Assembly (NCBI GenBank): GCA_002839855.1
Contig: PGYV01000002.1
Coordinates: 187,191-251,190, forward strand
Origin: Candidatus Goldiibacteriota bacterium HGW-Goldbacteria-1
GTDB taxonomy: Bacteria; Oederibacteriota; PGYV01
Direction of reading: 5' to 3'
DNA length: 64,000 nt
A program made the position numbers and the translations under genes. Positions 1-64,000 of the stretch are shown here, piece after piece. Each line of letters begins with the position of its first letter. Position 1 is the first letter of the stretch. The notes beneath the pieces were generated by a model. That model was not told the origin of the DNA, ran no database searches, and was given only the letters and a program-made list of their open reading frames with translations.

Positions 1-1
1 A

Positions 2-322
2 AGAAGGAACCAGACCAGTGAAGATGTAACGGCGCAATTAAGCGATTTGCAGGCGGTTATAAATAATAAAAAAATTCTGCGCGACAAATTAAGAAAGCTT
101 GCTGACGCATCCAGGCAAATGTCCGATATAATAGAAATGGAAAAAGAACTTTCCAGGCTTCAGACGGATATAGATTCACTGGAGTCGCAGATGAAAGGCA
201 TACAGTCAAGGGTGGAAATGTCATCAGTATCTGTGTCCTTGAAAATCAAAAGAAATCCCGGTCCTTTGGGCTGGATTTTTATTGGTGTTTACTGGGTTAT
301 AGAGAAATTGTTCATCTGGTAG
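2..322 (+). CDS. C-terminal part of a DUF4349-type membrane protein (5' end cut)
   Basis: The frame is open from the window edge, so the start lies upstream; the TTG at 47 is only an internal codon. The visible part begins with a SEDVTAQLSDLQA stretch, followed by a coiled coil with heptad-like Leu/Ile spacing, the segment RVEMSSVSVSLKI, and a final hydrophobic helix of about 18 residues ending in Trp. This order (coiled coil, short beta segment, C-terminal membrane helix) is the usual tail of DUF4349 proteins, which are anchored envelope proteins of unknown function. There is no visible terminator; the next 440 bp are repeats. The family call is by pattern only. Confidence 0.6.
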   Translation, partial: RRNQTSEDVTAQLSDLQAVINNKKILRDKLRKLADASRQMSDIIEMEKELSRLQTDIDSLESQMKGIQSRVEMSSVSVSLKIKRNPGPLGWIFIGVYWVIEKLFIW

Positions 323-404
323 GGTGTGAAATGGTTGTGTTTAGATAAAGGAATAGAAGGTTTTTAAAGGCGAAATTAGGAATTGATAATGCCAATTAAA
401 TAAA

Positions 405-660
405 CTGCCGCGGGCTAAAGACCCGCGTCTACCAGAGCGAACCAATTAAACATAAAACAACGCGGCTTAAAAGCCGCGGCTACCAAGGCGAAAAGAGCAA
501 AACTAAAAACAAGCTGCCGCGGGCTGAAGACCCGCGTCTACCAAAGCGAACCAATTAAAATAAAAACAATTCGGCTTAAAAGCAGTGGCTACCAAGGCGA
601 AAAGGGCAAAACTAAAAATAAACTACCGCGGGCTGAAGACCCGCGTCTACCAAATCAAGA
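405..660. repeat. 109-bp tandem repeat carrying REP-like hairpins, about 2.3 copies
   Basis: Copies start near 405, 514 and 623, exactly 109 bp apart. Each begins with a hairpin of the CCGCGGGCTGAAGACCCGCG type followed by TCTACCA. The first two also carry a second, smaller hairpin (CGCGGCTTAAAAGCCGCG at 461-478, degenerate near 571-590). The first hairpin belongs to a family found elsewhere in the window (13.2, 26.6 and 37.6 kb). No coding frame is supported between 323 and 766 apart from the promoter at 702-730. Confidence 0.85.
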
Positions 661-701
661 TAATTAATTCAGAAAAACAATGCAAAACCCCAAATTTACT
701 G

Positions 702-730
702 TTGAAACATATGACAATAAAGGGTATATT
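702..730 (+). promoter_or_regulatory. sigma70-like promoter for the 767 gene
   Basis: TTGAAA (702-707) and TATATT (725-730) are separated by 17 bp, 37 bp upstream of the chosen ATG. Confidence 0.55.
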
Positions 731-766
731 TAATTATAATTTTGACTAAAAATGCGGAGGGAATAC

Positions 767-1552
767 ATGAAAAGATTCGTAATTTGCCTTATTGCTGTTC
801 TGTTTTCGTTCACAATGCTTTTTGCGGGGTATAAAGAAAATGTAACGGCTGGGGTTAAGGCGTATAAGTCAAAGAATTTCGCGGCGGCGCTGAAATATTT
901 CAGGGCGGCATATTCTGAAAAACAAAGCCCGAAGCTTAAACAGTACATCACAATGCTTGAAAAAAAGGTGGAAGAATCAGGCGACGACCTTCTTGAAGAC
1001 GCGGGTGTTGACTCTGAATACGCGGGCTGGTCCACAAGGCAGAATGTTGTCGGGTTAAATACCGTGTTTATTTTTAGCGGGGTTTTTGGTTTAAGGTATG
1101 AAAGGCAGGTACTTAATAATCTTGGCGTAGGGTTGGAAGGCGGTTATGCGTGGACGGGCGGTTCTGTAAGCGTGCCTTCCGGCAGTTCTTCAGCTTCGGG
1201 TTCCGGCTTTGTGGTCGGCGGATTTGTTAACTGGTATCCACAGCAGCGCGCTTTAAACGCGTGGTATTTAGGGCCGGAGTTCTATTACTACTCATACTCT
1301 TTAAAATATGACCTTGTTACAATTGATTATTATGATATGTCAGAAACAAAAGAAACAGTTAATGTAAGTTATACCATGACCACTTTTGGCGGGCATGGCG
1401 GATACAGGTGGATTTTTGATAACGGTATTGGAATTGATTTATCACTTGGTGTGTCAATGCTTAACGCCGGAAATATAAAGATGGGTGATATGTCAGTGAC
1501 GTTGTCCGGTATTATTCCTACCTTTGCGGCGCTTGCTTCATACGCGTTTTAA
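767..1552 (+). CDS. Exported TPR-like/outer-membrane beta-barrel protein
   Basis: An N-terminal signal peptide (MKRFVICLIAVL, cleavage near the FAG at about residue 21) is followed by one TPR-like hairpin (VKAYKSKNFAAALKYFRAAY). The remaining roughly 170 residues alternate Gly, aromatic and polar residues and end in an aromatic residue (SYAF), as in small outer-membrane barrels. The ATG at 767 was preferred over the one at 752 because GGAGGG (757-762) precedes it at good spacing. The protein at 13735-14784 has the same two modules in the opposite order. No specific function is recognised; an outer-membrane location is inferred. Confidence 0.6.
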   Translation: MKRFVICLIAVLFSFTMLFAGYKENVTAGVKAYKSKNFAAALKYFRAAYSEKQSPKLKQYITMLEKKVEESGDDLLEDAGVDSEYAGWSTRQNVVGLNTVFIFSGVFGLRYERQVLNNLGVGLEGGYAWTGGSVSVPSGSSSASGSGFVVGGFVNWYPQQRALNAWYLGPEFYYYSYSLKYDLVTIDYYDMSETKETVNVSYTMTTFGGHGGYRWIFDNGIGIDLSLGVSMLNAGNIKMGDMSVTLSGIIPTFAALASYAF

Positions 1553-1567
1553 ATATTACAGAATACC

Positions 1568-2026
1568 ATGAGAAGGAACGACAAGCAGATTCAGGACAAA
1601 CAGGAAATTGAAGAAATACTGGCTCTGGGAAAGGTTGTAAGAATTGCCTTTTCCGGGCCGGAGCCGTATTTGCTTCCCATGAATTACGGGTATAATAAGG
1701 GCGCGATATATATTCACTGCGCGCCTGTGGGTAAAAAACTTGACCTAATCAGAAATAACCCCAAAGTGGCTTTTGAAGTCACAATTGATGATTCCCTGAA
1801 ATCCGGCGAGACCGCATGCGCATTTGGATATAAATACAGGTGCGTAATTGGAAGCGGCACAGCTTTAATTGTTGAAGATGAATGGGAAAAAATATCGGGT
1901 TTAAATATCCTTATGAAACAGCAGGCAGGCCTTCATAATCCCCTGTATGAAAAAGAGATGACGGATAAAGTGGCTGTTTTTAAGGTGATTATAGGCGAAA
2001 TGACGGGGAAAAAGTCGGGTTTTTAA
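1568..2026 (+). CDS. Pyridoxamine 5'-phosphate oxidase-fold (NimA-like) flavin-binding protein
   Basis: The 152-residue protein follows the pattern of the PPOX/NimA family. MRRNDKQI at the N-terminus is followed by VVRIAFSGPEPYLLPMNYGY, where the split-barrel domain begins, then IYIHCAPVGKKLDLIRNNPKVAFEV, the usual strand-helix-strand around the flavin site, and a late segment with GLHNPLY. Such proteins bind FMN, or sometimes haem or F420, and many reduce small substrates such as nitroimidazoles. The substrate cannot be read from the sequence. It lies 15 bp after the barrel gene and may be co-transcribed with it. Confidence 0.8.
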   Translation: MRRNDKQIQDKQEIEEILALGKVVRIAFSGPEPYLLPMNYGYNKGAIYIHCAPVGKKLDLIRNNPKVAFEVTIDDSLKSGETACAFGYKYRCVIGSGTALIVEDEWEKISGLNILMKQQAGLHNPLYEKEMTDKVAVFKVIIGEMTGKKSGF

Positions 2027-2034
2027 CCGTTTAA
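2023..2034. promoter_or_regulatory. Operator-like near-palindrome TTAACCGTTTAA
   Basis: This 12-bp element is the exact reverse complement of the copies at 7259-7270 and 46675-46686. It has the central CpG and A/T arms typical of LacI-family operators. It overlaps the end of the 1568 gene and lies about 40 bp upstream of the promoter of the 2136 gene. Confidence 0.3.
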
Positions 2035-2071
2035 ATCTGAAAAATAACTCTGAAATTAAATCAAATTCAAT

Positions 2072-2100
2072 TTGATTTTTTTTTAAAAACGCCGTATAAT
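2072..2100 (+). promoter_or_regulatory. Strong sigma70-like promoter for the CoA dehydratase/activase gene
   Basis: TTGATT (2072-2077) and a perfect TATAAT (2095-2100) are separated by 17 bp, 35 bp upstream of the ATG. Confidence 0.7.
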
Positions 2101-2135
2101 CAAAACATAATTCATTAATCAGGAGATAAAAAATC

Positions 2136-5100
2136 ATGATGAAAAAAGCTTACGGTATTTGTCTTGGCGCTTCAACAATAAGCGCTGTTGAACTTGGACG
2201 TAATAATGACAAGACAGAAGTTTTAAAAGTAATAAGAAAAGAGCACGACGGCAACCCCAAAGAGGTTTTTGTTGAAGTGGTAAAAGAACTTAACACCGGG
2301 GATGCTCCTGTGCTGGTAACGGGCAGAAGGTTCCGTACATATGTTAATTTACCGTCAATTACCGAACCCGAAGCGGTTGAAGAAGCGCTGCAGTTTATTA
2401 ATCCAACAGGCGAAAAATTTGATGCTGTGGTATCTGCCGGCGGGGAAACGTTTATGGTTTACCGTCTTGATTCCAATTCAAGAATAACAGGTATTTCCAC
2501 GGGCAACAAATGCGCGTCAGGGACAGGTGAATTTTTTCTTCAGCAGATAAAAAGGATGGACCTTGGCCTTGAAAACGCGATTGAAACAGCGTTAAACGGC
2601 GAACCGTACGCGGTATCCGGAAGATGTTCCGTATTCTGCAAGTCTGACTGCACGCACGCTTTAAACAAAGGCGTCCCTGTTGGAAACGTGGCGGCAGGCC
2701 TGTGCGATATGATTGCGGAAAAAATTGTTGAACTTGTGGTAAAAGTGCCGCATGAAAAAATAATGATAACAGGCGGAACCGCCCTTAATTCCGCGGTTAT
2801 TAAATATGTAAAACAACACCTTGAAAATGTCATAGTTCCTAAAGAAGCGCCTTATGTGGAAGCGCTTGGCGCGGCTATGGCCGCTTTTGAAAAGGGCAAA
2901 GCTGTTTCAAAAGAGATGTTTAATGAAGGCGTTACAAGTTTCACCACACTTATCCCGCTTAAAGAAGCGGAAAAGCTTGTTACCTTTAATAAGTCAGAAC
3001 GCGGTATATTAAAAGAAGGCGACAGGTGTATTCTTGGGCTTGATGTGGGTTCCACCACCACAAAAGCGGTGCTTTTACGCGCGGATGACGACAAAGTGCT
3101 TGCGGATATTTATTTAAGGACAAACGGTAATCCCATAGAAGCGTCGCGCAAATGCTATGAAAGCATTCTGGAGCAGATGAAGGGAATTAAGGCAAAAATT
3201 GTCGGGATAGGCGTTACCGGTTCCGGAAGGCAGATAGCCGGATTGTATTCTTTAACTGACGGCATTATTAACGAAATTATTGCCCATGCCGCGGCAGCGG
3301 TTTTCTTTGACCCTGAAGTTGACACCATATTTGAAATTGGCGGGCAGGACGCAAAATATACCCACATCACCGCGGGCGTGGCGTCTGATTACGCCATGAA
3401 TGAAGCGTGTTCCGCGGGAACAGGGTCTTTTCTTGAAGAGGCCGCCTATGAATCGCTTGGCGTGGATTACAGGGAAATAGCGGATGTTGCAATTAAAGCT
3501 AAAAGGCCGCCAAATTTCAATGACCAGTGCGCGGCGTTTATCTCATCTGACATTAAAAACGCAAGCCATGAGGGTATAACAAGGGAAGACATTCTTGCCG
3601 GGCTTGTTTATTCAATCTGTTTTAACTATGTAAACAGGGTAAAAGGGCACAGGCCGGTTGGCAATAAAGTTTTTATGCAGGGCGGCGTGTGTTACAACAA
3701 AGCGGTTCCGCTTGCAATGGCGGCTATCACGCAGAAACCCATCATAGTTCCGCCGGATCCCGGCCTTATGGGCGCGTTCGGCGTGGCGCTTGAAATTAAA
3801 AAACGCCTTGCGCTGGGATTATTAAAAGAAGAAAATTTTGACCTTGAAAAGATAATCGGCCGCCAGGTAGTAAATGAAAAACCGTTTGTATGCGCGGGCG
3901 GAAAAGAAAAATGCGATTTAAAGTGCAAAATAAACATGATACGCATAGAGGATAAAGTTTATCCTTTTGGCGGCGCATGCAACAGGTATTACAATCAGAG
4001 GTTTAAGATAAACGTGGATGCGGACAAACTTGATTTTGTATCCGCAAGAAATAAGCTGGCTTTTGAAAAATACTGCCCGGCGCTGCCTGTAAATGAAAAA
4101 GCCCCTTCAATAGGGATAAACAGAAGTTTTATTGTGCATCAGATTTTCCCGCTTTATTACAATTTCTTTTCAACTCTTGGGTGCAAAATAATCACATCCG
4201 AAGAGATGGATGAAAACGCGCTGCATAAACAGACCACTTCTTTTTGTTACCCGGCGCAGGTTTCACTTGCCATGTTTTCTGACCTTATTTCCAAAAATCC
4301 TGACTATTATTTTATGCCTCACGTTGAAGAAATGAACGTGGAAAACGGGGAGCCAAGAAAAGAATTCTCCGCTACGTGTATATTCACGCAGGGCGAAGCG
4401 TTCTGGATGAAACAGATATTCCGCGATAAAGGGCTTGAAGATAAAATGCTGACCCCCACGCTGAACTTTGCAAAGGGTTATGAAAAAGAAAAAGGCAAGT
4501 TTGTGGAAATAGGAAAAAAGCTTGGCTTCACTGCGGCGAAATCTGCGGAAGCGTTTGAAAAAGCGCTGTCTGTGCAGGCGGCTTACAGGGAAGAAAAGAA
4601 GAAACTTGGGCGCGATGTCATAGAAGAACTGCATAAGCACCCGGAAAAAACAGCTGTTGTGCTTTTTGGCGCGCCTCATAACGCTTTTAATGATGATACA
4701 AACAAGGGTATTCCCAAAAAACTTACCACTCGCGGTTACATGGTAATTCCGTTTGACATACTTCCCACAGAGCATGAAGTAATTGAAGACCCGCACGATG
4801 ACTATATGCACTGGGAAATAGGGCAGAAGATTATTAAAGGCGCCCAGATTGTAAAAAAAGACAACCAGCTTTTTGGAATGTATATTACTAATTTCCTTTG
4901 CGCTATTGATTCGCTGCTTGTAACTTATTTCAGGCGCATCATGAACCAGAAACCATCGCTGACGCTTGAAATTGACGGGCACACGGCAGACGCGGGAATT
5001 GACACAAGGGTGGAAGCTTTTATTGATGTTGTAAAAAATTACCTTGAAATAACAAAGAAAGAGAAAGAACCGGTGCATTCATCCTATGTACCCGCCCGCA

Positions 5101-6452
5101 TACTTGTGGAAAATACAGGGATGTTTTTTGTGGATTCCGAAGGCGAAAAATTCAAGCTTACAGACAAGCGCGTTAAAATGATTCTGCCCAATATGGGCGA
5201 TTTAACAACCCCGCTTGTGGCGTCTGTTTTCAGAAAAGAAGGCGTTAACACAGAGGCAATGGGCGTGGCAGACAAGGAAACTTTAAGGCTTGGAAGAAGT
5301 GTTACCACGGGAAAAGAATGCCTTCCAATGGTATTGTGCATAGGTTCCATGCTTAAATACCTTGAAACAAGGACAAACAAAGATGAAAAACTTGTGGTCT
5401 TTCAGCCAAGGGCCGCGGGCTATTGCAGGCTTGGACAGTACCATGTTTTTATGAACATGCTGGTTAAAGAAAGAAAAATTAAGGATGTGGCACTGTTATC
5501 GCTTGCCAATGAAGAACGCTACACAGGTTTTGGCCCCAAGCTTATGATAAACGCCTGGTACGCGCTTTTAGCCGGGGATGTGCTTGATGATATAAGAAAT
5601 TCAATATGGACAATAGCCAAAGACCCGGTATCAGGCGAGGAAATATTAAACCAGGAACATAAAAAAATAGAAGCGTCACTTGATGGGTCGTCGGGAATTG
5701 ATTTTTACAAGCAGATAAAAATGTCCGCTAAAGTCCTGTCAAAGATACCGCTTAAGATGAAACTGCACGAAGCCCCTGAAGTTTCTATAATGGGGGAAAT
5801 ATTTGTAAGAAGGGACACGTTCTCTAATAAGGGCATAGCCAAACGCCTGGCAGAAAAGGGTTTCATTGCCAGAACCGCGCACATTTCCGAGTGGCTGTAT
5901 TACCTGACGTATATGATAGAAAATAAGCTGCACATACCGGACTACACAATGCTTGGCTGGCTTGAATATAAAATTACTGATGCCACGCAGCGTTATATGG
6001 AAATGAAAGTTAAAAAGATTTTTGAAAAATCCGGATTGTACGTCGCTGAAGCCGTTGATATTGATGATATCGTAAAGTATTCAGAACACATACTGCCAAA
6101 AGCGTTAAAAGGCGAACCGGGCATGATTATGGGTGTCACGATGCGCGATGTTTTTAATAAGTACGCGGGTGTGGTAAATATAGGCCCGTTCTCCTGTATG
6201 CCGGTAAGGTTTACGGAAGCTGTTGTGTCAAACAGCCTTGATATGAAAGGCAAGCAGGAAGCATATAAATTCGCGGGAGAAGCTCTTGACCAGGGAGCAT
6301 TCGGCGATGAAGACAGAATGCCGTTTTTAACTATTGAAGCGGACGGCAATCCTTATCCGCAGCTGCTTGAGGCGCGTTTTGACAGCTTCAGCCTGCAGGC
6401 GGCAAGGGTGGCGGAAAAGCAGGGTAAAAAGGTGGCAGTAAAAGTCATCTGA
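2136..6452 (+). CDS. Fused acyl-CoA dehydratase activase / 2-hydroxyacyl-CoA dehydratase-like protein
   Basis: This 1,438-residue protein carries two BadF/BadG/HgdC-type ASKHA ATPase modules and an HgdB-like dehydratase region. Module 1 (about residues 4-250) has a degenerate phosphate loop (GICLGASTISAVEL) plus KCASGTGEFF and RCSVFCKSDC cysteine clusters. Module 2 (about 298-565) has a canonical GLDVGSTTTKAVLL, EIGGQDAKY, NEACSAGTGSF and NDQCAAFISSD; the two cysteines match the ligands of the [4Fe-4S] cluster shared by HgdC dimers. A Cys-rich DUF2229-like stretch and the HgdB-like part follow. In characterised systems the activase couples ATP hydrolysis to low-potential electron transfer to the dehydratase. 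Similar 1,400-residue fusions are widespread in anaerobes and mostly uncharacterised, so the substrate is unknown. AGGAGA precedes the ATG. It is a single-gene unit with its own promoter and terminator. Confidence 0.85.
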   Translation: MMKKAYGICLGASTISAVELGRNNDKTEVLKVIRKEHDGNPKEVFVEVVKELNTGDAPVLVTGRRFRTYVNLPSITEPEAVEEALQFINPTGEKFDAVVSAGGETFMVYRLDSNSRITGISTGNKCASGTGEFFLQQIKRMDLGLENAIETALNGEPYAVSGRCSVFCKSDCTHALNKGVPVGNVAAGLCDMIAEKIVELVVKVPHEKIMITGGTALNSAVIKYVKQHLENVIVPKEAPYVEALGAAMAAFEKGKAVSKEMFNEGVTSFTTLIPLKEAEKLVTFNKSERGILKEGDRCILGLDVGSTTTKAVLLRADDDKVLADIYLRTNGNPIEASRKCYESILEQMKGIKAKIVGIGVTGSGRQIAGLYSLTDGIINEIIAHAAAAVFFDPEVDTIFEIGGQDAKYTHITAGVASDYAMNEACSAGTGSFLEEAAYESLGVDYREIADVAIKAKRPPNFNDQCAAFISSDIKNASHEGITREDILAGLVYSICFNYVNRVKGHRPVGNKVFMQGGVCYNKAVPLAMAAITQKPIIVPPDPGLMGAFGVALEIKKRLALGLLKEENFDLEKIIGRQVVNEKPFVCAGGKEKCDLKCKINMIRIEDKVYPFGGACNRYYNQRFKINVDADKLDFVSARNKLAFEKYCPALPVNEKAPSIGINRSFIVHQIFPLYYNFFSTLGCKIITSEEMDENALHKQTTSFCYPAQVSLAMFSDLISKNPDYYFMPHVEEMNVENGEPRKEFSATCIFTQGEAFWMKQIFRDKGLEDKMLTPTLNFAKGYEKEKGKFVEIGKKLGFTAAKSAEAFEKALSVQAAYREEKKKLGRDVIEELHKHPEKTAVVLFGAPHNAFNDDTNKGIPKKLTTRGYMVIPFDILPTEHEVIEDPHDDYMHWEIGQKIIKGAQIVKKDNQLFGMYITNFLCAIDSLLVTYFRRIMNQKPSLTLEIDGHTADAGIDTRVEAFIDVVKNYLEITKKEKEPVHSSYVPARILVENTGMFFVDSEGEKFKLTDKRVKMILPNMGDLTTPLVASVFRKEGVNTEAMGVADKETLRLGRSVTTGKECLPMVLCIGSMLKYLETRTNKDEKLVVFQPRAAGYCRLGQYHVFMNMLVKERKIKDVALLSLANEERYTGFGPKLMINAWYALLAGDVLDDIRNSIWTIAKDPVSGEEILNQEHKKIEASLDGSSGIDFYKQIKMSAKVLSKIPLKMKLHEAPEVSIMGEIFVRRDTFSNKGIAKRLAEKGFIARTAHISEWLYYLTYMIENKLHIPDYTMLGWLEYKITDATQRYMEMKVKKIFEKSGLYVAEAVDIDDIVKYSEHILPKALKGEPGMIMGVTMRDVFNKYAGVVNIGPFSCMPVRFTEAVVSNSLDMKGKQEAYKFAGEALDQGAFGDEDRMPFLTIEADGNPYPQLLEARFDSFSLQAARVAEKQGKKVAVKVI

Positions 6453-6475
6453 AAATAATAAACTAAATGAAAAAA

Positions 6476-6510
6476 TAAAAAAGCGTGGGCGTTAAGTTCA
6501 CGCTTTTTTT
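6476..6510 (+). terminator. Rho-independent terminator after the activase gene
   Basis: The arms AAGCGTG (6481-6487) and CACGCTT (6499-6505) are extended by an A run before and a T run after. Confidence 0.85.
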
Positions 6511-6525
6511 ATTCGGGAGTTACAA

Positions 6526-7233
6526 GTGAGCCGGGAAATTCGTGTGATATATGAAGATGAAGACTACGCCGTGGTTGAAAAACAGGCGGGTGTTTTAACC
6601 ATTCCGGACAGGTACAAGCCGGAACTGTTTAACCTTTATACCGCGCTTAACGAAAAATACGGAAAAATATTTATTGTGCACCGGCTGGATAAAGATACAA
6701 GCGGTGTTATTGTTTTTGCCAAAAATGCCGAAGCGCACAGGGACTTAAGTATCAAATTTGAAAAAGGGGAAGCGCGTAAAACTTACCTTGCCGTAATAAA
6801 GGGCATTCCGGAAAAAGAAAGCGGAACAATTGATCTGCCGTTGGCGCCGTTAAAAAATTATAAAAACATTATGTCGGTAAATTACAAAATTGGAAAAAAA
6901 TCTGTAACTACATATAAAATCCTGCAGAAGTATAAAGGCTACTCCTTAGCCGAAGTAAAACTTTTAACGGGCAGAATGCATCAGATAAGGGCGCATTTTA
7001 GGGCAATAGGCAATCCGCTAGCACTGGATACTCTTTATACGGACAAACATAAACAAAGCATAACATCCGGTGAAATCTTAAACACACCGGACAACAGGGA
7101 ACTGATATCCCGGCTTACACTTCACGCCGCGCAGATTCAATTTGAAAGTATAAAGAATATAAAATTAAAATTTGGGGCGCCTTTACCCAATGACATGTCT
7201 TTGTTAATACAAACCCTTCAAAAATCCGCGTAA
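6526..7233 (+). CDS. RluA-family 23S rRNA/tRNA pseudouridine synthase
   Basis: The sequence shows the RluA core: a DEDYAVVEKQAGVLTIP strand near the N-terminus, the catalytic HRLDKDTSG at residues 52-60 (Asp55 is the expected nucleophile), and GRMHQIRAHFRAIGNPLALD in the second half. At 235 residues it has no N-terminal S4 domain, like the short RluA/RluC relatives that isomerise uridine in rRNA or tRNA. The start is GTG, with GGGAG six bases upstream. The target uridine cannot be deduced. It is transcribed alone between a terminator and the regulatory region of the next gene. Confidence 0.9.
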   Translation: MSREIRVIYEDEDYAVVEKQAGVLTIPDRYKPELFNLYTALNEKYGKIFIVHRLDKDTSGVIVFAKNAEAHRDLSIKFEKGEARKTYLAVIKGIPEKESGTIDLPLAPLKNYKNIMSVNYKIGKKSVTTYKILQKYKGYSLAEVKLLTGRMHQIRAHFRAIGNPLALDTLYTDKHKQSITSGEILNTPDNRELISRLTLHAAQIQFESIKNIKLKFGAPLPNDMSLLIQTLQKSA

Positions 7234-7258
7234 TTATTGCTCCGTTTATACATCTTAG

Positions 7259-7270
7259 TTAAACGGTTAA
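7259..7270. promoter_or_regulatory. Operator-like element TTAAACGGTTAA
   Basis: This is the first of four CpG-centred palindromic elements in the 210 bp upstream of the 7446 gene. The arms TTAA/TTAA match, with one mismatched pair beside the central CG. Confidence 0.4.
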
Positions 7271-7300
7271 CCAAATTACGAAAATAATCATGAAAAAAAT

Positions 7301-7336
7301 TTGACTTTTCGTCACTTAACCGGTTAAACTTATAAT
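7301..7336 (+). promoter_or_regulatory. Promoter region with embedded operator, 7446 gene
   Basis: TTGACT (7301-7306) lies 17 bp before TTAAAC (7324-7329). A better -10 box, TATAAT (7331-7336), is 24 bp away, which is too far for a standard pair. The perfect palindrome at 7316-7327 sits between and over these elements, so a bound repressor would block the promoter. Which hexamer pair is used cannot be decided by eye. Confidence 0.4.
7316..7327. promoter_or_regulatory. Perfect palindrome TTAACCGGTTAA (operator candidate)
   Basis: A 12-bp perfect palindrome overlapping the putative -10 region of the 7446 gene, with the central CpG and A/T arms of a LacI-type site. Confidence 0.5.
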
Positions 7337-7376
7337 AAGAGTGAAACACCGTTCCGGATAAAGATAAGCAGGTTAG

Positions 7377-7390
7377 TTTTGACGTTAAAA
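7377..7390. promoter_or_regulatory. Operator candidate TTTTGACGTTAAAA
   Basis: Differs by one base from the perfect palindrome TTTTAACGTTAAAA found upstream of the GH9 gene at 14939-14952. Confidence 0.45.
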
Positions 7391-7406
7391 CAGTAATATA
7401 GAATCA

Positions 7407-7422
7407 ATTAAAACGTTTTAAT
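7407..7422. promoter_or_regulatory. 16-bp perfect palindrome ATTAAAACGTTTTAAT
   Basis: A perfect CpG-centred palindrome 24 bp before the ATG of the 7446 gene, of the form bound by LacI/PurR-family repressors. Two LacI-family genes lie 10 kb downstream. Confidence 0.55.
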
Positions 7423-7445
7423 AGACATACGCGGAGGTGAAAAAG

Positions 7446-10400
7446 ATGGGTAAAAAGGTGATGCTTTTTCTTTGTATGGCTTTTTTAATACCTTCATTTC
7501 TTTTTGCCGAACCAAGAATCTTAAGTTATTCTATGACTCCGCCAAACCCTTCCTTTGGAGATGCAGTAACGGTTCACGTTGAATTCTGTGCGCAGAATTA
7601 TAATTCAGGATGGATGGCCCTTGCGGTAAGTACCCAGCCGGTAAGGGTAAACGCGGCGCTGTCCGGTGTAGGCCAGGTTTTTGTAATCTCACGCGCCGGT
7701 TTTGATGTGCCGACATCAAGGCCTGCTACAACACAGGGCGGGGTTATTGGGTATCAGGTAAGCACCACCACAACAGCCGCACCTGTCTGCAATGACTGCA
7801 ATAGCACAAATCCAAATGGCCAGCTTTATGTTGAAGACTGGGTTGTTCATGTTCCTGCGGCTGACAATTTTCCGGGATGCGTGGTTGACAACCTTTATAT
7901 GCATATAGGATTTAAAGATAATAATATGAATGAAAGCGACTGGCACAACCTGCAGCAGCCTGCCTGCGCGGGTGCGTCGCTTACGTGGTCAATGCCTCTT
8001 TTGCCTGAAGAATTCAGTATAAGAAAAAGGGTTGAAGGTGTTATTCAGGAACAAAACGACCTTGTTTTATTTTCTGTGGACTACTCTTATTCCAACGGAA
8101 GGCTTACCATAACAGATACGATTCCATCCGCGTGGAACGGCGATCTTGAACTTGTATCTTTTGGGCCGACATCAATAACCGGCGGAATAGTAAGCGGGCC
8201 AAATCCCGGGGACAGAAGCGGAACTTTTTCCTGGACGCTTCCCGACAGGACAGGCGTTAAGGGTGTTGCTGAAGGCACGGTGTGGATGCTTTACCGGCTT
8301 ACAACCACAGTGCCTGTAGATTCGCCAAGGACTTACACAAATACCGTAAGCGGGTCTATGGATGGTATTACAAAAACAGACGATGCAAGCATTGTGACAG
8401 GGCAGGCCGCGATAGACCTTGAAAAAAGGCAGAGCCATACGCTTGCTTATCCCGGCGATATAGTTACGTATACACTTGAATATAATATTAACGGTTCAAA
8501 GTTAATTGCATACCAGCCTTTTGATGATATAAGCGGCGTTTATACTTCAACTCCGCCTGCGGGATGGGGTTTTTTACCGCAGAACAGCACAAACGGAACA
8601 TGGACTGTAAGCGATGTGTGTAATACAGGCGACAGGGTGATAACCGGAAGCGTATCAAACGAGGCGTATCCCGCAATGATATATACGGCGCAGCCGTTTT
8701 GTGAAGGGACAATTGTGGCGGATGCTTTGATAAATCCCGGCAATACGGGAACAGCCCAGTACGAGGGTTCGGACGCGCTTATTATAATAAGAAACAACGG
8801 GCAGCCGGGAAATCTTAATATGGCTTACGCGCTGGGTATTTCAATTGATGATAATTTTGGAAGCAATATAAACGGTAATGTGGGTTTTCAAAAGTGTATA
8901 AACGGCGGGACATGTACCTGGCCGTTGTCGGTTAATACTATTCAGATAGTTGGAAATAAATGGTACAGGATAAAAATAGACGTGAAAGGCGTAACTTTCA
9001 GGGCGAAAGTCTGGGCAAAAGGCGACCCTGAACCGACAGGTTATACAATAACATGGACAGACCCGGCACCTGCGGGTATGACATGCGACCCGCTAAATCC
9101 TGCAGGCTGGTATGCCGGGATAGGCGAACAGGGCGGCGCCATGGGTTCCACCCAGGACAGTTACAATAATTTTATGCTATACGAACCAAGGATAGCTGAA
9201 AATGCGGTTTTATACGATACTGTGCCACTTGATATTAATTACGTGGGAGCAAGCTCTCCGCCTGTTAAAGTCAATCCTATGGTTGAATGGGAGTTAAATA
9301 ATATAATGAATGAAGGCGGTTCTTTTACATGGTGGGGCGAAGTTACAGGCTGCGGCCCTATTACCAATGTCGGCGCTATTGACGCAAACGACCCTGTTCT
9401 GCCTGTGCTTTCAAACAGGGTGGTGATGAGCGTTTACTGCGGCTCGCCGACAGTAACTCCCACGGTTACTGTTACAGTAACGTCAACACCCACAAGGACC
9501 AGCACACCCACATCAACAATGACTGCAACACGGACAATAACAAATACAGCAACGCCAACAAGGACAGCTACCGCAACAAGTACGGTGACTTTTACAAGAA
9601 CTGCAACGCCGACATCAACTGCGACCAGGACAATTACAGATACGGCAACACCTACGGTTACGTTTACAGTATCTGCCACAATGACGGCTACAAGGACAAT
9701 AACCAGCACAGCCACGCCTACAGTTACATTTACAGTATCTGCCACAATGACGGCTACAAGGACAATAACCAGCACAGCCACACCTACGGTTTCTTTTTCC
9801 AACACGCCCACAGCGACACCCACTTTCACTATAACGGTTACAAGGACAAATACGCCTTCTAACACGCCCACTCCCACAATTACGCAGACTTACTGGGAAT
9901 CAATGACAAATACGCCTACAGTTACAATAACAAGGACAGCCACTCCTACGGCAACACAGACAAAAACTGTCACATTCACATCCACAATGACGGATACAAA
10001 GACAGTAACCGCCACAAGGACGGCAACGCCAACCGTAACGGTGACGCATATGGATACCGCGACAAATACTAAAACAGTGACTTTGACAAGGACTCCCACG
10101 CCCACGCATACGCAGACATTAACGGTTACCCCAACTTCAACAAGCACGGCAACAAGGACGAATACGCGCACAGTCACACCCACTGCCACGCAGACGGATA
10201 CAGCAACCATAACGATAACAGTAACGGATACTTTTACAATGACCGCGACACCGACCATAACACCAAGCCCCACTATAACAATGACCCTTCCGCCTTTTCC
10301 TTATGTCTTAAGGATAGGCGTGTATAATGAAGCGGGTGAAAGGGTAAGGTTTATCTGTTCCGTTCCCACCAATAAGTTAATGAGCGACGTGGATTTTCTT

Positions 10401-11246
10401 TCAAACGGCGATGCCACGGATGTTATAAGCAATGGCGCTGACATTACCATAACTTTAAACGGCGTTGAAACCCCGTATAATATGGGCAATGGTTATACGT
10501 CGTTTGTCTGGGACGGAAAAAATGACCAGGCACAGTATGTGTCAAACGGCCCCTACTATATTAAGCTTGAACAGCTGGATGAATACGGGCATAGCACGTC
10601 GCTTATCAAGGATATGCAGTCCATCCGTTATGAAGAAGGGGTGGAAGGAAGAATATATAATTCAGCGGGCGAACTTGTAAAATTATTAAGAACCCAGCCT
10701 TCTGCTAAAGGGCAGAAAGTGGCGCTGAAAATACAGGATATAATAATAATTGAGCCTCAAAGCGCGAAGATAAAATTGTATTACAACGAAGATGAATATC
10801 TTGAATGGGACGGCACAAATGAAGCGGGCCTTGCCGTAACCAACGGAACATATGAAATACAGGTAATAATGAAGACCGCGGAAGGAAGGTTAATAGAGGC
10901 GTCAAAAAGCGTAATAATTCTTACGGAAAAGACAGACTATCTTGCAGACCCGATAATCGCGCCTAATCCTGTTACCCATAAAGAGGGGCGTACGTTAATT
11001 GTATGGGACCCCCTTGCGCTGTATAATCCATCCGCCGCAAAGGGCATAATGGAAATAAGGATATACAGCCTGGCAGGGGAAAAGGTAAAAGAAATACGGT
11101 GCGCGCTGCAGAACGGCGCCGCGCAATGGGATTTAAAGTCCGAATCCGGCGGACAGGTATCCAACGGCGTGTACGTTGTGGTGCTTGAAGCGATACGTGA
11201 TGACGGGCAATTAAACAGGAAAAAGATTAAAATGGCTGTAAAATAA
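7446..11246 (+). CDS. Large exported Thr-rich surface protein with FlgD-like Ig C-terminus
   Basis: The 1,267-residue protein starts at ATG 7446, eight bases after GGAGG; the GTG at 7437 overlaps that site. A signal peptide (cleavage near LFAEP) is followed by a roughly 640-residue ectodomain. This includes a DUF11-like repeat segment ([20 protein letters not shown]) and a lamin-G/concanavalin-like region around residues 440-580. Residues about 668-945 are a low-complexity linker with Thr at nearly every second position and Pro interspersed. The last 320 residues contain three FlgD-Ig-like modules ([33 protein letters not shown]), each ending in SNGPYY-, TNGTYE- or SNGVYV-type turns. Such C-termini often anchor or sort secreted proteins in Bacteroidota-like and candidate-phylum bacteria. 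The linker is plausibly O-glycosylated or cell-wall spanning. A function in adhesion or polymer binding is inferred only. Confidence 0.75.
9648..9790 (+). repeat. 66-bp near-identical tandem repeat inside the Thr-rich linker
   Basis: Two consecutive 22-codon units, both encoding [20 protein letters not shown]-type peptide, are almost identical at the DNA level. The first copy starts near 9655 and the second near 9721. The near-identity implies recent duplication or ongoing slippage in the linker. Confidence 0.8.
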
Positions 11247-11255
11247 GCCGGATAT

Positions 11256-11289
11256 AAAAAGCCGCCCAAAATAGGGCGGCTTTTTTTTT
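11256..11289 (+). terminator. Rho-independent terminator
   Basis: AAAAAGCCGCCC and GGGCGGC arms around an AAAATA loop are followed by nine T. Confidence 0.92.
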
Positions 11290-11312
11290 ATCACCATTAA
11301 TACCTTGTATTA

Positions 11313-11340
11313 TTGACGTATTCGTAAATAATGTTATAAT
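11313..11340 (+). promoter_or_regulatory. sigma70-like promoter for the 11370 gene
   Basis: TTGACG (11313-11318) and TATAAT (11335-11340) are separated by 16 bp. Confidence 0.65.
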
Positions 11341-11369
11341 AACTGTCAAATAATTAACCGGAGGATTAA

Positions 11370-12011
11370 ATGAAAAGATTAATGCTTTTAATGTCAGTGT
11401 TAATTTTTGGTTCGTTCTTATACGCGGCTGATAAAGCCCGGCTGGAAACATTACTGCCCGATGTATATCTTATAACAGACGCCAATTATGATAACTTTAA
11501 CGGCAATAAATTCTGTTCGCTTCACTGCGGGGATGTCAGGTGGATTATGAGGGCGTCTTCCGAACTTAAATCATCAAAGGGCAGAAATTACGGGCCATAT
11601 AATGTGGATGACTGGTCGTTTAAAACAGCGTGGGTGGAAGGTAATAAGAACAACGGAAAAGGCGAATATCTTACGTTTTTCTTTCCAAGGACAACATTTT
11701 TCGCCCGTGATTTAAAACCCGTAAACTGGGACGGCTTTAGCGTGGTAAACGGGGATATGAGGGATGCGGTATCGTATAACAATAATGCAAGGGTAAAGAC
11801 TTTTAGGGTTTACTTAAACGGAGAGCCGTTATTTGACGCTTATCTGGAAGATGAAATGGCAATACAGACTTTTTCTTTCGCGCAGTCAGTAATGCTTAAA
11901 CCCGATGATGTTATAAAGGCGGAAATACGTGAAGTGTATCCCGGCGCTAAATTTAAAGATGCGGCTGTTTCGCAGTTTATGCTGCTTGGCGCGCATTCGC
12001 ATGATAAATAG
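11370..12011 (+). CDS. Exported protein with NADase-type glycan-binding (discoidin-like) domain
   Basis: Signal peptide MKRLMLLMSVLIFGSFLYA. The mature part has the order ASSEL, then YGPYNVDDWSFKTAWVEG, GKGEYLTFFF, VNWDGFSVVNGD and NNNARVKTFRVYLNG. This is the pattern of the F5/8-like domain annotated as NADase-type glycan-binding domain: a TAWVEG segment, a GxGE strand and an N-x-R-x-K strand. There is no catalytic domain. It may bind extracellular glycan in the periplasm or at the cell surface, but the ligand is unknown. It is a monocistronic unit with clear promoter and terminator. Confidence 0.65.
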   Translation: MKRLMLLMSVLIFGSFLYAADKARLETLLPDVYLITDANYDNFNGNKFCSLHCGDVRWIMRASSELKSSKGRNYGPYNVDDWSFKTAWVEGNKNNGKGEYLTFFFPRTTFFARDLKPVNWDGFSVVNGDMRDAVSYNNNARVKTFRVYLNGEPLFDAYLEDEMAIQTFSFAQSVMLKPDDVIKAEIREVYPGAKFKDAAVSQFMLLGAHSHDK

Positions 12012-12030
12012 GCTTTAATTTTTTGATCCA

Positions 12031-12065
12031 TAAAGCCCCGTGCCTTAAAAGCCGGGGCTTTTTTT
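12031..12065 (+). terminator. Rho-independent terminator
   Basis: AAGCCCCG (12033-12040) pairs with CGGGGCTT (12053-12060), followed by a T run. Confidence 0.88.
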
Positions 12066-12084
12066 ATGTAATAAAAGGAGAATT

Positions 12085-12390
12085 ATGAAAAATACTGGTA
12101 TCTTCAAATTTGGCAATGACATTAAGACGGTATTTAAGTCCATAGTAGACAGGCGGACTCCGTGGTATGTGAAAGCTGCCGGTATTATAGGCATAGCATA
12201 TATTATCTTTCCTTTTGATTTTTTACATGATTATATTCCGGTGCTTGGGTGGACAGATGATATCACGGCGGCAGGGTTGATATTGTGGTTTATAATCGCG
12301 CTTATACCCAAAGAAGTGCTTGAAGATAATAAGATAAAAAAAGATGAAAATGCCGCGGTTATAGAAGTAAAGAAGATTGACGATAAATGA
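12085..12390 (+). CDS. YkvA/DUF1232 family small membrane protein
   Basis: The 101-residue protein contains the DUF1232 signature: PWYVKAAGIIGIAYIIFPFD followed by HDYIPVLGWTDDITAAGLIL. Two hydrophobic helices surround the Pro-Phe-Asp and Asp-Asp motifs, and the tail is charged. The family is widespread and without a firmly assigned role. AAAGGAG lies seven bases before the ATG. Its stop overlaps the next ATG (ATGA at 12387), so the two are translationally coupled, which links this protein to the Trp-repeat protein. Confidence 0.85.
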   Translation: MKNTGIFKFGNDIKTVFKSIVDRRTPWYVKAAGIIGIAYIIFPFDFLHDYIPVLGWTDDITAAGLILWFIIALIPKEVLEDNKIKKDENAAVIEVKKIDDK

Positions 12391-13142
12391 AAAAACTTAT
12401 CCCGGCGTTTTTTCTGTGCGTAATTTTTTTAATCCCTGTTTTATTGCCGGCCGAAGAAGAGCCGCAGGAAGACTATTCCGCCATGTTTGACATCACATCC
12501 GTAAGCCCCGCTATGATGACATATGAAAGCCTTGCGATAATATGGGAAAGTATGGATAACGGGCAGAAAAAGAAAACCACCAAGATGCTTAAAGAAAAAT
12601 GGACATCAATGAGCAATGATGAAAAATCCTCTTTTGTGAGTGAAATAACAAAGTGGTGGAATTCATTATCTGACAAAGAACAGCAAAAGGTAATTACAAA
12701 GACCAGAAAACGGTGGCACAAGCTATCTGATGACGAGAAAAAAGATATTGTGGATAATATTAAAGAGTGGTGGACGGGCATAGGCGGGGAAGAACAGAAA
12801 ATAGTAATGGTGAAAGTTCAGGATAAATGGGCAAAGATGTCCAACACGGCCAAGAAGAAAACAGTGGGATATGTGGAAACTTTATGGAATTCAATGTCTG
12901 AAAAAGAAAAACAGACGGCTGTCTTTACCGCAAAAAACTGGTGGATGCTGCTGCCGTTTGAGGCAAAAGAAGAAGTTGTCTTAATGGCGCAGAACAAGTG
13001 GGCTGCGCTGCCGGATGATGATAAGGATGTCCTGAAAGAAAAAGCCAAGTACTGGTGGAACGCCCTGTCTGAAGAAGAACGCCAGCACCTTATTGCTGAT
13101 TCAATGATGAAATGGCAGGAGATACTTAAGAAGATAAAGTGA
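12387..13142 (+). CDS. Exported protein made of ten 19-residue Trp repeats
   Basis: A signal peptide (MKKLIPAFFLCVIFLIPVLL) precedes about 30 acidic residues. Residues 54-243 are ten consecutive units of exactly 19 residues, each ending in Trp, with a consensus like NSLSDKEQQKVITKTRKRW. Units alternate between a single terminal Trp (KW/RW/LW) and a double one (WW), giving a 38-residue super-repeat. Each unit is predicted to be helical with an LSxxEK turn. The pattern recalls DUF3106-type periplasmic proteins (W-x-x-L-S-x-x-x-R repeats), but the regular single/double Trp alternation is unusual. There are no Cys and no catalytic residues. It is coupled to the DUF1232 gene through an ATGA overlap. 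Function unknown. Confidence 0.7.
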   Translation: MKKLIPAFFLCVIFLIPVLLPAEEEPQEDYSAMFDITSVSPAMMTYESLAIIWESMDNGQKKKTTKMLKEKWTSMSNDEKSSFVSEITKWWNSLSDKEQQKVITKTRKRWHKLSDDEKKDIVDNIKEWWTGIGGEEQKIVMVKVQDKWAKMSNTAKKKTVGYVETLWNSMSEKEKQTAVFTAKNWWMLLPFEAKEEVVLMAQNKWAALPDDDKDVLKEKAKYWWNALSEEERQHLIADSMMKWQEILKKIK

Positions 13143-13143
13143 A

Positions 13144-13216
13144 GCAGCTGGGCAGCTGGGCAGCTGGGCGGCTAGGCAGCTAGGCAGCTAGGCAGCTAGG
13201 CGGCTAGGCGGTTGGC
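13144..13216. repeat. 8-bp tandem array (GGCAGCTA/GGCGGCTA units)
   Basis: About nine units of GCAGCTGG, GCAGCTAG or GCGGCTAG start right after the stop codon at 13142. The array is the reverse complement of the type at 13519-13672, so the two form a long imperfect inverted repeat about 300 bp apart. Confidence 0.9.
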
Positions 13217-13518
13217 TTTAGATTTGGTAGCCGCGGGCTTTAGATTTGGTAGCCGCGGGCTTTAGCCCGGGGCAGTTGAAGTTGGTTTGTGTTTGTTTAT
13301 ATATTAGTAGACGCGGATCTTTAATACCGCATCTATATCAAACGTCATGCGGTCTTATCCGGGGCAGTTGGTTTGAATTTAATTCTTTTATTAGAATAAT
13401 AATATATATTTCTACTAAATTGTTTGTTTTAAATCAACTGCCGCACCCTAAAGGGTGCGCCTACCAAACCCAAAACAAACCAACCAAAACCAAACCAAAT
13501 TATTCATATCACCGTATT
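13217..13518. repeat. Cluster of REP-like hairpins between the two octamer arrays
   Basis: GGTAGCCGCGGGCTTTAG occurs twice in a row (near 13227 and 13249), a degenerate copy lies around 13305-13370, and a CCGCACCCTAAAGGGTGCG hairpin lies at 13440-13460. All belong to the dispersed family also seen at 0.4-0.65, 26.6 and 37.6 kb. I see no credible gene from 13143 to 13734. Confidence 0.75.
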
Positions 13519-13672
13519 GCCGAAGCCGCCAAGCCGCCAAGCCGCCAAGCCGCCAAGCTGCCAAGCCGCCAAGCCGCCAAGCCGCCTAGCTGCCTAGCCG
13601 CCTAGCTGCCTAGCCGCCTAGCCGCCTAGCCGCCTAGCCGCCTAGCTGCCTAGCCGCCTAGCCGCCTAGCTG
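13519..13672. repeat. 8-bp tandem array (CCGCCAAG then CCGCCTAG units)
   Basis: About 19 octamers: the first part is mostly GCCGCCAA and the second GCCGCCTA or GCTGCCTA. This is the reverse-complement type of the 13144 array and lies 60 bp from the 3' end of the minus-strand gene. Confidence 0.9.
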
Positions 13673-13685
13673 TCGATTCCGGGCA

Positions 13686-13720
13686 TAAAAAAAGCCCGGC
13701 ACGATTTGTGCCGGGCTTTT
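13686..13720 (-). terminator. Terminator for the minus-strand barrel/TPR gene
   Basis: AAAGCCCGGCAC and GTGCCGGGCTTT arms flank a GATTT loop. Read on the minus strand the hairpin is followed by a run of T, but it has A/T tracts on both sides and could act in both directions. Confidence 0.88.
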
Positions 13721-13734
13721 GGTTTTAATTTAAA

Positions 13735-14784
13735 TTACTGGGCGTTCTTCTTAAGCCAGTTCTGAATCTGTGTGTCTGAAGGGTTCTGGCGGATGTAATA
13801 TTTAAGGTACTGGGCAGCCCTTGCTTTGTCGCCCATGTAGTAATAGCACATACCAATCTTCTTATAAAGCGCCGCGGACGGTGCCTGTTTTACAGCGCCG
13901 CCGTAATACTTAAGGGCGCTTTTATAGTTTTTCTGTTTGTAGTAATAATCGCCCCATTTTTCATACTTGGATGAAGCGCCGGTAACTGCTGTTGACTGTG
14001 TGCCTGTTGCTGATGTGGAGGAAGAAGAACCTTCTGTTCCGCCAAAATAGAAACTTAATCCCGCGCCAAAATAAACACCGGAAAGGTCAACAGATGCGGC
14101 TTTAAAAATAGGTTCTCCGTCTATGTCTGTGGCGTTAAAAGGAAGTTCTTCAGGGTAGGTTATGGGCATGCTTGCTATTCTGTAACCCACGTTGGCGCCA
14201 AGGCCAACCGTATCGCTTACCATAAATTTTGCGCCTGCTTCAATGTTCGCGCCGAAAAACATTTCGGTAAAGTCAACAGAGTAATACTGTTCCATCGGGG
14301 TATCGTGGAAAAAGTTAATTTCCCAGAAGCTCTGGTAATTCATAAACATACCGGCGTCCGCTCCAAGGGATATGAAGAATTTTTCGGATGCGGGAATGTA
14401 GTACTTGCCGCCGATGCCAAAATAGCCGATTGAAAAAGCTGCGTGGTTATAAAAAATTTCTTCGTCATTTAAATCGGTATAGGAAACTTCGTCCTGCACG
14501 AACATAAAGTCTGTTTTAAAGAAAATTCCAACATTGGGTGTGGCAAGGTATTCAAGTAATAAACTGCCCGTAGGCGCCATTCCTATAAAGGTGGAAGCGC
14601 CGGGGTCTGTGTTCGGGAAGGCCATTGTTGGTATGTATTTGTAGTCTTCGTCAAATGCCGACGGATTCAAAAGTGTTGCCCCGCCGCGAAGTTCAATTCC
14701 AAATTTTCCGTTCATTCCGCCTTCTGCAAGAAGGGTAGAAGCAAGCAGTACAAAAACCAATACAGTAATAATTCTTTTAAACAT
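13735..14784 (-). CDS. Exported beta-barrel protein with C-terminal TPR repeats
   Basis: Signal peptide MFKRIITVLVFVLLASTLLA. Residues about 25-240 look like an outer-membrane barrel (GKFGIELRGGATLL, GGKYYIPASEKFFISLGAD, VGLGANVGYRIAS, YFGAGLSFYF). A Ser/Thr linker (residues about 240-260) leads to two TPR-like hairpins (WGDYYYKQKNYKSALKYYGG, KIGMCYYYMGDKARAAQYLK). The module order is the reverse of the 767 gene. GGAGG lies eight bases before the ATG. The TPR part probably faces the periplasm and binds a partner; specific function unknown. Confidence 0.6.
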   Translation of the reverse strand: MFKRIITVLVFVLLASTLLAEGGMNGKFGIELRGGATLLNPSAFDEDYKYIPTMAFPNTDPGASTFIGMAPTGSLLLEYLATPNVGIFFKTDFMFVQDEVSYTDLNDEEIFYNHAAFSIGYFGIGGKYYIPASEKFFISLGADAGMFMNYQSFWEINFFHDTPMEQYYSVDFTEMFFGANIEAGAKFMVSDTVGLGANVGYRIASMPITYPEELPFNATDIDGEPIFKAASVDLSGVYFGAGLSFYFGGTEGSSSSTSATGTQSTAVTGASSKYEKWGDYYYKQKNYKSALKYYGGAVKQAPSAALYKKIGMCYYYMGDKARAAQYLKYYIRQNPSDTQIQNWLKKNAQ

Positions 14785-14823
14785 TTATTTTAACCTCCGC
14801 AAATTGATTTTAACGAATAATTG

Positions 14824-14853
14824 ATTTTAGCATAATTTTGATTTTTTAGTCAA
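14824..14853 (-). promoter_or_regulatory. sigma70-like promoter for the minus-strand barrel gene
   Basis: On the minus strand, TTGACT (14853-14848) and TAAAAT (14829-14824) are separated by 18 bp. Confidence 0.5.
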
Positions 14854-14906
14854 TAAATTAATGGAAATATCATAAACGGCATACTGCATATTTTTTAATA
14901 ATTATA

Positions 14907-14935
14907 TTGCAATAATTTATACAAAATACTATAAT
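14907..14935 (+). promoter_or_regulatory. sigma70-like promoter for the GH9 gene
   Basis: TTGCAA (14907-14912) and TATAAT (14930-14935) are separated by 17 bp. The operator candidate at 14939-14952 covers the expected transcription start. Confidence 0.65.
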
Positions 14936-14938
14936 CTA

Positions 14939-14952
14939 TTTTAACGTTAAAA
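14939..14952. promoter_or_regulatory. Perfect palindrome TTTTAACGTTAAAA (operator candidate)
   Basis: A 14-bp perfect CpG-centred palindrome immediately downstream of the -10 box of the GH9 gene, in a position suited to repression. A one-mismatch copy lies upstream of the Thr-rich surface protein gene (7377-7390). Confidence 0.6.
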
Positions 14953-14967
14953 CAAAAGAGGTGTAAA

Positions 14968-16680
14968 GTGCTTAAAAAATTGGTAATCATCGTATCAGGG
15001 GTGCTTATGGCTATAAATGTGGCAGCATATTCAGAAAGTATTAAAGTAAACACGGTAGGATACAGGCCGGCGGATGATAAATATGTGGTTTGTGATAAGC
15101 CGTGTTCGTATTTTTCAGTCCACAGAAAAAGCGACGGTAAAAAGGTGTTTTCCAATGATATGAAAGGCCCTGTAAGCGATTCTGTTTCGGGGGATAACTG
15201 TTTTGTGGGCAGCTTTTCCGGTTTGAAAGAACCCGGTACATATTATATTGAAATAGAGAAGAACGGAAAATCCTCGGAATTTGTAATTGCCGATAATATT
15301 TATGACAGCGCGTTTGAAAAGGTGATGCACGCTTTTTACCAGCAGCGCTGCGGAACTGACATTATAAGCAGGACCGGTTTTGAACATAAGGCCTGCCACT
15401 TAAATCCCGCGGAACTGCACGAAAGCACCGGTGAGGAAGGCGAAATTGACGTGATAGGAGGCTGGCACGACGCCGGCGATTACGGCAAATATACGGTTAA
15501 CAGCGGCATTTCTACCGGGACGCTTCTTTTAATGTTTGAAAGGTACAAGAACAGGCTTGAAAGTATCAAAACAGGAATACCCGCGTCCGCAGCTATCGGT
15601 AAACTGCCGGATGTCTTAAATGAAATTAAATGGAACCTTGATTGGATGTTAAAGATGCAGGCGAAAAACGGCGGAGTGTATCACAAAGCTACCCCGTTAC
15701 AGTTTCCGGCTTTAAATATGATGCCCGAAGATGACAGGAACACATATTTTGTTTATGAGATTACTTCAACCGGCACCGCGGATTTTGCCGCGGTTATGGC
15801 GATTGCCTCAAGGGTCTTTAAAGAATACGACGCGGCATACGCTGACAAATGCCTTAGGGCCGCGCGTGATGCGTGGAAGTATCTTGAGAAAAACACGGCT
15901 ATGGTTCCAAAAGAAGGTTATAAAAATCCTTCTGACACAAAGACCGGGCAGTATGGCGACAATGATGATAAAGATGAAAGGCTTTGGGCTGCTTCGGAAT
16001 TGTTTTCAACTACCGGCGAAGAAGTCTATAATAAATTTTTTACGGCTAATTATAAAAACTGGGATAAAGCCATAGACCGGGCTGCGTCATGGCGCGACGT
16101 AAAAGAAATGGCAATGTTTTCATATTGCGTGTCTGTACAGCCGGGTAAATCAGAAGAGGCATGTGAGTCCATAAAGAAATCAATGGCGGTTCACTGTGAT
16201 ACTTTAATGGCAAAGATAAACGACAGCGGTTACAGGAACGTGATGGGTGAAGAGGATTACGTCTGGGGGTCAAATTCAGTTGCGTTAAATTACGCCATGA
16301 ACCTTATCGTAGGCGCGGATGTCCTTGAAAAACAGGAATACAAAAAAGGCGCGCTTGAAATACTGGGTTATATATTCGGCATTAATCCTTTTGCAAGAAG
16401 CTATGTGACGGGAATCGGCTCTAACTATCCCATGAACATACACCACAGGCCCACGGTTGGGGATAAAAATCCGGAGCCGTGGCCGGGGCTTTTAGCCGGC
16501 GGGCCCAATAAAAGGCCGCAGGACAACCCTTTAAAAGCATTGCCATTTGGCACCGCACCGGCAAGAAACTACGCCGACCACATTGATTCATACGCCAGCA
16601 ACGAAATTGCCATAAACTGGAACGCGCCTTTGGCATACGTCTTGGCGGAATTTTTATCAAATAATGTGGTGATGGAATAA
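14968..16680 (+). CDS. Glycoside hydrolase family 9 (endoglucanase-type), exported
   Basis: The signal peptide (MLKKLVIIVSGVLMAINVAA) is followed by an N-terminal Ig-like CelD_N domain (residues about 24-107: VNTVGYRPADDKYVV, GTYYIEIEKNGKSSEF). An (alpha/alpha)6 catalytic domain follows. The GH9 landmarks are GGWHDAGDYGKY (the DAGD aspartates near residues 168-171 act as base), the HHRPTVGD histidine motif near the substrate cleft, and DSYASNEIAINWNAP with the acid glutamate near residue 546. Family members hydrolyse beta-1,4-glucans such as cellulose or mixed-linkage glucan; some are exo-acting glucosaminidases. There is no carbohydrate-binding module or dockerin. The start is GTG after GAGG. 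The upstream operator suggests control by a LacI-type repressor. Confidence 0.92.
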   Translation: MLKKLVIIVSGVLMAINVAAYSESIKVNTVGYRPADDKYVVCDKPCSYFSVHRKSDGKKVFSNDMKGPVSDSVSGDNCFVGSFSGLKEPGTYYIEIEKNGKSSEFVIADNIYDSAFEKVMHAFYQQRCGTDIISRTGFEHKACHLNPAELHESTGEEGEIDVIGGWHDAGDYGKYTVNSGISTGTLLLMFERYKNRLESIKTGIPASAAIGKLPDVLNEIKWNLDWMLKMQAKNGGVYHKATPLQFPALNMMPEDDRNTYFVYEITSTGTADFAAVMAIASRVFKEYDAAYADKCLRAARDAWKYLEKNTAMVPKEGYKNPSDTKTGQYGDNDDKDERLWAASELFSTTGEEVYNKFFTANYKNWDKAIDRAASWRDVKEMAMFSYCVSVQPGKSEEACESIKKSMAVHCDTLMAKINDSGYRNVMGEEDYVWGSNSVALNYAMNLIVGADVLEKQEYKKGALEILGYIFGINPFARSYVTGIGSNYPMNIHHRPTVGDKNPEPWPGLLAGGPNKRPQDNPLKALPFGTAPARNYADHIDSYASNEIAINWNAPLAYVLAEFLSNNVVME

Positions 16681-16795
16681 TACCGGTTTATACACGCTGA
16701 AATTATCATAAGGGGTTATTAAAATCATTTATTTATTAAAGGATACTTGCGGCTTATTAATGAGTATAATAGTTTTATTTGGTATTATTTTGTAC

Positions 16796-16824
16796 TTGTT
16801 TTTCATAGCCGTTTTTAATATAAT
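16796..16824 (+). promoter_or_regulatory. Promoter of the toxin-antitoxin pair
   Basis: TTGTTT (16796-16801) and TATAAT (16819-16824) are separated by 17 bp. An imperfect CpG-centred element, ATTAAAACGATTT (16826-16838), follows and could be an autoregulatory site. Confidence 0.55.
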
Positions 16825-16851
16825 TATTAAAACGATTTACGGAGGATAACT

Positions 16852-17106
16852 ATGGCTAAAAATGTAACCTTTACAATGAAAGTGGATAAAGACGTTCGTG
16901 ACCTTTTAAAAGACTTCTGCCGATCAAGGGGATTTATGATGAAATCTTTCCTTGAAAAGGCGATACTGGATGAAATTGAAAGGGAAGAAATGAAAGAAGA
17001 CCTTTTAAGTATTCAGAATTATGAGAGAAATGAAAAAGGAAACACTATACCGCTTGAAAACGTTGCCGAAGAACTTGGATTTTACGGAAAGAAAAAGAAT
17101 GTATAA
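16852..17106 (+). CDS. RHH-type antitoxin of a RelE-family module
   Basis: The 84-residue protein has an N-terminal ribbon-helix-helix pattern (VTFTMKVDKDVRDLLKDFCR, then RGFMMKSFLEKAILDEIE) and an acidic C-terminal tail that would wrap the toxin. The last eight bases overlap the toxin start, the usual coupling of type II modules, and antitoxin-before-toxin is the common order. It presumably binds its own promoter, alone or with the toxin. Confidence 0.75.
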   Translation: MAKNVTFTMKVDKDVRDLLKDFCRSRGFMMKSFLEKAILDEIEREEMKEDLLSIQNYERNEKGNTIPLENVAEELGFYGKKKNV

Positions 17107-17365
17107 AATTGAACTTTCGCGCAGCGCGTATAAATGGCTGAAAATGGCTCCCGGGGGGATGCCGGAACTTGCGGCCATTAAGGGTAAAATAATGGAGCTT
17201 GCGGAAAATCCAAAACCGCCCGGCTGTGAGAAGTTAAGGATGAAAGAAGATTATTATAGAATAAGGCACGGGAATTACAGGGTTGTGTATGAAATCTCGG
17301 TCACAGAAAAGAAGGTAATAATTGTTGCAATAGGGCATAGAAGGGAAATATACAGGGGGATATAA
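17099..17365 (+). CDS. RelE/ParE-family toxin
   Basis: Starting at ATG 17099 the product is 88 residues: MYKIELSRSAYKWLKMAP, a central EKLRMKEDYYRIRHGNYRVVYEI, and a final IIVAIGHRREIY. This is the standard RelE fold, with the RIRHGNYRVVYE strands and GHRREIY carrying the Arg/His/Tyr positions seen in ribosome-dependent mRNA interferases. Longer upstream starts in this frame lie inside the antitoxin gene and were rejected. Target specificity (RelE versus ParE) cannot be assigned. Confidence 0.85.
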   Translation: MYKIELSRSAYKWLKMAPGGMPELAAIKGKIMELAENPKPPGCEKLRMKEDYYRIRHGNYRVVYEISVTEKKVIIVAIGHRREIYRGI

Positions 17366-17446
17366 TCAGCGGGTTGAATCATCGTTTTTTTTCTGTGGCC
17401 GCATATGGAAACATATTTTTATACATAGGCTTTTATTGTTAATCAA

Positions 17447-17475
17447 TTGAAATCCCATGGGGGATATAATATAAT
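17447..17475 (+). promoter_or_regulatory. sigma70-like promoter for the LacI pair
   Basis: TTGAAA (17447-17452) and TATAAT (17470-17475) are separated by 17 bp. Confidence 0.65.
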
Positions 17476-17525
17476 GCACTCTGCTCCCGGATTATGAGGG
17501 TAAAAATGTGGTATTGGGGTAAAAG

Positions 17526-18557
17526 ATGAAACGTGTGACAATGCAGGAAATTGCAAAGAGGGCAGGAGTTACAAAAGCCACTGTTTCCATGGCGGTAAAT
17601 GGTTCCAAACGCATCGGGGAAGCAACCGGAAAAAAGATAATGGATATAGTCCGCGAGCTTAATTATATTCCGAATGAATCGGCAAGAAAGCTTGCCCTTG
17701 GCAGAAGCGGGGCAATTGCCGTAATAGCGCCAAGGTATAACGGCCCTTTTATGATGAGTGTCCTGAATGCTTTTGAAGAAAAAGCATTTGCCACGGGCAG
17801 ATACCTTCACAGCATACAGGCGTATTCAACAATGCACAAAATTGATATCAGGGAAAAACTGCTTAAGCAGATTCTTTACGGCAGAAAGGCGGACGCGGTG
17901 GTGCTTATTTCCTTAAGGCCGGATGATGAAACCGTGGAGCTTTATAAAAAAGAAGGCATTCCAATGATACTTATGGAAAACAAGGTTAAAGGCGCGCATT
18001 CAATTAATATTGATAACGAAGCGGGTGTTTATAAAGCCGCGGATTACCTTATAAAAAAATACGGGAATAAAATAACATTTGTATCGTCTATGCCGGCACG
18101 GTCAAATGACGCGGAGCTTAACCCGGTGTATGACGCCCGTTTGAACGGCTTTAAAAGCGCCTTAAAAGACAACGGGATAAAATTCCGCAATGCTATGGTG
18201 GCATATACCCCCGGTTTTGAATACCATGAAGCGCCGGCAGCCTATAAAGAACTTAAAAAAAATAATGCCGGAATAAATTCAATATTGTGTTCAACGGGGG
18301 ATAAAGTCGCGTTTGGAATTATAGAAGCGGTAAAGAAAGACGGGCTTAAGGTTCCCGCGGATATCGCGGTTATCGGCTTTGACGACCTTTTACCTCTTAC
18401 GCTGTTGTCTTCCCCGAAGATTACCACGATAAGGCAGGATTTTGAGGAAATAGGCTGCGCCGCTTTTGATATGGTAATGGCGGCAATAAAGGATAAACCG
18501 GCAAAGGACATGAATGTTATAATAGAACCTGAATTAATAATAAGGGAGTCCGCGTGA
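17526..18557 (+). CDS. LacI-family transcriptional regulator 1
   Basis: The 343-residue protein has the LacI DNA-binding domain at its start (TMQEIAKRAGVTKATVSMAV, then hinge helix NESARKLALGRS). It ends with a periplasmic-binding-protein-like effector domain (AVIAPRYNGPF, DAVVLISLRP, IAVIGFDDLLPLTLLSSPKI, TTIRQDFEEIG). The last eight bases read into the next gene (GTGA overlap), so the two regulators are one operon. The effector is probably a sugar or oligosaccharide. The GH9 gene and the operator-like palindromes nearby make local control of glucan use plausible but unproven. Confidence 0.9.
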   Translation: MKRVTMQEIAKRAGVTKATVSMAVNGSKRIGEATGKKIMDIVRELNYIPNESARKLALGRSGAIAVIAPRYNGPFMMSVLNAFEEKAFATGRYLHSIQAYSTMHKIDIREKLLKQILYGRKADAVVLISLRPDDETVELYKKEGIPMILMENKVKGAHSINIDNEAGVYKAADYLIKKYGNKITFVSSMPARSNDAELNPVYDARLNGFKSALKDNGIKFRNAMVAYTPGFEYHEAPAAYKELKKNNAGINSILCSTGDKVAFGIIEAVKKDGLKVPADIAVIGFDDLLPLTLLSSPKITTIRQDFEEIGCAAFDMVMAAIKDKPAKDMNVIIEPELIIRESA

Positions 18558-19585
18558 AAAATATAACCATAAGGGACGTGGCAAAACTTGCAGGTGTTTC
18601 CCACGTTACAGTTTCCAATGTAATAAACGGGCGCGGCAGAATGTCCGCGGAGACCAAAGAAAAGGTTTTAAAAGCCGTTAAAAAACTTAAATTCTATCCT
18701 GATGTCATGGCAAGGACGCTTGCCGGCGGCAGGTCAAACAATATTGCCCTTATCAGTTCGTACCTGTCATCGCCGTTTGTAATAAATATCCTGTCAGGGG
18801 TGGAACGCAGGCAGGCGGAATTAAATAAGTTTGCCTACCGGCTGGAACATCACAGCACAAGAGGGGCGCTGTCGGTAAAAGAAGACCTGTTAAAAAGTAT
18901 CCTTTACGGTAAGAAAGCGGATGCTGTTATTACCGTTACCGTAAAACCAAGCGCTGAACTTGTAAAAGAGTTTTCAAAAAGGGGGATGCCCCTTGTGATT
19001 ATAGAAAACAAAGCCGCGGGCGCAAGTTCGGTAACTGTGGATAATTACAAAGGCGCTTTTATGGCAACGGAACACCTTATAAAATCCGGCAGAAAAAAAC
19101 TTGCAATTGTTAACGGGCCGGTGGGTTCCAGTGTTTATGACGAAGAAGAAAACCCCGTGGTATCAGAGCGTTTAAAGGGTTTTAAAGACGCGCTGGAAGA
19201 ATACAATTTAAAATATGATGACAAGATGTCCTATCACGTGGCTTTCTATAACAGGGAAGAAGGCGAAAAAGCCATGCAGCGTATTAATAATACCGGCACC
19301 AGGGTGAATGGGATTTTCTGCGCGGCAGGCGATACAACGGCTTTAGGGATAATATACCAGTGCAGGCAATATGGGATAAAAATCCCGCAGGACGTAGCGC
19401 TTGCCGGTTATGACGATATTTCAATAGCGGGGATTATGACGCCGCCTTTGACAACCATAAGGCAGCCGATGGCAGAAATGGGAAAAGCCGCGTTTGATAT
19501 TGTGATGGCGGCAATGGAAGGAAAAGTTAAAAAACCGGCGGATATAGTGCTGCAGCCGGAGCTGATAAAAAGGGAAAGCGCATAG
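18554..19585 (+). CDS. LacI-family transcriptional regulator 2
   Basis: A paralogue of the preceding gene of identical length (343 residues), starting at GTG inside its stop codon. The HTH is RDVAKLAGVSHVTVSNVING, the hinge is DVMARTLAGGRS, and the effector domain has PLVIIENKAAGASSVTVDNY, VALAGYDDISIAGIMTPPL and TTIRQPMAEMGKAAFDIVM. The recognition helices differ (TKATVSMAV versus SHVTVSNVI), so the two may read related but distinct operators or form heterodimers. AGGGAG precedes the start. Tandem duplication is the likely origin. Confidence 0.9.
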   Translation: MKNITIRDVAKLAGVSHVTVSNVINGRGRMSAETKEKVLKAVKKLKFYPDVMARTLAGGRSNNIALISSYLSSPFVINILSGVERRQAELNKFAYRLEHHSTRGALSVKEDLLKSILYGKKADAVITVTVKPSAELVKEFSKRGMPLVIIENKAAGASSVTVDNYKGAFMATEHLIKSGRKKLAIVNGPVGSSVYDEEENPVVSERLKGFKDALEEYNLKYDDKMSYHVAFYNREEGEKAMQRINNTGTRVNGIFCAAGDTTALGIIYQCRQYGIKIPQDVALAGYDDISIAGIMTPPLTTIRQPMAEMGKAAFDIVMAAMEGKVKKPADIVLQPELIKRESA

Positions 19586-19800
19586 ATAAATCTTAAACTA
19601 TAAGCATAGAAGCAGATAAGCATAAGCGCAGGATATAAAGAAATTCTTTTGCTATAGCTTAACTGCTTAATATTTTAAAGTGTTATACTTTCGTTATTGC
19701 TTAAAGTTTAAACCGTCCCTCCGTACATCTGTCCCTCTGTCCCTCGGTTTTACCAAGCCTCCAAGCCTCCAAGCATCTAAGCCTCCAAGCCTCCAAGCCT
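19586..19800. repeat. Composite intergenic repeats (ATAAGC motif, CTGTCCCTC, CCAAGCCT octamers)
   Basis: From left to right: AT-rich ACTATAAGCATAGAAGC and related AAGC motifs (19594-19635), TCCCTC-rich units (19715-19748), and CCAAGCCT octamers (19755-19800). The same three modules occur in the same order at 26.45-26.87 kb. I see no gene between 19586 and 19900. Confidence 0.7.
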
Positions 19801-19801
19801 C

Positions 19802-21669
<1,868 letters not shown>

Positions 21670-21670
21670 T

Positions 21671-21985
21671 ATGAAAAGGGATAATGACTATAAAAAAGAA
21701 TTTCAGACAAAAATAGAAAGTGAAATTGATAAAAAAGAGCAGGCAAAAAAAACCGGTTCAGAGGCCCTGTACTGGATAGGCATGATGGGTATTGTGGGAT
21801 GGTCAGTCACAATTCCTCTGCTGGCGGGGATATTTCTGGGCAGATGGATAGATGAAAAATTCCCGGGGCAGTATTCGTTTACCTTAATGTTAATGTTTGC
21901 AGGGTTGGCGCTTGGCTGCTGGAACGCGTGGTATTGGGTGCAAAAAGCAAGCCGGAATAAAAAGGAAAAAGATAAAAGTAAATAA
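21671..21985 (+). CDS. atpQ: N-ATPase accessory membrane protein AtpQ (AtpI/gene-1 type)
   Basis: A 104-residue protein with a charged N-terminus and two hydrophobic helices (MGIVGWSVTIPLLAGIFLG and FTLMLMFAGLALGCWNAWYW), with GRWIDEKFPG between them. This is the small ATPase_gene1/AtpI-like protein encoded as the third gene of N-ATPase operons, including those of Methanosarcina and Chlorobium. AtpI-like proteins help assemble the c-ring; the exact role in N-ATPases is not established. One base separates it from the epsilon stop. Confidence 0.8.
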   Translation: MKRDNDYKKEFQTKIESEIDKKEQAKKTGSEALYWIGMMGIVGWSVTIPLLAGIFLGRWIDEKFPGQYSFTLMLMFAGLALGCWNAWYWVQKASRNKKEKDKSK

Positions 21986-21997
21986 ACGGAGGCGCGT

Positions 21998-22306
21998 ATG
22001 AACAATATAATGCTTGTTGTGTCTGCGGCGGCGGGTGCGGTTACGGCGTGGATATATCTGATGCTGCTAAAAAGGACTGTTTTACAGATTACGTCCGGCA
22101 AATCATCAGCTGTTTTGATATTCGGATATTTTCTTCGGATAGCCATCTGTATTATTTGTTTTGCCGCGGTTTCGTGGGGTAATCACCTTGACAGGGTGCT
22201 TGCGTGTTTGGTGGGTTTCAGTGTTGTGCAGATTAGTTCAATAATCAGGGCGGGCAGACAGTCAGATTTCTTAAAAAGCGCGGGGAATTATGGAAATAAA
22301 TCCTGA
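21998..22306 (+). CDS. atpR: N-ATPase AtpR subunit
   Basis: A 102-residue protein with three predicted transmembrane helices (LVVSAAAGAVTAWIYLML, SAVLIFGYFLRIAICIICFA, RVLACLVGFSVVQISSII) and intramembrane-facing Arg residues, matching AtpR, which is confined to N-type operons. Dibrova and colleagues proposed that its Arg residues interact with c-subunit carboxylates. The gene overlaps the 5' end of atpB by 17 bp. GGAGG precedes the ATG. Confidence 0.8.
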   Translation: MNNIMLVVSAAAGAVTAWIYLMLLKRTVLQITSGKSSAVLIFGYFLRIAICIICFAAVSWGNHLDRVLACLVGFSVVQISSIIRAGRQSDFLKSAGNYGNKS

Positions 22307-22961
22307 CAATATGCAGATGTTCAGTATAGGAATTATAAAAATCAATGCCACTATTTTTTATACGTGGATTGTTATGGCTCTGCTGACACTATTTTCTATT
22401 ATTATTACATCGCGCCTTTCAACCGGGGCAAAGATACCGCGGTGGCAGGGCGTGCTGGAAGTAATTGTATCTTTTGTAAACAATCAAATAAGGCAGGTGA
22501 TAGGGCGCAACCCGCGGCCTTATACCGCTTTTCTTGGTACGCTGGGAATATTTATACTTGTGTGTAATGTGTTGGAAGTGGTGCCGCTGTACCATCCGCC
22601 CACGTCGTCGCTGTCCACCACAGCCGCGCTGGCTGTAAGCGTGTTTTTTGCTGTGCCGTTCTATGGGATATTAAAGAATGGGCTGTGGGCGCATATCAAG
22701 TCATATTTTCAGCCGTCATTTTTTATGCTGCCTTTCCATATTATAAGCGAGATTTCAAGGACAGTGTCCCTTGCGGTAAGGCTTTTTGGAAATATCATGA
22801 GCGAAAGTTTAATGATAGGCGTGTTTCTTTCGGTTGTGCCGCTATTTGTGCCGCTTGTTATGCAGGCCTTTGGGCTGGTAATAGGCGTGGTTCAGGCATA
22901 TATTTTCTTTACTCTGGCAACTGTTTACATAGGGTCTTCCGTGTCAATACACGGGGAATAA
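22290..22961 (+). CDS. atpB: N-type ATPase Fo subunit a
   Basis: The 223-residue multi-pass membrane protein carries the invariant stator arginine in SRTVSLAVRLFGN (Arg164) and the C-terminal helix LVIGVVQAYIFFTLATVYIG. The Arg separates the two ion half-channels at the a/c interface. It overlaps atpR. The remaining transmembrane segments are readable around residues 24-40, 80-100, 110-128 and 175-205. Confidence 0.9.
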   Translation: MEINPDNMQMFSIGIIKINATIFYTWIVMALLTLFSIIITSRLSTGAKIPRWQGVLEVIVSFVNNQIRQVIGRNPRPYTAFLGTLGIFILVCNVLEVVPLYHPPTSSLSTTAALAVSVFFAVPFYGILKNGLWAHIKSYFQPSFFMLPFHIISEISRTVSLAVRLFGNIMSESLMIGVFLSVVPLFVPLVMQAFGLVIGVVQAYIFFTLATVYIGSSVSIHGE

Positions 22962-22982
22962 AAAAATGAAAGGAGGGTCATA

Positions 22983-23261
22983 ATGGACAATGCAACGATA
23001 GTGGCGGTAGTTTCAATCATTACGGCAGGGGCGACAATTACATTAGGGACAATGGTTCCCGCGTACGGCGAGATGAAAGCGCTGATAAAGGCGCTTGAAT
23101 CAATTACGCAGCAGCCGGATGCTTCAAATGTGTTAAGCAGAAACCTTTTTGTGGGGCTTGCCATGATTGAATCGCTGGCAATTTACTGCCTTGTAATTTC
23201 AATAATTCTTATATTTACAAATCCGTTCTGGAATTTCATGACAACAGCCGGAGGAAAGTAG
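22983..23261 (+). CDS. atpE: N-type ATPase Fo subunit c (two-carboxylate rotor)
   Basis: The 92-residue helical hairpin has its conserved ion-site carboxylate Glu63 in the second helix, followed by Ser64 and, five residues on, Tyr68 (IESLAIY). The Glu-Ser-x-x-x-Tyr arrangement matches Na+-binding rotors such as that of Ilyobacter. The position equivalent to the Ilyobacter Gln32 is Glu30 (PAYGEMKAL), the second carboxylate typical of N-type c subunits. Whether the ring uses Na+ or H+ cannot be settled: a Burkholderia N-type ring was reported to be H+-coupled. GGAGG precedes the ATG. Confidence 0.9.
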   Translation: MDNATIVAVVSIITAGATITLGTMVPAYGEMKALIKALESITQQPDASNVLSRNLFVGLAMIESLAIYCLVISIILIFTNPFWNFMTTAGGK

Positions 23262-23262
23262 G

Positions 23263-24045
23263 ATGCACTTTGACCTGTTTACATTCATTGCGCAGCTTAT
23301 TAATTTCGCGTTGCTTGTATTTCTGCTTAATAAGTTTCTTTTTGGCAGGATTAAAGCCGCAATGGACGAAAGGGAAAAAAAGATAGCCGGCGACCTTGAA
23401 AAGGCGGGTATTCTAAGGGAAGAAGCGCAAAAATCCGCGGCGCTTGCGGCAGAAGAATTAAAATTGCTGGAAAGCCGCAGGCAGGAAATGCTGGATAATG
23501 CCCGCAAAAAAGCGCGTGAAGAAGCTGAAGAAATGAAAGCCGCAGCGCAGGGCGCGCAGCGGGAGCAGCAGAAAAAATGGCAGCAGGCATTTTCGGGAGA
23601 GCAGGAAAACTACTTAAGGATGCTTAAAGCGCATTCCGGTAAATTCGCGTGGAAGGTTTCTGAAAAGATGTTAAGGGAGCTGTCTGATGAAAAGATAAAT
23701 GATAAAGCCGCGGAGATATTTTTAAAAAAACTGGAAGCGCTTGGCGGCGCGCAAACGGCGGAATTTAAAGCGGCGGTTAACAGGTCGGAAAAACCTGTGG
23801 TGGTTTCAAGTCCGTTTATTATAGATGCCGGTATTAAGGATAAAATTTCCGGTGTAATTGCAGCCAAGACAGGCAGCCAAAAAACAGTTATATATGAGCT
23901 TAACGAAGCTCTGGTCTGCGGTATTGAAGCCGGGGCTGAAGGGTATAAAATATCATGGGGCGGGGAGGAATATTTTTCCGGTATAGAAAAAGAAGTGATG
24001 GATGTTTTTAAAGATGGAAGCAAAAAAGGCGGATACGATGGATGA
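23263..24045 (+). CDS. atpF: N-type ATPase Fo subunit b with delta-like C-terminal extension
   Basis: At 260 residues it is about 100 longer than an ordinary b subunit. One N-terminal transmembrane helix (FIAQLINFALLVFLLNKFLF) is followed by a long charged coiled coil (residues about 30-150). The C-terminal 100 residues (KPVVVSSPFIIDAGIKDKI, VIYELNEALVCGIEAGAEG) resemble the C-terminal part of the F1 delta subunit (SA.PL, dp.LiGGi). The operon has no separate delta gene, so this extension probably replaces it as the stator cap. The last eight bases overlap atpA. Confidence 0.85.
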   Translation: MHFDLFTFIAQLINFALLVFLLNKFLFGRIKAAMDEREKKIAGDLEKAGILREEAQKSAALAAEELKLLESRRQEMLDNARKKAREEAEEMKAAAQGAQREQQKKWQQAFSGEQENYLRMLKAHSGKFAWKVSEKMLRELSDEKINDKAAEIFLKKLEALGGAQTAEFKAAVNRSEKPVVVSSPFIIDAGIKDKISGVIAAKTGSQKTVIYELNEALVCGIEAGAEGYKISWGGEEYFSGIEKEVMDVFKDGSKKGGYDG

Positions 24046-25594
24046 AAGTAAAAATATAAAAAGCACGCTTAATAATATGCTTGATTCCGTTTTTACAGAA
24101 GCGGAAAAGATAGCGGGTGAGAATTCCGCGTCACTTTTACTGGGAGAGACCGGAACAGTAATTTCCGTGGGCAGGGGTATCGCATCCGTAAAAGGGCTGT
24201 TTAATGTGAAATCAGATGAACTTATAAGTTTTCCGGGAGGGTATTACGGAACTGCTTTTAATCTGGAACCGGATTATGTGTTAGTGGTGCTTCTGTCAAA
24301 AAGCGATGATATTTCCGCGGGTATGCAGGTAAAAAGAACAGGCAAAACAGTAAGCGTGCCTGTGGGCGAAGCGCTGCTTGGCAGGGTGGTTGACCCGCTT
24401 GGCAGGCCGCTGGATAACGGTGCTGAAATAGCGGCCGAAAAATGGTACCCGTCGGAAAGGCCGTCGCCGGTTATTATGGACCGCGCGCCGGTAAATATGC
24501 CGCTGCAGACAGGTATTACAGCGGTGGATGCGCTGATACCAATAGGCAGGGGGCAAAGGGAGCTTATTATAGGCGACAGGCAGACAGGCAAGACTGCAGT
24601 TGCCGTGGACACAATAATAAATCAGCGCGGCAAGAATGTGATATGCGTGTACTGCTCTATCGGGCAGCAGAATTCAGCCGCGGCAAAGGTAATTGCATCA
24701 CTTAGAGACGCCGGGGCAATGGATTACACTTTTATAGTTGTATCCGGAGGGGATGACCAGCCGGGAATGAATTTTCTGGCGCCGTATTCGGCGTGCTCTA
24801 TGGCGGAATTTTTCATGGAGCAGGGAAAAGATGTACTGATAGTATTTGACGACTTAAGCAAACACGCCCGTTCTTACAGGGAAATTTCCCTGTTGCAAAG
24901 GCGCCCGCCCGCAAGGGAGGCCTTCCCGGGCGATATTTTTTACATTCATTCGCGGCTGCTTGAAAGGGCAACTCACCTGTCCGCGGAAAAAGGGGGCGGC
25001 TCGCTTACCGCGCTTCCTGTGGTGGAAACAGAGGCGCAGAATATTGCGGCGTATATCCCCACAAATCTTGTCTCCATAACAGATGGGCAGATATACCTGT
25101 CGCCTAAACTATTTCAGCAGTCGGTCCTGCCTGCCGTGGATGTGGGCAAGTCTGTATCACGCGTTGGCGGTGCGGCGCAGCTTCCGGCTTTCAGAAAAAC
25201 AGCAGGCGACCTTAAACTTTCATATTCCCAGTTTGAAGAGCTTGAAATTTTTGAAAGGTTTTCAACCAAACTGGATGACCGGACAAAACAGTCGCTGCTG
25301 CGCGGCCACAGAATACGCGCCGTTTTAAAACAGCAGCAGAATAACCCCGTATCTGTTATGGGGCAGATAGCGCTTTTAACCGCAGTTAATAACGGGGTGT
25401 TTGATGAAATTGCCGAAAACGCCGTGCCGGCAGCCGCGGATATTGTAAGGCAAAAGGCAGAGGCGGAATTAAAAACAATCTCGGAGAAGATACTGGCAGG
25501 CAATGAAATCACTCCGGAAGATAATATTATAATTCTGAATACTGTAAAAAAACTAATTTCAGAAAGCACAGGTAAAAACAATGCAGTCTCCTGA
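24038..25594 (+). CDS. atpA: N-type ATPase F1 alpha subunit
   Basis: The non-catalytic nucleotide-binding subunit: P-loop [47 protein letters not shown]-type strand ([11 protein letters not shown]), and [20 protein letters not shown]. ATG 24038 ([10 protein letters not shown]) was chosen because AAGGCGG lies five bases upstream; the earlier ATGs at 24002 and 24014 have no ribosome-binding site. Length about 518 residues. The start lies within the last codons of atpF. Confidence 0.92.
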   Translation: [518 protein letters not shown]

Positions 25595-26447
25595 GGAGGT
25601 AAAAAGAAAACTATCCGGGGCTGAATCTTTAAAGTCAATAGTGCGCACAATGAAGGTGCTTGCCGCGGTAAATGTCAGGCAGTATGAGAAGATGTCTGAT
25701 GCTATTGACAGGTATAACGAAATTGTGGAAATGGGTTTCAGGGTGTTTTTGGGTAATGAAGAAAAAAATTATAATCCGGCGCCGGAAGAAGAAAACACCG
25801 GATATATTGTACTGGGTTCGGATATGGGCATGTGCGGAAGGTTTAATGACCAGATAGCAGCGTATGCTTTGGAAAAAACAGGTAATAATACAGATACAGT
25901 GATGGCGGTCGGCGACAAAGTTTCCGCCAAGCTGGAAGACGCAGGGGTTAAGCCGGCGGAAACTATTATTTATCCGGCAGTCCTGTCCGCGGGCATTGTG
26001 CCGCTTCTGCGGGAGATAATTCTTAAAATTGACGGGTGGCGGGAGACCAGAGGCATAAATTCCATAAGTGTATGCTATAACAAACCGGCAGATTCACTGT
26101 CGTACAATCCTGTTATGAAAAAGATTCTTCCCATGGAGCCGGAATATCTGGAGCAGTTAAGAAAAAAAGAATGGAAATCCCGCAGCCTTCCTATATATAA
26201 AGAAGATAGGGAGAAGTTATTCTCCGGCCTTGTTAAGAATTATATTTATGTAGCGCTATACAGGGCGTTTGTGGAATCGCTTGTAAGCGAAAACACGGCA
26301 AGGCTTATTTCCATGCAGGCGGCGGAAAAACATACCGCAGAACGCATAGAGGAGCTGACACTGGAATACAACATGGAACGCCAGGACGCCATCACCTCTG
26401 AAATCCTTGACATCATCGCCGGCGCAGAAGCGGTGGAAGGGAAGTAA
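25581..26447 (+). CDS. atpG: N-type ATPase F1 gamma subunit
   Basis: The central-stalk protein has 288 residues: N-terminal helix VKRKLSGAESLKSIVRTMKVLAAVNVRQYEKM, Rossmann-like middle (YIVLGSDMGMCGRFNDQI), and C-terminal helix EKHTAERIEELTLEYNMERQDAITSEI. It overlaps the end of atpA by 14 bp. The sequence is more divergent than canonical gamma, as known for N-type enzymes. It ends the operon; no clear intrinsic terminator follows, only a dispersed repeat. Confidence 0.85.
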   Translation: MQSPEEVKRKLSGAESLKSIVRTMKVLAAVNVRQYEKMSDAIDRYNEIVEMGFRVFLGNEEKNYNPAPEEENTGYIVLGSDMGMCGRFNDQIAAYALEKTGNNTDTVMAVGDKVSAKLEDAGVKPAETIIYPAVLSAGIVPLLREIILKIDGWRETRGINSISVCYNKPADSLSYNPVMKKILPMEPEYLEQLRKKEWKSRSLPIYKEDREKLFSGLVKNYIYVALYRAFVESLVSENTARLISMQAAEKHTAERIEELTLEYNMERQDAITSEILDIIAGAEAVEGK

Positions 26448-26451
26448 AAAA

Positions 26452-26870
26452 AGCGATTTAAGCTATAAGCAGTTAAGCATAAGCGATAGCTATGATTTTG
26501 TAGTGGTTTATTTTTTTTCTTTGAATTTGTAGGGATAGCGCTCCCGCGCTGTCCGCGTATTTGATTTGTCCTGGTAGACGCGGGTCTTCAGCCCGCGGCA
26601 GTTGGTTTGTATTTAATGTTTGTATTTATATTTATATTTATATTTGTATTTGTATTTGTATTGGTATTGGTATTGGTATTGGTAGACGCGGGTCTTCAGC
26701 CCGCGGTAGTTGATTTGTATTTAATGTTTGTATTTGCCATGGTAGGCGAACCCTTTAGGGTGCGGCAGTTGTTCTTGAACGGTCTGCCTTGTCGCCGTTC
26801 TTCCGTCCCTCGGTTCTACTGACCTTCCAAGCCTCTAACCATCCAAGCCTCCAAGCATCTCTCAAGATAA
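26452..26870. repeat. Composite intergenic repeats downstream of the ATPase operon
   Basis: In order: the TTTAAGCTATAAGCAGTTAA-type motif (26458-26485), a GGATAGCGC/GCGCTGTCC hairpin (26531-26555), REP-like hairpins with CGCGGGTCTTCAGCCCGCG at about 26579-26597 and 26686-26705 and with CCCTTTAGGGTGCG at 26751-26764, a hexanucleotide tract TATTTG/TATTGG (26618-26681), TCCGTCCCTC (26799-26812), and CCAAGCCTC octamers (26827-26860). The plus-strand open frame at 26607-26822 consists of this repeat DNA and is not called as a gene. Confidence 0.75.
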
Positions 26871-26878
26871 AAATTCCC

Positions 26879-26907
26879 TTGCCAAACCTCCGCCACAGCC
26901 ATATAAT
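26879..26907 (+). promoter_or_regulatory. Promoter of leader copy A (upstream of the FGE-fold lipoprotein)
   Basis: TTGCCA (26879-26884) and TATAAT (26902-26907) are separated by 17 bp. The same pair occurs at 32871-32899, and the following 100 bp are nearly identical in both places. Confidence 0.65.
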
Positions 26908-27140
26908 ACCAATTGTGGCAGGGGTAATATAAAAGGAAGCGGAGGGAAGATGGAATTGGGAGCAAAAAATCGTTTTTCGTTTCTGCCTGTTATCAACAAC
27001 AACTTCCCTAAAACTATGTTAAGTTTTGCCTATTTCGCGAATTTATATTCAAATTCCAAACGCAAGGGTATGGATAATAACGAGTTTTTTGTTCTGATTT
27101 CAAGGTCTGGTATGAGATTATTATTTTGAATTAGGGAGGT
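26908..27140 (+). other. Conserved 5' leader, copy A
   Basis: About 105 bp after the promoter match copy D (32900-33005) with three differences by eye: C/A, G/T, and one A missing from the A run. The 3' part (TTTCAAGGTCTGGTATGAG, 27099-27117) matches the 3' parts of copies C and D and more weakly B. It precedes the 27149 gene. It could be a duplicated promoter region, a regulatory RNA or a remnant of a mobile repeat. Confidence 0.6.
26950..27129 (+). CDS. Possible 59-codon upstream ORF in leader A (MELGAK...)
   Basis: ATG 26950 follows GGAGGG at ideal spacing and is open to the TGA at 27127-27129, 19 bases before the next gene. The product begins MELGAKNRFSFLPVINNN and is not recognised. The leader copy upstream of the GHKL ATPase has the same start site and the same first six codons, but loses one A of the A run, shifts frame and stops after 20 codons. 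That argues for a leader peptide or decay rather than a conserved protein. Confidence 0.3.
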   Translation: MELGAKNRFSFLPVINNNFPKTMLSFAYFANLYSNSKRKGMDNNEFFVLISRSGMRLLF

Positions 27141-27148
27141 TTTTGCGA

Positions 27149-28405
27149 ATGGCTAAAAATATTTCTTTTATAAGTATGCTGCGAGTAGTTGTTCGATTAC
27201 ATTCTAAAGGTATTGTCTGCGCGTTTTTATTAATTTCAGTATCAACTATGGTATGCATTTCCTGTTCCAGACACTTAAGCCCGCCTGCTATTTCAACATC
27301 TCCGGTAACGCAGGTTCCAACTGCGGCTATTTCGGGTACTGTCTCTGCTGCGGCTTCTCATACTTTTACAAATACAGATACACCTGTTGTTTTTTACACA
27401 AATACAGAAACAAGTACGTTTACAATGACAGATACATTTACACCAACTCGAACGGCAACAAATACCAAAACTCCTATTCCAACACTGTCTTCGGCGCAGA
27501 TAATAGCCACGCAGACTGTAGTTGCGGAAATGGTGGCAGTCCCCGGGGGTACGTTTACGCAGGCGGATTCATATGGAAATTACAGTTTCGTTCACACAAT
27601 TTCACCATTTAAGATTGCAAAATATGAACTTACTTATGATCTTTGGTATAAAGTGTATGATTGGTCCAGACAATCGGGTAATTATGTATATGCAAGTAAT
27701 TACAGTGTCAGTGAAGGTTTTATAGGAACAACTAAACAACCGACCAACGCGAGATTTCAACCGGCTTATGGCATGTCCTGGTATGATGCAATCATTTGGT
27801 GTAATGCTTATAGTGAACTGGCAGGATTGACACCTGTTTACTATAAAGATCCTGCATTTCTTATTCCGCATAATGTTTCAAAGATAATATATCCACCAGA
27901 TATTGATCCAACTCCCGGGAGTATTGATTATCCGTATGTGAAATGGGATGCAAATGGATATAGGTTACCTACATATGGAGAATGGCAATACGCGGCAAGG
28001 TATATTGACGGAACCAGTTGGCTTCCAACCAATTACGCAAGTGGAGCGGCGGATTTTGAATATAACAGTTATGCAACAATGGCTGTTGCGTGGTGCGTGG
28101 AAAATTCAGATTATTATACGCATATTGTAGGTTTGTTGATCCCAAATGCACTGGGGATTTATGATATGTCCGGAAATGTTTCAGAGTGGTGTTGGGATTG
28201 GGGTAATACTTATTTCCCGAATACGCCGAAAGTAAATTACAGGGGACCGGATGTCTGTAGCCTGATAAATCCGGGACGAATAATAGCGGGTTCTTATTTT
28301 ACTATCAGTTCTTTTGATTCCGGTGTTCATTATCTCAGTTGGAGTGATTTATTCTATGGGAACATGGGTGGTGCAGTAACAATAAGACTTGTCAGATCAA
28401 ACTGA
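27149..28405 (+). CDS. Thr-rich lipoprotein with formylglycine-generating-enzyme (SUMF1) fold
   Basis: ATG 27149 follows GGGAGG. The N-terminus is a long signal with a possible lipobox (CISC). Residues about 50-115 are a Thr/Ser/Pro linker like that of the 7446 protein. The rest is a sulfatase-modifying-factor domain: EMVAVPGGTFTQ, IAKYELTYDLWYKVYDWSRQ, AYGMSWYDAIIWCNAYS, GYRLPTYGEWQYAAR, GIYDMSGNVSEWCWDWG and a final IRLVRS. The Cys pair of true formylglycine-generating enzymes, expected in the strand after the GGSY-like segment, is absent (AGSYFTISSFDSGV). It is therefore more likely a binding or structural FGE-fold protein than a catalytic one. No sulfatase is nearby. Base composition is more AT-rich than the ATPase operon. 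Confidence 0.8.
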   Translation: MAKNISFISMLRVVVRLHSKGIVCAFLLISVSTMVCISCSRHLSPPAISTSPVTQVPTAAISGTVSAAASHTFTNTDTPVVFYTNTETSTFTMTDTFTPTRTATNTKTPIPTLSSAQIIATQTVVAEMVAVPGGTFTQADSYGNYSFVHTISPFKIAKYELTYDLWYKVYDWSRQSGNYVYASNYSVSEGFIGTTKQPTNARFQPAYGMSWYDAIIWCNAYSELAGLTPVYYKDPAFLIPHNVSKIIYPPDIDPTPGSIDYPYVKWDANGYRLPTYGEWQYAARYIDGTSWLPTNYASGAADFEYNSYATMAVAWCVENSDYYTHIVGLLIPNALGIYDMSGNVSEWCWDWGNTYFPNTPKVNYRGPDVCSLINPGRIIAGSYFTISSFDSGVHYLSWSDLFYGNMGGAVTIRLVRSN

Positions 28406-28457
28406 CGGTGTTTTTTACTTTTAAATCGCGTTTCTAACATATAAAAGGGGTGTTTTG

Positions 28458-29780
28458 ATGAGAGTGGCTGCAATCATACCGGTTTTGATAGTATTAATAG
28501 AGGGATGTACTGCTCACAGAGCGCCGTCACCTGTCACTGCGGTGGTGATTCCTGCTGAAAGTGTTACAGTTACCGCGACATATACTTTGACAGCAGTAAG
28601 CACGCATACGCCTGCGGCTTCTATCAGCCCGACACATACCCCCGCTGCCACTGCCACTGCCACTGCTACTCCGGGATGTTTTGTTGTCACGTTTGCCGAT
28701 CCTAATTTAGAACAACTTATTAGAGCGAAGATTGCTAAGTATAGTGGAGACATATATAACTGTGATCTGGCAGGGATTTATGAAATTGATGTGGTTTTTG
28801 AAATTTATGATTTATCGGGTTTGGAATATTGTACAAATGTAAAATATTTAGATCTTGACTTTTTTAAGGGGAATACTTTAGCGCAGTTGGCTACTATGAA
28901 GCAATTAGTAAATATACACATTCACGGCAAAGGTCAGGTGATAGATATAACGTCATTAAGTGAATGCACGATTTTATCAACGTTAAAACTAATAAACGTT
29001 GACATATCCGGCACTGTAAGTTCAATTAGTAATTTGTTTAATCTGGTGGTTTTAGATCTTGATTCTGAGTCTTTACCAAATCTTTCGGCTTTATCAGCGC
29101 TTACAAAACTTGTATATCTAAGTGTTTCTGCCTCGAATTTAAGTGATATTTCGGCCATTTCGGGATTAACGAATGTAGAGTATTTGGATATTGTTGCCGG
29201 CGGAATTACTTCTTTATCCGTTTTAAGCGGATTAGATTTACGTGAATTTTCATTTACTCATCTCCCAAGATACATAAGAAGGTCAATAGTATCAGATCTT
29301 TCGCCTTTTGCAGGCATGACAAATCTGGAGATTTTTAGAGTGTCGGGTGCTGAAATTACCGATATTTCTCCTTTGTCTAATTGTACGTCTTTGATTAATC
29401 TTACTATTAATGATACGCTTATTACCAACCTTAACGCGTTATCTGCTTTGTCAAATCTTCAAGATGTTACTCTTTGGGAAAATATAAATCTTGATGATAT
29501 AAGCGGCCTTGCAAATTCTAAAAGTATTTCCGACCTTTCTATTATTGGTTCGAAAGTATCAGATATAAGTGCTATATCTACTATGTCTTGTTTATTTTCG
29601 ATTGACCTGCCTAATAATATGATAACGGACATACATCCCATTGTGTTAAATGCGCAGGATAGTTCGTGTGGACAGAGTCCTTATAGTATTTTCTTGACAG
29701 GCAATCCGCTAAGTGCCGCGGCATTAGCAGACATAGAATTGCTTGAAAATACTTACGGGGTAAGTGTCATGTATGAATAA
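28458..29780 (+). CDS. Thr-rich lipoprotein with leucine-rich repeats
   Basis: ATG 28458 follows AAAAGGGG. The lipobox-like sequence is LIEGC near residue 17. A Thr/Pro/Ala linker (residues about 25-75) follows. From about residue 100 the protein is a solenoid of 22-residue leucine-rich repeats of the internalin/SDS22 kind (LSDISAISGLTNVEYLDI, ITDISPLSNCTSLINLTI, VSDISAISTMSCLFSIDLPN), closing with a cap ITDIHPI and GNPLS. Such repeats are protein- or glycan-binding surfaces. It shares its linker type with the neighbouring FGE-fold lipoprotein, suggesting both are displayed at the outer membrane. No enzymatic motif is seen. Confidence 0.8.
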   Translation: MRVAAIIPVLIVLIEGCTAHRAPSPVTAVVIPAESVTVTATYTLTAVSTHTPAASISPTHTPAATATATATPGCFVVTFADPNLEQLIRAKIAKYSGDIYNCDLAGIYEIDVVFEIYDLSGLEYCTNVKYLDLDFFKGNTLAQLATMKQLVNIHIHGKGQVIDITSLSECTILSTLKLINVDISGTVSSISNLFNLVVLDLDSESLPNLSALSALTKLVYLSVSASNLSDISAISGLTNVEYLDIVAGGITSLSVLSGLDLREFSFTHLPRYIRRSIVSDLSPFAGMTNLEIFRVSGAEITDISPLSNCTSLINLTINDTLITNLNALSALSNLQDVTLWENINLDDISGLANSKSISDLSIIGSKVSDISAISTMSCLFSIDLPNNMITDIHPIVLNAQDSSCGQSPYSIFLTGNPLSAAALADIELLENTYGVSVMYE

Positions 29781-29788
29781 AAACGGTG

Positions 29789-29814
29789 GCAGACATTGGA
29801 AGTAAAATGTCTGC
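29789..29814 (+). terminator. Hairpin, possible terminator
   Basis: GCAGACATT (29789-29797) pairs with AATGTCTGC (29806-29814). The following T content is modest (TTGATATTGTTT). Confidence 0.5.
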
Positions 29815-29821
29815 TTGATAT

Positions 29822-29960
29822 TGTTTCCCAAATTGCACTCTAGCTCTTTGTGGGGTAGGTAAAACATATAATTAGGAAAAAGGCATAAGTCTGTCAGGCG
29901 GAAATGGGTTATTAATTATTTATTTCAACTTTAAAGATTTGGTATGGGCACTTTAATACT
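29822..29960 (+). other. Conserved 5' leader, copy B
   Basis: The segment from TCTTTGTGGGGTAGGTAAAA to GTCTGTCAGGCGGAAAT matches copy C (31470-31530) over about 65 bp. CATATAAT at 29865-29872 is a good -10 without a good -35. The end (TTTAAAGATTTGGTATGGG, 29931-29949) is a diverged form of the 3' motif of the other copies. It precedes the 29982 TPR gene. Confidence 0.5.
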
Positions 29961-29981
29961 ATATTTATGCGGGAGGCTGAT

Positions 29982-30818
29982 ATGCGGCTGAATCGTTATT
30001 TTTTTGTTATGTTTTTTGTGTTTATATTTGTTATTTCCGCGCAGTCAAAAGATGCTGCTTATTATATGAAAGCGGGAATAGAAAGGGATGGTTCAGGAGA
30101 TGATAGAGGAGCTTTAAAAAATTATAATCAGGTTATTAAATTAGATCCTTCAAATGCAAAGGCGTATTCGTACCGCGGTGTAATTGAAGAAAGAGCCGGC
30201 AAGTTAAAAGAAGCGCTTATTGATTTTGATAAAGCGGTGGCTTTAGATCCTGATTTTGCGGATGCACATTTTAACAGGGGTGTAGTATTAGATAAACTTA
30301 AGCAATATGAAAAGGCCTTAAAAGCATATGATAAAGCAATAGAATTAGAACCCAAAATGGCATCTGCATACTTTAACCGTGGAAATGTAAAAGTTTCTAT
30401 TAATAACCTTAAATCAGCAATAAAAGATTACAGCATGGCAATACAAATTAATCCCAAATATATCGGCGCATATTATAACAGAGGCAGTGCCAGAGATAAA
30501 AATGGAGAGTTAAAATTGGCTTTGGCAGATTTTGATGAGATACTTAAATTAAATGAAAATATAGCAGAAGCATATGTTAAACGCGGAAAAATCAAAATGA
30601 AACTAAACGACTATAACGGAGCAGTTGATGATTTTAGTGTTTTGATAACAGGTTATCAGGGGCCGCCTGATGAGTATATTTCTGAATTGTACTTTCTTCG
30701 CGGTTTTTGTTTTGAGAAACTGGCTAAATATAAAAATGCAATACGCGATTTTGAACTGTCAGCGGAATTTGGTTCGGCAGATGCAAAAGAACATCTGGTC
30801 AATTTAAAAGGGAAGTAA
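29982..30818 (+). CDS. Exported TPR protein
   Basis: ATG 29982 was preferred over 29967 because GGGAGG (29971-29976) lies between them. Signal peptide RLNRYFFVMFFVFIFVISAQS. The mature protein is almost entirely tetratricopeptide repeats: about seven 34-residue units such as GALKNYNQVIKLDPSNAKAY, YEKALKAYDKAIELEPKMAS and LKSAIKDYSMAIQINPKYIG. It acts as a periplasmic protein-protein scaffold; the partner is unknown. It lies with a DUF4234 protein and another TPR protein. Confidence 0.8.
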   Translation: MRLNRYFFVMFFVFIFVISAQSKDAAYYMKAGIERDGSGDDRGALKNYNQVIKLDPSNAKAYSYRGVIEERAGKLKEALIDFDKAVALDPDFADAHFNRGVVLDKLKQYEKALKAYDKAIELEPKMASAYFNRGNVKVSINNLKSAIKDYSMAIQINPKYIGAYYNRGSARDKNGELKLALADFDEILKLNENIAEAYVKRGKIKMKLNDYNGAVDDFSVLITGYQGPPDEYISELYFLRGFCFEKLAKYKNAIRDFELSAEFGSADAKEHLVNLKGK

Positions 30819-30867
30819 AACGTGTCTTAACTCTTGCATGGCAGGGTGAAAACGTAACAGGAGAATG

Positions 30868-31413
30868 ATGGCGAATAAAAAGCGGATTTCTGCGGATAAA
30901 ACTAAAAAGAGAGCAAAAAAAGCAGATAAAACGAAGGCAAAAAAGGCCATACCCGCGGTTAAACCGCCGGGGCAAAACCGCGGCGTTGCCATAAAGAAAA
31001 CGCCTGTTTTGCTTGTAATACTTTTTCAGTTAATTACTCTTGGTATTTATTATCCTATATGGTTTTTGCGCAGGATGAAAAGTTTTAATAAAATGGCAAA
31101 AATTACAGGGGAAGTGGAAATATCCAAAGCGGCGCTAGTCTTTGCACTGGTTCTTGAAATTTTATCTGCGGTTGCGGTGCTATTTGGTTCACGTGCGGGT
31201 ATTTTTTCACTTATTACATTTATTTTGCTCACAGTTCAGGCTTTTAGAAGCAGAAGGATTATGGTTTCGTACCAGAAGATGCATAAAATAAAACTGGTAA
31301 TGCCGGGTTTAGCGGTATTTTTTATTTCACCGTATTATCTGCAGTATGAGATTAACAGATTGAATATTAAGATAGGGACAAGGCGTAAAAAAAATACCCG
31401 TATCAGATCATAG
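30868..31413 (+). CDS. DUF4234-like membrane protein with Lys-rich N-terminus
   Basis: The second of two adjacent ATGs (30868) was chosen for its spacing from AGGAG. The first 50 residues are strongly basic (KKRAKKADKTKAKKA). After that a membrane domain begins with LITLGIYYPIWFLRRMKSFN, the Gly-Ile-Tyr-x3-Trp-Phe pattern of DUF4234. Two more hydrophobic segments follow (ALVFALVLEILSAVAVLFG, LVMPGLAVFFISPYYLQYEIN). The family has no known function. The basic tail might bind nucleic acid or phospholipid; that is speculation. Confidence 0.7.
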   Translation: MANKKRISADKTKKRAKKADKTKAKKAIPAVKPPGQNRGVAIKKTPVLLVILFQLITLGIYYPIWFLRRMKSFNKMAKITGEVEISKAALVFALVLEILSAVAVLFGSRAGIFSLITFILLTVQAFRSRRIMVSYQKMHKIKLVMPGLAVFFISPYYLQYEINRLNIKIGTRRKKNTRIRS

Positions 31414-31449
31414 GATAAGAAAGCATAAATTTTATTGTGTAATATTTTA

Positions 31450-31605
31450 TTCCGAACTGCAGTTTCGTTCTTTGTGTGGCAGGGTAAAACATATAATAAT
31501 AAAATGGCATAAGCCTGTCAGACGGAAATTATCTTCCGGGACGGTTTTACTTTCTGGTTTCAAGATCCGGTACGGGTTATTATATTGCTGTTATGAAAAT
31601 CGAGA
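31450..31605 (+). other. Conserved 5' leader, copy C
   Basis: It shares TTTGTGTGGCAGGGTAAAAC and GGCATAAGCCTGTCAGACGG with copy B. It shares GGTTTTACTTTCT plus TTTCAAGATCCGGTACGGG (31540-31576) with copy D, nearly base for base. TATAAT lies at 31492-31497. It precedes the 31621 TPR gene. Confidence 0.55.
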
Positions 31606-31620
31606 TACAGGAGGGTATGA

Positions 31621-32823
31621 ATGAAGAATATTTTAATAACGTTTATATTTTTGGTTATGGGCATTATTCCTGCCATTGCTTTGGAAAAACCGAATAATTC
31701 CAAGGCTGTAGATGAAAAGATGGAAAAGATAAGGACGATGGAAGATAAAACGATTCAAATGAAACTCGGCAGGTCATATATCGCAGAACTGGATGGTATG
31801 ATTCAAAAAGACGCCAAAAATCCTGAACTTTTCTATAAAAAAGGAAATGTTTATTTTTATATAGAGGATGATGCAAACGCCATAAAGTTCTTTTCCGAGG
31901 CCATTTCTCTGTCTCCTGCGGTTTCTGTTTATCACTTTAAAAAAGGAATATCACTGTATTATCTTAGGGACATTGACGGTTCCATAAAAGAGTTAAAAAC
32001 ATCAGCTGAGTTGGATAAGAAGTGCGAAGAATGTTTTTATGAGTTGGGCTGCAGATACTCTGAAAAAGATGATTTTGCGAACGCTGAAGCGGCTTTTAAA
32101 TCGGCGCTCAGGATAAATCCGGAATTTCCGGATGCTATGTCGAAGCTTGGCGGATTATATGCGGAAAAGAGAATGTATGAAAAAGCACTTCCGTTTTTCA
32201 GGGAAATAGTTAAACGCAGGCCTGAAAATGTAAGTGATTTATATAACCTGGGGGTGGTACTGCAGCAGCTAAGGAATAATAAAGAGGCAGCAGACTGTTT
32301 TTCGGCTGTTGTCAAGAAAAACAAAGAAGACTGGCAGGCGATAGCAAAACTTTTACAGATAAGCCAGTCAGCTGACCGCGATGAAGAAGTGAATAAATAT
32401 ATGAAAATGCTTTTTGCGCTATATAGGGCGGGAAAAGTAGGTAAGGATTCATTTTGCAGGGAACAAATATGGGCTGGTGATGTACAGATAGTAGTTATGC
32501 AGGCCTTTGAGTTAAAAGGCGAATTTGCCAAACCGTATGTATTTCTTTTGACCGACTCTAAGACAGGCAGGACGCTTTATGAACTTAGTCTGGAGTCGTT
32601 TGAAGCAGACACGCAGATTGCCAGAGAGACCGGACAGATAAAAAAAGATGAGAGGGTATATACGTATGATTATCATGATACTTCTGACGGTGATTTTCAC
32701 GGTACTCTTGGGATAGTGAACAAAAAACCGGAATATAAGAAATTAAGGAAAATTATGCTTGGATTTGTTGATAGCAAAAATAAAGGAACACTTAAATTTG
32801 TAAGTTCTACCGTTACAAAATGA
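31621..32823 (+). CDS. Exported TPR protein with unassigned C-terminal domain
   Basis: Signal peptide MKNILITFIFLVMGIIPAIA. Residues about 75-265 contain five to six TPR units (ELFYKKGNVYFYIEDDANAI, ANAEAAFKSALRINPEFPDA, YEKALPFFREIVKRRPENVS). Residues about 280-400 form a separate beta-rich domain starting EQIWAGDVQIVVMQAFEL, with Phe/Tyr-rich strands (YELSLESFEADTQIAR, RVYTYDYHDTSDGDFHG). I do not recognise that domain. GGAGG lies six bases upstream of the ATG. Leader copy C precedes the gene. Confidence 0.75.
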   Translation: MKNILITFIFLVMGIIPAIALEKPNNSKAVDEKMEKIRTMEDKTIQMKLGRSYIAELDGMIQKDAKNPELFYKKGNVYFYIEDDANAIKFFSEAISLSPAVSVYHFKKGISLYYLRDIDGSIKELKTSAELDKKCEECFYELGCRYSEKDDFANAEAAFKSALRINPEFPDAMSKLGGLYAEKRMYEKALPFFREIVKRRPENVSDLYNLGVVLQQLRNNKEAADCFSAVVKKNKEDWQAIAKLLQISQSADRDEEVNKYMKMLFALYRAGKVGKDSFCREQIWAGDVQIVVMQAFELKGEFAKPYVFLLTDSKTGRTLYELSLESFEADTQIARETGQIKKDERVYTYDYHDTSDGDFHGTLGIVNKKPEYKKLRKIMLGFVDSKNKGTLKFVSSTVTK

Positions 32824-32870
32824 ATTTAACAGGATTGACCCCGAGCTGCTGCTTTTAATAAAAAATACCA

Positions 32871-32899
32871 TTGCCAAATACCTGTTATCGCCATATAAT
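32871..32899 (+). promoter_or_regulatory. Promoter of leader copy D (GHKL/DGQHR locus)
   Basis: TTGCCA (32871-32876) and TATAAT (32894-32899) are separated by 17 bp, identical boxes and spacing to 26879-26907. Confidence 0.65.
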
Positions 32900-33116
32900 A
32901 CCAATTGTGGAAGGGGTAATATAAAAGGAATCGGAGGGAAGATGGAATTGGGAGCAAAAATCGTTTTTCGTTTCTGCCTGTTATCAACAACAACTTCACA
33001 ATAACTTTGTTTATTTTTGCCTATTTTGCGAATCTAAATTCGATTTCCAAAAGCAAAGTTATGAATAATTACTTGGTTTTACTTTCTACTTTCAAGGTCC
33101 GGCACGGGTTATTATT
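32900..33116 (+). other. Conserved 5' leader, copy D
   Basis: Nearly identical to copy A for about 105 bp. It contains a 20-codon ORF (32942-33004, MELGAKIVFR...) behind GGAGGG. The 3' end carries TTTCAAGGTCCGGCACGGG (33090-33108), shared with copy C. The 359 bp between 32824 and 33182 hold only this leader and its promoter. Confidence 0.6.
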
Positions 33117-33182
33117 CATAAATTATGTAAGTTGTAATAGTAAATAGTTTATATAAAATGGTTTTGTATGGAGGCGGAGTAT

Positions 33183-35594
33183 ATGAGTAACGAAGATTTA
33201 TTCTGGGAGTTTTATCGTGCGTCTGGAGAAAATGAAATTCATAATATTCTTGAAAAACACGATTTAATGAATAACAATTCTTTTTGGTTTCCATATGGGG
33301 GTAAGACGATTGATGATAGAAATAATTTTGGTACGTTTGAAAGTCAGCAAGCAAATCCGATACCCGCTTTAATAGAAAAAATTACAAATTCTATTGACTC
33401 GCTATTGATGTTAAAATGCATAGAAAATGGTGTTGATCCGAAAAGTAAACTAGCTCCTAAGACAATGGAAGAGGCGATAGAAAAATATTTTAACATAAAA
33501 GATGGCGATTTTAGTGAGATAGGTAGAAATGTTAGGCGAAATATAGCTGAAGAAATACAAGTGATAGCTACTGGTGACAAACAAAGTCCTGACATTACTG
33601 TATATGATTGCGGCGAAGGTCAGTTACCAGAGAAGTTTAAAGATACATTTGTTTCGTTGTTGAAAGGAAATAAGAATGATGTACCATTTGTTCAAGGTAA
33701 ATATAATATGGGTTCAACTGGAGCGGTAATTTTCTGTGGTAATAAGAAATATCAATTGATTGGGTCGAAATTAAATAAAACTATTGGTAGTTCTGAAAGT
33801 CCATTTGGATTTACATTAGTGCGTAGGCATCCATTAACGGAAGAAGAAGAAAGCAAATATAAAAGTAGTTGGTATGAATATTTGGTTATTGAAAATGAAA
33901 TACCAAGCTTTAATTGTGGCGAACTTGATTTAGGTCTGTATAATAGAAAATTCGAGTGTGGTTCAATTATTAAAATGTTTTCATATGGATTGCCAAGAGG
34001 GGCTCGTTCATCTGTGGTATGGGATTTGTGGAGAGAATTGAATCAGTTTCTATATCATCCAGCACTGCCGTTTCTTGTTTATGAAAAAAGAGGATATGAT
34101 AATAAAACTCCGTCAAAACTAGTTCTTGGTAATAAGATCCGGTTAATTCTTGATGAAAGAGACAAAAAAGAAAAAACGATAACTACAAAAATCATTGATG
34201 AAAGATTTGGTGAAATTCCAATAGAAGTTCATGTGTTTAAAAATGATGTGAATCAAACTGAGTTTATCAACGGCAAAGCATTGATTTTTACTGTAAATGG
34301 ACAGGTTCAGGGTTATGAAAAAAGAAACTTTATTTCAAGTGAGTTAAATTTCCCTATGTTGAAAGATCATATGCTTGTTAGGGTTGATTGTACAAATATA
34401 AGGACTTCTATACGAACGGATTTATTTAAGTCTTCTAGAGATAGATTGAATGAAAGTGTTTTAACGGAAGAATTTCTTGATAAAATTATAAATGTTTTAA
34501 AAGGCAATGAAGAATTAAGGAAAATTAACCAGGAAAGAAAGAATTCTATTTTACGACAAAATGCAGATGATAAGAAGTTATTTGAAGATATTATAACAAG
34601 AATGCCTCTGCAAAATGATTTTATTAAAATGTTTACACAGTCAAATGATTTTAATTTTGATCTTAAAAATATAAATAAGAAACATGATAGGACTGATTCG
34701 TCTGATGGAAGTGAGAAAACTAAAAAGCCGATTGAGTCGAAAAGATTTCCTTCGATTTTCAAAGTTCAATTAAAAGATAATAACAATAAAGATAAAATTA
34801 AGACAATACCCATAAACGGAAAAGGTGTTATCAATTTTGAAACCGATGTTGAAGATGAGTATTTGTTTAGGCCTAAAGATAAAGGCGAACTAAGAATTGG
34901 AATATTAAATTATAAAAGCAATAATGCCGACGGTGGAACGGAAGCAAAGCCAACCAAGATTGAAGAACTATTGGATGTCACTCTTAGCGGACCAACGGAT
35001 AATGCAATTAAAGCGACTTTTGAACCTAAGGCGAAATTAAATGTTGGTGATGAAATTCAAATAAGCACTACGCTAACATCTCCTTCGGGGGATTTGGAAT
35101 GTATTTTCTACATTAAAATTATAGATCCTCAGAATTTGCAAGATAATAATTCAAAGAATAAAGACAAAGAAAGTCTTAACCTACCTTTGCCAATAAAAGT
35201 ATTTGAAAACAAAGACAAAGACGATGATAGGACGTGGAGTGATTATGGTTGGGATGGCAATGATATTGTAAAGATAATAACTGATAATGAAAATAAAGAA
35301 AAAAAATTGATTGAGGGTATAGCGATAAATATGGACAGTTTTGTAATCAAAAGATATATTTCTAAAAATAAAGTTATTACTTCAAGTGATCTGGTATTAA
35401 CAAAGAATAGATACTTCCTTTCTGTTTATTGGCATAGTATTTTTCTGTTTAAATTTCTTGAGAATATTTTTAAAGCCGAAGAATATCAAGAATTACCAGA
35501 AGATGTTGAGGAGATAGTAGCGCAATTGATGCAGTTTTATTCAGAATTTTTATTATCTTTTGGTATGTTAGGAGAGAGTTTAAATCAGGATTAA
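33183..35594 (+). CDS. GHKL (HSP90/MORC-like) ATPase, candidate defence component
   Basis: ATG 33183 was chosen because GGAGG (33170-33174) lies eight bases upstream; the ATG at 33168 overlaps it. The 803-residue protein starts with a Bergerat-fold ATPase: N-box ALIEKITNSIDSLL (Glu65, Asn69, Asp72), G1 box ITVYDCGEG (142-146) and lid/G2 box GKYNMGSTGAVIF (172-184). The S5-like transducer region follows to about residue 430 (HMLVRVDCTNIRTSIRTDLFK). A charged middle and a beta-rich C-terminal half (DVTLSGPTDNAIKATFEP, ITTLTSPSGDLE-type strands) come next. This layout resembles the MORC-like ATPases found in bacterial restriction-type operons. The gene is far more AT-rich than the flanking core genes. 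It is followed by a DGQHR-GIY-YIG gene. Role in defence is inferred. Confidence 0.75.
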   Translation: MSNEDLFWEFYRASGENEIHNILEKHDLMNNNSFWFPYGGKTIDDRNNFGTFESQQANPIPALIEKITNSIDSLLMLKCIENGVDPKSKLAPKTMEEAIEKYFNIKDGDFSEIGRNVRRNIAEEIQVIATGDKQSPDITVYDCGEGQLPEKFKDTFVSLLKGNKNDVPFVQGKYNMGSTGAVIFCGNKKYQLIGSKLNKTIGSSESPFGFTLVRRHPLTEEEESKYKSSWYEYLVIENEIPSFNCGELDLGLYNRKFECGSIIKMFSYGLPRGARSSVVWDLWRELNQFLYHPALPFLVYEKRGYDNKTPSKLVLGNKIRLILDERDKKEKTITTKIIDERFGEIPIEVHVFKNDVNQTEFINGKALIFTVNGQVQGYEKRNFISSELNFPMLKDHMLVRVDCTNIRTSIRTDLFKSSRDRLNESVLTEEFLDKIINVLKGNEELRKINQERKNSILRQNADDKKLFEDIITRMPLQNDFIKMFTQSNDFNFDLKNINKKHDRTDSSDGSEKTKKPIESKRFPSIFKVQLKDNNNKDKIKTIPINGKGVINFETDVEDEYLFRPKDKGELRIGILNYKSNNADGGTEAKPTKIEELLDVTLSGPTDNAIKATFEPKAKLNVGDEIQISTTLTSPSGDLECIFYIKIIDPQNLQDNNSKNKDKESLNLPLPIKVFENKDKDDDRTWSDYGWDGNDIVKIITDNENKEKKLIEGIAINMDSFVIKRYISKNKVITSSDLVLTKNRYFLSVYWHSIFLFKFLENIFKAEEYQELPEDVEEIVAQLMQFYSEFLLSFGMLGESLNQD

Positions 35595-35630
35595 TTAATA
35601 TGGAATCTAAATAAGGAACAGAAAGATAAA

Positions 35631-35660
35631 TTGACAGTAGAAATGCACAAAGCTTATAAT
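35631..35660 (+). promoter_or_regulatory. Consensus promoter for the DGQHR-GIY-YIG gene
   Basis: TTGACA (35631-35636) and TATAAT (35655-35660) are separated by 18 bp. A leader of about 165 bp follows before the ATG at 35832, so the second gene can be expressed independently. Confidence 0.7.
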
Positions 35661-35831
35661 TACATTAATGTTTTAGGGAGTAATTATATAGCAATATGAC
35701 ATTCGAAATAACATTAAGAAAGAGTTCTAAAACTTATTTTTCAAAACGAATAGATCCAAAAGAAAAAATTCTTATTTATCAGATAGAATGTGATTTTATT
35801 CGAAAGTATAAAATTTGGAGGTTTATTAAAT

Positions 35832-37349
35832 ATGGAAAAATTTCATTATCCCGCAATAAGATTAAAACAATTTAATACCGAATTATACCTAACAAGTCTT
35901 TCTGCTGAAAGTGTAGCATATTTAGTTAATCAAAAATCATTAATCGTCGACAAATATCAAAGAGGCGAAGAAGATTCTTATCAAAGGAACGAAGATCATA
36001 GTAAGATTAGAGAACTTGCTGACTTTTTAAGATTATATAAGAATGATGATATTGTAAAGCCGATTTTGCCAGCATCAATCATCATTAATGTCCCCGACAG
36101 TTCTAACCTAACTTTTGATGAAAAAAACGGCCAAATTATTCTTGATAAAAAAGCAAAATTGAATATCGTAGATGGGCAGCATCGAGTCAAGGCTGTTTGT
36201 AAAGCTTATAGCGATGGAATCGCAGATGATTTCGAAGTACCAGTTACATTTATCAAAGGGTTAAAACGCATTCATGAAGCGGCTCAGTTTTTAATTATCA
36301 ACGTTAAACAAAAACAAGTTAGAACCGATTTAACCATGACCATATTGCATGAAATGAATGTACAAACGAACCAACTTGCAACGAAATTGAGAAAAATACT
36401 TAAAGTAGATGGATGGCAGATTGAAGCGACCGCCATCGCTATTGATGTAAATACCAGGCAAAGAAGTCCATGGTTTAATTTAATAATGAGGCCCAATGAA
36501 TCAAAACAATCATTGAAAGAACTAGGGGTAAAATGGGTACCTATCAAACAGGCTTCATTTGTCGATTCACTCAGAAGATTTTGCGCTACAAATACTTCTA
36601 AAACGCTCGAGGAAAAGATCGCATTTTTAATTAAAACATGGAATTATCTTAAAAAAGAATACGCCCCTTCATTTGATTGCGAGACTGGGAATAATTATAT
36701 GTTAACCAAAGGAACCGCGATAGGGCCAATACATATTTTTATGAGTTTGATGTATTCCATGGAAACCTGTGGTTTGTATGAAAATATCGAAGAAGTAATG
36801 ACAACGTTTGTAAAAAAATATCCGTTAGAATTCTGGGAAAAGGGAAGCAAACACGCAGGATCATGGGGCACTTCGCAAAAAGAATATTATACACACGCAA
36901 AAGAAATTTCTGAAGTAATGTTTCCGGAATTGTATTCTTTTTGGAACTCGGATTTATTAGAACATTATAGAAAAAAAGATTTAGTTGATGATGAAGTTCT
37001 TAATAGTATTGAGCATCTAATGGATCCTTTTTCGCTGAAACCATATACGGAAATAGAAGAATACATTAAAAACGATGTATCTGGTATATATTTATTAATA
37101 AATAAAAAACGAAATAAACTGAATATGTATGTTGGGCAAGCCGAAAGCATAAAGGACAGAGTTGCTGGTCATAATAGAGATTTCCTTGCTTTTAATTTCA
37201 TCACTGTTAACGGCGAAGATCTAGACACGAGCGAAGCGCTCGTATATCATTTGATTAACAAAGAGTTTAGAACAAATACAATACATCCTCCTACTAAAAA
37301 ATGTGAATTTTGCGAACACGATAAAAAACATAAGTCTAAGAAGAAATAA
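35832..37349 (+). CDS. DGQHR-domain protein fused to a C-terminal GIY-YIG nuclease
   Basis: ATG 35832 follows GGAGG at ten bases. The 505-residue protein has the DGQHR/DndB-like ParB-Srx fold in its N-terminal half: a DKYQRGEEDSYQRNEDHSKI segment and NIVDGQHRVKAV with DGQHR at residues 114-118. A helical middle (residues about 180-400) links to a GIY-YIG-like domain: GIYLLI (from about 418), MYVGQAESIKDRVAGHN (about 432-448, with the expected Arg) and SEALVYHLI (Glu near 466). The C-terminus is Cys/His/Lys-rich (KKCEFCEHDKKHKSKKK). DGQHR proteins occur in DNA phosphorothioation systems, and related DUF262/DGQR proteins fused to nucleases (SspE, GmrSD) are restriction factors. A DNA-sensing nuclease is inferred; the fusion itself is unfamiliar to me. 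Confidence 0.75.
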   Translation: MEKFHYPAIRLKQFNTELYLTSLSAESVAYLVNQKSLIVDKYQRGEEDSYQRNEDHSKIRELADFLRLYKNDDIVKPILPASIIINVPDSSNLTFDEKNGQIILDKKAKLNIVDGQHRVKAVCKAYSDGIADDFEVPVTFIKGLKRIHEAAQFLIINVKQKQVRTDLTMTILHEMNVQTNQLATKLRKILKVDGWQIEATAIAIDVNTRQRSPWFNLIMRPNESKQSLKELGVKWVPIKQASFVDSLRRFCATNTSKTLEEKIAFLIKTWNYLKKEYAPSFDCETGNNYMLTKGTAIGPIHIFMSLMYSMETCGLYENIEEVMTTFVKKYPLEFWEKGSKHAGSWGTSQKEYYTHAKEISEVMFPELYSFWNSDLLEHYRKKDLVDDEVLNSIEHLMDPFSLKPYTEIEEYIKNDVSGIYLLINKKRNKLNMYVGQAESIKDRVAGHNRDFLAFNFITVNGEDLDTSEALVYHLINKEFRTNTIHPPTKKCEFCEHDKKHKSKKK

Positions 37350-37456
37350 TTTTCAATCATTAAATTGATCGGATACTATTAACGAAATTACCAGTTAAAG
37401 TAATATCTGTGCCGGACATTAAAAAAGAAAGTAAATTTATTGTTTGATTTTTCTTA

Positions 37457-37705
37457 CGGAATGCAATCTGGGGCTTTGCGGGGAAGGGTTGGGTTAAAAA
37501 AGCGTTTTAAGCTATAAACAGTTAAGCAAAAGCAATTTGACCTTTTGACCGGGTGGATAGTTAAAAATAATCTACTACCGCGGGCTGAAGACCCGCGTCT
37601 ACCAGATCCAAACCAATCCTACAAGCAATCGAGATGCCTTGCCCTTGCTTCCGTTCCTCTGTGCATCTGTCCCTCCGTCCCTCCGGTCTTACGGCTTTCA
37701 TAAAA
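37457..37705. repeat. Composite intergenic repeats before hppA
   Basis: In order: a fragment resembling leaders B/C (GGGGCTTTGCGGGGAAGGG, 37472-37490), TTTTAAGCTATAAACAGTTA (37503-37522), a REP-like hairpin CCGCGGGCTGAAGACCCGCG (37578-37597), and CTGTCCCTCCGTCCCTCC (37667-37684). The module order is the same as at 26.45-26.81 kb. I see no gene between 37350 and 37806. Confidence 0.7.
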
Positions 37706-37710
37706 ATCCC

Positions 37711-37738
37711 TTTACAAAATCAATTTTTTCTGTAAAAT
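37711..37738 (+). promoter_or_regulatory. Candidate promoter for hppA
   Basis: TTTACA (37711-37716) and TAAAAT (37733-37738) are separated by 16 bp. Confidence 0.5.
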
Positions 37739-37806
37739 ACTCCGAAAGTGTTTTTCTGCGCTAAAACTGTGTTTTATAAACACTATACTTCTTGAAGGAG
37801 GAACAG

Positions 37807-40101
37807 ATGGAAAACATCGCACTAAGCCCGTTGACAGGTTCAGAACTCAACATGATCTGGATCATCTGGGGCATCGCTCTTGTGGCAATTGTGTACGGAT
37901 TTATCCTGATGAAAGAAATCAATGCAAAAGATTCAGGAACAGCCAAAATGATCGAAATTAATAACGCGATCATGGAAGGCGCAAACGCTTATCTTGCAAG
38001 GCAGTTTAAGACAGTTGCATTACTTGTTGTAGTTCTGGCAGTGGTTCTTTATTTCACAGGTACTGCGGCAGACCCGGCAGTAAACCTTGGAAGGGCAATT
38101 GCTTTTGTACTTGGTGCAACAGCATCGGCTCTTACAGGATTCATGGGAATGAGAATGGCAGTTAAAGGAAACGTAAGGGTTGCAGCGGCATCTTTAAAAG
38201 GCAAAGTGGAAGCGCTTACAATCGCGTTCAGGACAGGCGCTATTGCAGGTATGTTCACAATCGGACTTGGCCTTCTTGGCGCGACAACAATATTCCTTAT
38301 CTATAAAGAAAACCTTTCCGAAGTCCTTGTAGGATTCGGATTCGGCGGATGCTTGCTTGCCATGTTCATGAGGGTAGGCGGCGGAATATACACAAAGGCA
38401 GCTGACGTTGGTGCTGACCTTGTTGGTAAAGTAGAAAAGAACATACCTGAAGACGATCCCAGGAACGCGGCTACAATCGCGGATAACGTTGGCGACAACG
38501 TAGGCGATTGCGCGGGTATGGCAGCAGACATATTTGAATCATACGAAGTAACACTTGTTGCTTCCATGGTTCTTGGCGCCACAGTATTCGGAAACATGGG
38601 TGTTATTTTCCCGCTTCTTCTCCGCGCTGTCGGTGTTATCACTTCAATCATCGGAACATATTTTGTAAGGGCAAAAAATGACAACGAACCGGCTATGAGG
38701 CCTATCAACAGGGGCTTTATAGTTTCTTCAGTACTTTCAATAATCGGTTTTGCGATACTTACAGTAATGTATGTACAGGGAAGCATCTTCAACATCATGT
38801 CCACGGACGCAAAGTGGGCAAATGTTCTTGCGGCAAACCCGGACGCCAATGTTATTCTGGCGTGGAAGCTTTTTGGAATCACCACAATCGGTATCTTCCT
38901 GTCATTCGCTATTTCCGCAATGACGGAATACTTTACATCAACAGAAACCAAACCTGTTCAGGAAATCGCGAAAGCGACCCTTACAGGCCCTGCAACAACA
39001 ATCCTTTCCGGAACTGCTGAAGGAATGGAAAGCAGCGTATGGGCAATTCTTTCCATCGCTGTGGCAATTGCTTCTTCAATACTTGTATTCGCCATCAACC
39101 CGATAGGCGAAGGAATTCTTATTGTTGAACAGACACTTTACGGTGTATCGCTTCTTGGACTTGGTATGTTGACAATAACGGGTATCATTGTTGCTGAAGA
39201 CACATACGGCCCTATTTCTGACAACGCTCAGGGCGTTGGCGAAATGGCAAAGCTTCCTGAAAAGGCACGTAAGGTTCTTGACGAACTTGACGCTGTTGGT
39301 AACTCCACAAAGGCTATCACAAAAGGTTTTGCAATCGCGACTGCTGTTATCGCGGCTGTTTCACTTTTTGGTTCTTACAAAGAAATCACCGGAATGCATT
39401 ACATCGACATAAGCAGCCCTATGGTTCTTATCGGATTGCTTGTCGGCGGCGCGGTACCGTTCCTGTTCAGCTCGCTTTTAATCAGGGCTGTTGGAAGGGC
39501 GGCGTTCCTTGTTGTTAATGAAGTTCGCAGGCAGTTTAGGGAAATAAAGGGCATTATGTCAGGAAAAGCAAAACCGGAATACGGCAAAGTTGTTGACATC
39601 TGTACAACAGCGGCTTTAAAAGAACTTGTCGGACCGGGGCTTATCGCTCTTCTTATGCCTGTTATAGTTGGTTTCTTATTTAAGGCTGAAGGACTTGGCG
39701 GATATCTGGCCGGCGTTATCGTTGTGGGTCAGCTTCTTGCCGTGTACCTGTCCAATTCGGGCGGCGCATGGGACAATGCCAAGAAATTCATTGAACAGGG
39801 CAATTACGGCGGCAAAGGTTCCGATGCTCACAGAGCAGCGGTTATCGGCGACACAGTAGGAGACCCGTTCAAAGACACAGCAGGACCGGCGTTAAACCCG
39901 CTTATCAAGGTTATGAACCTTGTGGCTATTCTTATAGCGCCTCTTATCATCAAGAATCCGGGATACGGCCCGCAGGTTATAATAGTTGTTGTAATCTGCC
40001 TTGCAATCATCGGCACAGCCTTGTTCTTTTCCAAAAGGTCTGATGACAGCGGAATAGCTGATGAAGTTGCAAAAACAGTAAGCAAAGGCAAAAAGAAATA
40101 A
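37807..40101 (+). CDS. hppA: Membrane pyrophosphatase, K+-independent (H+-translocating) type
   Basis: ATG 37807 follows GAAGGAGGAACAG. The 764-residue protein has about 16 transmembrane helices and the M-PPase catalytic signatures [40 protein letters not shown] and [20 protein letters not shown], whose Asp residues bind Mg-PPi. At the K+-dependence site the sequence is [10 protein letters not shown]: Lys and Thr at the positions equivalent to 460 and 463, as in K+-independent H+-pumping enzymes, whereas Na+-pumping forms carry Ala there. It hydrolyses PPi to build a proton gradient. It is transcribed alone, with a terminator at 40126-40157. Confidence 0.95.
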
Positions 40102-40125
40102 ACGGGATTTTTTCCGTAAGTAATA

Positions 40126-40157
40126 GAAAAAGGGCCGGTGCAAACCGGCCCTTTTTC
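40126..40157 (+). terminator. Rho-independent terminator after hppA
   Basis: AAAAAGGGCCGGT pairs with ACCGGCCCTTTTT around a short GCAA loop. Confidence 0.93.
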
Positions 40158-40219
40158 ATTAACACGCATTTATCTGTAAGCACGCCTGTTTTTTCGGCAG
40201 ATTAACCGGAGGTATTATA

Positions 40220-41320
40220 ATGGAAGTAGGAATAGTAGGGCTGCCAAATGTGGGCAAATCCACGACATTTAATGTATTAACAAAGACCAAAGGTGCCCAG
40301 GTTGCCAATTATGAATTCTGCACAATTGAACCCAATGTGGGAATTGTGGCGGTGCCGGACAAACGCCTTGATTTTTTATTTAACCTTTACAATGACGGGA
40401 AAACCAAACTGGTTCCCGCTTCATTTAAATTTGTAGATATCGCCGGCCTTGTAAAAGGCGCAAGCAAAGGCGAAGGGCTGGGCAACAAATTCCTTGGCAA
40501 TATCAGGGAAGTGGACGCTATAGCGCACGTGGTAAGGGTCTTTACCGACCAGAACGTGGTGCGCACCACAGGCAAGCTTGACCCCATAGGCGACATAGAA
40601 ACCATAGAAACAGAACTTATGCTTGCCGACCTTGAAAGCGTTACAAAAGGCTTTCAGAAAAATGAAAGGGCTGCAAAATCCGGCAATGATAAAGAAGCGT
40701 TAAAAAAATACGAAGCGCTTAAAAAGGTAAAAGACACCCTTGAAAAAGGCATGCCCGCGTCCTCAATTGGACTGACACCCGAAGAAAAACTTCAGGTTAA
40801 AGAACTGGGTTTAATGACGCTAAAACCAATGCTGTATGTTTTAAACACGGACGAGGATAAAATAGAAAACTTTGAAAAAAACTTTCCGGAATTAACCGAT
40901 TACATAAAAAAGAGAAAAGCCGAATACGCCGTTATTTCCGCCAGGATAGAATCTGAAATGATGGAATTAGGCGAAGAAGAACGCGCTGACTACTTAAAAG
41001 AGCTTGGATTTGAATACAAAGGCTTTGACGAATTTATTACGCACGCTTACAATCTGCTGGATTTAATAACATTTTTCACATCCGGCGCGGATGAATGCCG
41101 CGCATGGCCCATTCTGCGCAATTCCAGGGCGGAAGAAGCCGCGGGCAAGATACACTCTGACATTCAAAGGGGTTTCATACGCGCGGAAGTGATGAAGTTT
41201 GAAGAGTTTAAAGATGTCAAAGATGATTTAAAGATGAAAGAAAAGGGCCTTGTAAGAAGCGAAGGCAGGGATTACATAATGCAGGACGGGGATATAGTTT
41301 ATTTTAAGTTTAATGTTTAG
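40220..41320 (+). CDS. ychF: Redox-regulated ATPase YchF (OLA1 family)
   Basis: The 366-residue protein has the Obg-like P-loop [12 protein letters not shown] at residues 7-18, the family-specific [15 protein letters not shown] switch region, [20 protein letters not shown], and the non-canonical NTDE-type G4 segment that gives ATP preference. The C-terminal TGS domain ([35 protein letters not shown]) is complete. YchF binds ribosomes and modulates translation and stress responses. GGAGG precedes the ATG. Confidence 0.95.
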
Positions 41321-41352
41321 ATTATGCGGCCTTGATTATTGCGGGAGGGCAG

Positions 41353-41910
41353 ATGAATTTTGCGGTAAAAGCCATAATCCCGGCGGTTTTAGCGGCGTTT
41401 CTTCTTAACGGATGCGCCGGCATTCCGGCCGGAGTTTATGAAACAAGCAGGTATAAAAAGGGAAAAAGTTTTTATAAAACAGCCGTTATTCTTGTGACAA
41501 AAGCGGATGACAGTTATTATGTGCCTTCCGGGGGCGAAATAAACGGCATTAAATGGCTTATTAAAGACGGCCTTATAGAGCAGAAAGTTTTTCCGGTTGT
41601 TTTAGAATACAAAAAAGGCATAAAAGACGCTGACCTGCTTATCCACGTTTCAATTCAGGAAATTAAATCACAGGGATTAAATCTTTACTATGAGTTTGTA
41701 AGAGTCGGAAATGTAAAAGACGTAAACGCCAAGATGAAAGTGGAATTCATAGATGTAAAAACAAGGATGCCTGTGTCTGAAATAACAGTGGATAAAGGCA
41801 TGCCTTCGGGCGAAAAATATCATTCTGATGCCATTAAAGGGCTGTTATCTGACGCGGCAAATGATATTATCAGCTACATAAAAAACTATATACAGGAATC
41901 CGGTGTTTAA
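41353..41910 (+). CDS. Lipoprotein of unknown function
   Basis: ATG 41353 follows GGGAGGG; the ATG at 41332 overlaps that site. The signal peptide ends in a good lipobox (LLNGC). The 185-residue protein has a mixed alpha/beta pattern: YKTAVILVTKADDSYYVP, DADLLIHVSIQEIKSQG, VNAKMKVEFIDVKTRMPVSE, and a C-terminal helix AANDIISYIKNYI. The layout resembles small outer-membrane assembly lipoproteins (DUF4410/DUF799-like), but no family can be named with confidence. It lies just after ychF and may be co-transcribed. Confidence 0.6.
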   Translation: MNFAVKAIIPAVLAAFLLNGCAGIPAGVYETSRYKKGKSFYKTAVILVTKADDSYYVPSGGEINGIKWLIKDGLIEQKVFPVVLEYKKGIKDADLLIHVSIQEIKSQGLNLYYEFVRVGNVKDVNAKMKVEFIDVKTRMPVSEITVDKGMPSGEKYHSDAIKGLLSDAANDIISYIKNYIQESGV

Positions 41911-41970
41911 TTTCACACAAGCGCCCGTAATTCTGCGATTAAGGCTGTAAAACTTTTCTGAAATTTTTCC

Positions 41971-41998
41971 TTGAAATCATTTTCAATCCGAATATAAT
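41971..41998 (+). promoter_or_regulatory. sigma70-like promoter for the 42048 gene
   Basis: TTGAAA (41971-41976) and TATAAT (41993-41998) are separated by 16 bp. Confidence 0.65.
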
Positions 41999-42047
41999 AA
42001 TAAAAACGGGAATTAAAGGGGAGATGCCAGCAATTATAGGAGGGTTT

Positions 42048-43625
42048 ATGAAAAAAAAGCAATTGCTTGTGTTATTATCTGTTATTTTTCTTTTTGTTTT
42101 TATATCCTGCAGTAAAAAAGCAAGCCCCACATCTCCTGTAGCCGAACCTACAACACCTCCCGTTTCAGCTACTGTAACTGAAACTGATTTGGGCACGTTA
42201 ACAGCAACCCCGACTGTTACAATTACAGCGCCGGACGCAACTGTTACCGTTACATCAACCCTTCCGGAAAACACACGGACGGCAACAGCCACATTAACGG
42301 CATCACCGACTTTAACCGCAACCGATATCATACTATCCTCAACTGCAAGCGCGACTGCCACGGCAACATTAACAGCAACCGATATCATACCGTCCTCAAC
42401 GCCAAGCGCGACTGCCACGGCAACACTCCCTGAAAATACCTATACTTCTACCGTGACACAGACCGCGACAGGTACTTTAACGGGGACAATGACAAATACG
42501 ATGACGCTTACCGATACAATAGAAGAAACACCCACTTTAACAGCCACAATTACAATCACGCCCACTGCCACGGTAACCGTCACTTTGACAGCCACTCCTT
42601 TGCCTGTATGGGCTGATTTTGGGACAAATCCCGTAAGTTCAGATATGGGCGGCATGCCTGTTTTAAGAAATTACAGTTCGCAGTTCTACCTTTTATATAT
42701 TGACGGCGCGCAGGGCGGAAAATTAAGCGCAAAGTATCATAATGGATTTGCCTGGGGTTCAGCAGGCGACGGAATATCGTCGGATGTGGCGTCCTATCCA
42801 AGCATGGAATTAAGTTCCGGCGATATGTACTGCGCTTACGCGCAGCTTGGCAAAGTATATTTCAAAAGAAAGCTTGCTTTAACCTGGCAGGCGGAATATC
42901 AGATATCGGACGGCAATGCAAATTATCCGGATATTTTTGTTTACAGCGGCACAAGCCAGTATATATCATACAGGGATGAATACGGGGCTGCTGCGGGAAA
43001 AGCTTCGCTTAAGACAGGGCAGGGAAGCGCGTGGTCGCTTGTCGGCCTTTCGGGATTCAACACGGTTGCGGTAAAAGATACGGACGTTGTTGTAGCATCT
43101 GGCGCTGTGCCTTATGTGGCGTGCCAGGAAGAAACCGGAAATGTTCTGGGCAAAGTGGAGGTAATGACATACAACGGCGCGTCCTGGTCACAGGTTGGCA
43201 CCACAATTACCGCGCGCACCGGATGTAATATAGATATGGTTTACGGCGGCGGTTATTTATACCTTGCTTACGCCGCGCCGCAGAGCCCTTATCCCGTGCA
43301 GGTAATAAGATCAAGCGGGGGTGCATGGACGCCGGTGGGCGGAATTGTAAATAATGTAGAGGCAGCGGATATATCCCTTTCGTATGATGTATATCAGGGA
43401 ACCATTAATGTGGCCTTTACGGATGTTTCATCTTCCAATTCAGGCAAGGCGTTTGCATGGAACGGCGTTTCATGGAACCAGATAGGCGGCATATTCAATG
43501 ATAATATTAGCACCAGCAGCGCAATTTTCCCGTCGCTTAATGTTTATAACGGAGTTCCGTATGTGGCCTTTAAGGATACAGGAACCCTGCATAACGGGAA
43601 GATTGTGACAAGAGTATACCGATAG
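42048..43625 (+). CDS. Thr-rich lipoprotein with beta-propeller-like domain
   Basis: ATG 42048 follows AGGAGGG; the first in-frame ATG at 42024 has no ribosome-binding site. The lipobox is FISC near residue 17. Residues about 25-185 are a Thr/Ala/Pro linker that includes a 19-residue tandem repeat (ATDIIPSSTPSATATATL). The remaining roughly 340 residues form repeated blades of about 50 residues with motifs such as YPSMELSSGDMYCAYAQLGK, YPDIFVYSGTSQYISYRDEY and FPSLNVYNGVPYVAFKDTG, the look of a beta-propeller of six or so blades. It is probably displayed at the cell surface. It is the fourth protein in the window with this linker type. Confidence 0.7.
   Translation: MKKKQLLVLLSVIFLFVFISCSKKASPTSPVAEPTTPPVSATVTETDLGTLTATPTVTITAPDATVTVTSTLPENTRTATATLTASPTLTATDIILSSTASATATATLTATDIIPSSTPSATATATLPENTYTSTVTQTATGTLTGTMTNTMTLTDTIEETPTLTATITITPTATVTVTLTATPLPVWADFGTNPVSSDMGGMPVLRNYSSQFYLLYIDGAQGGKLSAKYHNGFAWGSAGDGISSDVASYPSMELSSGDMYCAYAQLGKVYFKRKLALTWQAEYQISDGNANYPDIFVYSGTSQYISYRDEYGAAAGKASLKTGQGSAWSLVGLSGFNTVAVKDTDVVVASGAVPYVACQEETGNVLGKVEVMTYNGASWSQVGTTITARTGCNIDMVYGGGYLYLAYAAPQSPYPVQVIRSSGGAWTPVGGIVNNVEAADISLSYDVYQGTINVAFTDVSSSNSGKAFAWNGVSWNQIGGIFNDNISTSSAIFPSLNVYNGVPYVAFKDTGTLHNGKIVTRVYR
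42318..42431 (+). repeat. 57-bp tandem repeat in the Thr-rich linker
   Basis: Two units of 57 bp beginning GCAACCGATATCATAC at 42318 and 42375 are nearly identical and encode a 19-residue repeat. Confidence 0.85.
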
Positions 43626-43743
43626 ATTAAAATGCGTAATAAAGGCCAAACAAGTTCATTTTATATATGTTGTTTTCCGTAAAGCCAAATTTGAATTTCA
43701 GGCCGGCTTGTATTTTTTGATTATTAATAATTATAAATATCGG

Positions 43744-43813
43744 CCGTTTTAAAAATCAAACTTGACAAAATACTTTGGCTGTGTTTTCATATTAAAACGG
43801 GTAATTAAAACGG
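43744..43813. promoter_or_regulatory. Promoter region of the 43833 lipoprotein with operator-like half-sites
   Basis: TTGACA at 43762-43767 is a consensus -35; the -10 is weak (TTTCAT at 43785-43790). ATTAAAACGG occurs twice (43791-43800, 43804-43813) and CCGTTTTAAA, its inverted form, at 43744-43753. ATTAAAACG is exactly half of the perfect palindrome at 7407-7422. Confidence 0.4.
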
Positions 43814-43832
43814 TCAATATGGAGGATTTTTT

Positions 43833-44231
43833 ATGCATAAAAAAATATTTCTGCTTTTTATAGCGCTCTTACTTATTGCTTTTATGGGCGTTGGATGCAA
43901 AGGCAAAAGGTCGGTAAGGGTTGTAATTGAACACCCGTACTGGTGGGAAGCGAACATGATTAAGGGAGACACACTTACGCCAAATTTTTCTGATAATGAG
44001 ACCAGAACATATCAGCTTGGTGATTATAAGTCCAAACTTACCGTTAAAGCGTGGCAGACTGACGCTGATCCAAATACCAAGCAGGCAAGGCTTTACATAA
44101 AAATAATAGAAGATTACGCGCCGGGATTTCTGTATCTTGAATCTTCGGAAGTGAAAGATGAAATATCAACTGAAGAACATATGTTTCCCATACAGGCAAT
44201 GTATGATTTTGGCAGCAAGGATAACGAATAA
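43833..44231 (+). CDS. Small lipoprotein of unknown function
   Basis: The signal peptide ends in the lipobox MGVGC. The mature part of about 110 residues begins KGKRSVRVVIEHPYWWEANM and contains YKSKLTVKAWQTDADPNTKQ and ARLYIKIIEDYAPGFLYLES, which suggests a compact beta-rich fold. No family is recognised. TGGAGG precedes the ATG. It has its own promoter region; the next gene has a separate candidate promoter. Confidence 0.65.
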   Translation: MHKKIFLLFIALLLIAFMGVGCKGKRSVRVVIEHPYWWEANMIKGDTLTPNFSDNETRTYQLGDYKSKLTVKAWQTDADPNTKQARLYIKIIEDYAPGFLYLESSEVKDEISTEEHMFPIQAMYDFGSKDNE

Positions 44232-44256
44232 CCTTTTAAAATAACGCTAAAACGGG

Positions 44257-44285
44257 TTGACTATTGGATTTTTTCATGTTATTTT
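44257..44285 (+). promoter_or_regulatory. Candidate promoter for the 44318 gene
   Basis: TTGACT (44257-44262) and TATTTT (44280-44285) are separated by 17 bp. Confidence 0.4.
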
Positions 44286-44317
44286 GGATGTCAATTATTT
44301 AATTTCAGGAGGATTTT

Positions 44318-44809
44318 ATGAAAAGACGCGCTGTCGCGCTGTTTCTTGCGCTTACTATTCTTGTAGTTCCGGCTTCCGCAATTTTTGCGGCAAATGATTA
44401 TGTAATTGATGAAGTGGTAATTGAACCCAAAGACCCGATTTTAGCGACTGTTGTCGCTTTTGGGCCCGGGCTTTTAGTCCACGGCTGGGGGCAGTTTTAC
44501 AGCGAAAATTATAAAATGGGGCTTTTATTCACGGGAATAGAGATATTATCAATAGGCGCAATGACTTTTGGATATATTCAGAACACTAATCCGGAAATGC
44601 TCCGTATATACGGCGGAAATTTAGATGAAGTAAGAAGGGGCGGAGCCCTTGTATTTGCTTTTGGAATCGCGATGTTTCTTGGAACATGGCTTGCCGACAT
44701 AGTGCTTGCCGGGCCTGCCGCGGAACAGTACAATAAAGAACACAATCTGGAGTTCAGGCTTCAGCAGGAATCGTACGCGCCGTCCCTGATGTATTCATAT
44801 AAATTCTAA
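44318..44809 (+). CDS. Exported membrane protein with GWGQFY motif (DUF5683-like)
   Basis: A signal peptide (cleavage near IFAAN) precedes an extracytoplasmic stretch and two hydrophobic segments (MGLLFTGIEILSIGAMTFGY and GALVFAFGIAMFLGTWLADI). The motif GLLVHGWGQFYSENYKMG is typical of DUF5683-like proteins, in which a Gly-x-GQ-x-Y turn precedes the first helix. The final residues (SLMYSYKF, ending in Phe) would suit an outer-membrane strand. Function unknown. AGGAGG precedes the ATG. Confidence 0.55.
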   Translation: MKRRAVALFLALTILVVPASAIFAANDYVIDEVVIEPKDPILATVVAFGPGLLVHGWGQFYSENYKMGLLFTGIEILSIGAMTFGYIQNTNPEMLRIYGGNLDEVRRGGALVFAFGIAMFLGTWLADIVLAGPAAEQYNKEHNLEFRLQQESYAPSLMYSYKF

Positions 44810-44835
44810 TTATTAACTGTAATTTAAAATAATAA

Positions 44836-44873
44836 TAAAAGACGGCCCCGCTTAACTGCGGCGCCGTCTTTTA
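44836..44873 (+). terminator. Rho-independent terminator
   Basis: AAAAGACGGC pairs with GCCGTCTTTT, with inner CCGC/GCGG pairing, just before aspS. Confidence 0.88.
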
Positions 44874-44899
44874 CATTTAAAAAAGGAAGTGGTAAAGAA

Positions 44900-46663
44900 A
44901 TGATAAAAAGGTCGGTTTATTGCGGTGAAATTAACGAAAAGCAGATAGGGCAGCAGGTTTCCATAAACGCGTGGCTTGGAACAAGGCGTGACCACGGCGG
45001 CGTAATATTTTTTGACATGCGCGACAGGACAGGCATAGTACAGGTGGTCTTTGATCCGGAAGCGGACGCGGCGCTTCATGAAAGCGCGCATAAATTAAGA
45101 AGCGAATTTGTGCTTGCGATAACCGGTAAAGTGCGTTTAAGGCCGGAAGGCACGCAGAATAAAAGGATTCCCACGGGAATGATAGAAGTGCTTGCGGAAA
45201 AACTGGAAGTGTTAAATGAATCAAAGCCGCTTCCGTTTATGATAGAAGATGACGCCGAAGTAAGCGAAGAAATACGCCTGCAGTACAGGTACCTTGATTT
45301 AAGAAGGCCCAAGATACAGAAGAACCTGATAATAAGGCACAAAGTGTGCGAAATTACCCGCAACTATTTAAATAACGGCGGCTTTATAGAAGTGGAAACG
45401 CCTATGCTTATTAAAAGCACCCCTGAAGGCGCAAGGGATTACCTTGTACCAAGCAGGGTAAACGAAGGCAAATTCTTCGCGCTGCCGCAGTCGCCGCAGA
45501 CCTTAAAACAGATTCTTATGGTATCGGGTTTGGATAAATACTATCAGATAGTAAAGTGTTTCAGGGATGAAGATTTAAGGGCTGACCGCCAGCCGGAATT
45601 CACTCAGATAGACCTTGAAATGTCATTCGTGGACGAGCAGGACGTAATGGATGTCACCGAAGGTATTGTACAAAGTGTTTTTAACGGCGTGAAAGGCACA
45701 AACTTAAGCGGCCATTTTACAAAGATGCCTTATGATGAAGCCATGGAAAAATACGGCAATGACAAACCCGACACAAGGTTTGAAATGCATTTAAAAACCG
45801 TGTCCGATATTTTTAAAGGGTCGGATTTTAAAGTGTTTGCCGGTGTGATAGAAAAAGGCGGAGTGGTAAAATCCATAAACTTTAAAGGCGCGGGAGAGAA
45901 GCTTTCAAGAAAAGAAATAGATGACCTTGTGGCATACGCGCAGAAATGCGGCGCGTCCGGAATGGCGTGGATACGTTTTGCGGATAAGCCTGAATCGCCC
46001 ATTGTTAAATTTCTTGGCGATGAGCGCATAGAAATGATAAAGAAAGAGATGAACGTTGAAAAAGGCGACATCACATTCTTTATAGCCGATAAATTCGAGG
46101 CGGCCAATGATGTCCTTAGCAGGGTAAGGCTTCACATAGGAAAAAAATACGGCTTCATTGATGAAAATAAATTTAACTTTCTGTGGGTAACGGATTTCCC
46201 CATGTTCGCGTTTAACGAGCAGGAAAACCGCCTTGATGCCAACCACCATCCGTTTACAACCGTAAAGGATGAAGACGCGCATCTATTGGACACTGACCCG
46301 GTAAATTCCAAGGCAAAAGCGTATGACCTTATATTAAACGGCACGGAAATAGGCGGGGGAAGCATAAGGATTCACAGGCGCGACCTTCAGAGCAAGATTT
46401 TCACGCTGCTTAAAATAAGCGAAGAAGACGCAAAGATGAAATTCGGATTCCTTCTTGAAGCGCTTGAATTCGGCGCGCCGCCTCACGGCGGCCTGGCATT
46501 GGGGCTGGACAGGCTTATAATGATTCTTACCGGCAGCCAGTCAATAAGGGACGTTATAGCGTTCCCCAAAACCCAGAAAGCGCAGTGCCTTTTAACTGAC
46601 GCACCGGGCGAAGTGGACTTAAAACAGTTAAAAGAGCTTCACATAAAAATAGTCCAGGAATAA
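44900..46663 (+). CDS. aspS: Aspartate-tRNA ligase
   Basis: The 587-residue class II synthetase has an N-terminal OB-fold anticodon-binding domain ([20 protein letters not shown], with the RDHGG loop typical of bacterial AspRS). Motif 2 is [19 protein letters not shown], and a GAD insertion domain spans residues about 295-420. Motif 3 is [16 protein letters not shown]. The [15 protein letters not shown] segment of the active site is intact. It charges tRNA-Asp; the sequence as read does not decide whether it also serves tRNA-Asn. No gatCAB genes are in the window. Confidence 0.97.
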
Positions 46664-46674
46664 ATATAGTTCCT

Positions 46675-46686
46675 TTAAACGGTTAA
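46675..46686. promoter_or_regulatory. Operator-like element TTAAACGGTTAA
   Basis: Identical to 7259-7270. It lies between aspS and the promoter of the glycine-zipper cluster and partly overlaps the terminator hairpin, so its function is uncertain. Confidence 0.25.
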
Positions 46687-46715
46687 ACAGGGGGCGCTTA
46701 TGGCGCTCCCTGTTT
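46685..46715 (+). terminator. Terminator-like hairpin after aspS
   Basis: AAACAGGGGGCGC and GCGCTCCCTGTTT pair over 13 positions with one G-T wobble around a TTATG loop; a weak T tract follows. Confidence 0.75.
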
Positions 46716-46753
46716 GGTTTTACCCTTAAAATAACGCTTTTACCTTATACCTC

Positions 46754-46781
46754 TTGACATATGCTTATATTATGTTAAGAT
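46754..46781 (+). promoter_or_regulatory. sigma70-like promoter for the glycine-zipper cluster
   Basis: TTGACA (46754-46759) and TAAGAT (46776-46781) are separated by 16 bp. Confidence 0.5.
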
Positions 46782-46825
46782 TTTTATTGTTGGGTAATGT
46801 TATTAAAAAAGGGAAAAGGATTTTT

Positions 46826-47536
46826 ATGAAAAAACTGTATGTTTTACTGGCTTTTCTTGTTTTTGCCTTAAACATACCGGTATATTCCGCCGGCGGCAGT
46901 ACAGTTGACATAATTAATGAAAAAGTTCAGGAAAAGCTTGATGCCATAAAGAAAGCCGGCGATAAAGGCGGCGCTTTTGTTGAAGAAATAAAGATTGATA
47001 AATCAAAAGCAAAGCAGCAGGTTCAGGCAGCAGAGCCGGTAAATTATGAAATGGGCAATCTGGCGGCAATGAATATTGTGGGCGGCTTTTTTGAAGGCGC
47101 AATAGCAGGGGCCGGCTGCGGGCTTATAGGTTACGGGCAGACAAAAAACATGGATATAAATCCGCTTGTAAACGGGGCAATTATAGGCGCGGTTTCAGGC
47201 GCGGTTTTGGCATCAGTTCTTTCAATCGCACAGGTGCAGACAAAAAAATATTACGCGTCAGATGATTATGGAATAAACACAGCGGTCTGGACGCTGCTTG
47301 GAAGCGCAATAGGCGCGTCCGGCGGCGCTTTGTCTTATGCTTCAACAAAACAGACGGAAAAAATAACAGAAGGCGCGGGTTATGGCGCGGCAATAGGCGC
47401 TTTATCCGGAATAATATTATCCACCGTGGAATTTTTTATGCCGGAAAATTTAAGAGGCAAAGTATATAAAGGCCACGCAATAAGGCAGATACCCGTAGTC
47501 GACGGTTTTGCTATGGCTTTTACGGCGGAGTATTAA
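46826..47536 (+). CDS. Exported glycine-zipper membrane protein
   Basis: ATG 46826 follows AAAAGGA; the longer frame from 46754 runs through the promoter and was rejected. Signal peptide MKKLYVLLAFLVFALNIPVYS. After a charged helix (residues about 25-70) come four Gly/Ala-rich hydrophobic segments (MNIVGGFFEGAIAGAGCGLI, NGAIIGAVSGAVLASVLSIA, LLGSAIGASGGALSYA, GAGYGAAIGALSGIILSTVE) with G-x3-G spacing. Such glycine zippers pack helices or form membrane-associated assemblies. The last residues are aromatic. It is followed at 2 bp by a smaller protein of the same type. Confidence 0.6.
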   Translation: MKKLYVLLAFLVFALNIPVYSAGGSTVDIINEKVQEKLDAIKKAGDKGGAFVEEIKIDKSKAKQQVQAAEPVNYEMGNLAAMNIVGGFFEGAIAGAGCGLIGYGQTKNMDINPLVNGAIIGAVSGAVLASVLSIAQVQTKKYYASDDYGINTAVWTLLGSAIGASGGALSYASTKQTEKITEGAGYGAAIGALSGIILSTVEFFMPENLRGKVYKGHAIRQIPVVDGFAMAFTAEY

Positions 47537-47538
47537 TT

Positions 47539-47901
47539 ATGAAAAAAACATTAATGATTCTTATAATTGCAGCAATGTTTTGCGTGCCGGTATCTGCGGG
47601 TGAAATTGCCAATACTGTTGCTGTGGACACTTTAATAGGATTTTCTGCGGGAGCCGCAATAGGCGCGTTAACCGCTATTGCGCCTTACAGCGAAGGCAAT
47701 AACATTGCTGTGTTTGCGGCGGGCGGCGGAATAGGCGCGCTTGCAGGCGCGGGAGCGGGCCTTGCTGTTGGAATCTGGCACGCAATTTACAACGCGCAGA
47801 ATAAACCGCCGGAAAGAACCGGTAATCTGCAGGGCGATATTAATATAAGTTATGAAAATAAATCAGACTATTATGGTATAAGGCTGACAAAATCATTTTG
47901 A
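47539..47901 (+). CDS. Small exported glycine-zipper protein
   Basis: The signal peptide ends near VSAGE. Two Gly-rich hydrophobic hairpins (LIGFSAGAAIGALTAIAP, VFAAGGGIGALAGAGAGLAV) follow, then a polar tail ending in RLTKSF, as in outer-membrane strands. It is a shorter relative of the preceding gene, in the same operon. Confidence 0.6.
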   Translation: MKKTLMILIIAAMFCVPVSAGEIANTVAVDTLIGFSAGAAIGALTAIAPYSEGNNIAVFAAGGGIGALAGAGAGLAVGIWHAIYNAQNKPPERTGNLQGDINISYENKSDYYGIRLTKSF

Positions 47902-47913
47902 GGAGGTAAGAGC

Positions 47914-48351
47914 ATGAAGGTATTAAGACTTGCGGTTTTAGCGGTAATTGCATTTGCACTAGTTTTCACGGTAGGGTGCGCGGCTAAACAGACAGTTAAG
48001 CCCGACACAACAGACGCTATAGACACATCAGCGTCAGCAGATGTAGAAGAAGCTGCAACAGCGGTTCCGACAAAGGTATCGGTTCAGAAGTATGTTGTTA
48101 AGAAAGGCGATACTCTGTGGGATATTTCATCAATGAACAAAATCTACACCGACAATTTCCAGTGGCCGCTTCTTTTTAAGGCAAACAGGGACCAGATTGA
48201 AGACCCGGATTTAATTGAAGTAGACCAGGAACTTATCGTTAAAAAGGACTGGAGCAAATCTGAAGTTAATGACGCAAGGCAGAAGGCTATGGATACACCG
48301 CCTTTCAAGCCGCACACTTCTGCAAGGAAGACGCTGCCTTTAAGGTATTAA
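47914..48351 (+). CDS. LysM-domain lipoprotein
   Basis: The lipobox FTVGC is followed by a Thr/Ala/Asp linker and one LysM domain (YVVKKGDTLWDISSMNKIYT, then NFQWPLLFKANRDQIEDPDL and VDQELIV) at residues about 64-120. LysM binds peptidoglycan or chitin-like glycans, so the protein may tether the outer membrane to the wall. Its position after two glycine-zipper proteins suggests an envelope-structure operon. GAGGAGG precedes the ATG. Confidence 0.85.
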   Translation: MKVLRLAVLAVIAFALVFTVGCAAKQTVKPDTTDAIDTSASADVEEAATAVPTKVSVQKYVVKKGDTLWDISSMNKIYTDNFQWPLLFKANRDQIEDPDLIEVDQELIVKKDWSKSEVNDARQKAMDTPPFKPHTSARKTLPLRY

Positions 48352-48381
48352 TTTTTTTAAGCAGGAATCGGATGGCCAAAG

Positions 48382-49362
48382 TTGCTTGATTCAAAAAAGA
48401 TAAATGTCAATATGCACAAAGAAGCGCTCTTTAACCTGTATGGTATTGCTGATGAAAACCTTAGGTTTATGGAAAGGATTCTTGGCGTTGAAATAGTCGG
48501 CAGAAATGACGTGATTATTATCAATGGCAGAAGAAAAGACATAAGCCGCGCCGAACGCGTTATTGAACGGTTAAAGAAATACGCGGAAGGCGGAAAAGCG
48601 GTTTCCAGATTACTGGTTGAAGAGACTGTTGAAAATGACAAAGCAGGCGGCAGGGAAACGGTGCCGGAAGCAGACGCAAAGCATATAAAAAGCTCCGGGC
48701 TTCTTGTTTCAAGCAAAAGGGACCTTGTAAGGCCAAAGACAAAGAATCAGGAAAGTTATATACAGTCAATTTTTGATAATCAGATAGTATTTGGTATCGG
48801 GCCCGCGGGAACCGGCAAGACTTATCTTGCCACTGCCGCGGGCCTTTACTTTCTTCGGGAAAAACTGGTGGAAAGAATTGTCCTTGTAAGGCCGGTGGTG
48901 GAAGCGGGGGAAAACCTTGGCTTTTTACCCGGTGATTTAAAGGAAAAGATAGACCCGTATTTAAGGCCTTTGTTTGACGCTATTTATGACATGATAGAGC
49001 CAAGAATATTTCACGAACTGGTGGAAAGCGAAATCATAGAAGTGGCCCCGCTGGCATACATGAGGGGCAGGACTTTAAATAAGTCATTTGTAATACTTGA
49101 CGAGGCGCAGAACACAACTGTGGACCAGATGAAGATGTTTTTAACCAGGACAGGCAATGATTCCAAACTGGTTATTACAGGCGATGTCACGCAAATTGAC
49201 CTGCCTGTGGGCAAAAAGTCAGGGCTTATCCACGCAACAGAGATATTTCAGGGAATGCAGGACATAAAGTTTTCTTATTTCGGGACAGAAGATGTTTCCA
49301 GGGCGGAAGTTGTTAAAAGAATCCTGGACGCCTACGAAAAGTACGATAAAAATGAAAAGTAA
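48382..49362 (+). CDS. phoH: PhoH-family ATPase
   Basis: The frame has a TTG start at 48382 after GGATGG; the ATG at 48372 is in another frame and stops at once. A KH-like N-terminal region (ERILGVEIVGRNDVIIINGR) precedes the PhoH ATPase domain: GPAGTGKTYLATAAGLYFL (Walker A), RPVVEAGENLGFLPGDLKEK, FVILDEAQNTT (Walker B) and KLVITGDVTQIDLPVGKKSG. PhoH proteins are RNA-associated ATPases of poorly defined role. The link to ybeY immediately downstream is conserved across bacteria and supports a function in rRNA maturation. It overlaps ybeY by 11 bp. Confidence 0.92.
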   Translation: MLDSKKINVNMHKEALFNLYGIADENLRFMERILGVEIVGRNDVIIINGRRKDISRAERVIERLKKYAEGGKAVSRLLVEETVENDKAGGRETVPEADAKHIKSSGLLVSSKRDLVRPKTKNQESYIQSIFDNQIVFGIGPAGTGKTYLATAAGLYFLREKLVERIVLVRPVVEAGENLGFLPGDLKEKIDPYLRPLFDAIYDMIEPRIFHELVESEIIEVAPLAYMRGRTLNKSFVILDEAQNTTVDQMKMFLTRTGNDSKLVITGDVTQIDLPVGKKSGLIHATEIFQGMQDIKFSYFGTEDVSRAEVVKRILDAYEKYDKNEK

Positions 49363-49771
49363 TCCAGGCATAGAAGTTTTTTACAAAAAAAAGGTGGATG
49401 CCGGATTTGATATAATAAAGGCCGCCGAAAAGATTATTTTATCTGAAAAAAAGCCGGGCATACAGGCGAATATTATTTTTGTAAGCGATGCTTTTATAAA
49501 AGAAATGAACCTTAATTACCGGATGAAAAACAGTAAAACCGATGTTATATCTTTTGAAAACGGCAGCGGCGGTGACATTTATATTTCCGTTGATACCGCA
49601 AAGACAGACGCCGCGGAGCTTGGCATAACCTTAAGCGAGGAAATTTTAAGGCTTTTAATTCACGGACTGCTGCATATAATGGGATATGACCACATTAAAT
49701 ATAATGACTATAAAAAGATGTATGTTAAGGAAAAAAAGTACCTTGAATTTTTCAAAAAAAAAGGAGTTTAA
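49352..49771 (+). CDS. ybeY: Endoribonuclease YbeY (rRNA maturation factor)
   Basis: ATG 49352 lies inside the end of phoH; the longer frame from 49292 overlaps phoH further and was rejected. The 139-residue protein has the zinc-binding motif HGLLHIMGYDH (three His) plus the upstream MKNSKTDVISFENGSGGDIY strand. It processes 16S rNA 3' ends and supports ribosome quality control. It is followed without gap by the CorC-like gene. Confidence 0.95.
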   Translation: MKSNPGIEVFYKKKVDAGFDIIKAAEKIILSEKKPGIQANIIFVSDAFIKEMNLNYRMKNSKTDVISFENGSGGDIYISVDTAKTDAAELGITLSEEILRLLIHGLLHIMGYDHIKYNDYKKMYVKEKKYLEFFKKKGV

Positions 49772-51088
49772 ATGGAAATAGCCGCTCAGTTTCAGCTTTA
49801 TATAATAATCCTGCTTTTTTTTGTTGCTGCCACTCTGTCAGTCGCGGAAACCGCGTTAATAGGCATGAGCAGGATAAAAATAATTGCGCACATTAAGAAT
49901 AATCACCCAAAGGCAAAATATTTAAAGGTTTGGATGGCAGACCCCAATAAACTGCTGGCCACGCTTTCCATCTGCGTAAATGCAGTTGCTATAACCACTT
50001 CCACCATCGGCGCTTTTTTATCAATGAAACTTGCGGAGGTGACAGGGTTTGACGCGGCGCTGGTTGCGACCCTTACGGCCGGCATAATAACATTTATAAT
50101 AATAATTTTCGGCGAAATTACGCCTAAGATTTTTGCTATTCACAATACCGAAAAACTTGGGCTTCTGCTGGTGGGTCCTATTGTTTTTTTATTCAGGATA
50201 CTGAAACCTATCACCGAACTTTTTGTAAAAATAAGCAACCTTACCATTAAAATACTGGGGGGCAAATCTTCTTCCAGCATACCTGTGATTTCCGGGAAAG
50301 ATATTGACACCGTAATAGACGTCAGCATGGAAGCCGGAGTTATAAACGAACAGGAAAAATCCATGATGCAGAACATCCTTGAAATTAAAGACACCCAGGT
50401 GAAACATATAATGGTGCCAAGGACAAAAATGGTGGGTATTGACATCACATGGGACGTGGATAAAATAATTGATGTTATTGTTGAAGACGGGTATTCGCGC
50501 GTGCCTGTGTTTAAAGAAAACTACGACAACATTGTGGGCATTGTTTACGTTAAAGACATGCTTACAATGATTAAAAACCGCGGGCTTATAATTTTTCACG
50601 ACCTTATAAGGATGCCTTATTTTGTCCCGGAATCCAAAAACATAGGCGAACTTTTTAAGGAATTTAAAAAAGGAAAGATGCACATGGCGATTGTTGTGGA
50701 TGAATTCGGAGGCACTTCCGGGCTTATTACCATAGAGGATATCCTTGAAGAAATAGTGGGGGAAATAAAGGATGAATATGACGTAGAAGAACCGCAGTTC
50801 AGAAAACTGGCGGAAAATTCCTATGAAGTGGACGGGCTTGCCGAAATAACAAGGTTAAACAGGGATTTATCCATAGATATTCCGCTTGAAGAAGATGTAA
50901 ATACTGTGGCGGGTTTTGTTATGGCGCTTTTTGGAAGGGTTCCCAAAAAAGGGGAAAAAGCGGATTTTGGAAATATTTCTTTTACGGTGCTTAAAAGCGA
51001 CGCCAAGAAAGTGGAATTATTAAAAATGGATATCACGCCTCAAATAGCGGCGGCTGAACCCAAGGCAGACGAAGGGGTAAAAGGATAA
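49772..51088 (+). CDS. HlyC/CorC-family (CNNM-like) transporter with CBS pair
   Basis: Residues about 1-190 form a DUF21/CNNM membrane domain with four hydrophobic helices (SVAETALIGMSRIKIIAH, ATLTAGIITFIIIIFGEITPK). A cytoplasmic CBS pair spans about 205-330 (IMVPRTKMVGIDI, YSRVPVFKENYDNIVGIVYV). A CorC_HlyC domain closes the protein (VDGLAEITRLNRDL, VNTVAGFVMALFGRVPKKGE). The family handles Mg2+/Co2+ export or sensing. The order phoH-ybeY-corC is common in bacteria. AAGGAG is six bases upstream. Confidence 0.93.
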   Translation: MEIAAQFQLYIIILLFFVAATLSVAETALIGMSRIKIIAHIKNNHPKAKYLKVWMADPNKLLATLSICVNAVAITTSTIGAFLSMKLAEVTGFDAALVATLTAGIITFIIIIFGEITPKIFAIHNTEKLGLLLVGPIVFLFRILKPITELFVKISNLTIKILGGKSSSSIPVISGKDIDTVIDVSMEAGVINEQEKSMMQNILEIKDTQVKHIMVPRTKMVGIDITWDVDKIIDVIVEDGYSRVPVFKENYDNIVGIVYVKDMLTMIKNRGLIIFHDLIRMPYFVPESKNIGELFKEFKKGKMHMAIVVDEFGGTSGLITIEDILEEIVGEIKDEYDVEEPQFRKLAENSYEVDGLAEITRLNRDLSIDIPLEEDVNTVAGFVMALFGRVPKKGEKADFGNISFTVLKSDAKKVELLKMDITPQIAAAEPKADEGVKG

Positions 51089-51091
51089 TTA

Positions 51092-51574
51092 TCAGTTCTT
51101 AATAATTTCCAGCACAAAGAAAAACAGCATTATTAAAGTGGCGGAAAGTTTTAAGGCAATGCCCGCGATAAAACCCACAAAAGTGCCAAAAGAGACCTTC
51201 ACTGATTTTAAGACTTCTTTTCCGGCTGAAATTTCCCCGATAAAAGCACCGATAAAAGCCCCTAACAGCATACCCACGGGCGGTAACAGGAAAATTCCCG
51301 CAATAGTGCCTGCCGTGGCTCCTATTATGGCGCGCTTGCTTCCGCCAAACTGTTTCGCGCCCATTATGGAAAAAACATTGTCAAGTATGGATGCTGCAAT
51401 GGTAAGAATACCCGCTACAATAAGGAAAGCGGTTGAAAATTCGCCGTACTTTGAAAAGTGAAGGAGTAAGAGCCCCGCGTAAGCCAAAGGCGGCCCTATT
51501 AAGACCGGAACCACGCATCCGACAAGCGCCAATAACTGTAAGATAGAACCTGCAATTACAAATGTAATATCCAT
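51092..51574 (-). CDS. DUF456 family membrane protein
   Basis: The 160-residue protein with three to four transmembrane helices matches DUF456: ALVGCVVPVLIGPPLAYAGL near the N-terminus, IVAGILTIAASILDNVFSIM, and the Gly-rich ATAGTIAGIFLLPPVGMLLG followed by GAFIGAFIGEISAG. Function unknown. It is convergent with the CorC gene, with only 3 bp between their stops. Confidence 0.88.
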   Translation of the reverse strand: MDITFVIAGSILQLLALVGCVVPVLIGPPLAYAGLLLLHFSKYGEFSTAFLIVAGILTIAASILDNVFSIMGAKQFGGSKRAIIGATAGTIAGIFLLPPVGMLLGAFIGAFIGEISAGKEVLKSVKVSFGTFVGFIAGIALKLSATLIMLFFFVLEIIKN

Positions 51575-51690
51575 ATGATTATTTTAATTTGATATGGTAA
51601 TATTGTAAAGATAATAATAAGTAAAGCGGATGGAACCGGAAAGCATACAAAAACGTCTAAATATTAAATAAATCAATGAAGGGTAATAAT

Positions 51691-52935
51691 ATGAAAAATA
51701 AAATATTCTGTTTTGTTCTTCTGCCTTTTCTGATGTTTCCTGCGTTGCTGCAGGCAGATGTTATTTCGTGGCAGCAGTGCGCGAAAAACGCGCTTGTAAA
51801 CAGCGGGGATTTGGCCGCGGCAAAAGAGAAACTTAACAAGGCGCTGGCCGCAAAAAATTCTTCCATATCAAACATACTGCCTTCGGTGAACGCAGGCGCG
51901 GGATACAGCAGAAACGCCGGCGGTGAAGGGTTTTCTTACAGTGTATCAGGCTCGCAGGTTATTTTTCAGGGGTTAAGAAATATATATTCCATACTTGCAT
52001 CAGATGCGTCGCTGATGGCTGCGCGTGCGGAATATGACACTGCTTCGGCGCTTATACGCCATAATTTAAAACTTGCGTATATAGAGGTTTCAAAACAGCA
52101 GGAAGCTGAAGGCATAACGAAAATTATAATGGAAAGAAGAAAGCAGCAGCTGGAACTTGTGGAGTTAAAATATAATTCCGGCAAAGAACACAGGGGCGCT
52201 TTTTTAAACGCGCAGGCTTCCATGGCTCAGGCGGAAGCTGATTACAGGCAGGCAAAAGACCTTCTGGTGCTGGCAAAACTTAAACTGGCAAGGCTGATGG
52301 GGTCGGAATTAAACAGCGATTTTACCGTACAACCGCAGGATGAAGCGCGGGTTTCAATTCCGCAGCCTGACTTTAAAAGCGGCGCGCTTAATACTTCCGG
52401 AATAAAGCAGATGCAGGCAAATCTTGAAGCTGCAAAACACAGGGTGATGGTATCAAGGGCGCAGTTTATGCCTTCTGTTTCGGCGTCCGCAAGCTACGGC
52501 AAGTCCGGCAGCAGCTGGTTTCCCCAAAAAGAGAACTGGTCGCTTGGGGTGAATATAAGCCTTCCCATTTTGTCAGGCCTTGATAAATTATCGTCGTTAT
52601 CACAGGCAGAGTCGGACCTAAAGACCGCACAGATAGCGCTTGATGACGGGATTAAGGATATGGAGATCAAATTATGGGAAAAATTCATAAGCCTGCAGTC
52701 AGCCGCTGACGAAGTAAATGTAAGGGAAAAATCCGCGTCTGCCATTGAAGAACGGGCGCAGATAGCCGACGCCCAATATCAGACAGGGCTTATGACATTT
52801 GACAACTGGGCAATGATACAGGATGACCTTGTAAATTCAAGAAAATCCATGCTTGCCGCCGTAGCTTCTTATCACGGCTCGTATTCACAGTGGCTTAATA
52901 CAATAGGGAGGAAATTAGAAGATGAAGCTGAATAA
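51691..52935 (+). CDS. TolC-family outer-membrane efflux protein
   Basis: ATG 51691 follows GAAGGG; the ATG at 51676 is less likely. The signal peptide ends at LLQAD. Two long helical hairpins with the TolC pattern follow (LRNIYSILASDASLMAARAEY, LELVELKYNSGKEHRGAFLN; MQANLEAAKHRVMVSRAQFM, EERAQIADAQYQTGLMTFDN). It would form the outer-membrane channel for the MacA/MacB-type exporter encoded by the next two genes. It overlaps the adaptor gene by 14 bp. Confidence 0.9.
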   Translation: MKNKIFCFVLLPFLMFPALLQADVISWQQCAKNALVNSGDLAAAKEKLNKALAAKNSSISNILPSVNAGAGYSRNAGGEGFSYSVSGSQVIFQGLRNIYSILASDASLMAARAEYDTASALIRHNLKLAYIEVSKQQEAEGITKIIMERRKQQLELVELKYNSGKEHRGAFLNAQASMAQAEADYRQAKDLLVLAKLKLARLMGSELNSDFTVQPQDEARVSIPQPDFKSGALNTSGIKQMQANLEAAKHRVMVSRAQFMPSVSASASYGKSGSSWFPQKENWSLGVNISLPILSGLDKLSSLSQAESDLKTAQIALDDGIKDMEIKLWEKFISLQSAADEVNVREKSASAIEERAQIADAQYQTGLMTFDNWAMIQDDLVNSRKSMLAAVASYHGSYSQWLNTIGRKLEDEAE

Positions 52936-53893
52936 TAAAGGGAAAATTATTGCGGCAGCTGTAATTATTGTTTTTATTGCCGGATTTATTATTGTTAAGA
53001 AGCCTTTTAGCGTAAAAAAAGGCCCGCAAATGGAAGAAATTTTCCCGGAAATAAGGGATATATCCATTGTTATTTCCGCTACAGGCGTTGTTCAGCCTAT
53101 GAACCGGCTGGAAATAAAACCGCCTATTGCGGGCAGGATAGAAAAAGTGCTTGTCAGAGAAGGTGATGTGGTTTCTAAAGGAAAGGTGCTGGCCCTTATG
53201 AGTTCTTCTGAAAGGGCGGCGCTGCTTGACGCGGCGCGCGCGCAGGGCGAAGACAACGTGAAAAAATGGGAGGAAATTTATAAACCCATTTCTGTCATCG
53301 CGCCCATAAACGGCACTGTTATAGTAAGGGGTTCGGAACCGGGGCAGACTGTGGGTTCGGGCGATGCTGTTTTTGTCCTGTCCGACAGGCTTGTTATTAA
53401 GACTTCCGTGGATGAAACTGATGTGGGAAAAGTAAAAGTGGGGCAGAAAGCGGTGATAACGCTTGACGCTTATTCGGATACCGAAATCCCGGGCAGTGTT
53501 TATCACATAAGTTATGAATCAAGCGTAATGAATAACGTATCCATATATGAAACTTTTGTGAAACCGGATAAGGTTCCGGATTTCTTCAGGTCGGGAATGA
53601 CCGCAAATGTGAATATTATCAGGGCTGAAAGTAAAGGGGCCCTTTCATTGCCTGTTAACGCCGTAAAAATAAAAGACGGTGTTTCATTTGTCATGATTAA
53701 AAGCGGGGACAAACCCAAAAGAAAAGAGGTTGTAACGGGCATTGATGACGGCACTTATGTAGAGATAAAATCAGGTATAACGCAGAATGAAGCCGTGCTT
53801 GCCGTTAAAAGCGGTTATACCGCCAATAATGATAATGCAAGAAGCGCGGGGACCAGCCCTTTTATGCCGAAACGCCCGGGCGCAAGGCGCTAA
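52922..53893 (+). CDS. MacA-like periplasmic adaptor (membrane fusion protein)
   Basis: An N-terminal membrane anchor (IIAAAVIIVFIAGFIIVKKPF) precedes a lipoyl-like half (IKPPIAGRIEKVLVREGDVV) that pairs with VIAPINGTVIVRGSEPGQTV. Beta-barrel and membrane-proximal domains follow (VIKTSVDETDVGKVKVGQKA). The helical hairpin is very short (about 35 residues), so the adaptor must reach TolC mainly through its head domains. It is sandwiched between TolC and MacB genes; the substrate is unknown. GGAGG precedes the ATG. Confidence 0.9.
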   Translation: MKLNNKGKIIAAAVIIVFIAGFIIVKKPFSVKKGPQMEEIFPEIRDISIVISATGVVQPMNRLEIKPPIAGRIEKVLVREGDVVSKGKVLALMSSSERAALLDAARAQGEDNVKKWEEIYKPISVIAPINGTVIVRGSEPGQTVGSGDAVFVLSDRLVIKTSVDETDVGKVKVGQKAVITLDAYSDTEIPGSVYHISYESSVMNNVSIYETFVKPDKVPDFFRSGMTANVNIIRAESKGALSLPVNAVKIKDGVSFVMIKSGDKPKRKEVVTGIDDGTYVEIKSGITQNEAVLAVKSGYTANNDNARSAGTSPFMPKRPGARR

Positions 53894-53896
53894 AAG

Positions 53897-55840
53897 ATGA
53901 TATCTGTTAAGGGTATTTCAAAGATATACAAGTCCGGAAAAATGGAGTATCAGGCGTTAAATGACGTCAGTATAGATATTAATAGGGGCGAATTTGTAGC
54001 CATAATGGGGCCTTCCGGGTCAGGCAAGTCCACTTTAATGCACCTGCTTGGATTTCTTGATAAGCCGGATTCGGGTTCATATCTGCTTGAAGGAAATGAG
54101 ACCGCGGGGCTGGCCGATGAAGCATACGCGCGGTTAAGGCAGGATAAAATTGGTTTTGTGTTTCAGCAGTTTCACCTGCTGCCCAGAAGCAGCGCCGAGG
54201 AAAATGTGGCAATGCCGCTTGTTTATTCCGGGAAAAAATTATTTGAACACAGGGCAAAAGAGCTGCTTGAAAGCGTGGGGCTGGGGACAAAACTAAAAAA
54301 CCTGCCGGGTGAAATGTCCGGCGGTGAAAAACAAAGGGCGGCAATAGCGCGCGCGCTGATTAATGACCCGGAAATTCTTTTTGCGGATGAACCCACGGGC
54401 AACCTTGATTCTAAAAGTGAAAAAGAGATAATGGATATATTTACCGCGCTTAATAAGCAGGGAAAGACAATAGTAATGGTGACCCACGAGCCGGAAATAG
54501 CGCAGTACGCGCACCGCATTATAACCGTAAGGGACGGTAAAATTCTGTCCGATAAAAAAACTTCAAACGGCGAAACAAAATTATTAAATGTACAGCAGCA
54601 CGAAGAAAAGCAGGGAAGCGCGGTCCTTGAAATAGAATTTAAGGATTATCTTAAGCAGGCGCTTATATCCGTAATGGGCAATAAGTTAAGGTCAGCTTTG
54701 TCGGTTCTTGGCATACTTATCGGTGTGGCTTCTGTCATAGCAATGCTTGCGCTGGCGGAAGGAGCCAAAGAGTCAATAAATAAACAGCTTTCATCACTTG
54801 GGTCAAACCTTCTTGTGGTAAGCCCGGCATATAACAGGTCAGGCGGCGTGTCAAGGGAAGGAGCCACAAGGATTACCCTTCAGGATTCACAGGAAGCAGC
54901 AAGGCTTGTTTCGGTAAAAAACGCTTCAGGCCTGGTCAGCGGCAATGTTCAGGCTGTATATGGCAATAAAAATAAGGCTACAAGGGTTGAAGGCGCGGCG
55001 CATTCCTATGAGGAATTAAGAAGTTATAAACCCGAAGCAGGCCGTTTTTTTACGCAGGCCGAAGAAAAACAGAGGGAAAGGGTGGCTCTTCTTGGCGCCA
55101 CGGTTGTAAAGGAACTTTTTGTAAGCGAAGACCCGATAGGCGCTACGATAAAAATTAACAGGGTAAATTTTAAGGTGATAGGAGTTCTGCCTTTAAAGGG
55201 TTCAAGCGGATGGCGCGACCAGGACGACACCATAATAATTCCTATTAATACGGCCATGTACAGGCTTCTGGGCAAACAGTATGTTGATCAGATATATGTG
55301 CAGGCAAAAAGCGCGGATTCACTTGAAAGCGCGCAGGCGGAAATAATGGAGCTTTTGAATAAAAGGCACAATATAAGCGCATTAAGAAAAGACCCGGCTT
55401 TTGAAATAAGAAATATGGCGGAAATGCAGGAAGCCATACAAAGCACAAGCCGGACATTAACATGGCTTTTAGGTTCTATCGCCGCCATATCCCTTCTTGT
55501 GGGCGGAATAGGTATTATGAATATTATGCTTGTGTCCGTAAAAGAGCGTACCAGGGAAATTGGTTTAAGAAAAGCGGTGGGCGCCAGAAGTTTTGACATA
55601 TTATATCAGTTTATGATAGAAGCCGTGTTAATGACGCTTACAGGCGGTTTTGCCGGGATTGTTTTAGGCGCTTTGATTGCTTTTTTAATGGCCGTGCTGG
55701 CAGGGTGGGCTGTAAAGGTTTCTGTTTTTTCTGTACTCTTATCCGTTTTCTTTTCTGCCGCGACAGGGTTGGGTTTTGGTATATGGCCTGCCAGGCAGGC
55801 CGCGGAATTAAATCCTATTGACGCGCTAAGGTACGAATGA
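53897..55840 (+). CDS. MacB-like ABC transporter (ATPase plus permease)
   Basis: The 647-residue fusion has an ABC ATPase at residues 1-225: Walker A GPSGSGKST at 38-46, signature MSGGEKQRAAIARAL, Walker B ILFADEPTGNLD and H-loop MVTHEPE. A MacB-type permease follows, with four transmembrane helices (near 265-290, 520-545, 570-595, 610-635) and a large periplasmic MacB_PCD domain. MacB pumps are mechanotransmission exporters of peptides, lipoproteins or macrolides; the cargo cannot be told here. The ATPase and permease are in one chain, as in MacB. The 7-bp repeat array follows. Confidence 0.93.
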   Translation: MISVKGISKIYKSGKMEYQALNDVSIDINRGEFVAIMGPSGSGKSTLMHLLGFLDKPDSGSYLLEGNETAGLADEAYARLRQDKIGFVFQQFHLLPRSSAEENVAMPLVYSGKKLFEHRAKELLESVGLGTKLKNLPGEMSGGEKQRAAIARALINDPEILFADEPTGNLDSKSEKEIMDIFTALNKQGKTIVMVTHEPEIAQYAHRIITVRDGKILSDKKTSNGETKLLNVQQHEEKQGSAVLEIEFKDYLKQALISVMGNKLRSALSVLGILIGVASVIAMLALAEGAKESINKQLSSLGSNLLVVSPAYNRSGGVSREGATRITLQDSQEAARLVSVKNASGLVSGNVQAVYGNKNKATRVEGAAHSYEELRSYKPEAGRFFTQAEEKQRERVALLGATVVKELFVSEDPIGATIKINRVNFKVIGVLPLKGSSGWRDQDDTIIIPINTAMYRLLGKQYVDQIYVQAKSADSLESAQAEIMELLNKRHNISALRKDPAFEIRNMAEMQEAIQSTSRTLTWLLGSIAAISLLVGGIGIMNIMLVSVKERTREIGLRKAVGARSFDILYQFMIEAVLMTLTGGFAGIVLGALIAFLMAVLAGWAVKVSVFSVLLSVFFSAATGLGFGIWPARQAAELNPIDALRYE

Positions 55841-55857
55841 TTAACAACGTACAACTA

Positions 55858-55985
55858 ACAAGTTACAACTGTCAGCTGTAACCTGTAACTTGTAACCTGT
55901 AACCTGTAACTTGTAACCTGTAACCTGTAACTTGTAACCTGTAACCTGTAACTTGTAACCTGTAACCTGTTAGCTGTTAGCTGTT
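55858..55985. repeat. 7-bp tandem array (GTAACCT/GTAACTT units)
   Basis: About 16 heptamers of GTAACCT or GTAACTT, in a loose two-to-one pattern, fill the gap between the convergent MacB and MATE genes. It is flanked on both sides by GTCAGCTG- and GTTAGCTG-like edges. Confidence 0.92.
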
Positions 55986-57351
55986 AAATTTCCCTTGAAT
56001 ATGGTTTTAACCTTTCACGGTTTTTCCAGCGGCCGCTTTTGTAATACCAGAAATTTAACAGAGCGCCAAGATAAGCGCTTGCCGTAATTCCAATCCAAAT
56101 ACCGCGTTCATCCATGCCCGCTTTATCCAGCAGCGCCCACGACAGCCCCACGCGTAAAACAATTAAAGTTATAAACGCGAACAGCGTGGATGGCAGCGTA
56201 TCGCCTGAACCACGGACAATACCCTGAAACGCGAACATAACGGCATAGGCGAAATAGGTAAGGGTGATGTATCTAAAGTATACGGCGCCGTGAGAAATAA
56301 CAGAGGCGTCGCCGGTGAATATAGCGGTTATCTGCGAAGGGAAAAGGTTAATAGCCGTAAACGCCGCCGCGGCAAACGCAAGAGATAAAATGGTAACCCA
56401 AAGCGCCACTTCGCGTATTAATTCCTCTTTTTTCGCGCCTATCGCCTGAGCTGTAAAAGATGAAGCCGCGGCGCCAAGCGACATGGCGGGGATAAACGAA
56501 AACTGGTCTATCCTTAAACCTATTCCGTACGCGGCAATTATTCCGGGGCCGAACCTGTTTACAAAAGAGATTACCGCGATTGCGCTTAGCGACACAATAA
56601 CCATCTGAAAAGTCACGGGGATTCCTATTGTGAACATGTTTTTTATAATGCTGTAATTCAGCTGAAATTTCCATTTAAGCACGTTGAAGATTACATTTTT
56701 TCTTGCCAGATAAATAAAGGAAATTAAAGTGGTGACAGCTCCCGATATTACCGTGGCGGCCGCGGAGCCGGCTATTTTTAATTCCGGAAACAGCCACCAT
56801 CCTTTTATAAGCAGGGGGGCAAGTATGATGTTTAATGCCACGTAAATGCAGGAAAATATAAGAGGGGTTTTTGAATCGCCCAGGCCGCGCAGTATTCCCG
56901 CAAACCAGTTCTGGGTGAACATAAAAATAAGGCCGCTGAAAATTATAACCAGAAACAGATGCGCGTCTTTTATTATGGTATCCGGTGTGCCTAGAAATTT
57001 AAGCATGGGCATGGCAAGTGTTGTCCCTAAAACCGTGATAAGCAGGCATAAAGAGAAAATTGTGATAAATGAATTTGATATTATTTTTGAAACAAATTCC
57101 ATGTCATCCATTCCGTATGCCTGGCCAATCATTATCACTGTGGATACGGAAAGGCCTATGATAAGCGATATCAGGAAAAACATTACAGGCATGGAAGAGG
57201 AAACGGCGGCAAGGGCGTCGGGGCCTAAAAGCCGCCCCACCCAGAACGCGTCAATTGCGCTGTATAAAGACTGCAGCAGGTCGCCGGCCATTATGGGCCA
57301 GGAATATATAAAAAGATTTTTAAGGACATTTCCTTCTGTTAAATTTTTCAT
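55984..57351 (-). CDS. MATE-family multidrug/Na+ antiporter
   Basis: The start is at 57351 (MKNLTEGNVLKNLFIYSWPI), with AAGGAG upstream; an upstream extension to 57408 lacks a ribosome-binding site. The 455-residue protein has twelve hydrophobic helices and the MATE signature pair: SAIDAFWVGRLLGPDALAAV in the N-lobe and FAFQGIVRGSGDTLPSTLFA in the C-lobe. It exports cationic compounds in exchange for H+ or Na+. Its coding strand diverges from mntP, with which it shares a roughly 108-bp promoter region. Confidence 0.93.
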   Translation of the reverse strand: MKNLTEGNVLKNLFIYSWPIMAGDLLQSLYSAIDAFWVGRLLGPDALAAVSSSMPVMFFLISLIIGLSVSTVIMIGQAYGMDDMEFVSKIISNSFITIFSLCLLITVLGTTLAMPMLKFLGTPDTIIKDAHLFLVIIFSGLIFMFTQNWFAGILRGLGDSKTPLIFSCIYVALNIILAPLLIKGWWLFPELKIAGSAAATVISGAVTTLISFIYLARKNVIFNVLKWKFQLNYSIIKNMFTIGIPVTFQMVIVSLSAIAVISFVNRFGPGIIAAYGIGLRIDQFSFIPAMSLGAAASSFTAQAIGAKKEELIREVALWVTILSLAFAAAAFTAINLFPSQITAIFTGDASVISHGAVYFRYITLTYFAYAVMFAFQGIVRGSGDTLPSTLFAFITLIVLRVGLSWALLDKAGMDERGIWIGITASAYLGALLNFWYYKSGRWKNRERLKPYSREI

Positions 57352-57419
57352 AAATACTCCTTCATTAAAATCAGGCAATATTTTAATACTAAAGCGCGGT
57401 ATTATCAATATGATTACTG

Positions 57420-57428
57420 TGGTATAAT
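57420..57428 (+). promoter_or_regulatory. Extended -10 promoter for mntP
   Basis: TGGTATAAT (TG at 57420-57421, TATAAT 57423-57428) without a good -35. Confidence 0.45.
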
Positions 57429-57459
57429 TTTTTAATATTATACAGGAGGAAATTTTAAA

Positions 57460-58014
57460 GTGGAACTTTCACTGATAATAATTACGGCGGTGGGGCTGGC
57501 AATGGACTGTTTTGCTGTTTCGCTGTCAGCCGGCACATGCAGGGTAAAGGTTAAAACGTCAATTCTGCTGAAGATGGCTATAATGTTTGGTATTTTTCAG
57601 GCGGGAATGACGTTTATAGGGTGGTTTGTGGGAAGCGCCTTTGCCGGCATTATAGGAGCGTTTGACCATTGGATAGCTTTTGGCCTTCTTCTGGCAGTGG
57701 GGGGCAAAATGATACTGGAAGCTTTAAAAAAAGAGGAAGATAAAACAGCAATAAATTATTGCAGCAACCGAATAATTCTGCTGCTTTCGGTTGCCACAAG
57801 CATTGACGCGCTTGCGGTGGGTATAAGTTTTTCAATTCTTAAAGCGGGCCTGGTGCTGCCGGTTATGGTTATTGGGGTGGTGTCGTTTTTGTTTTCAATA
57901 GCCGGCGGATTTATCGGAAGAAAAACAGGCGAAATGCTGGGAGATAAAGCGGAATTATTCGGAGGGCTTATACTGGTTGGTATCGGAATAAAGATTCTGA
58001 TTGAACACATCTAA
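57460..58014 (+). CDS. mntP: Manganese efflux pump MntP
   Basis: The 184-residue six-helix protein shows the MntP repeat: LIIITAVGLAMDCFAVSLSAG in the first half and VATSIDALAVGISFSIL in the second, with the Asp residues of both halves in the metal path. It exports Mn2+. The start is GTG at 57460 with AGGAGG about eight bases upstream. No yybP-ykoY-type manganese riboswitch was seen in the 108-bp upstream region. Confidence 0.93.
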   Translation: MELSLIIITAVGLAMDCFAVSLSAGTCRVKVKTSILLKMAIMFGIFQAGMTFIGWFVGSAFAGIIGAFDHWIAFGLLLAVGGKMILEALKKEEDKTAINYCSNRIILLLSVATSIDALAVGISFSILKAGLVLPVMVIGVVSFLFSIAGGFIGRKTGEMLGDKAELFGGLILVGIGIKILIEHI

Positions 58015-58109
58015 ACACGGCGGATTTTTATTAGCAAATAAGTCAAATACCTTTTTGTTTCATAATGAGAAATTTTTCACTAAGGACTCTCTTTTATTGA
58101 TAAAAACTG

Positions 58110-58138
58110 TTGACAACACAAAGGCATAGTTTTATAAT
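58110..58138 (+). promoter_or_regulatory. Consensus sigma70 promoter for the fatty-acid operon
   Basis: A perfect TTGACA (58110-58115) and perfect TATAAT (58133-58138) at 17-bp spacing, about 145 bp before the first ATG. Confidence 0.85.
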
Positions 58139-58195
58139 TACGCGCTGTATTTTATAAGTGTTTAAAGTTAAAAGATGACAGCGTGATTTGAAAGG

Positions 58196-58214
58196 CACAA
58201 AAAGCATTTTTGTG
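58196..58214. promoter_or_regulatory. Inverted repeat CACAAAAA-GCA-TTTTTGTG in the operon leader
   Basis: Perfect 8-bp arms with a 3-nt loop, about 50 bp downstream of the expected transcription start. It could be an operator or a leader hairpin; no FapR/FadR site was recognised. Confidence 0.4.
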
Positions 58215-58282
58215 TTACAGGAATGGTATTTTCTATTTTTACTGTTATTTTCAGAAGCTATTTAAAAAGAGGTTAATTTATA

Positions 58283-58774
58283 ATGTTAAAAATAAATCTG
58301 TCATCGTTTAAAGTAAGGCAGGAATTAAGTTTTGATCTTACTAAAGATGATATTTCTTTAGATGACACTGCAGTCCTTGAAGGCCCTTTACATCTTGACC
58401 TTGTACTTACAAAAGACAGTGACACATCCGTTATAGTGGAAGGCAGGCTGAAAGGTACGCTTGCAATGGCTTGCTCACGGTGCTTAAAGGAAATAATGCA
58501 GGATGTTGAAGGTGATTTTGTTACAATATTTAAAGAACAAAGCCGAATGAATGATGAAGACAGGGAAAGTGATGTGGTTGAATATAAGGATAACGAGCTT
58601 GATTTAACGGATTTTATAAGGCAGACAGTGCTTATTGAAGCGCCAACAAAGCCGGTATGTGATGAAAAATGCCTTGGCTTATGCCCGGTGTGCGGTAAAA
58701 ACCGCAATGAAGGCGACTGCGGGCATAAACAGGAAATTAAATTCAACCCGTTTGGCGGAATTGATATAAAGTAA
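58283..58774 (+). CDS. DUF177 (YceD-type) protein
   Basis: The 163-residue protein shows the DUF177 plan: GRLKGTLAMACSRCLKEIMQ, DLTDFIRQTVLIEAPTKPVC and a terminal Cys cluster CDEKCLGLCPVCGK with CGHK, probably a zinc knuckle. YceD-type proteins influence 23S rRNA accumulation. The gene precedes rpmF in most bacteria, as here. It begins the fatty-acid operon behind a strong promoter. Confidence 0.9.
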   Translation: MLKINLSSFKVRQELSFDLTKDDISLDDTAVLEGPLHLDLVLTKDSDTSVIVEGRLKGTLAMACSRCLKEIMQDVEGDFVTIFKEQSRMNDEDRESDVVEYKDNELDLTDFIRQTVLIEAPTKPVCDEKCLGLCPVCGKNRNEGDCGHKQEIKFNPFGGIDIK

Positions 58775-58834
58775 AACCCGCGGCATAAGCCTGCGGATTT
58801 ATAAAAAGAAATAATTTTACAGGAGGAACAGAAA

Positions 58835-59020
58835 GTGGCAAATTTAACGTGGAGAACTTCAAAGTCAAAAACAAGGTCAAGAAAAGCGGCTAACATGAAA
58901 TTAAGCCAGAATATCAACCTCACTGAATGCCCCAACTGCCATGCAAAAAAAGAGCAGCACAGGGTATGCAAGAGCTGCGGCCATTACAATGGCAAAGAAG
59001 TCATTAGCTCTGAAGAATAG
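58835..59020 (+). CDS. rpmF: 50S ribosomal protein L32
   Basis: The 61-residue protein starts at [23 protein letters not shown], then a zinc ribbon with four Cys ([20 protein letters not shown]), the C+ form of L32. GGAGGAAC precedes the start. Its place between DUF177 and plsX is the common arrangement. Confidence 0.95.
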
Positions 59021-59059
59021 TCCTGATACTCAAAATTCAGTCATGAGGTGAGGCAAAAC

Positions 59060-60076
59060 GTGCGCATTGTTTTGGATGCAATGGGCGGGGACAACGCCCC
59101 GCAGGTAGAAGTTAAAGGCACTGTTGATGCGATAAAAAAGAACCGTGATCTTAATGTTATTCTTGTAGGTAAAAAGGAAGAAATAGAAAAATACCTTAAT
59201 ACATATAAGCTTAGCGAAAAAGAACGCGCCCGTCTGGAAGTTGTCAACGCAAATGAAGTAATTACCATGTCTGACGAACCGGCAAAAGCTTTCAAGCAGA
59301 AGCAGGATTCATCAATGATAGTCGGAGCAAAACTGGTAAAAGAAGGCAGGGCAGATGCTTTTGTTTCTGCCGGAAATACCGGAGCAATGCTTGTTACATC
59401 GCTTCTTACCATAGGCAGAATACCGGGCGTCATAAGGCCTGCTATTCTTGTTCCTATGCCTTCTAAAAGCGGAACCACAGCTGTACTTGATGCCGGTGCC
59501 AATGTGGACTGCAAACCAATTCATCTTGCGCAGTTTGCGATTATGGGCAGTATTTATGCATCTCATATATTTAAGATAAACAAGCCGCGCGTGGGTGTTA
59601 TGAGCGTAGGCGAAGAAGAAGGCAAGGGAAACGAACTTACAATTGAAGCAAAAGAAATTATAAAAAAACTTAACCTTAATTTTAAAGGCAATGTTGAAGG
59701 CAGGGATGTATTTAACGGAAATGCCGACGTTGTAGTCTGTGACGGATTTGTAGGAAATATAATCCTTAAAGTGGGCGAAGGCGCGGGAGTGCTTCTGGTA
59801 AGCGAAATAAAAAAAGGCGCAAAAAAGAGCCTGCTTACCATAATCGGCGGCCTTTTAATGAAAAAAGTTTTTATACAGGTCAAAGACAGAATTAACCCTG
59901 ATGCTTACGGCGGGGCGCCGCTTCTTGGAATACAAAAACCGGTAATAATATGCCACGGCAGTGCAAGCGCGGAAGGCATTAAGAACGCGCTGATAGTGGC
60001 CTATGAATTTGTGGACGGCCATATAAATGAAGAAATAGAAAGTGAAGTGAAAAAAATGGAGGCAAAAAGTGAGTAA
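59060..60076 (+). CDS. plsX: Phosphate acyltransferase PlsX
   Basis: GTG 59060 (MRIVLDAMGGDNAPQ) was chosen because GAGGTGAGG lies just before it; the GTG at 59048 overlaps that site. The 338-residue protein has RIVLDAMGGDNAP, SAGNTGAMLV, GRIPGVIRPAI and GNIILKVGEGAG. It converts acyl-ACP to acyl phosphate for phospholipid synthesis with PlsY. It overlaps fabH by 8 bp. Confidence 0.95.
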   Translation: MRIVLDAMGGDNAPQVEVKGTVDAIKKNRDLNVILVGKKEEIEKYLNTYKLSEKERARLEVVNANEVITMSDEPAKAFKQKQDSSMIVGAKLVKEGRADAFVSAGNTGAMLVTSLLTIGRIPGVIRPAILVPMPSKSGTTAVLDAGANVDCKPIHLAQFAIMGSIYASHIFKINKPRVGVMSVGEEEGKGNELTIEAKEIIKKLNLNFKGNVEGRDVFNGNADVVVCDGFVGNIILKVGEGAGVLLVSEIKKGAKKSLLTIIGGLLMKKVFIQVKDRINPDAYGGAPLLGIQKPVIICHGSASAEGIKNALIVAYEFVDGHINEEIESEVKKMEAKSE

Positions 60077-61055
60077 AAGGGCAGCCATACTTGGTACGGG
60101 GTATTATGTTCCCGAAAAAATATTGACAAATAAAGATATTGAAAAGTTTTTGGACACAAATGACGAGTGGATTACCACAATGACAGGAATGAAAGAAAGG
60201 CGCATATCCGGCAAAGACGAGCCTACTTCCGAACTTGCGATGAAAGCGGCTGAAAAAGCCCTTCTAAACGCGGGCGTAAAAAAAGAAGAAATTGATTTTG
60301 TGATTGTGGCAACGGTTACCGGGGATTATATCTGGCCTTCAACAGCTAATATTGTTATTAATAAACTTGGAATTAACGGAGTACCGTCAATGGATGTATC
60401 TGCGGCGTGCTGCGGTTTTATTTATGCGCTTACAACAGCAAGGTCATTTATTGAATCAGGGCTTTATAAAAAAATACTGCTTATAGCAGCAGATGAATTT
60501 GCAAAGGTATCTGACTGGACAGACAGAAAGACATGCGTACTGTTTGGCGACGGCGCGGGAGCGGTGGTTGTAGGTCAGGCAGAAAATGAAAATCAGGGAA
60601 TTCTTTCAACATATCTTGGGTCAGACGGGTCCAAGGTATCTTATTTAATGCAGCCCGGCGGCGGCACTGCAAATCCTTTCAGCCAGGAAGTACTTGATAA
60701 AAAAATGCAGTATGTATATATGGAAGGCAAAGAAGTATTTAAGCAGGCCGTGATTAAAATGACTTCATCAATTGAGATTGCGATGGAAAGGGCGGCTGTA
60801 ACGCCGGAGCAGGTTGATTATTTTATATTTCATCAGGCTAACAAGAGGATAATTGATTCAATCGCGCAGAGGTTTAGCGCGCCTGAAGAAAAAATAATTG
60901 TTAATATTCATAAATATGCCAACACTTCCGCGGCCACAATTCCGATAGCGCTTGCCGAAGCGGTGGAAGAAGGCAAAATAAAAAAAGGCGACCTTCTGGG
61001 TTTCTCGGCGCTTGGCGCGGGATTCACATGGGGCGGCGCAGTTGTCAGGTTATAA
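60069..61055 (+). CDS. fabH: Beta-ketoacyl-ACP synthase III
   Basis: The start is GTG, behind GGAGGC at the end of plsX. The 328-residue protein has the KAS III catalytic triad: Cys near residue 114 in DVSAACCGFIYAL, His in FHQANKRIIDSIA and Asn in HKYANTSAATIPIALAE. WPSTANIVINKLGI and FGDGAGAVVVGQ are also present. It condenses acetyl-CoA with malonyl-ACP to begin fatty-acid synthesis. Confidence 0.96.
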   Translation: MSKRAAILGTGYYVPEKILTNKDIEKFLDTNDEWITTMTGMKERRISGKDEPTSELAMKAAEKALLNAGVKKEEIDFVIVATVTGDYIWPSTANIVINKLGINGVPSMDVSAACCGFIYALTTARSFIESGLYKKILLIAADEFAKVSDWTDRKTCVLFGDGAGAVVVGQAENENQGILSTYLGSDGSKVSYLMQPGGGTANPFSQEVLDKKMQYVYMEGKEVFKQAVIKMTSSIEIAMERAAVTPEQVDYFIFHQANKRIIDSIAQRFSAPEEKIIVNIHKYANTSAATIPIALAEAVEEGKIKKGDLLGFSALGAGFTWGGAVVRL

Positions 61056-61079
61056 TTTAATGGAAAAAGGTGCCAGATA

Positions 61080-62000
61080 ATGTCAACAGCATTGGTTTTT
61101 CCGGGTCAGGGTTCACAGTATGTAGGTATGGGTTTCGCGTTCAGCGAACATAATGAAAGGGCTAACGCCATATTTGCCATGGCAAGGGAAGCATGCGGAC
61201 GTGAACTTTTAGACGCAATGTTTTTAGGGCCGGAAGAAACACTTAAAAAAACAGATTTTACACAGCCGGCGATATTGACAGTAAGCGCGGCCATATACGA
61301 AGCGATAAAAGACAGTGTTAAACCTGCTTTTTTCGCGGGACACAGCCTTGGCGAATATTCAGCTTTATGCTGCGCGGGCGCAATGGATTTTAAGACAGCG
61401 GTTGAAATGGTAAAGTTAAGGGGCTCGCTTATGCAGGAAGCTTCCGGCAAAGCCGCAAGCGGTATGGCAGCGGTGCTTGGGCTTGATGTTGAAAATATTA
61501 GATTACTGTGCGAAAAAGTAAAACCGGCAGGCCTTATGTCGCTTGCTAATATAAACTGCCCGGGGCAGATAGTGGTGTCAGGTGATTCCGCCGCAATAGA
61601 CGCGGGAGAAGCAGCCGCAAAGGAACTTGGCGCAAAAAGGTATATTAAACTGGCTGTGGCAGGCGCGTTTCATTCGCAGTTTATGCAGAGTGCGGCTGAC
61701 GGCATGGAACAAAGCATGGCTGTTTTTAAAATGAAAGATACTGCGGTTCCTGTTATTTCAAATGTGACAGCGCAGGCTGTGACATCGGCTGAAGAAATAA
61801 AAAAACTTCTTGTCAGGCAGATTGTGTCGCCGGTCCGGTGGATTGAATCGGTTGAATACATGAAAGCGCAGGGAGTGGATACTTTTATAGAATGCGGGCC
61901 GGGCGCTGTATTGTCCGGACTTATTAAAAAAATAGATAAAAATTTAAAAACAATAAATATTGAAAAACCTGAAGACCTTGTAAAACTGCAGGGAATTTAA
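61080..62000 (+). CDS. fabD: Malonyl-CoA:ACP transacylase
   Basis: The 306-residue protein has FPGQGSQYVGMG at its start, the nucleophile Ser in AGHSLGEYSAL, and AGAFHSQFMQSAA with the active-site His. It loads malonyl groups on AcpP. It lies 24 bp after fabH and 28 bp before fabG. Confidence 0.95.
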   Translation: MSTALVFPGQGSQYVGMGFAFSEHNERANAIFAMAREACGRELLDAMFLGPEETLKKTDFTQPAILTVSAAIYEAIKDSVKPAFFAGHSLGEYSALCCAGAMDFKTAVEMVKLRGSLMQEASGKAASGMAAVLGLDVENIRLLCEKVKPAGLMSLANINCPGQIVVSGDSAAIDAGEAAAKELGAKRYIKLAVAGAFHSQFMQSAADGMEQSMAVFKMKDTAVPVISNVTAQAVTSAEEIKKLLVRQIVSPVRWIESVEYMKAQGVDTFIECGPGAVLSGLIKKIDKNLKTINIEKPEDLVKLQGI

Positions 62001-62028
62001 GAGCTAAAAAAAGTTAACGGAGGCAAAA

Positions 62029-62772
62029 ATGGGATTACTGAACGGAAAGATAGCACTTGTAACAGGCGGAGCCCAGGGAATAGGCGAAACCATTGCGGCA
62101 ACACTTGCGCGTGAAGGCGCGTCAGTGGCTGTTCTTGACGTAAATCTTGAAAAGGCGTCAGCCACGGCTGCAAAGTTAAAGGAATTCGGTGTGGATTCAG
62201 AAGCTTATAAATGTGATGTTTCAAATGTGGCGGAAGTTGAAGAAACTGTGAACAAAGTAATTGACAAATTTAAGCGCATTGATATACTTGTCAACAATGC
62301 GGGTGTTACAAGGGACAATCTTTTAATAAGGATGACGGAACAGGAATGGGACCTTGTAATAGCAATCAACCTGAAAGGTACTTTTAATTTCACCAAAGCT
62401 GTAGGAAAGATAATGATGAAGCAGAGGGCAGGCGCAATAATTAATATTTCATCTGTTATCGGGCTTATGGGAAATGCAGGGCAGACAAACTATGCCGCCA
62501 CAAAAGCCGGCGTTATAGGAATAACAAAAAGTGTTGCCAAAGAACTTGGTTCAAGGAATGTCAGGGTAAACGCGGTTTGTCCCGGATACATTAACACGGC
62601 AATGACTGATAAACTGACAGAAGAAGTTAAGAATGCCATGATACAGATAATTCCTGCAAAGAAAATGGGTGAAACCCAGGATGTGGCAAACGCGGTATTG
62701 TTCCTTGCATCAGACCTGTCTTCGTATGTGACGGGAGAAACAATTAGAGTCGACGGCGGAATGGCAATGTAA
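62029..62772 (+). CDS. fabG: 3-oxoacyl-ACP reductase
   Basis: The 247-residue short-chain dehydrogenase has TGGAQGIGETIAATL (NADPH site), NNAGVTRDNLLIRM, the catalytic Ser-Tyr-Lys in NISSVIGLMGNAGQTNYAATK, and VCPGYINTAMTDKL. It reduces 3-ketoacyl-ACP. A structured leader candidate for acpP starts at its stop codon. Confidence 0.95.
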   Translation: MGLLNGKIALVTGGAQGIGETIAATLAREGASVAVLDVNLEKASATAAKLKEFGVDSEAYKCDVSNVAEVEETVNKVIDKFKRIDILVNNAGVTRDNLLIRMTEQEWDLVIAINLKGTFNFTKAVGKIMMKQRAGAIINISSVIGLMGNAGQTNYAATKAGVIGITKSVAKELGSRNVRVNAVCPGYINTAMTDKLTEEVKNAMIQIIPAKKMGETQDVANAVLFLASDLSSYVTGETIRVDGGMAM

Positions 62773-62827
62773 ATGGATGCAATCCAAGGCAAGTCCGTAA
62801 GGACGCAGCCGAAGATTAGCAGCCATT
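62772..62827 (+). ncRNA. Possible structured leader RNA between fabG and acpP
   Basis: The 56-nt segment folds by eye into one rod: AATGGATGC/GCAGCCATT (one A-G mismatch), AATC/GATT, GGC/GCC and GTCC/GGAC stems, closed by a GTAA tetraloop. Small internal loops (CAA/GAA and AA/GCA) lie between stems. There is no T tract, so it is not a standard terminator. The GGCAA...GGACGCAGCC core superficially recalls part of the c-di-GMP-I riboswitch, but the second helix of that motif is absent. Confidence 0.4.
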
Positions 62828-62897
62828 TATACAAGTTAAAATAAAAAAGATTTTCAAATAAAAAAGAAAGTAAAACAAATTCAAGGAGGAAACAGAA

Positions 62898-63143
62898 ATG
62901 GCAGACGAAAAGACAATTGAAGAAAGAGTGAAGGACGTTATCGTAGCACAGCTTGGTGTTGACGCAGCAGAAGTTAAACCGGAAGCATCGTTTATTGATG
63001 ACCTTGGTGCGGATTCACTTGATACCGTGGAACTTGTAATGGCGCTTGAAGAAGAATTCGGCGTAGAGATCCCGGATGAAGACGCGGAAAAGATCAAAAC
63101 AGTAGGCGAAGCCACAGACAGCATTAAGTCAAAGCTGGGCTAA
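62898..63143 (+). CDS. acpP: Acyl carrier protein
   Basis: An 81-residue acidic protein with the phosphopantetheine Ser40 in [24 protein letters not shown] precedes the ATG. It lies in the conserved position between fabG and fabF. Confidence 0.97.
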
Positions 63144-63172
63144 ACTTCAAGTAATAAAAAAAGAGGTCAATA

Positions 63173-64000
63173 ATGGAAAAGAAAAGAGTTGTCATTACCG
63201 GTATGGGTGTACTTACCCCGGTTGGGAATAACGTAAAAGATACCTGGGATGCGGTGCTTGCCGGTAAAAGCGGCATTGGCCTTATTACCCAGTTTGATGT
63301 TACGGCGTATCCCACTAAGATTGCCGGAGAAATAAAAAATTTTGATGCTTCAGAGGTCATGGAAAAAAAAGAAATCAGAAGGACGCCCGGGTTCATTCAG
63401 TATGCTTTAAAAGCAGCTAAAGAAGCCGTGGAAATGTCGGGCCTTGAAAATGCATCAATTAATAAGGACAGGGTGGCTGTAATTGTAGGTTCGGGTATTG
63501 GCGGCATTTCCGTAATGGAAGAGCAGTACAAGATTCTTACCGAAAAAGGCCCATCCAGAGTTTCTCCTTTCTTTATCCCGATGATGATTATTAACATGGC
63601 GGGAGCCTATATATCTATGCGTTACGGTTATCGCGGGCCTAATTACGGAATTGTGACCGCGTGCGCGTCAGGAACGCATGCTTTTGGAGAAGGCGCAAAA
63701 ATGATTATCCGCGGCGATGCGGATGTAGCAGTGGTAGGCGGAGTTGAAAGTGCGGTCGGGCCTTTGGGCCTTGCCGGTTTCTGCTCGGCAAAATCACTGT
63801 CGCAGCGCAACGGCGATCCTACGACGGCCTCAAGGCCGTTTGACAAGGACCGCGACGGTTTTGTAATGGCGGACGGCGCCGGAATTCTTGTGCTTGAATC
63901 ACTGGAGCACGCCAAGGCGCGCGGCGCGAATATCATTGCGGAATACGCAGGCTACGGCGCTTCTGATGACGCTTACCATATGGTAGCGCCTCCGGAAGAC
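63173..64000 (+). CDS. fabF: Beta-ketoacyl-ACP synthase II, 3' end beyond the window
   Basis: The frame is open from ATG 63173 to the last base (276 codons), so about one third of the gene is missing. Visible KAS I/II features are RVVITGMGVLTPVGNNVKDT at the start, the catalytic Cys near residue 163 in IVTACASGTHAFGEGAKMI, and SRPFDKDRDGFVMADGAGIL. The catalytic His residues lie beyond the edge. It elongates acyl-ACP chains. Confidence 0.93.
   Translation, partial: MEKKRVVITGMGVLTPVGNNVKDTWDAVLAGKSGIGLITQFDVTAYPTKIAGEIKNFDASEVMEKKEIRRTPGFIQYALKAAKEAVEMSGLENASINKDRVAVIVGSGIGGISVMEEQYKILTEKGPSRVSPFFIPMMIINMAGAYISMRYGYRGPNYGIVTACASGTHAFGEGAKMIIRGDADVAVVGGVESAVGPLGLAGFCSAKSLSQRNGDPTTASRPFDKDRDGFVMADGAGILVLESLEHAKARGANIIAEYAGYGASDDAYHMVAPPED

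Follow-up and report, generated by a model that had tools for sequence, protein, structure and literature searches.

The two adjacent genes described here probably encode a compact, modification-free relative of a module found beside Ssp phosphorothioation genes, in which a GHKL ATPase is combined with a ParB/Srx-type NTPase and a nuclease, and would serve in restriction-like defence; we put the probability of this reading at about one in two. The genes lie in a 64,000-nucleotide window (the whole stretch of DNA analyzed) from Candidatus Goldiibacteriota bacterium HGW-Goldbacteria-1 and encode an 803-residue ATPase and a 505-residue protein that joins a DGQHR domain to a GIY-YIG domain. The features of this region, all on the + strand, are as follows.

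32890..33116, +, intergenic repeat of 227 bp directly upstream of the ATPase gene, 86% identical to 26898-27125
33183..35594, +, GHKL (Bergerat) and S5 ATPase, 803 aa, intact ORF with ATG at 33183; its C-terminal part (residues about 525-803) has one beta-rich and one alpha/beta region, matched to no named domain
35631..35660, +, sigma-70 consensus TTGACA-18-TATAAT (12/12), inside the 237-bp gap between the two genes; a consensus match only
35832..37349, +, DGQHR (DndB/ParB-Srx type NTPase-like) and C-terminal GIY-YIG protein, 505 aa, intact ORF with ATG at 35832; DGQHR at residues about 1-345, GIY-YIG at about 410-485, and a C-x2-C-x-H tail (C491, C494, H496)
37493..37533, +, direct repeat of 41 bp, 90% identical to 26444-26484

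Domains and motifs of the two proteins

A ribosome-binding site, GGAGG, precedes both start codons. As the original prediction had it, the ATPase carries the full set of Bergerat motifs: E65/N69/D72, D142-x-G-E-G and GKYNMGSTG are fully or almost fully conserved across 42 relatives and contain the elements that define the GHKL superfamily, namely E..N..D, DxGxG (D142/G144/G146) and a G-rich lid (GKYNMG). The window sequence alone matches no Pfam, PADLOC or NCBIfam model; 39 of the 42 relatives match HATPase_c_3 (PF13589), and the family carries no name in these catalogues. Sequence searches against solved structures, with a single sequence and with a profile, returned nothing, and structural matches came from the fold search only. 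The AlphaFold model (pLDDT 80.9) superposes residues 42-454 on the N and middle domains of Hsp90/TRAP1 (Z 15.9, 292 residues, rmsd 4.2), and Foldseek matched it to GyrB/ParE and SMCHD1 (E<1e-7). As modeled, the protein is a Bergerat fold followed by an S5 domain, within the GHKL superfamily. Its description as MORC-like survives at the level of the fold only: the MORC-specific S5 motif GhXhhpXXRhl, sought with the published pattern written as a regular expression, is found in 0/89 family members, and no conservation of the paraMORC3 E-D-ExK motif was seen in the C-terminal part of the window ATPase family.

The second protein scores well above the cut-offs of DGQHR TIGR03187 (97.6 bits; cut-off 58.85) and DndB PF14072 (59.2 bits; cut-off 29.1) and retains the D114-R118 pentapeptide, the Q51-R52 pair and F153-N157 (FxxxN), such that scores and motifs both place it in the DGQHR/DndB domain family. 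Its C-terminal domain is a predicted member of the GIY-YIG superfamily by its catalytic set (GIY...YIG, R, E, N), all of which is present (GIY 418-420, YVG 433-435, R443, E468, N482), with a score of 19.3 bits against PF01541, under the 22.6 cut-off, and a weak match to the GIY-YIG intron endonuclease model TIGR01453. The AlphaFold model has a pLDDT of 51, too low for use, and falls below 50 at the GIY-YIG domain, where the order of elements is beta-beta-alpha-beta-alpha. Of the two folds expected at the outset, GHKL is thus recovered by modeling and GIY-YIG by motif. The DpdB model of the Dpd (7-deazaguanine) system gives 53.6 bits, far short of its cut-off of 300.

The ATPase family and phosphorothioation loci

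The ATPase family is patchily distributed over Bacteria and Archaea, and most of the members sampled group in one clade that adjoins the sspBCD phosphorothioation genes (60/66). In a sample of 395 Bacteroidota genomes, six carry both the ATPase and Ssp genes, in every case no more than 4 kb apart, and the ATPase adjoins sspBCD in 5/24 genomes positive for SspC in a drawn Bacteroidota sample. At 13/62 Ssp-clade loci the ATPase has separate GIY-YIG and DGQHR genes in its vicinity, several of them contiguous with it (contiguous, same-strand arrangements are found at L030, L033, L050, L052, L056 and L131); at other loci of this clade the effector is DUF262 with SIR2, DUF262 with a kinase, or SspE. 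DGQHR genes make up 20/428 genes at three genes or fewer from the ATPase versus 1/492 farther off, and their presence next to it changes state 16 times on the tree. The DGQHR and ATPase genes overlap by 4 bp at L053, L048 and L108, the last with no Ssp genes seen, and on a prophage-like contig (L087), again with no Ssp genes seen, a DGQHR gene lies one small gene from the ATPase.

The chief competing explanation, which we hold to be somewhat unlikely, is that two independent defence genes, a stand-alone GHKL ATPase and a stand-alone DGQHR-GIY-YIG nuclease, became neighbors in an AT-rich hotspot of insertion. Against this, the ATPase family has been drawn to DGQHR and GIY-YIG genes repeatedly and independently, so that their adjacency is better than random, and both window genes are rare in the source genome and its phylum.

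The window ATPase itself sits in a second clade, sister to the Ssp-linked one and here termed solo, in which Ssp genes are found at 0/20 loci and whose genomes yielded neither SspC nor a complete DndC. A GIY-YIG gene directly follows the ATPase at one solo-clade locus (L016) and lies downstream of it at another (L013); DGQHR is missing beside most solo-clade ATPases, many of which lack an obvious partner, and this favors independent genes. The source genome yielded no SspC (BrxC-like ATPase; detected in 6/6 positive-control genomes), no SspB (DUF4007; no control genome matched, making this result weaker than that for SspC) and no DndC (no control above cut-off), and we therefore rejected the window pair as an Ssp effector. 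The link to phosphorothioation belongs to the sister clade beside sspBCD and is absent from the source genome. A GHKL protein at phosphorothioation loci was not described in the literature searched, subscription papers lying outside its scope.

Relatives of the fused protein and setting of the gene pair

The window DGQHR-GIY-YIG protein belongs to a subfamily other than the Ssp-linked DGQHR genes. Direct orthology of the fusion with the Ssp-linked DGQHR and GIY-YIG genes was considered and rejected, since their profiles give only 14 and 5 bits; the relationship is visible in profile-profile comparison only, in which the two DGQHR families align with an HHalign probability of 97.4% across the 132 columns surrounding the motif (14 bits by hmmsearch). 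The closest relatives found lie on rhizobial and Cupriavidus plasmids, where DGQHR and GIY-YIG are encoded by two overlapping genes (L091-L095; 24-26% identity to the window protein in DGQHR and 21-29% in GIY-YIG); it is from such adjacent, separate genes that a fusion would arise. These pairs have no ATPase beside them, and the occurrence of the DGQHR and GIY-YIG unit without it on five plasmids and on two or more viral contigs is a further point for independent genes. No second copy of the fusion, or of the exact pair, was found in the phylum, viral contigs, phages or solo-clade genomes; the fusion was present in 0/17 genomes (16 solo-clade genomes and G016) in a search that had no positive control. 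Co-occurrence of homologues, expected at the outset, is seen between the ATPase family and genes for DGQHR and GIY-YIG proteins; for the exact pair it fails.

The perfect sigma-70 consensus in the gap suggests that the second gene could be transcribed independently, from a promoter of its own, which again suits two separate genes. Both genes are strongly AT-rich, as originally noted, with GC contents of 31% and 33% versus 43-46% for hppA and ychF. The latter are core genes and bound the pair downstream; upstream, where core genes had also been proposed, we find TPR, LRR and FGE-sulfatase-like genes. The two copies of the 41-bp repeat flank an AT-rich stretch with the ATP-synthase genes on one side and hppA on the other, and the region upstream of hppA differs in a same-genus genome (G002, the one comparison available, as the G001 contig stops just short of hppA). 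The dispersed repeats around the region and its difference in the same-genus genome likewise count for two independent genes.

As first put forward, the two-gene system is partly supported; counting against it are the failure to find the exact pair elsewhere, nearest relatives that carry DGQHR-GIY-YIG alone, the promoter consensus and the pairing of the window's clade with other nucleases. For the module speak the clustering of DGQHR at the ATPase family, the GIY-YIG and DGQHR genes near it, the GIY-YIG and other nucleases at solo-clade loci, the adjacent DGQHR and GIY-YIG genes in the subfamily of the window protein and the intact motifs of both proteins; against it speak the uniqueness of the pair, the remote DGQHR relationship, the relatives lacking an ATPase, the 237-bp gap with its promoter consensus, the solo-clade ATPases with no obvious partner and the lack of an experimental relative for either gene. 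On balance, cooperation of the two window proteins is likely.

Proposed mechanism and comparison with known systems

We infer that the two proteins act together, on DNA and against phages. The GHKL and S5 ATPase would close on DNA as an ATP-driven dimeric clamp, by analogy with the Hsp90/GyrB/SMCHD1 fold; as a ParB/sulfiredoxin-type NTPase, the DGQHR domain may sense the state of DNA or nucleotide and serve as the switch, as suggested by DndB, SspE and GmrS; and the fused GIY-YIG domain, with its catalytic motifs intact, would nick or cut invading DNA. As the genome has no SspB/C or DndC, discrimination of self from nonself must rest on something besides phosphorothioation, the likeliest cue being modified or unusually structured phage DNA, as in type IV restriction.

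In an improbable alternative, the ATPase forms the core of a wider restriction machine that loops DNA in the manner of paraMORC/MutL and can take up any nuclease, and DGQHR regulates expression instead of acting as a sensor. Solo-clade loci do offer other nucleases besides GIY-YIG (YhcG at L007/L010/L019, Vsr at L014 and, at L132, a MutH-type enzyme with a C5 methylase in a restriction operon), paraMORCs are described in restriction operons (Iyer 2008, PMC2292703), and DndB has been claimed as a transcriptional regulator (PMC10853773); however, the fusion of DGQHR to the nuclease itself fits a direct part in DNA cleavage more closely than a role in transcription. A nondefence role, with the ATPase in DNA repair and the DGQHR-GIY-YIG protein a homing or selfish nuclease gene, is very improbable: MutL is among GHKL and S5 proteins and intron endonucleases are among GIY-YIG enzymes, but no intron or insertion target was seen, and the ATPase family is patchily spread and tied to Ssp loci, plasmids and prophage-like contigs.

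SspABCD-SspE and SspABCD-SspFGH provide phosphorothioation defence, and 2,211/2,678 sspBCD loci (83.9% as printed) have neither SspE nor SspFGH (Wang 2021, PMC8092258), which leaves the restriction half of those loci unexplained. An ATPase family that sits beside sspBCD and combines with swappable effectors could fill part of that gap and is open to test. More broadly, and tentatively, the family may be an unrecognized common core of modular restriction systems. One clade would supply the effector hub missing from many of these sspBCD loci, with interchangeable effectors (ParB/Srx-NTPase plus nuclease, SIR2 or kinase), whereas the ATPase of the window's clade would be freed from phosphorothioation and work with a DGQHR-GIY-YIG effector reading another cue. 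The window suggests that the same module may work without phosphorothioation genes, which would raise the question of how self is told from nonself.

The preferred module reading resembles Ssp in that the sister clade of the ATPase adjoins sspBCD together with DGQHR, DUF262 or SspE-type NTPases and nucleases, and SspE too links a ParB/Srx NTPase with a nuclease; it differs in a source genome that yielded no SspB, SspC or DndC. The published descriptions of SspF/G/H give them a Walker A motif and similarity to FtsK rather than GHKL or GIY-YIG. Prokaryotic MORC/paraMORC ATPases, proposed as a DNA-looping engine (Iyer 2008, PMC2292703), likewise place a GHKL and S5 ATPase with variable nucleases in restriction-type neighborhoods; the MORC S5 motif is missing from 89/89 members here and the window has no SF2 helicase partner. 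The rhizobial and Cupriavidus plasmid pairs share the same two domains, in two overlapping genes rather than a fusion and with no GHKL ATPase. Finally, the type IV enzymes GmrSD, BrxU and SspE also unite a ParB/Srx-type DGQ(H/Q)R NTPase and a nuclease in one chain, whereas the window protein has DGQHR (DndB family) in place of DUF262 and GIY-YIG in place of DUF1524/HNH, accompanied by a separate GHKL ATPase.

Locus and genomic setting

The original prediction placed here a two-gene defense pair, a MORC-like GHKL ATPase with a DGQHR–GIY-YIG effector, and both genes are borne out by intact reading frames.

33183-35594, + strand: ATPase gene, 803 aa, intact, GGAGG site before the start
35832-37349, + strand: second gene, 505 aa, intact, GGAGG site before the start
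35631-35660, + strand: perfect promoter consensus (consensus match only)

Given this promoter consensus, a single transcript for both genes is not required. Both genes are AT-rich (GC = 31% for the ATPase gene and 33% for the second gene) and are surrounded by an AT-rich interval flanked by ATP-synthase genes, which end at 26447, and by hppA, which begins at 37792. A 41-bp direct repeat is found at both sides of this interval (26444-37617), which also contains dispersed intergenic repeats, e.g., 227 bp at 26898-27125 and 32890-33116. In G002, a genome of the same genus, gene content upstream of hppA is not the same.

The ATPase family and its link to Ssp loci

The window ATPase harbors a complete Bergerat ATP site, with the residues originally assigned to it, and these positions are fully or almost fully conserved in 42 relatives. 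HATPase_c_3 is matched by 39 of these 42, and the window ATPase alone matched no family model in Pfam, PADLOC, or NCBIfam. Its structural model (pLDDT 80.9) matches Hsp90/TRAP1 (Z 15.9, 292 residues), and a Foldseek search retrieved the ATPase modules of GyrB, ParE, and SMCHD1.

A scan of GTDB species genomes returned 234 ATPase relatives, and clustering of the genes around the best 80 of these 234 unexpectedly revealed that SspC and SspD genes, of the SspBCD phosphorothioation system, adjoin most of those kept. A phylogeny of 89 members cleanly separates an Ssp clade, where 60 of 66 ATPases adjoin Ssp genes, from a solo clade that includes the window, where none of 20 do. Among the remaining Ssp-clade loci, L071, L080, and L082 come from genomes that encode SspC at another site, no SspC was found for L049 and L064 (both very short contigs), and L087 is a prophage-like contig, recognized by eye from terminase- and Dam-like genes. 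SspC is absent from all 18 genomes searched (the window's genome G000, G016, and 16 from the solo clade) and present in 6/6 positive-control genomes. Of 395 Bacteroidota genomes drawn as a sample, 11 carry the ATPase, 25 SspC, and 6 both, always <4 kb apart; co-occurrence in this sample minus its centre gives a Fisher p = 1e-4. Three of these SspC matches are weak (E 1e-13 to 1e-19). The sspBCD-adjacent GHKL ATPase of L021 to L082 (57 loci with SspC) and L128 to L131 is nameless in the family catalogues searched, and we found no description of it in the literature searched, which covered papers available without subscription, or in PMC8092258, PMC10853773, and PMC12839542, none of which mentions a GHKL protein. 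The Ssp-clade ATPase may belong to the as yet uncharacterized restriction side of Ssp loci.

Across 62 Ssp-clade loci, DGQHR is found in 19, DUF262 in 15, and SspE-like proteins in 4; 36 loci have one or more of these ParB/Srx-type NTPases. A GIY-YIG gene accompanies DGQHR in 13 loci; the order ATPase–GIY-YIG–DGQHR, on the same strand with small gaps, is found at L030, L033, L050, L052, and L056 and again at L131 of the drawn sample. DUF262 is accompanied by a SIR2 protein in 6 loci and by a Ser/Thr kinase in 7; at L024, L129, and other Ssp loci, the kinase genes adjoin DUF262 and the ATPase, and sister Ssp loci harbor a SIR2 gene in that position. DGQHR proteins of 715 to 778 aa with an unassigned C-terminal half are encoded directly upstream of the ATPase at L077 (5648-7972), L058, L052, and L081, in Poribacteria and gammaproteobacterial MAGs.

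The DGQHR–GIY-YIG fusion and its proposed pairing with the ATPase

The DGQHR domain of the second protein scores well above the model cut-off; its GIY-YIG domain falls under the Pfam cut-off, yet every catalytic position is present. A lysine-rich C-x2-C-x-H tail (C491, C494, and H496; 37302-37349) closes the protein and could bind zinc. Its nearest relatives, on plasmids of Sinorhizobium, Rhizobium, and Cupriavidus, are DGQHR genes that share 4 bp with a GIY-YIG gene of 112 to 113 aa and have no ATPase beside them, and two viral contigs carry such a pair, also without an ATPase, with a gap of 10 bp. Judged from these adjacent gene pairs, the window protein is a natural fusion of a recurring DGQHR/GIY-YIG two-gene unit able to stand alone.

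DGQHR genes are restricted to the surroundings of the ATPase (20/428 near genes versus 1/492 further genes), and 16 changes of state on the ATPase tree indicate that the association was gained or lost many times. The proposed pairing in the window is most strongly supported by DGQHR genes that touch the ATPase at sites with no visible Ssp genes. At L108 (6140-9657), which comes from the same phylum as the window, a distant relative of the ATPase and a DGQHR/DndB gene share a 4-bp overlap, and at L087 (6382-10433) a 102-aa gene lies between an Ssp-type DGQHR gene and the ATPase, with no sspBCD seen. This support is indirect, since those DGQHR proteins only remotely resemble that of the window. 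The two genes are confirmed as originally described, and their reading as a defense pair is partly supported. Motifs, ATPase fold, and family-level association with DGQHR and GIY-YIG speak for it; against it, searches of 44 further genomes from the phylum and of 17 ATPase-bearing genomes turned up no other copy of the fusion, and the nearest DGQHR/GIY-YIG relatives lack the ATPase.

Proposed mechanism and relation to known systems

What is shown is limited to domains, motifs, one fold, and the genomic association. We propose that the ATPase most likely acts as an ATP-gated clamp, with DGQHR serving as a nucleotide-dependent reader and switch and GIY-YIG doing the cutting. This scheme is modeled on SspE, in which phosphorothioate binding leads to NTP hydrolysis and nicking (PMC10952713); DGQHR and DUF262 domains have motifs in common and probably also a ParB/Srx fold (PMC4619093). 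Because the window's genome has no phosphorothioation genes, discrimination of self from non-self would have to use another cue, the simplest guess being that modified phage DNA is read in a type IV-like manner.

The ATPase family differs from MORC proteins in that a motif check of its members revealed no MORC motif. Neighbors of solo-clade ATPases are mixed, with many loci lacking an evident partner and others harboring GIY-YIG genes (L016 and L013), Vsr (L014), or a YhcG nuclease (L007, L010, and L019). L132, assigned to the solo clade from its sequence start and its match in the Bacteroidota sample search rather than from the tree, harbors an operon-like run (4015-14205) of ATPase, C5 cytosine methylase, MutH-type nuclease, metallophosphoesterase, and a second GHKL protein. 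In the paraMORCs described by Iyer and colleagues (PMC2292703), a GHKL ATPase lies beside a variable nuclease, and the solo clade likewise combines a GHKL ATPase with a variable nuclease.
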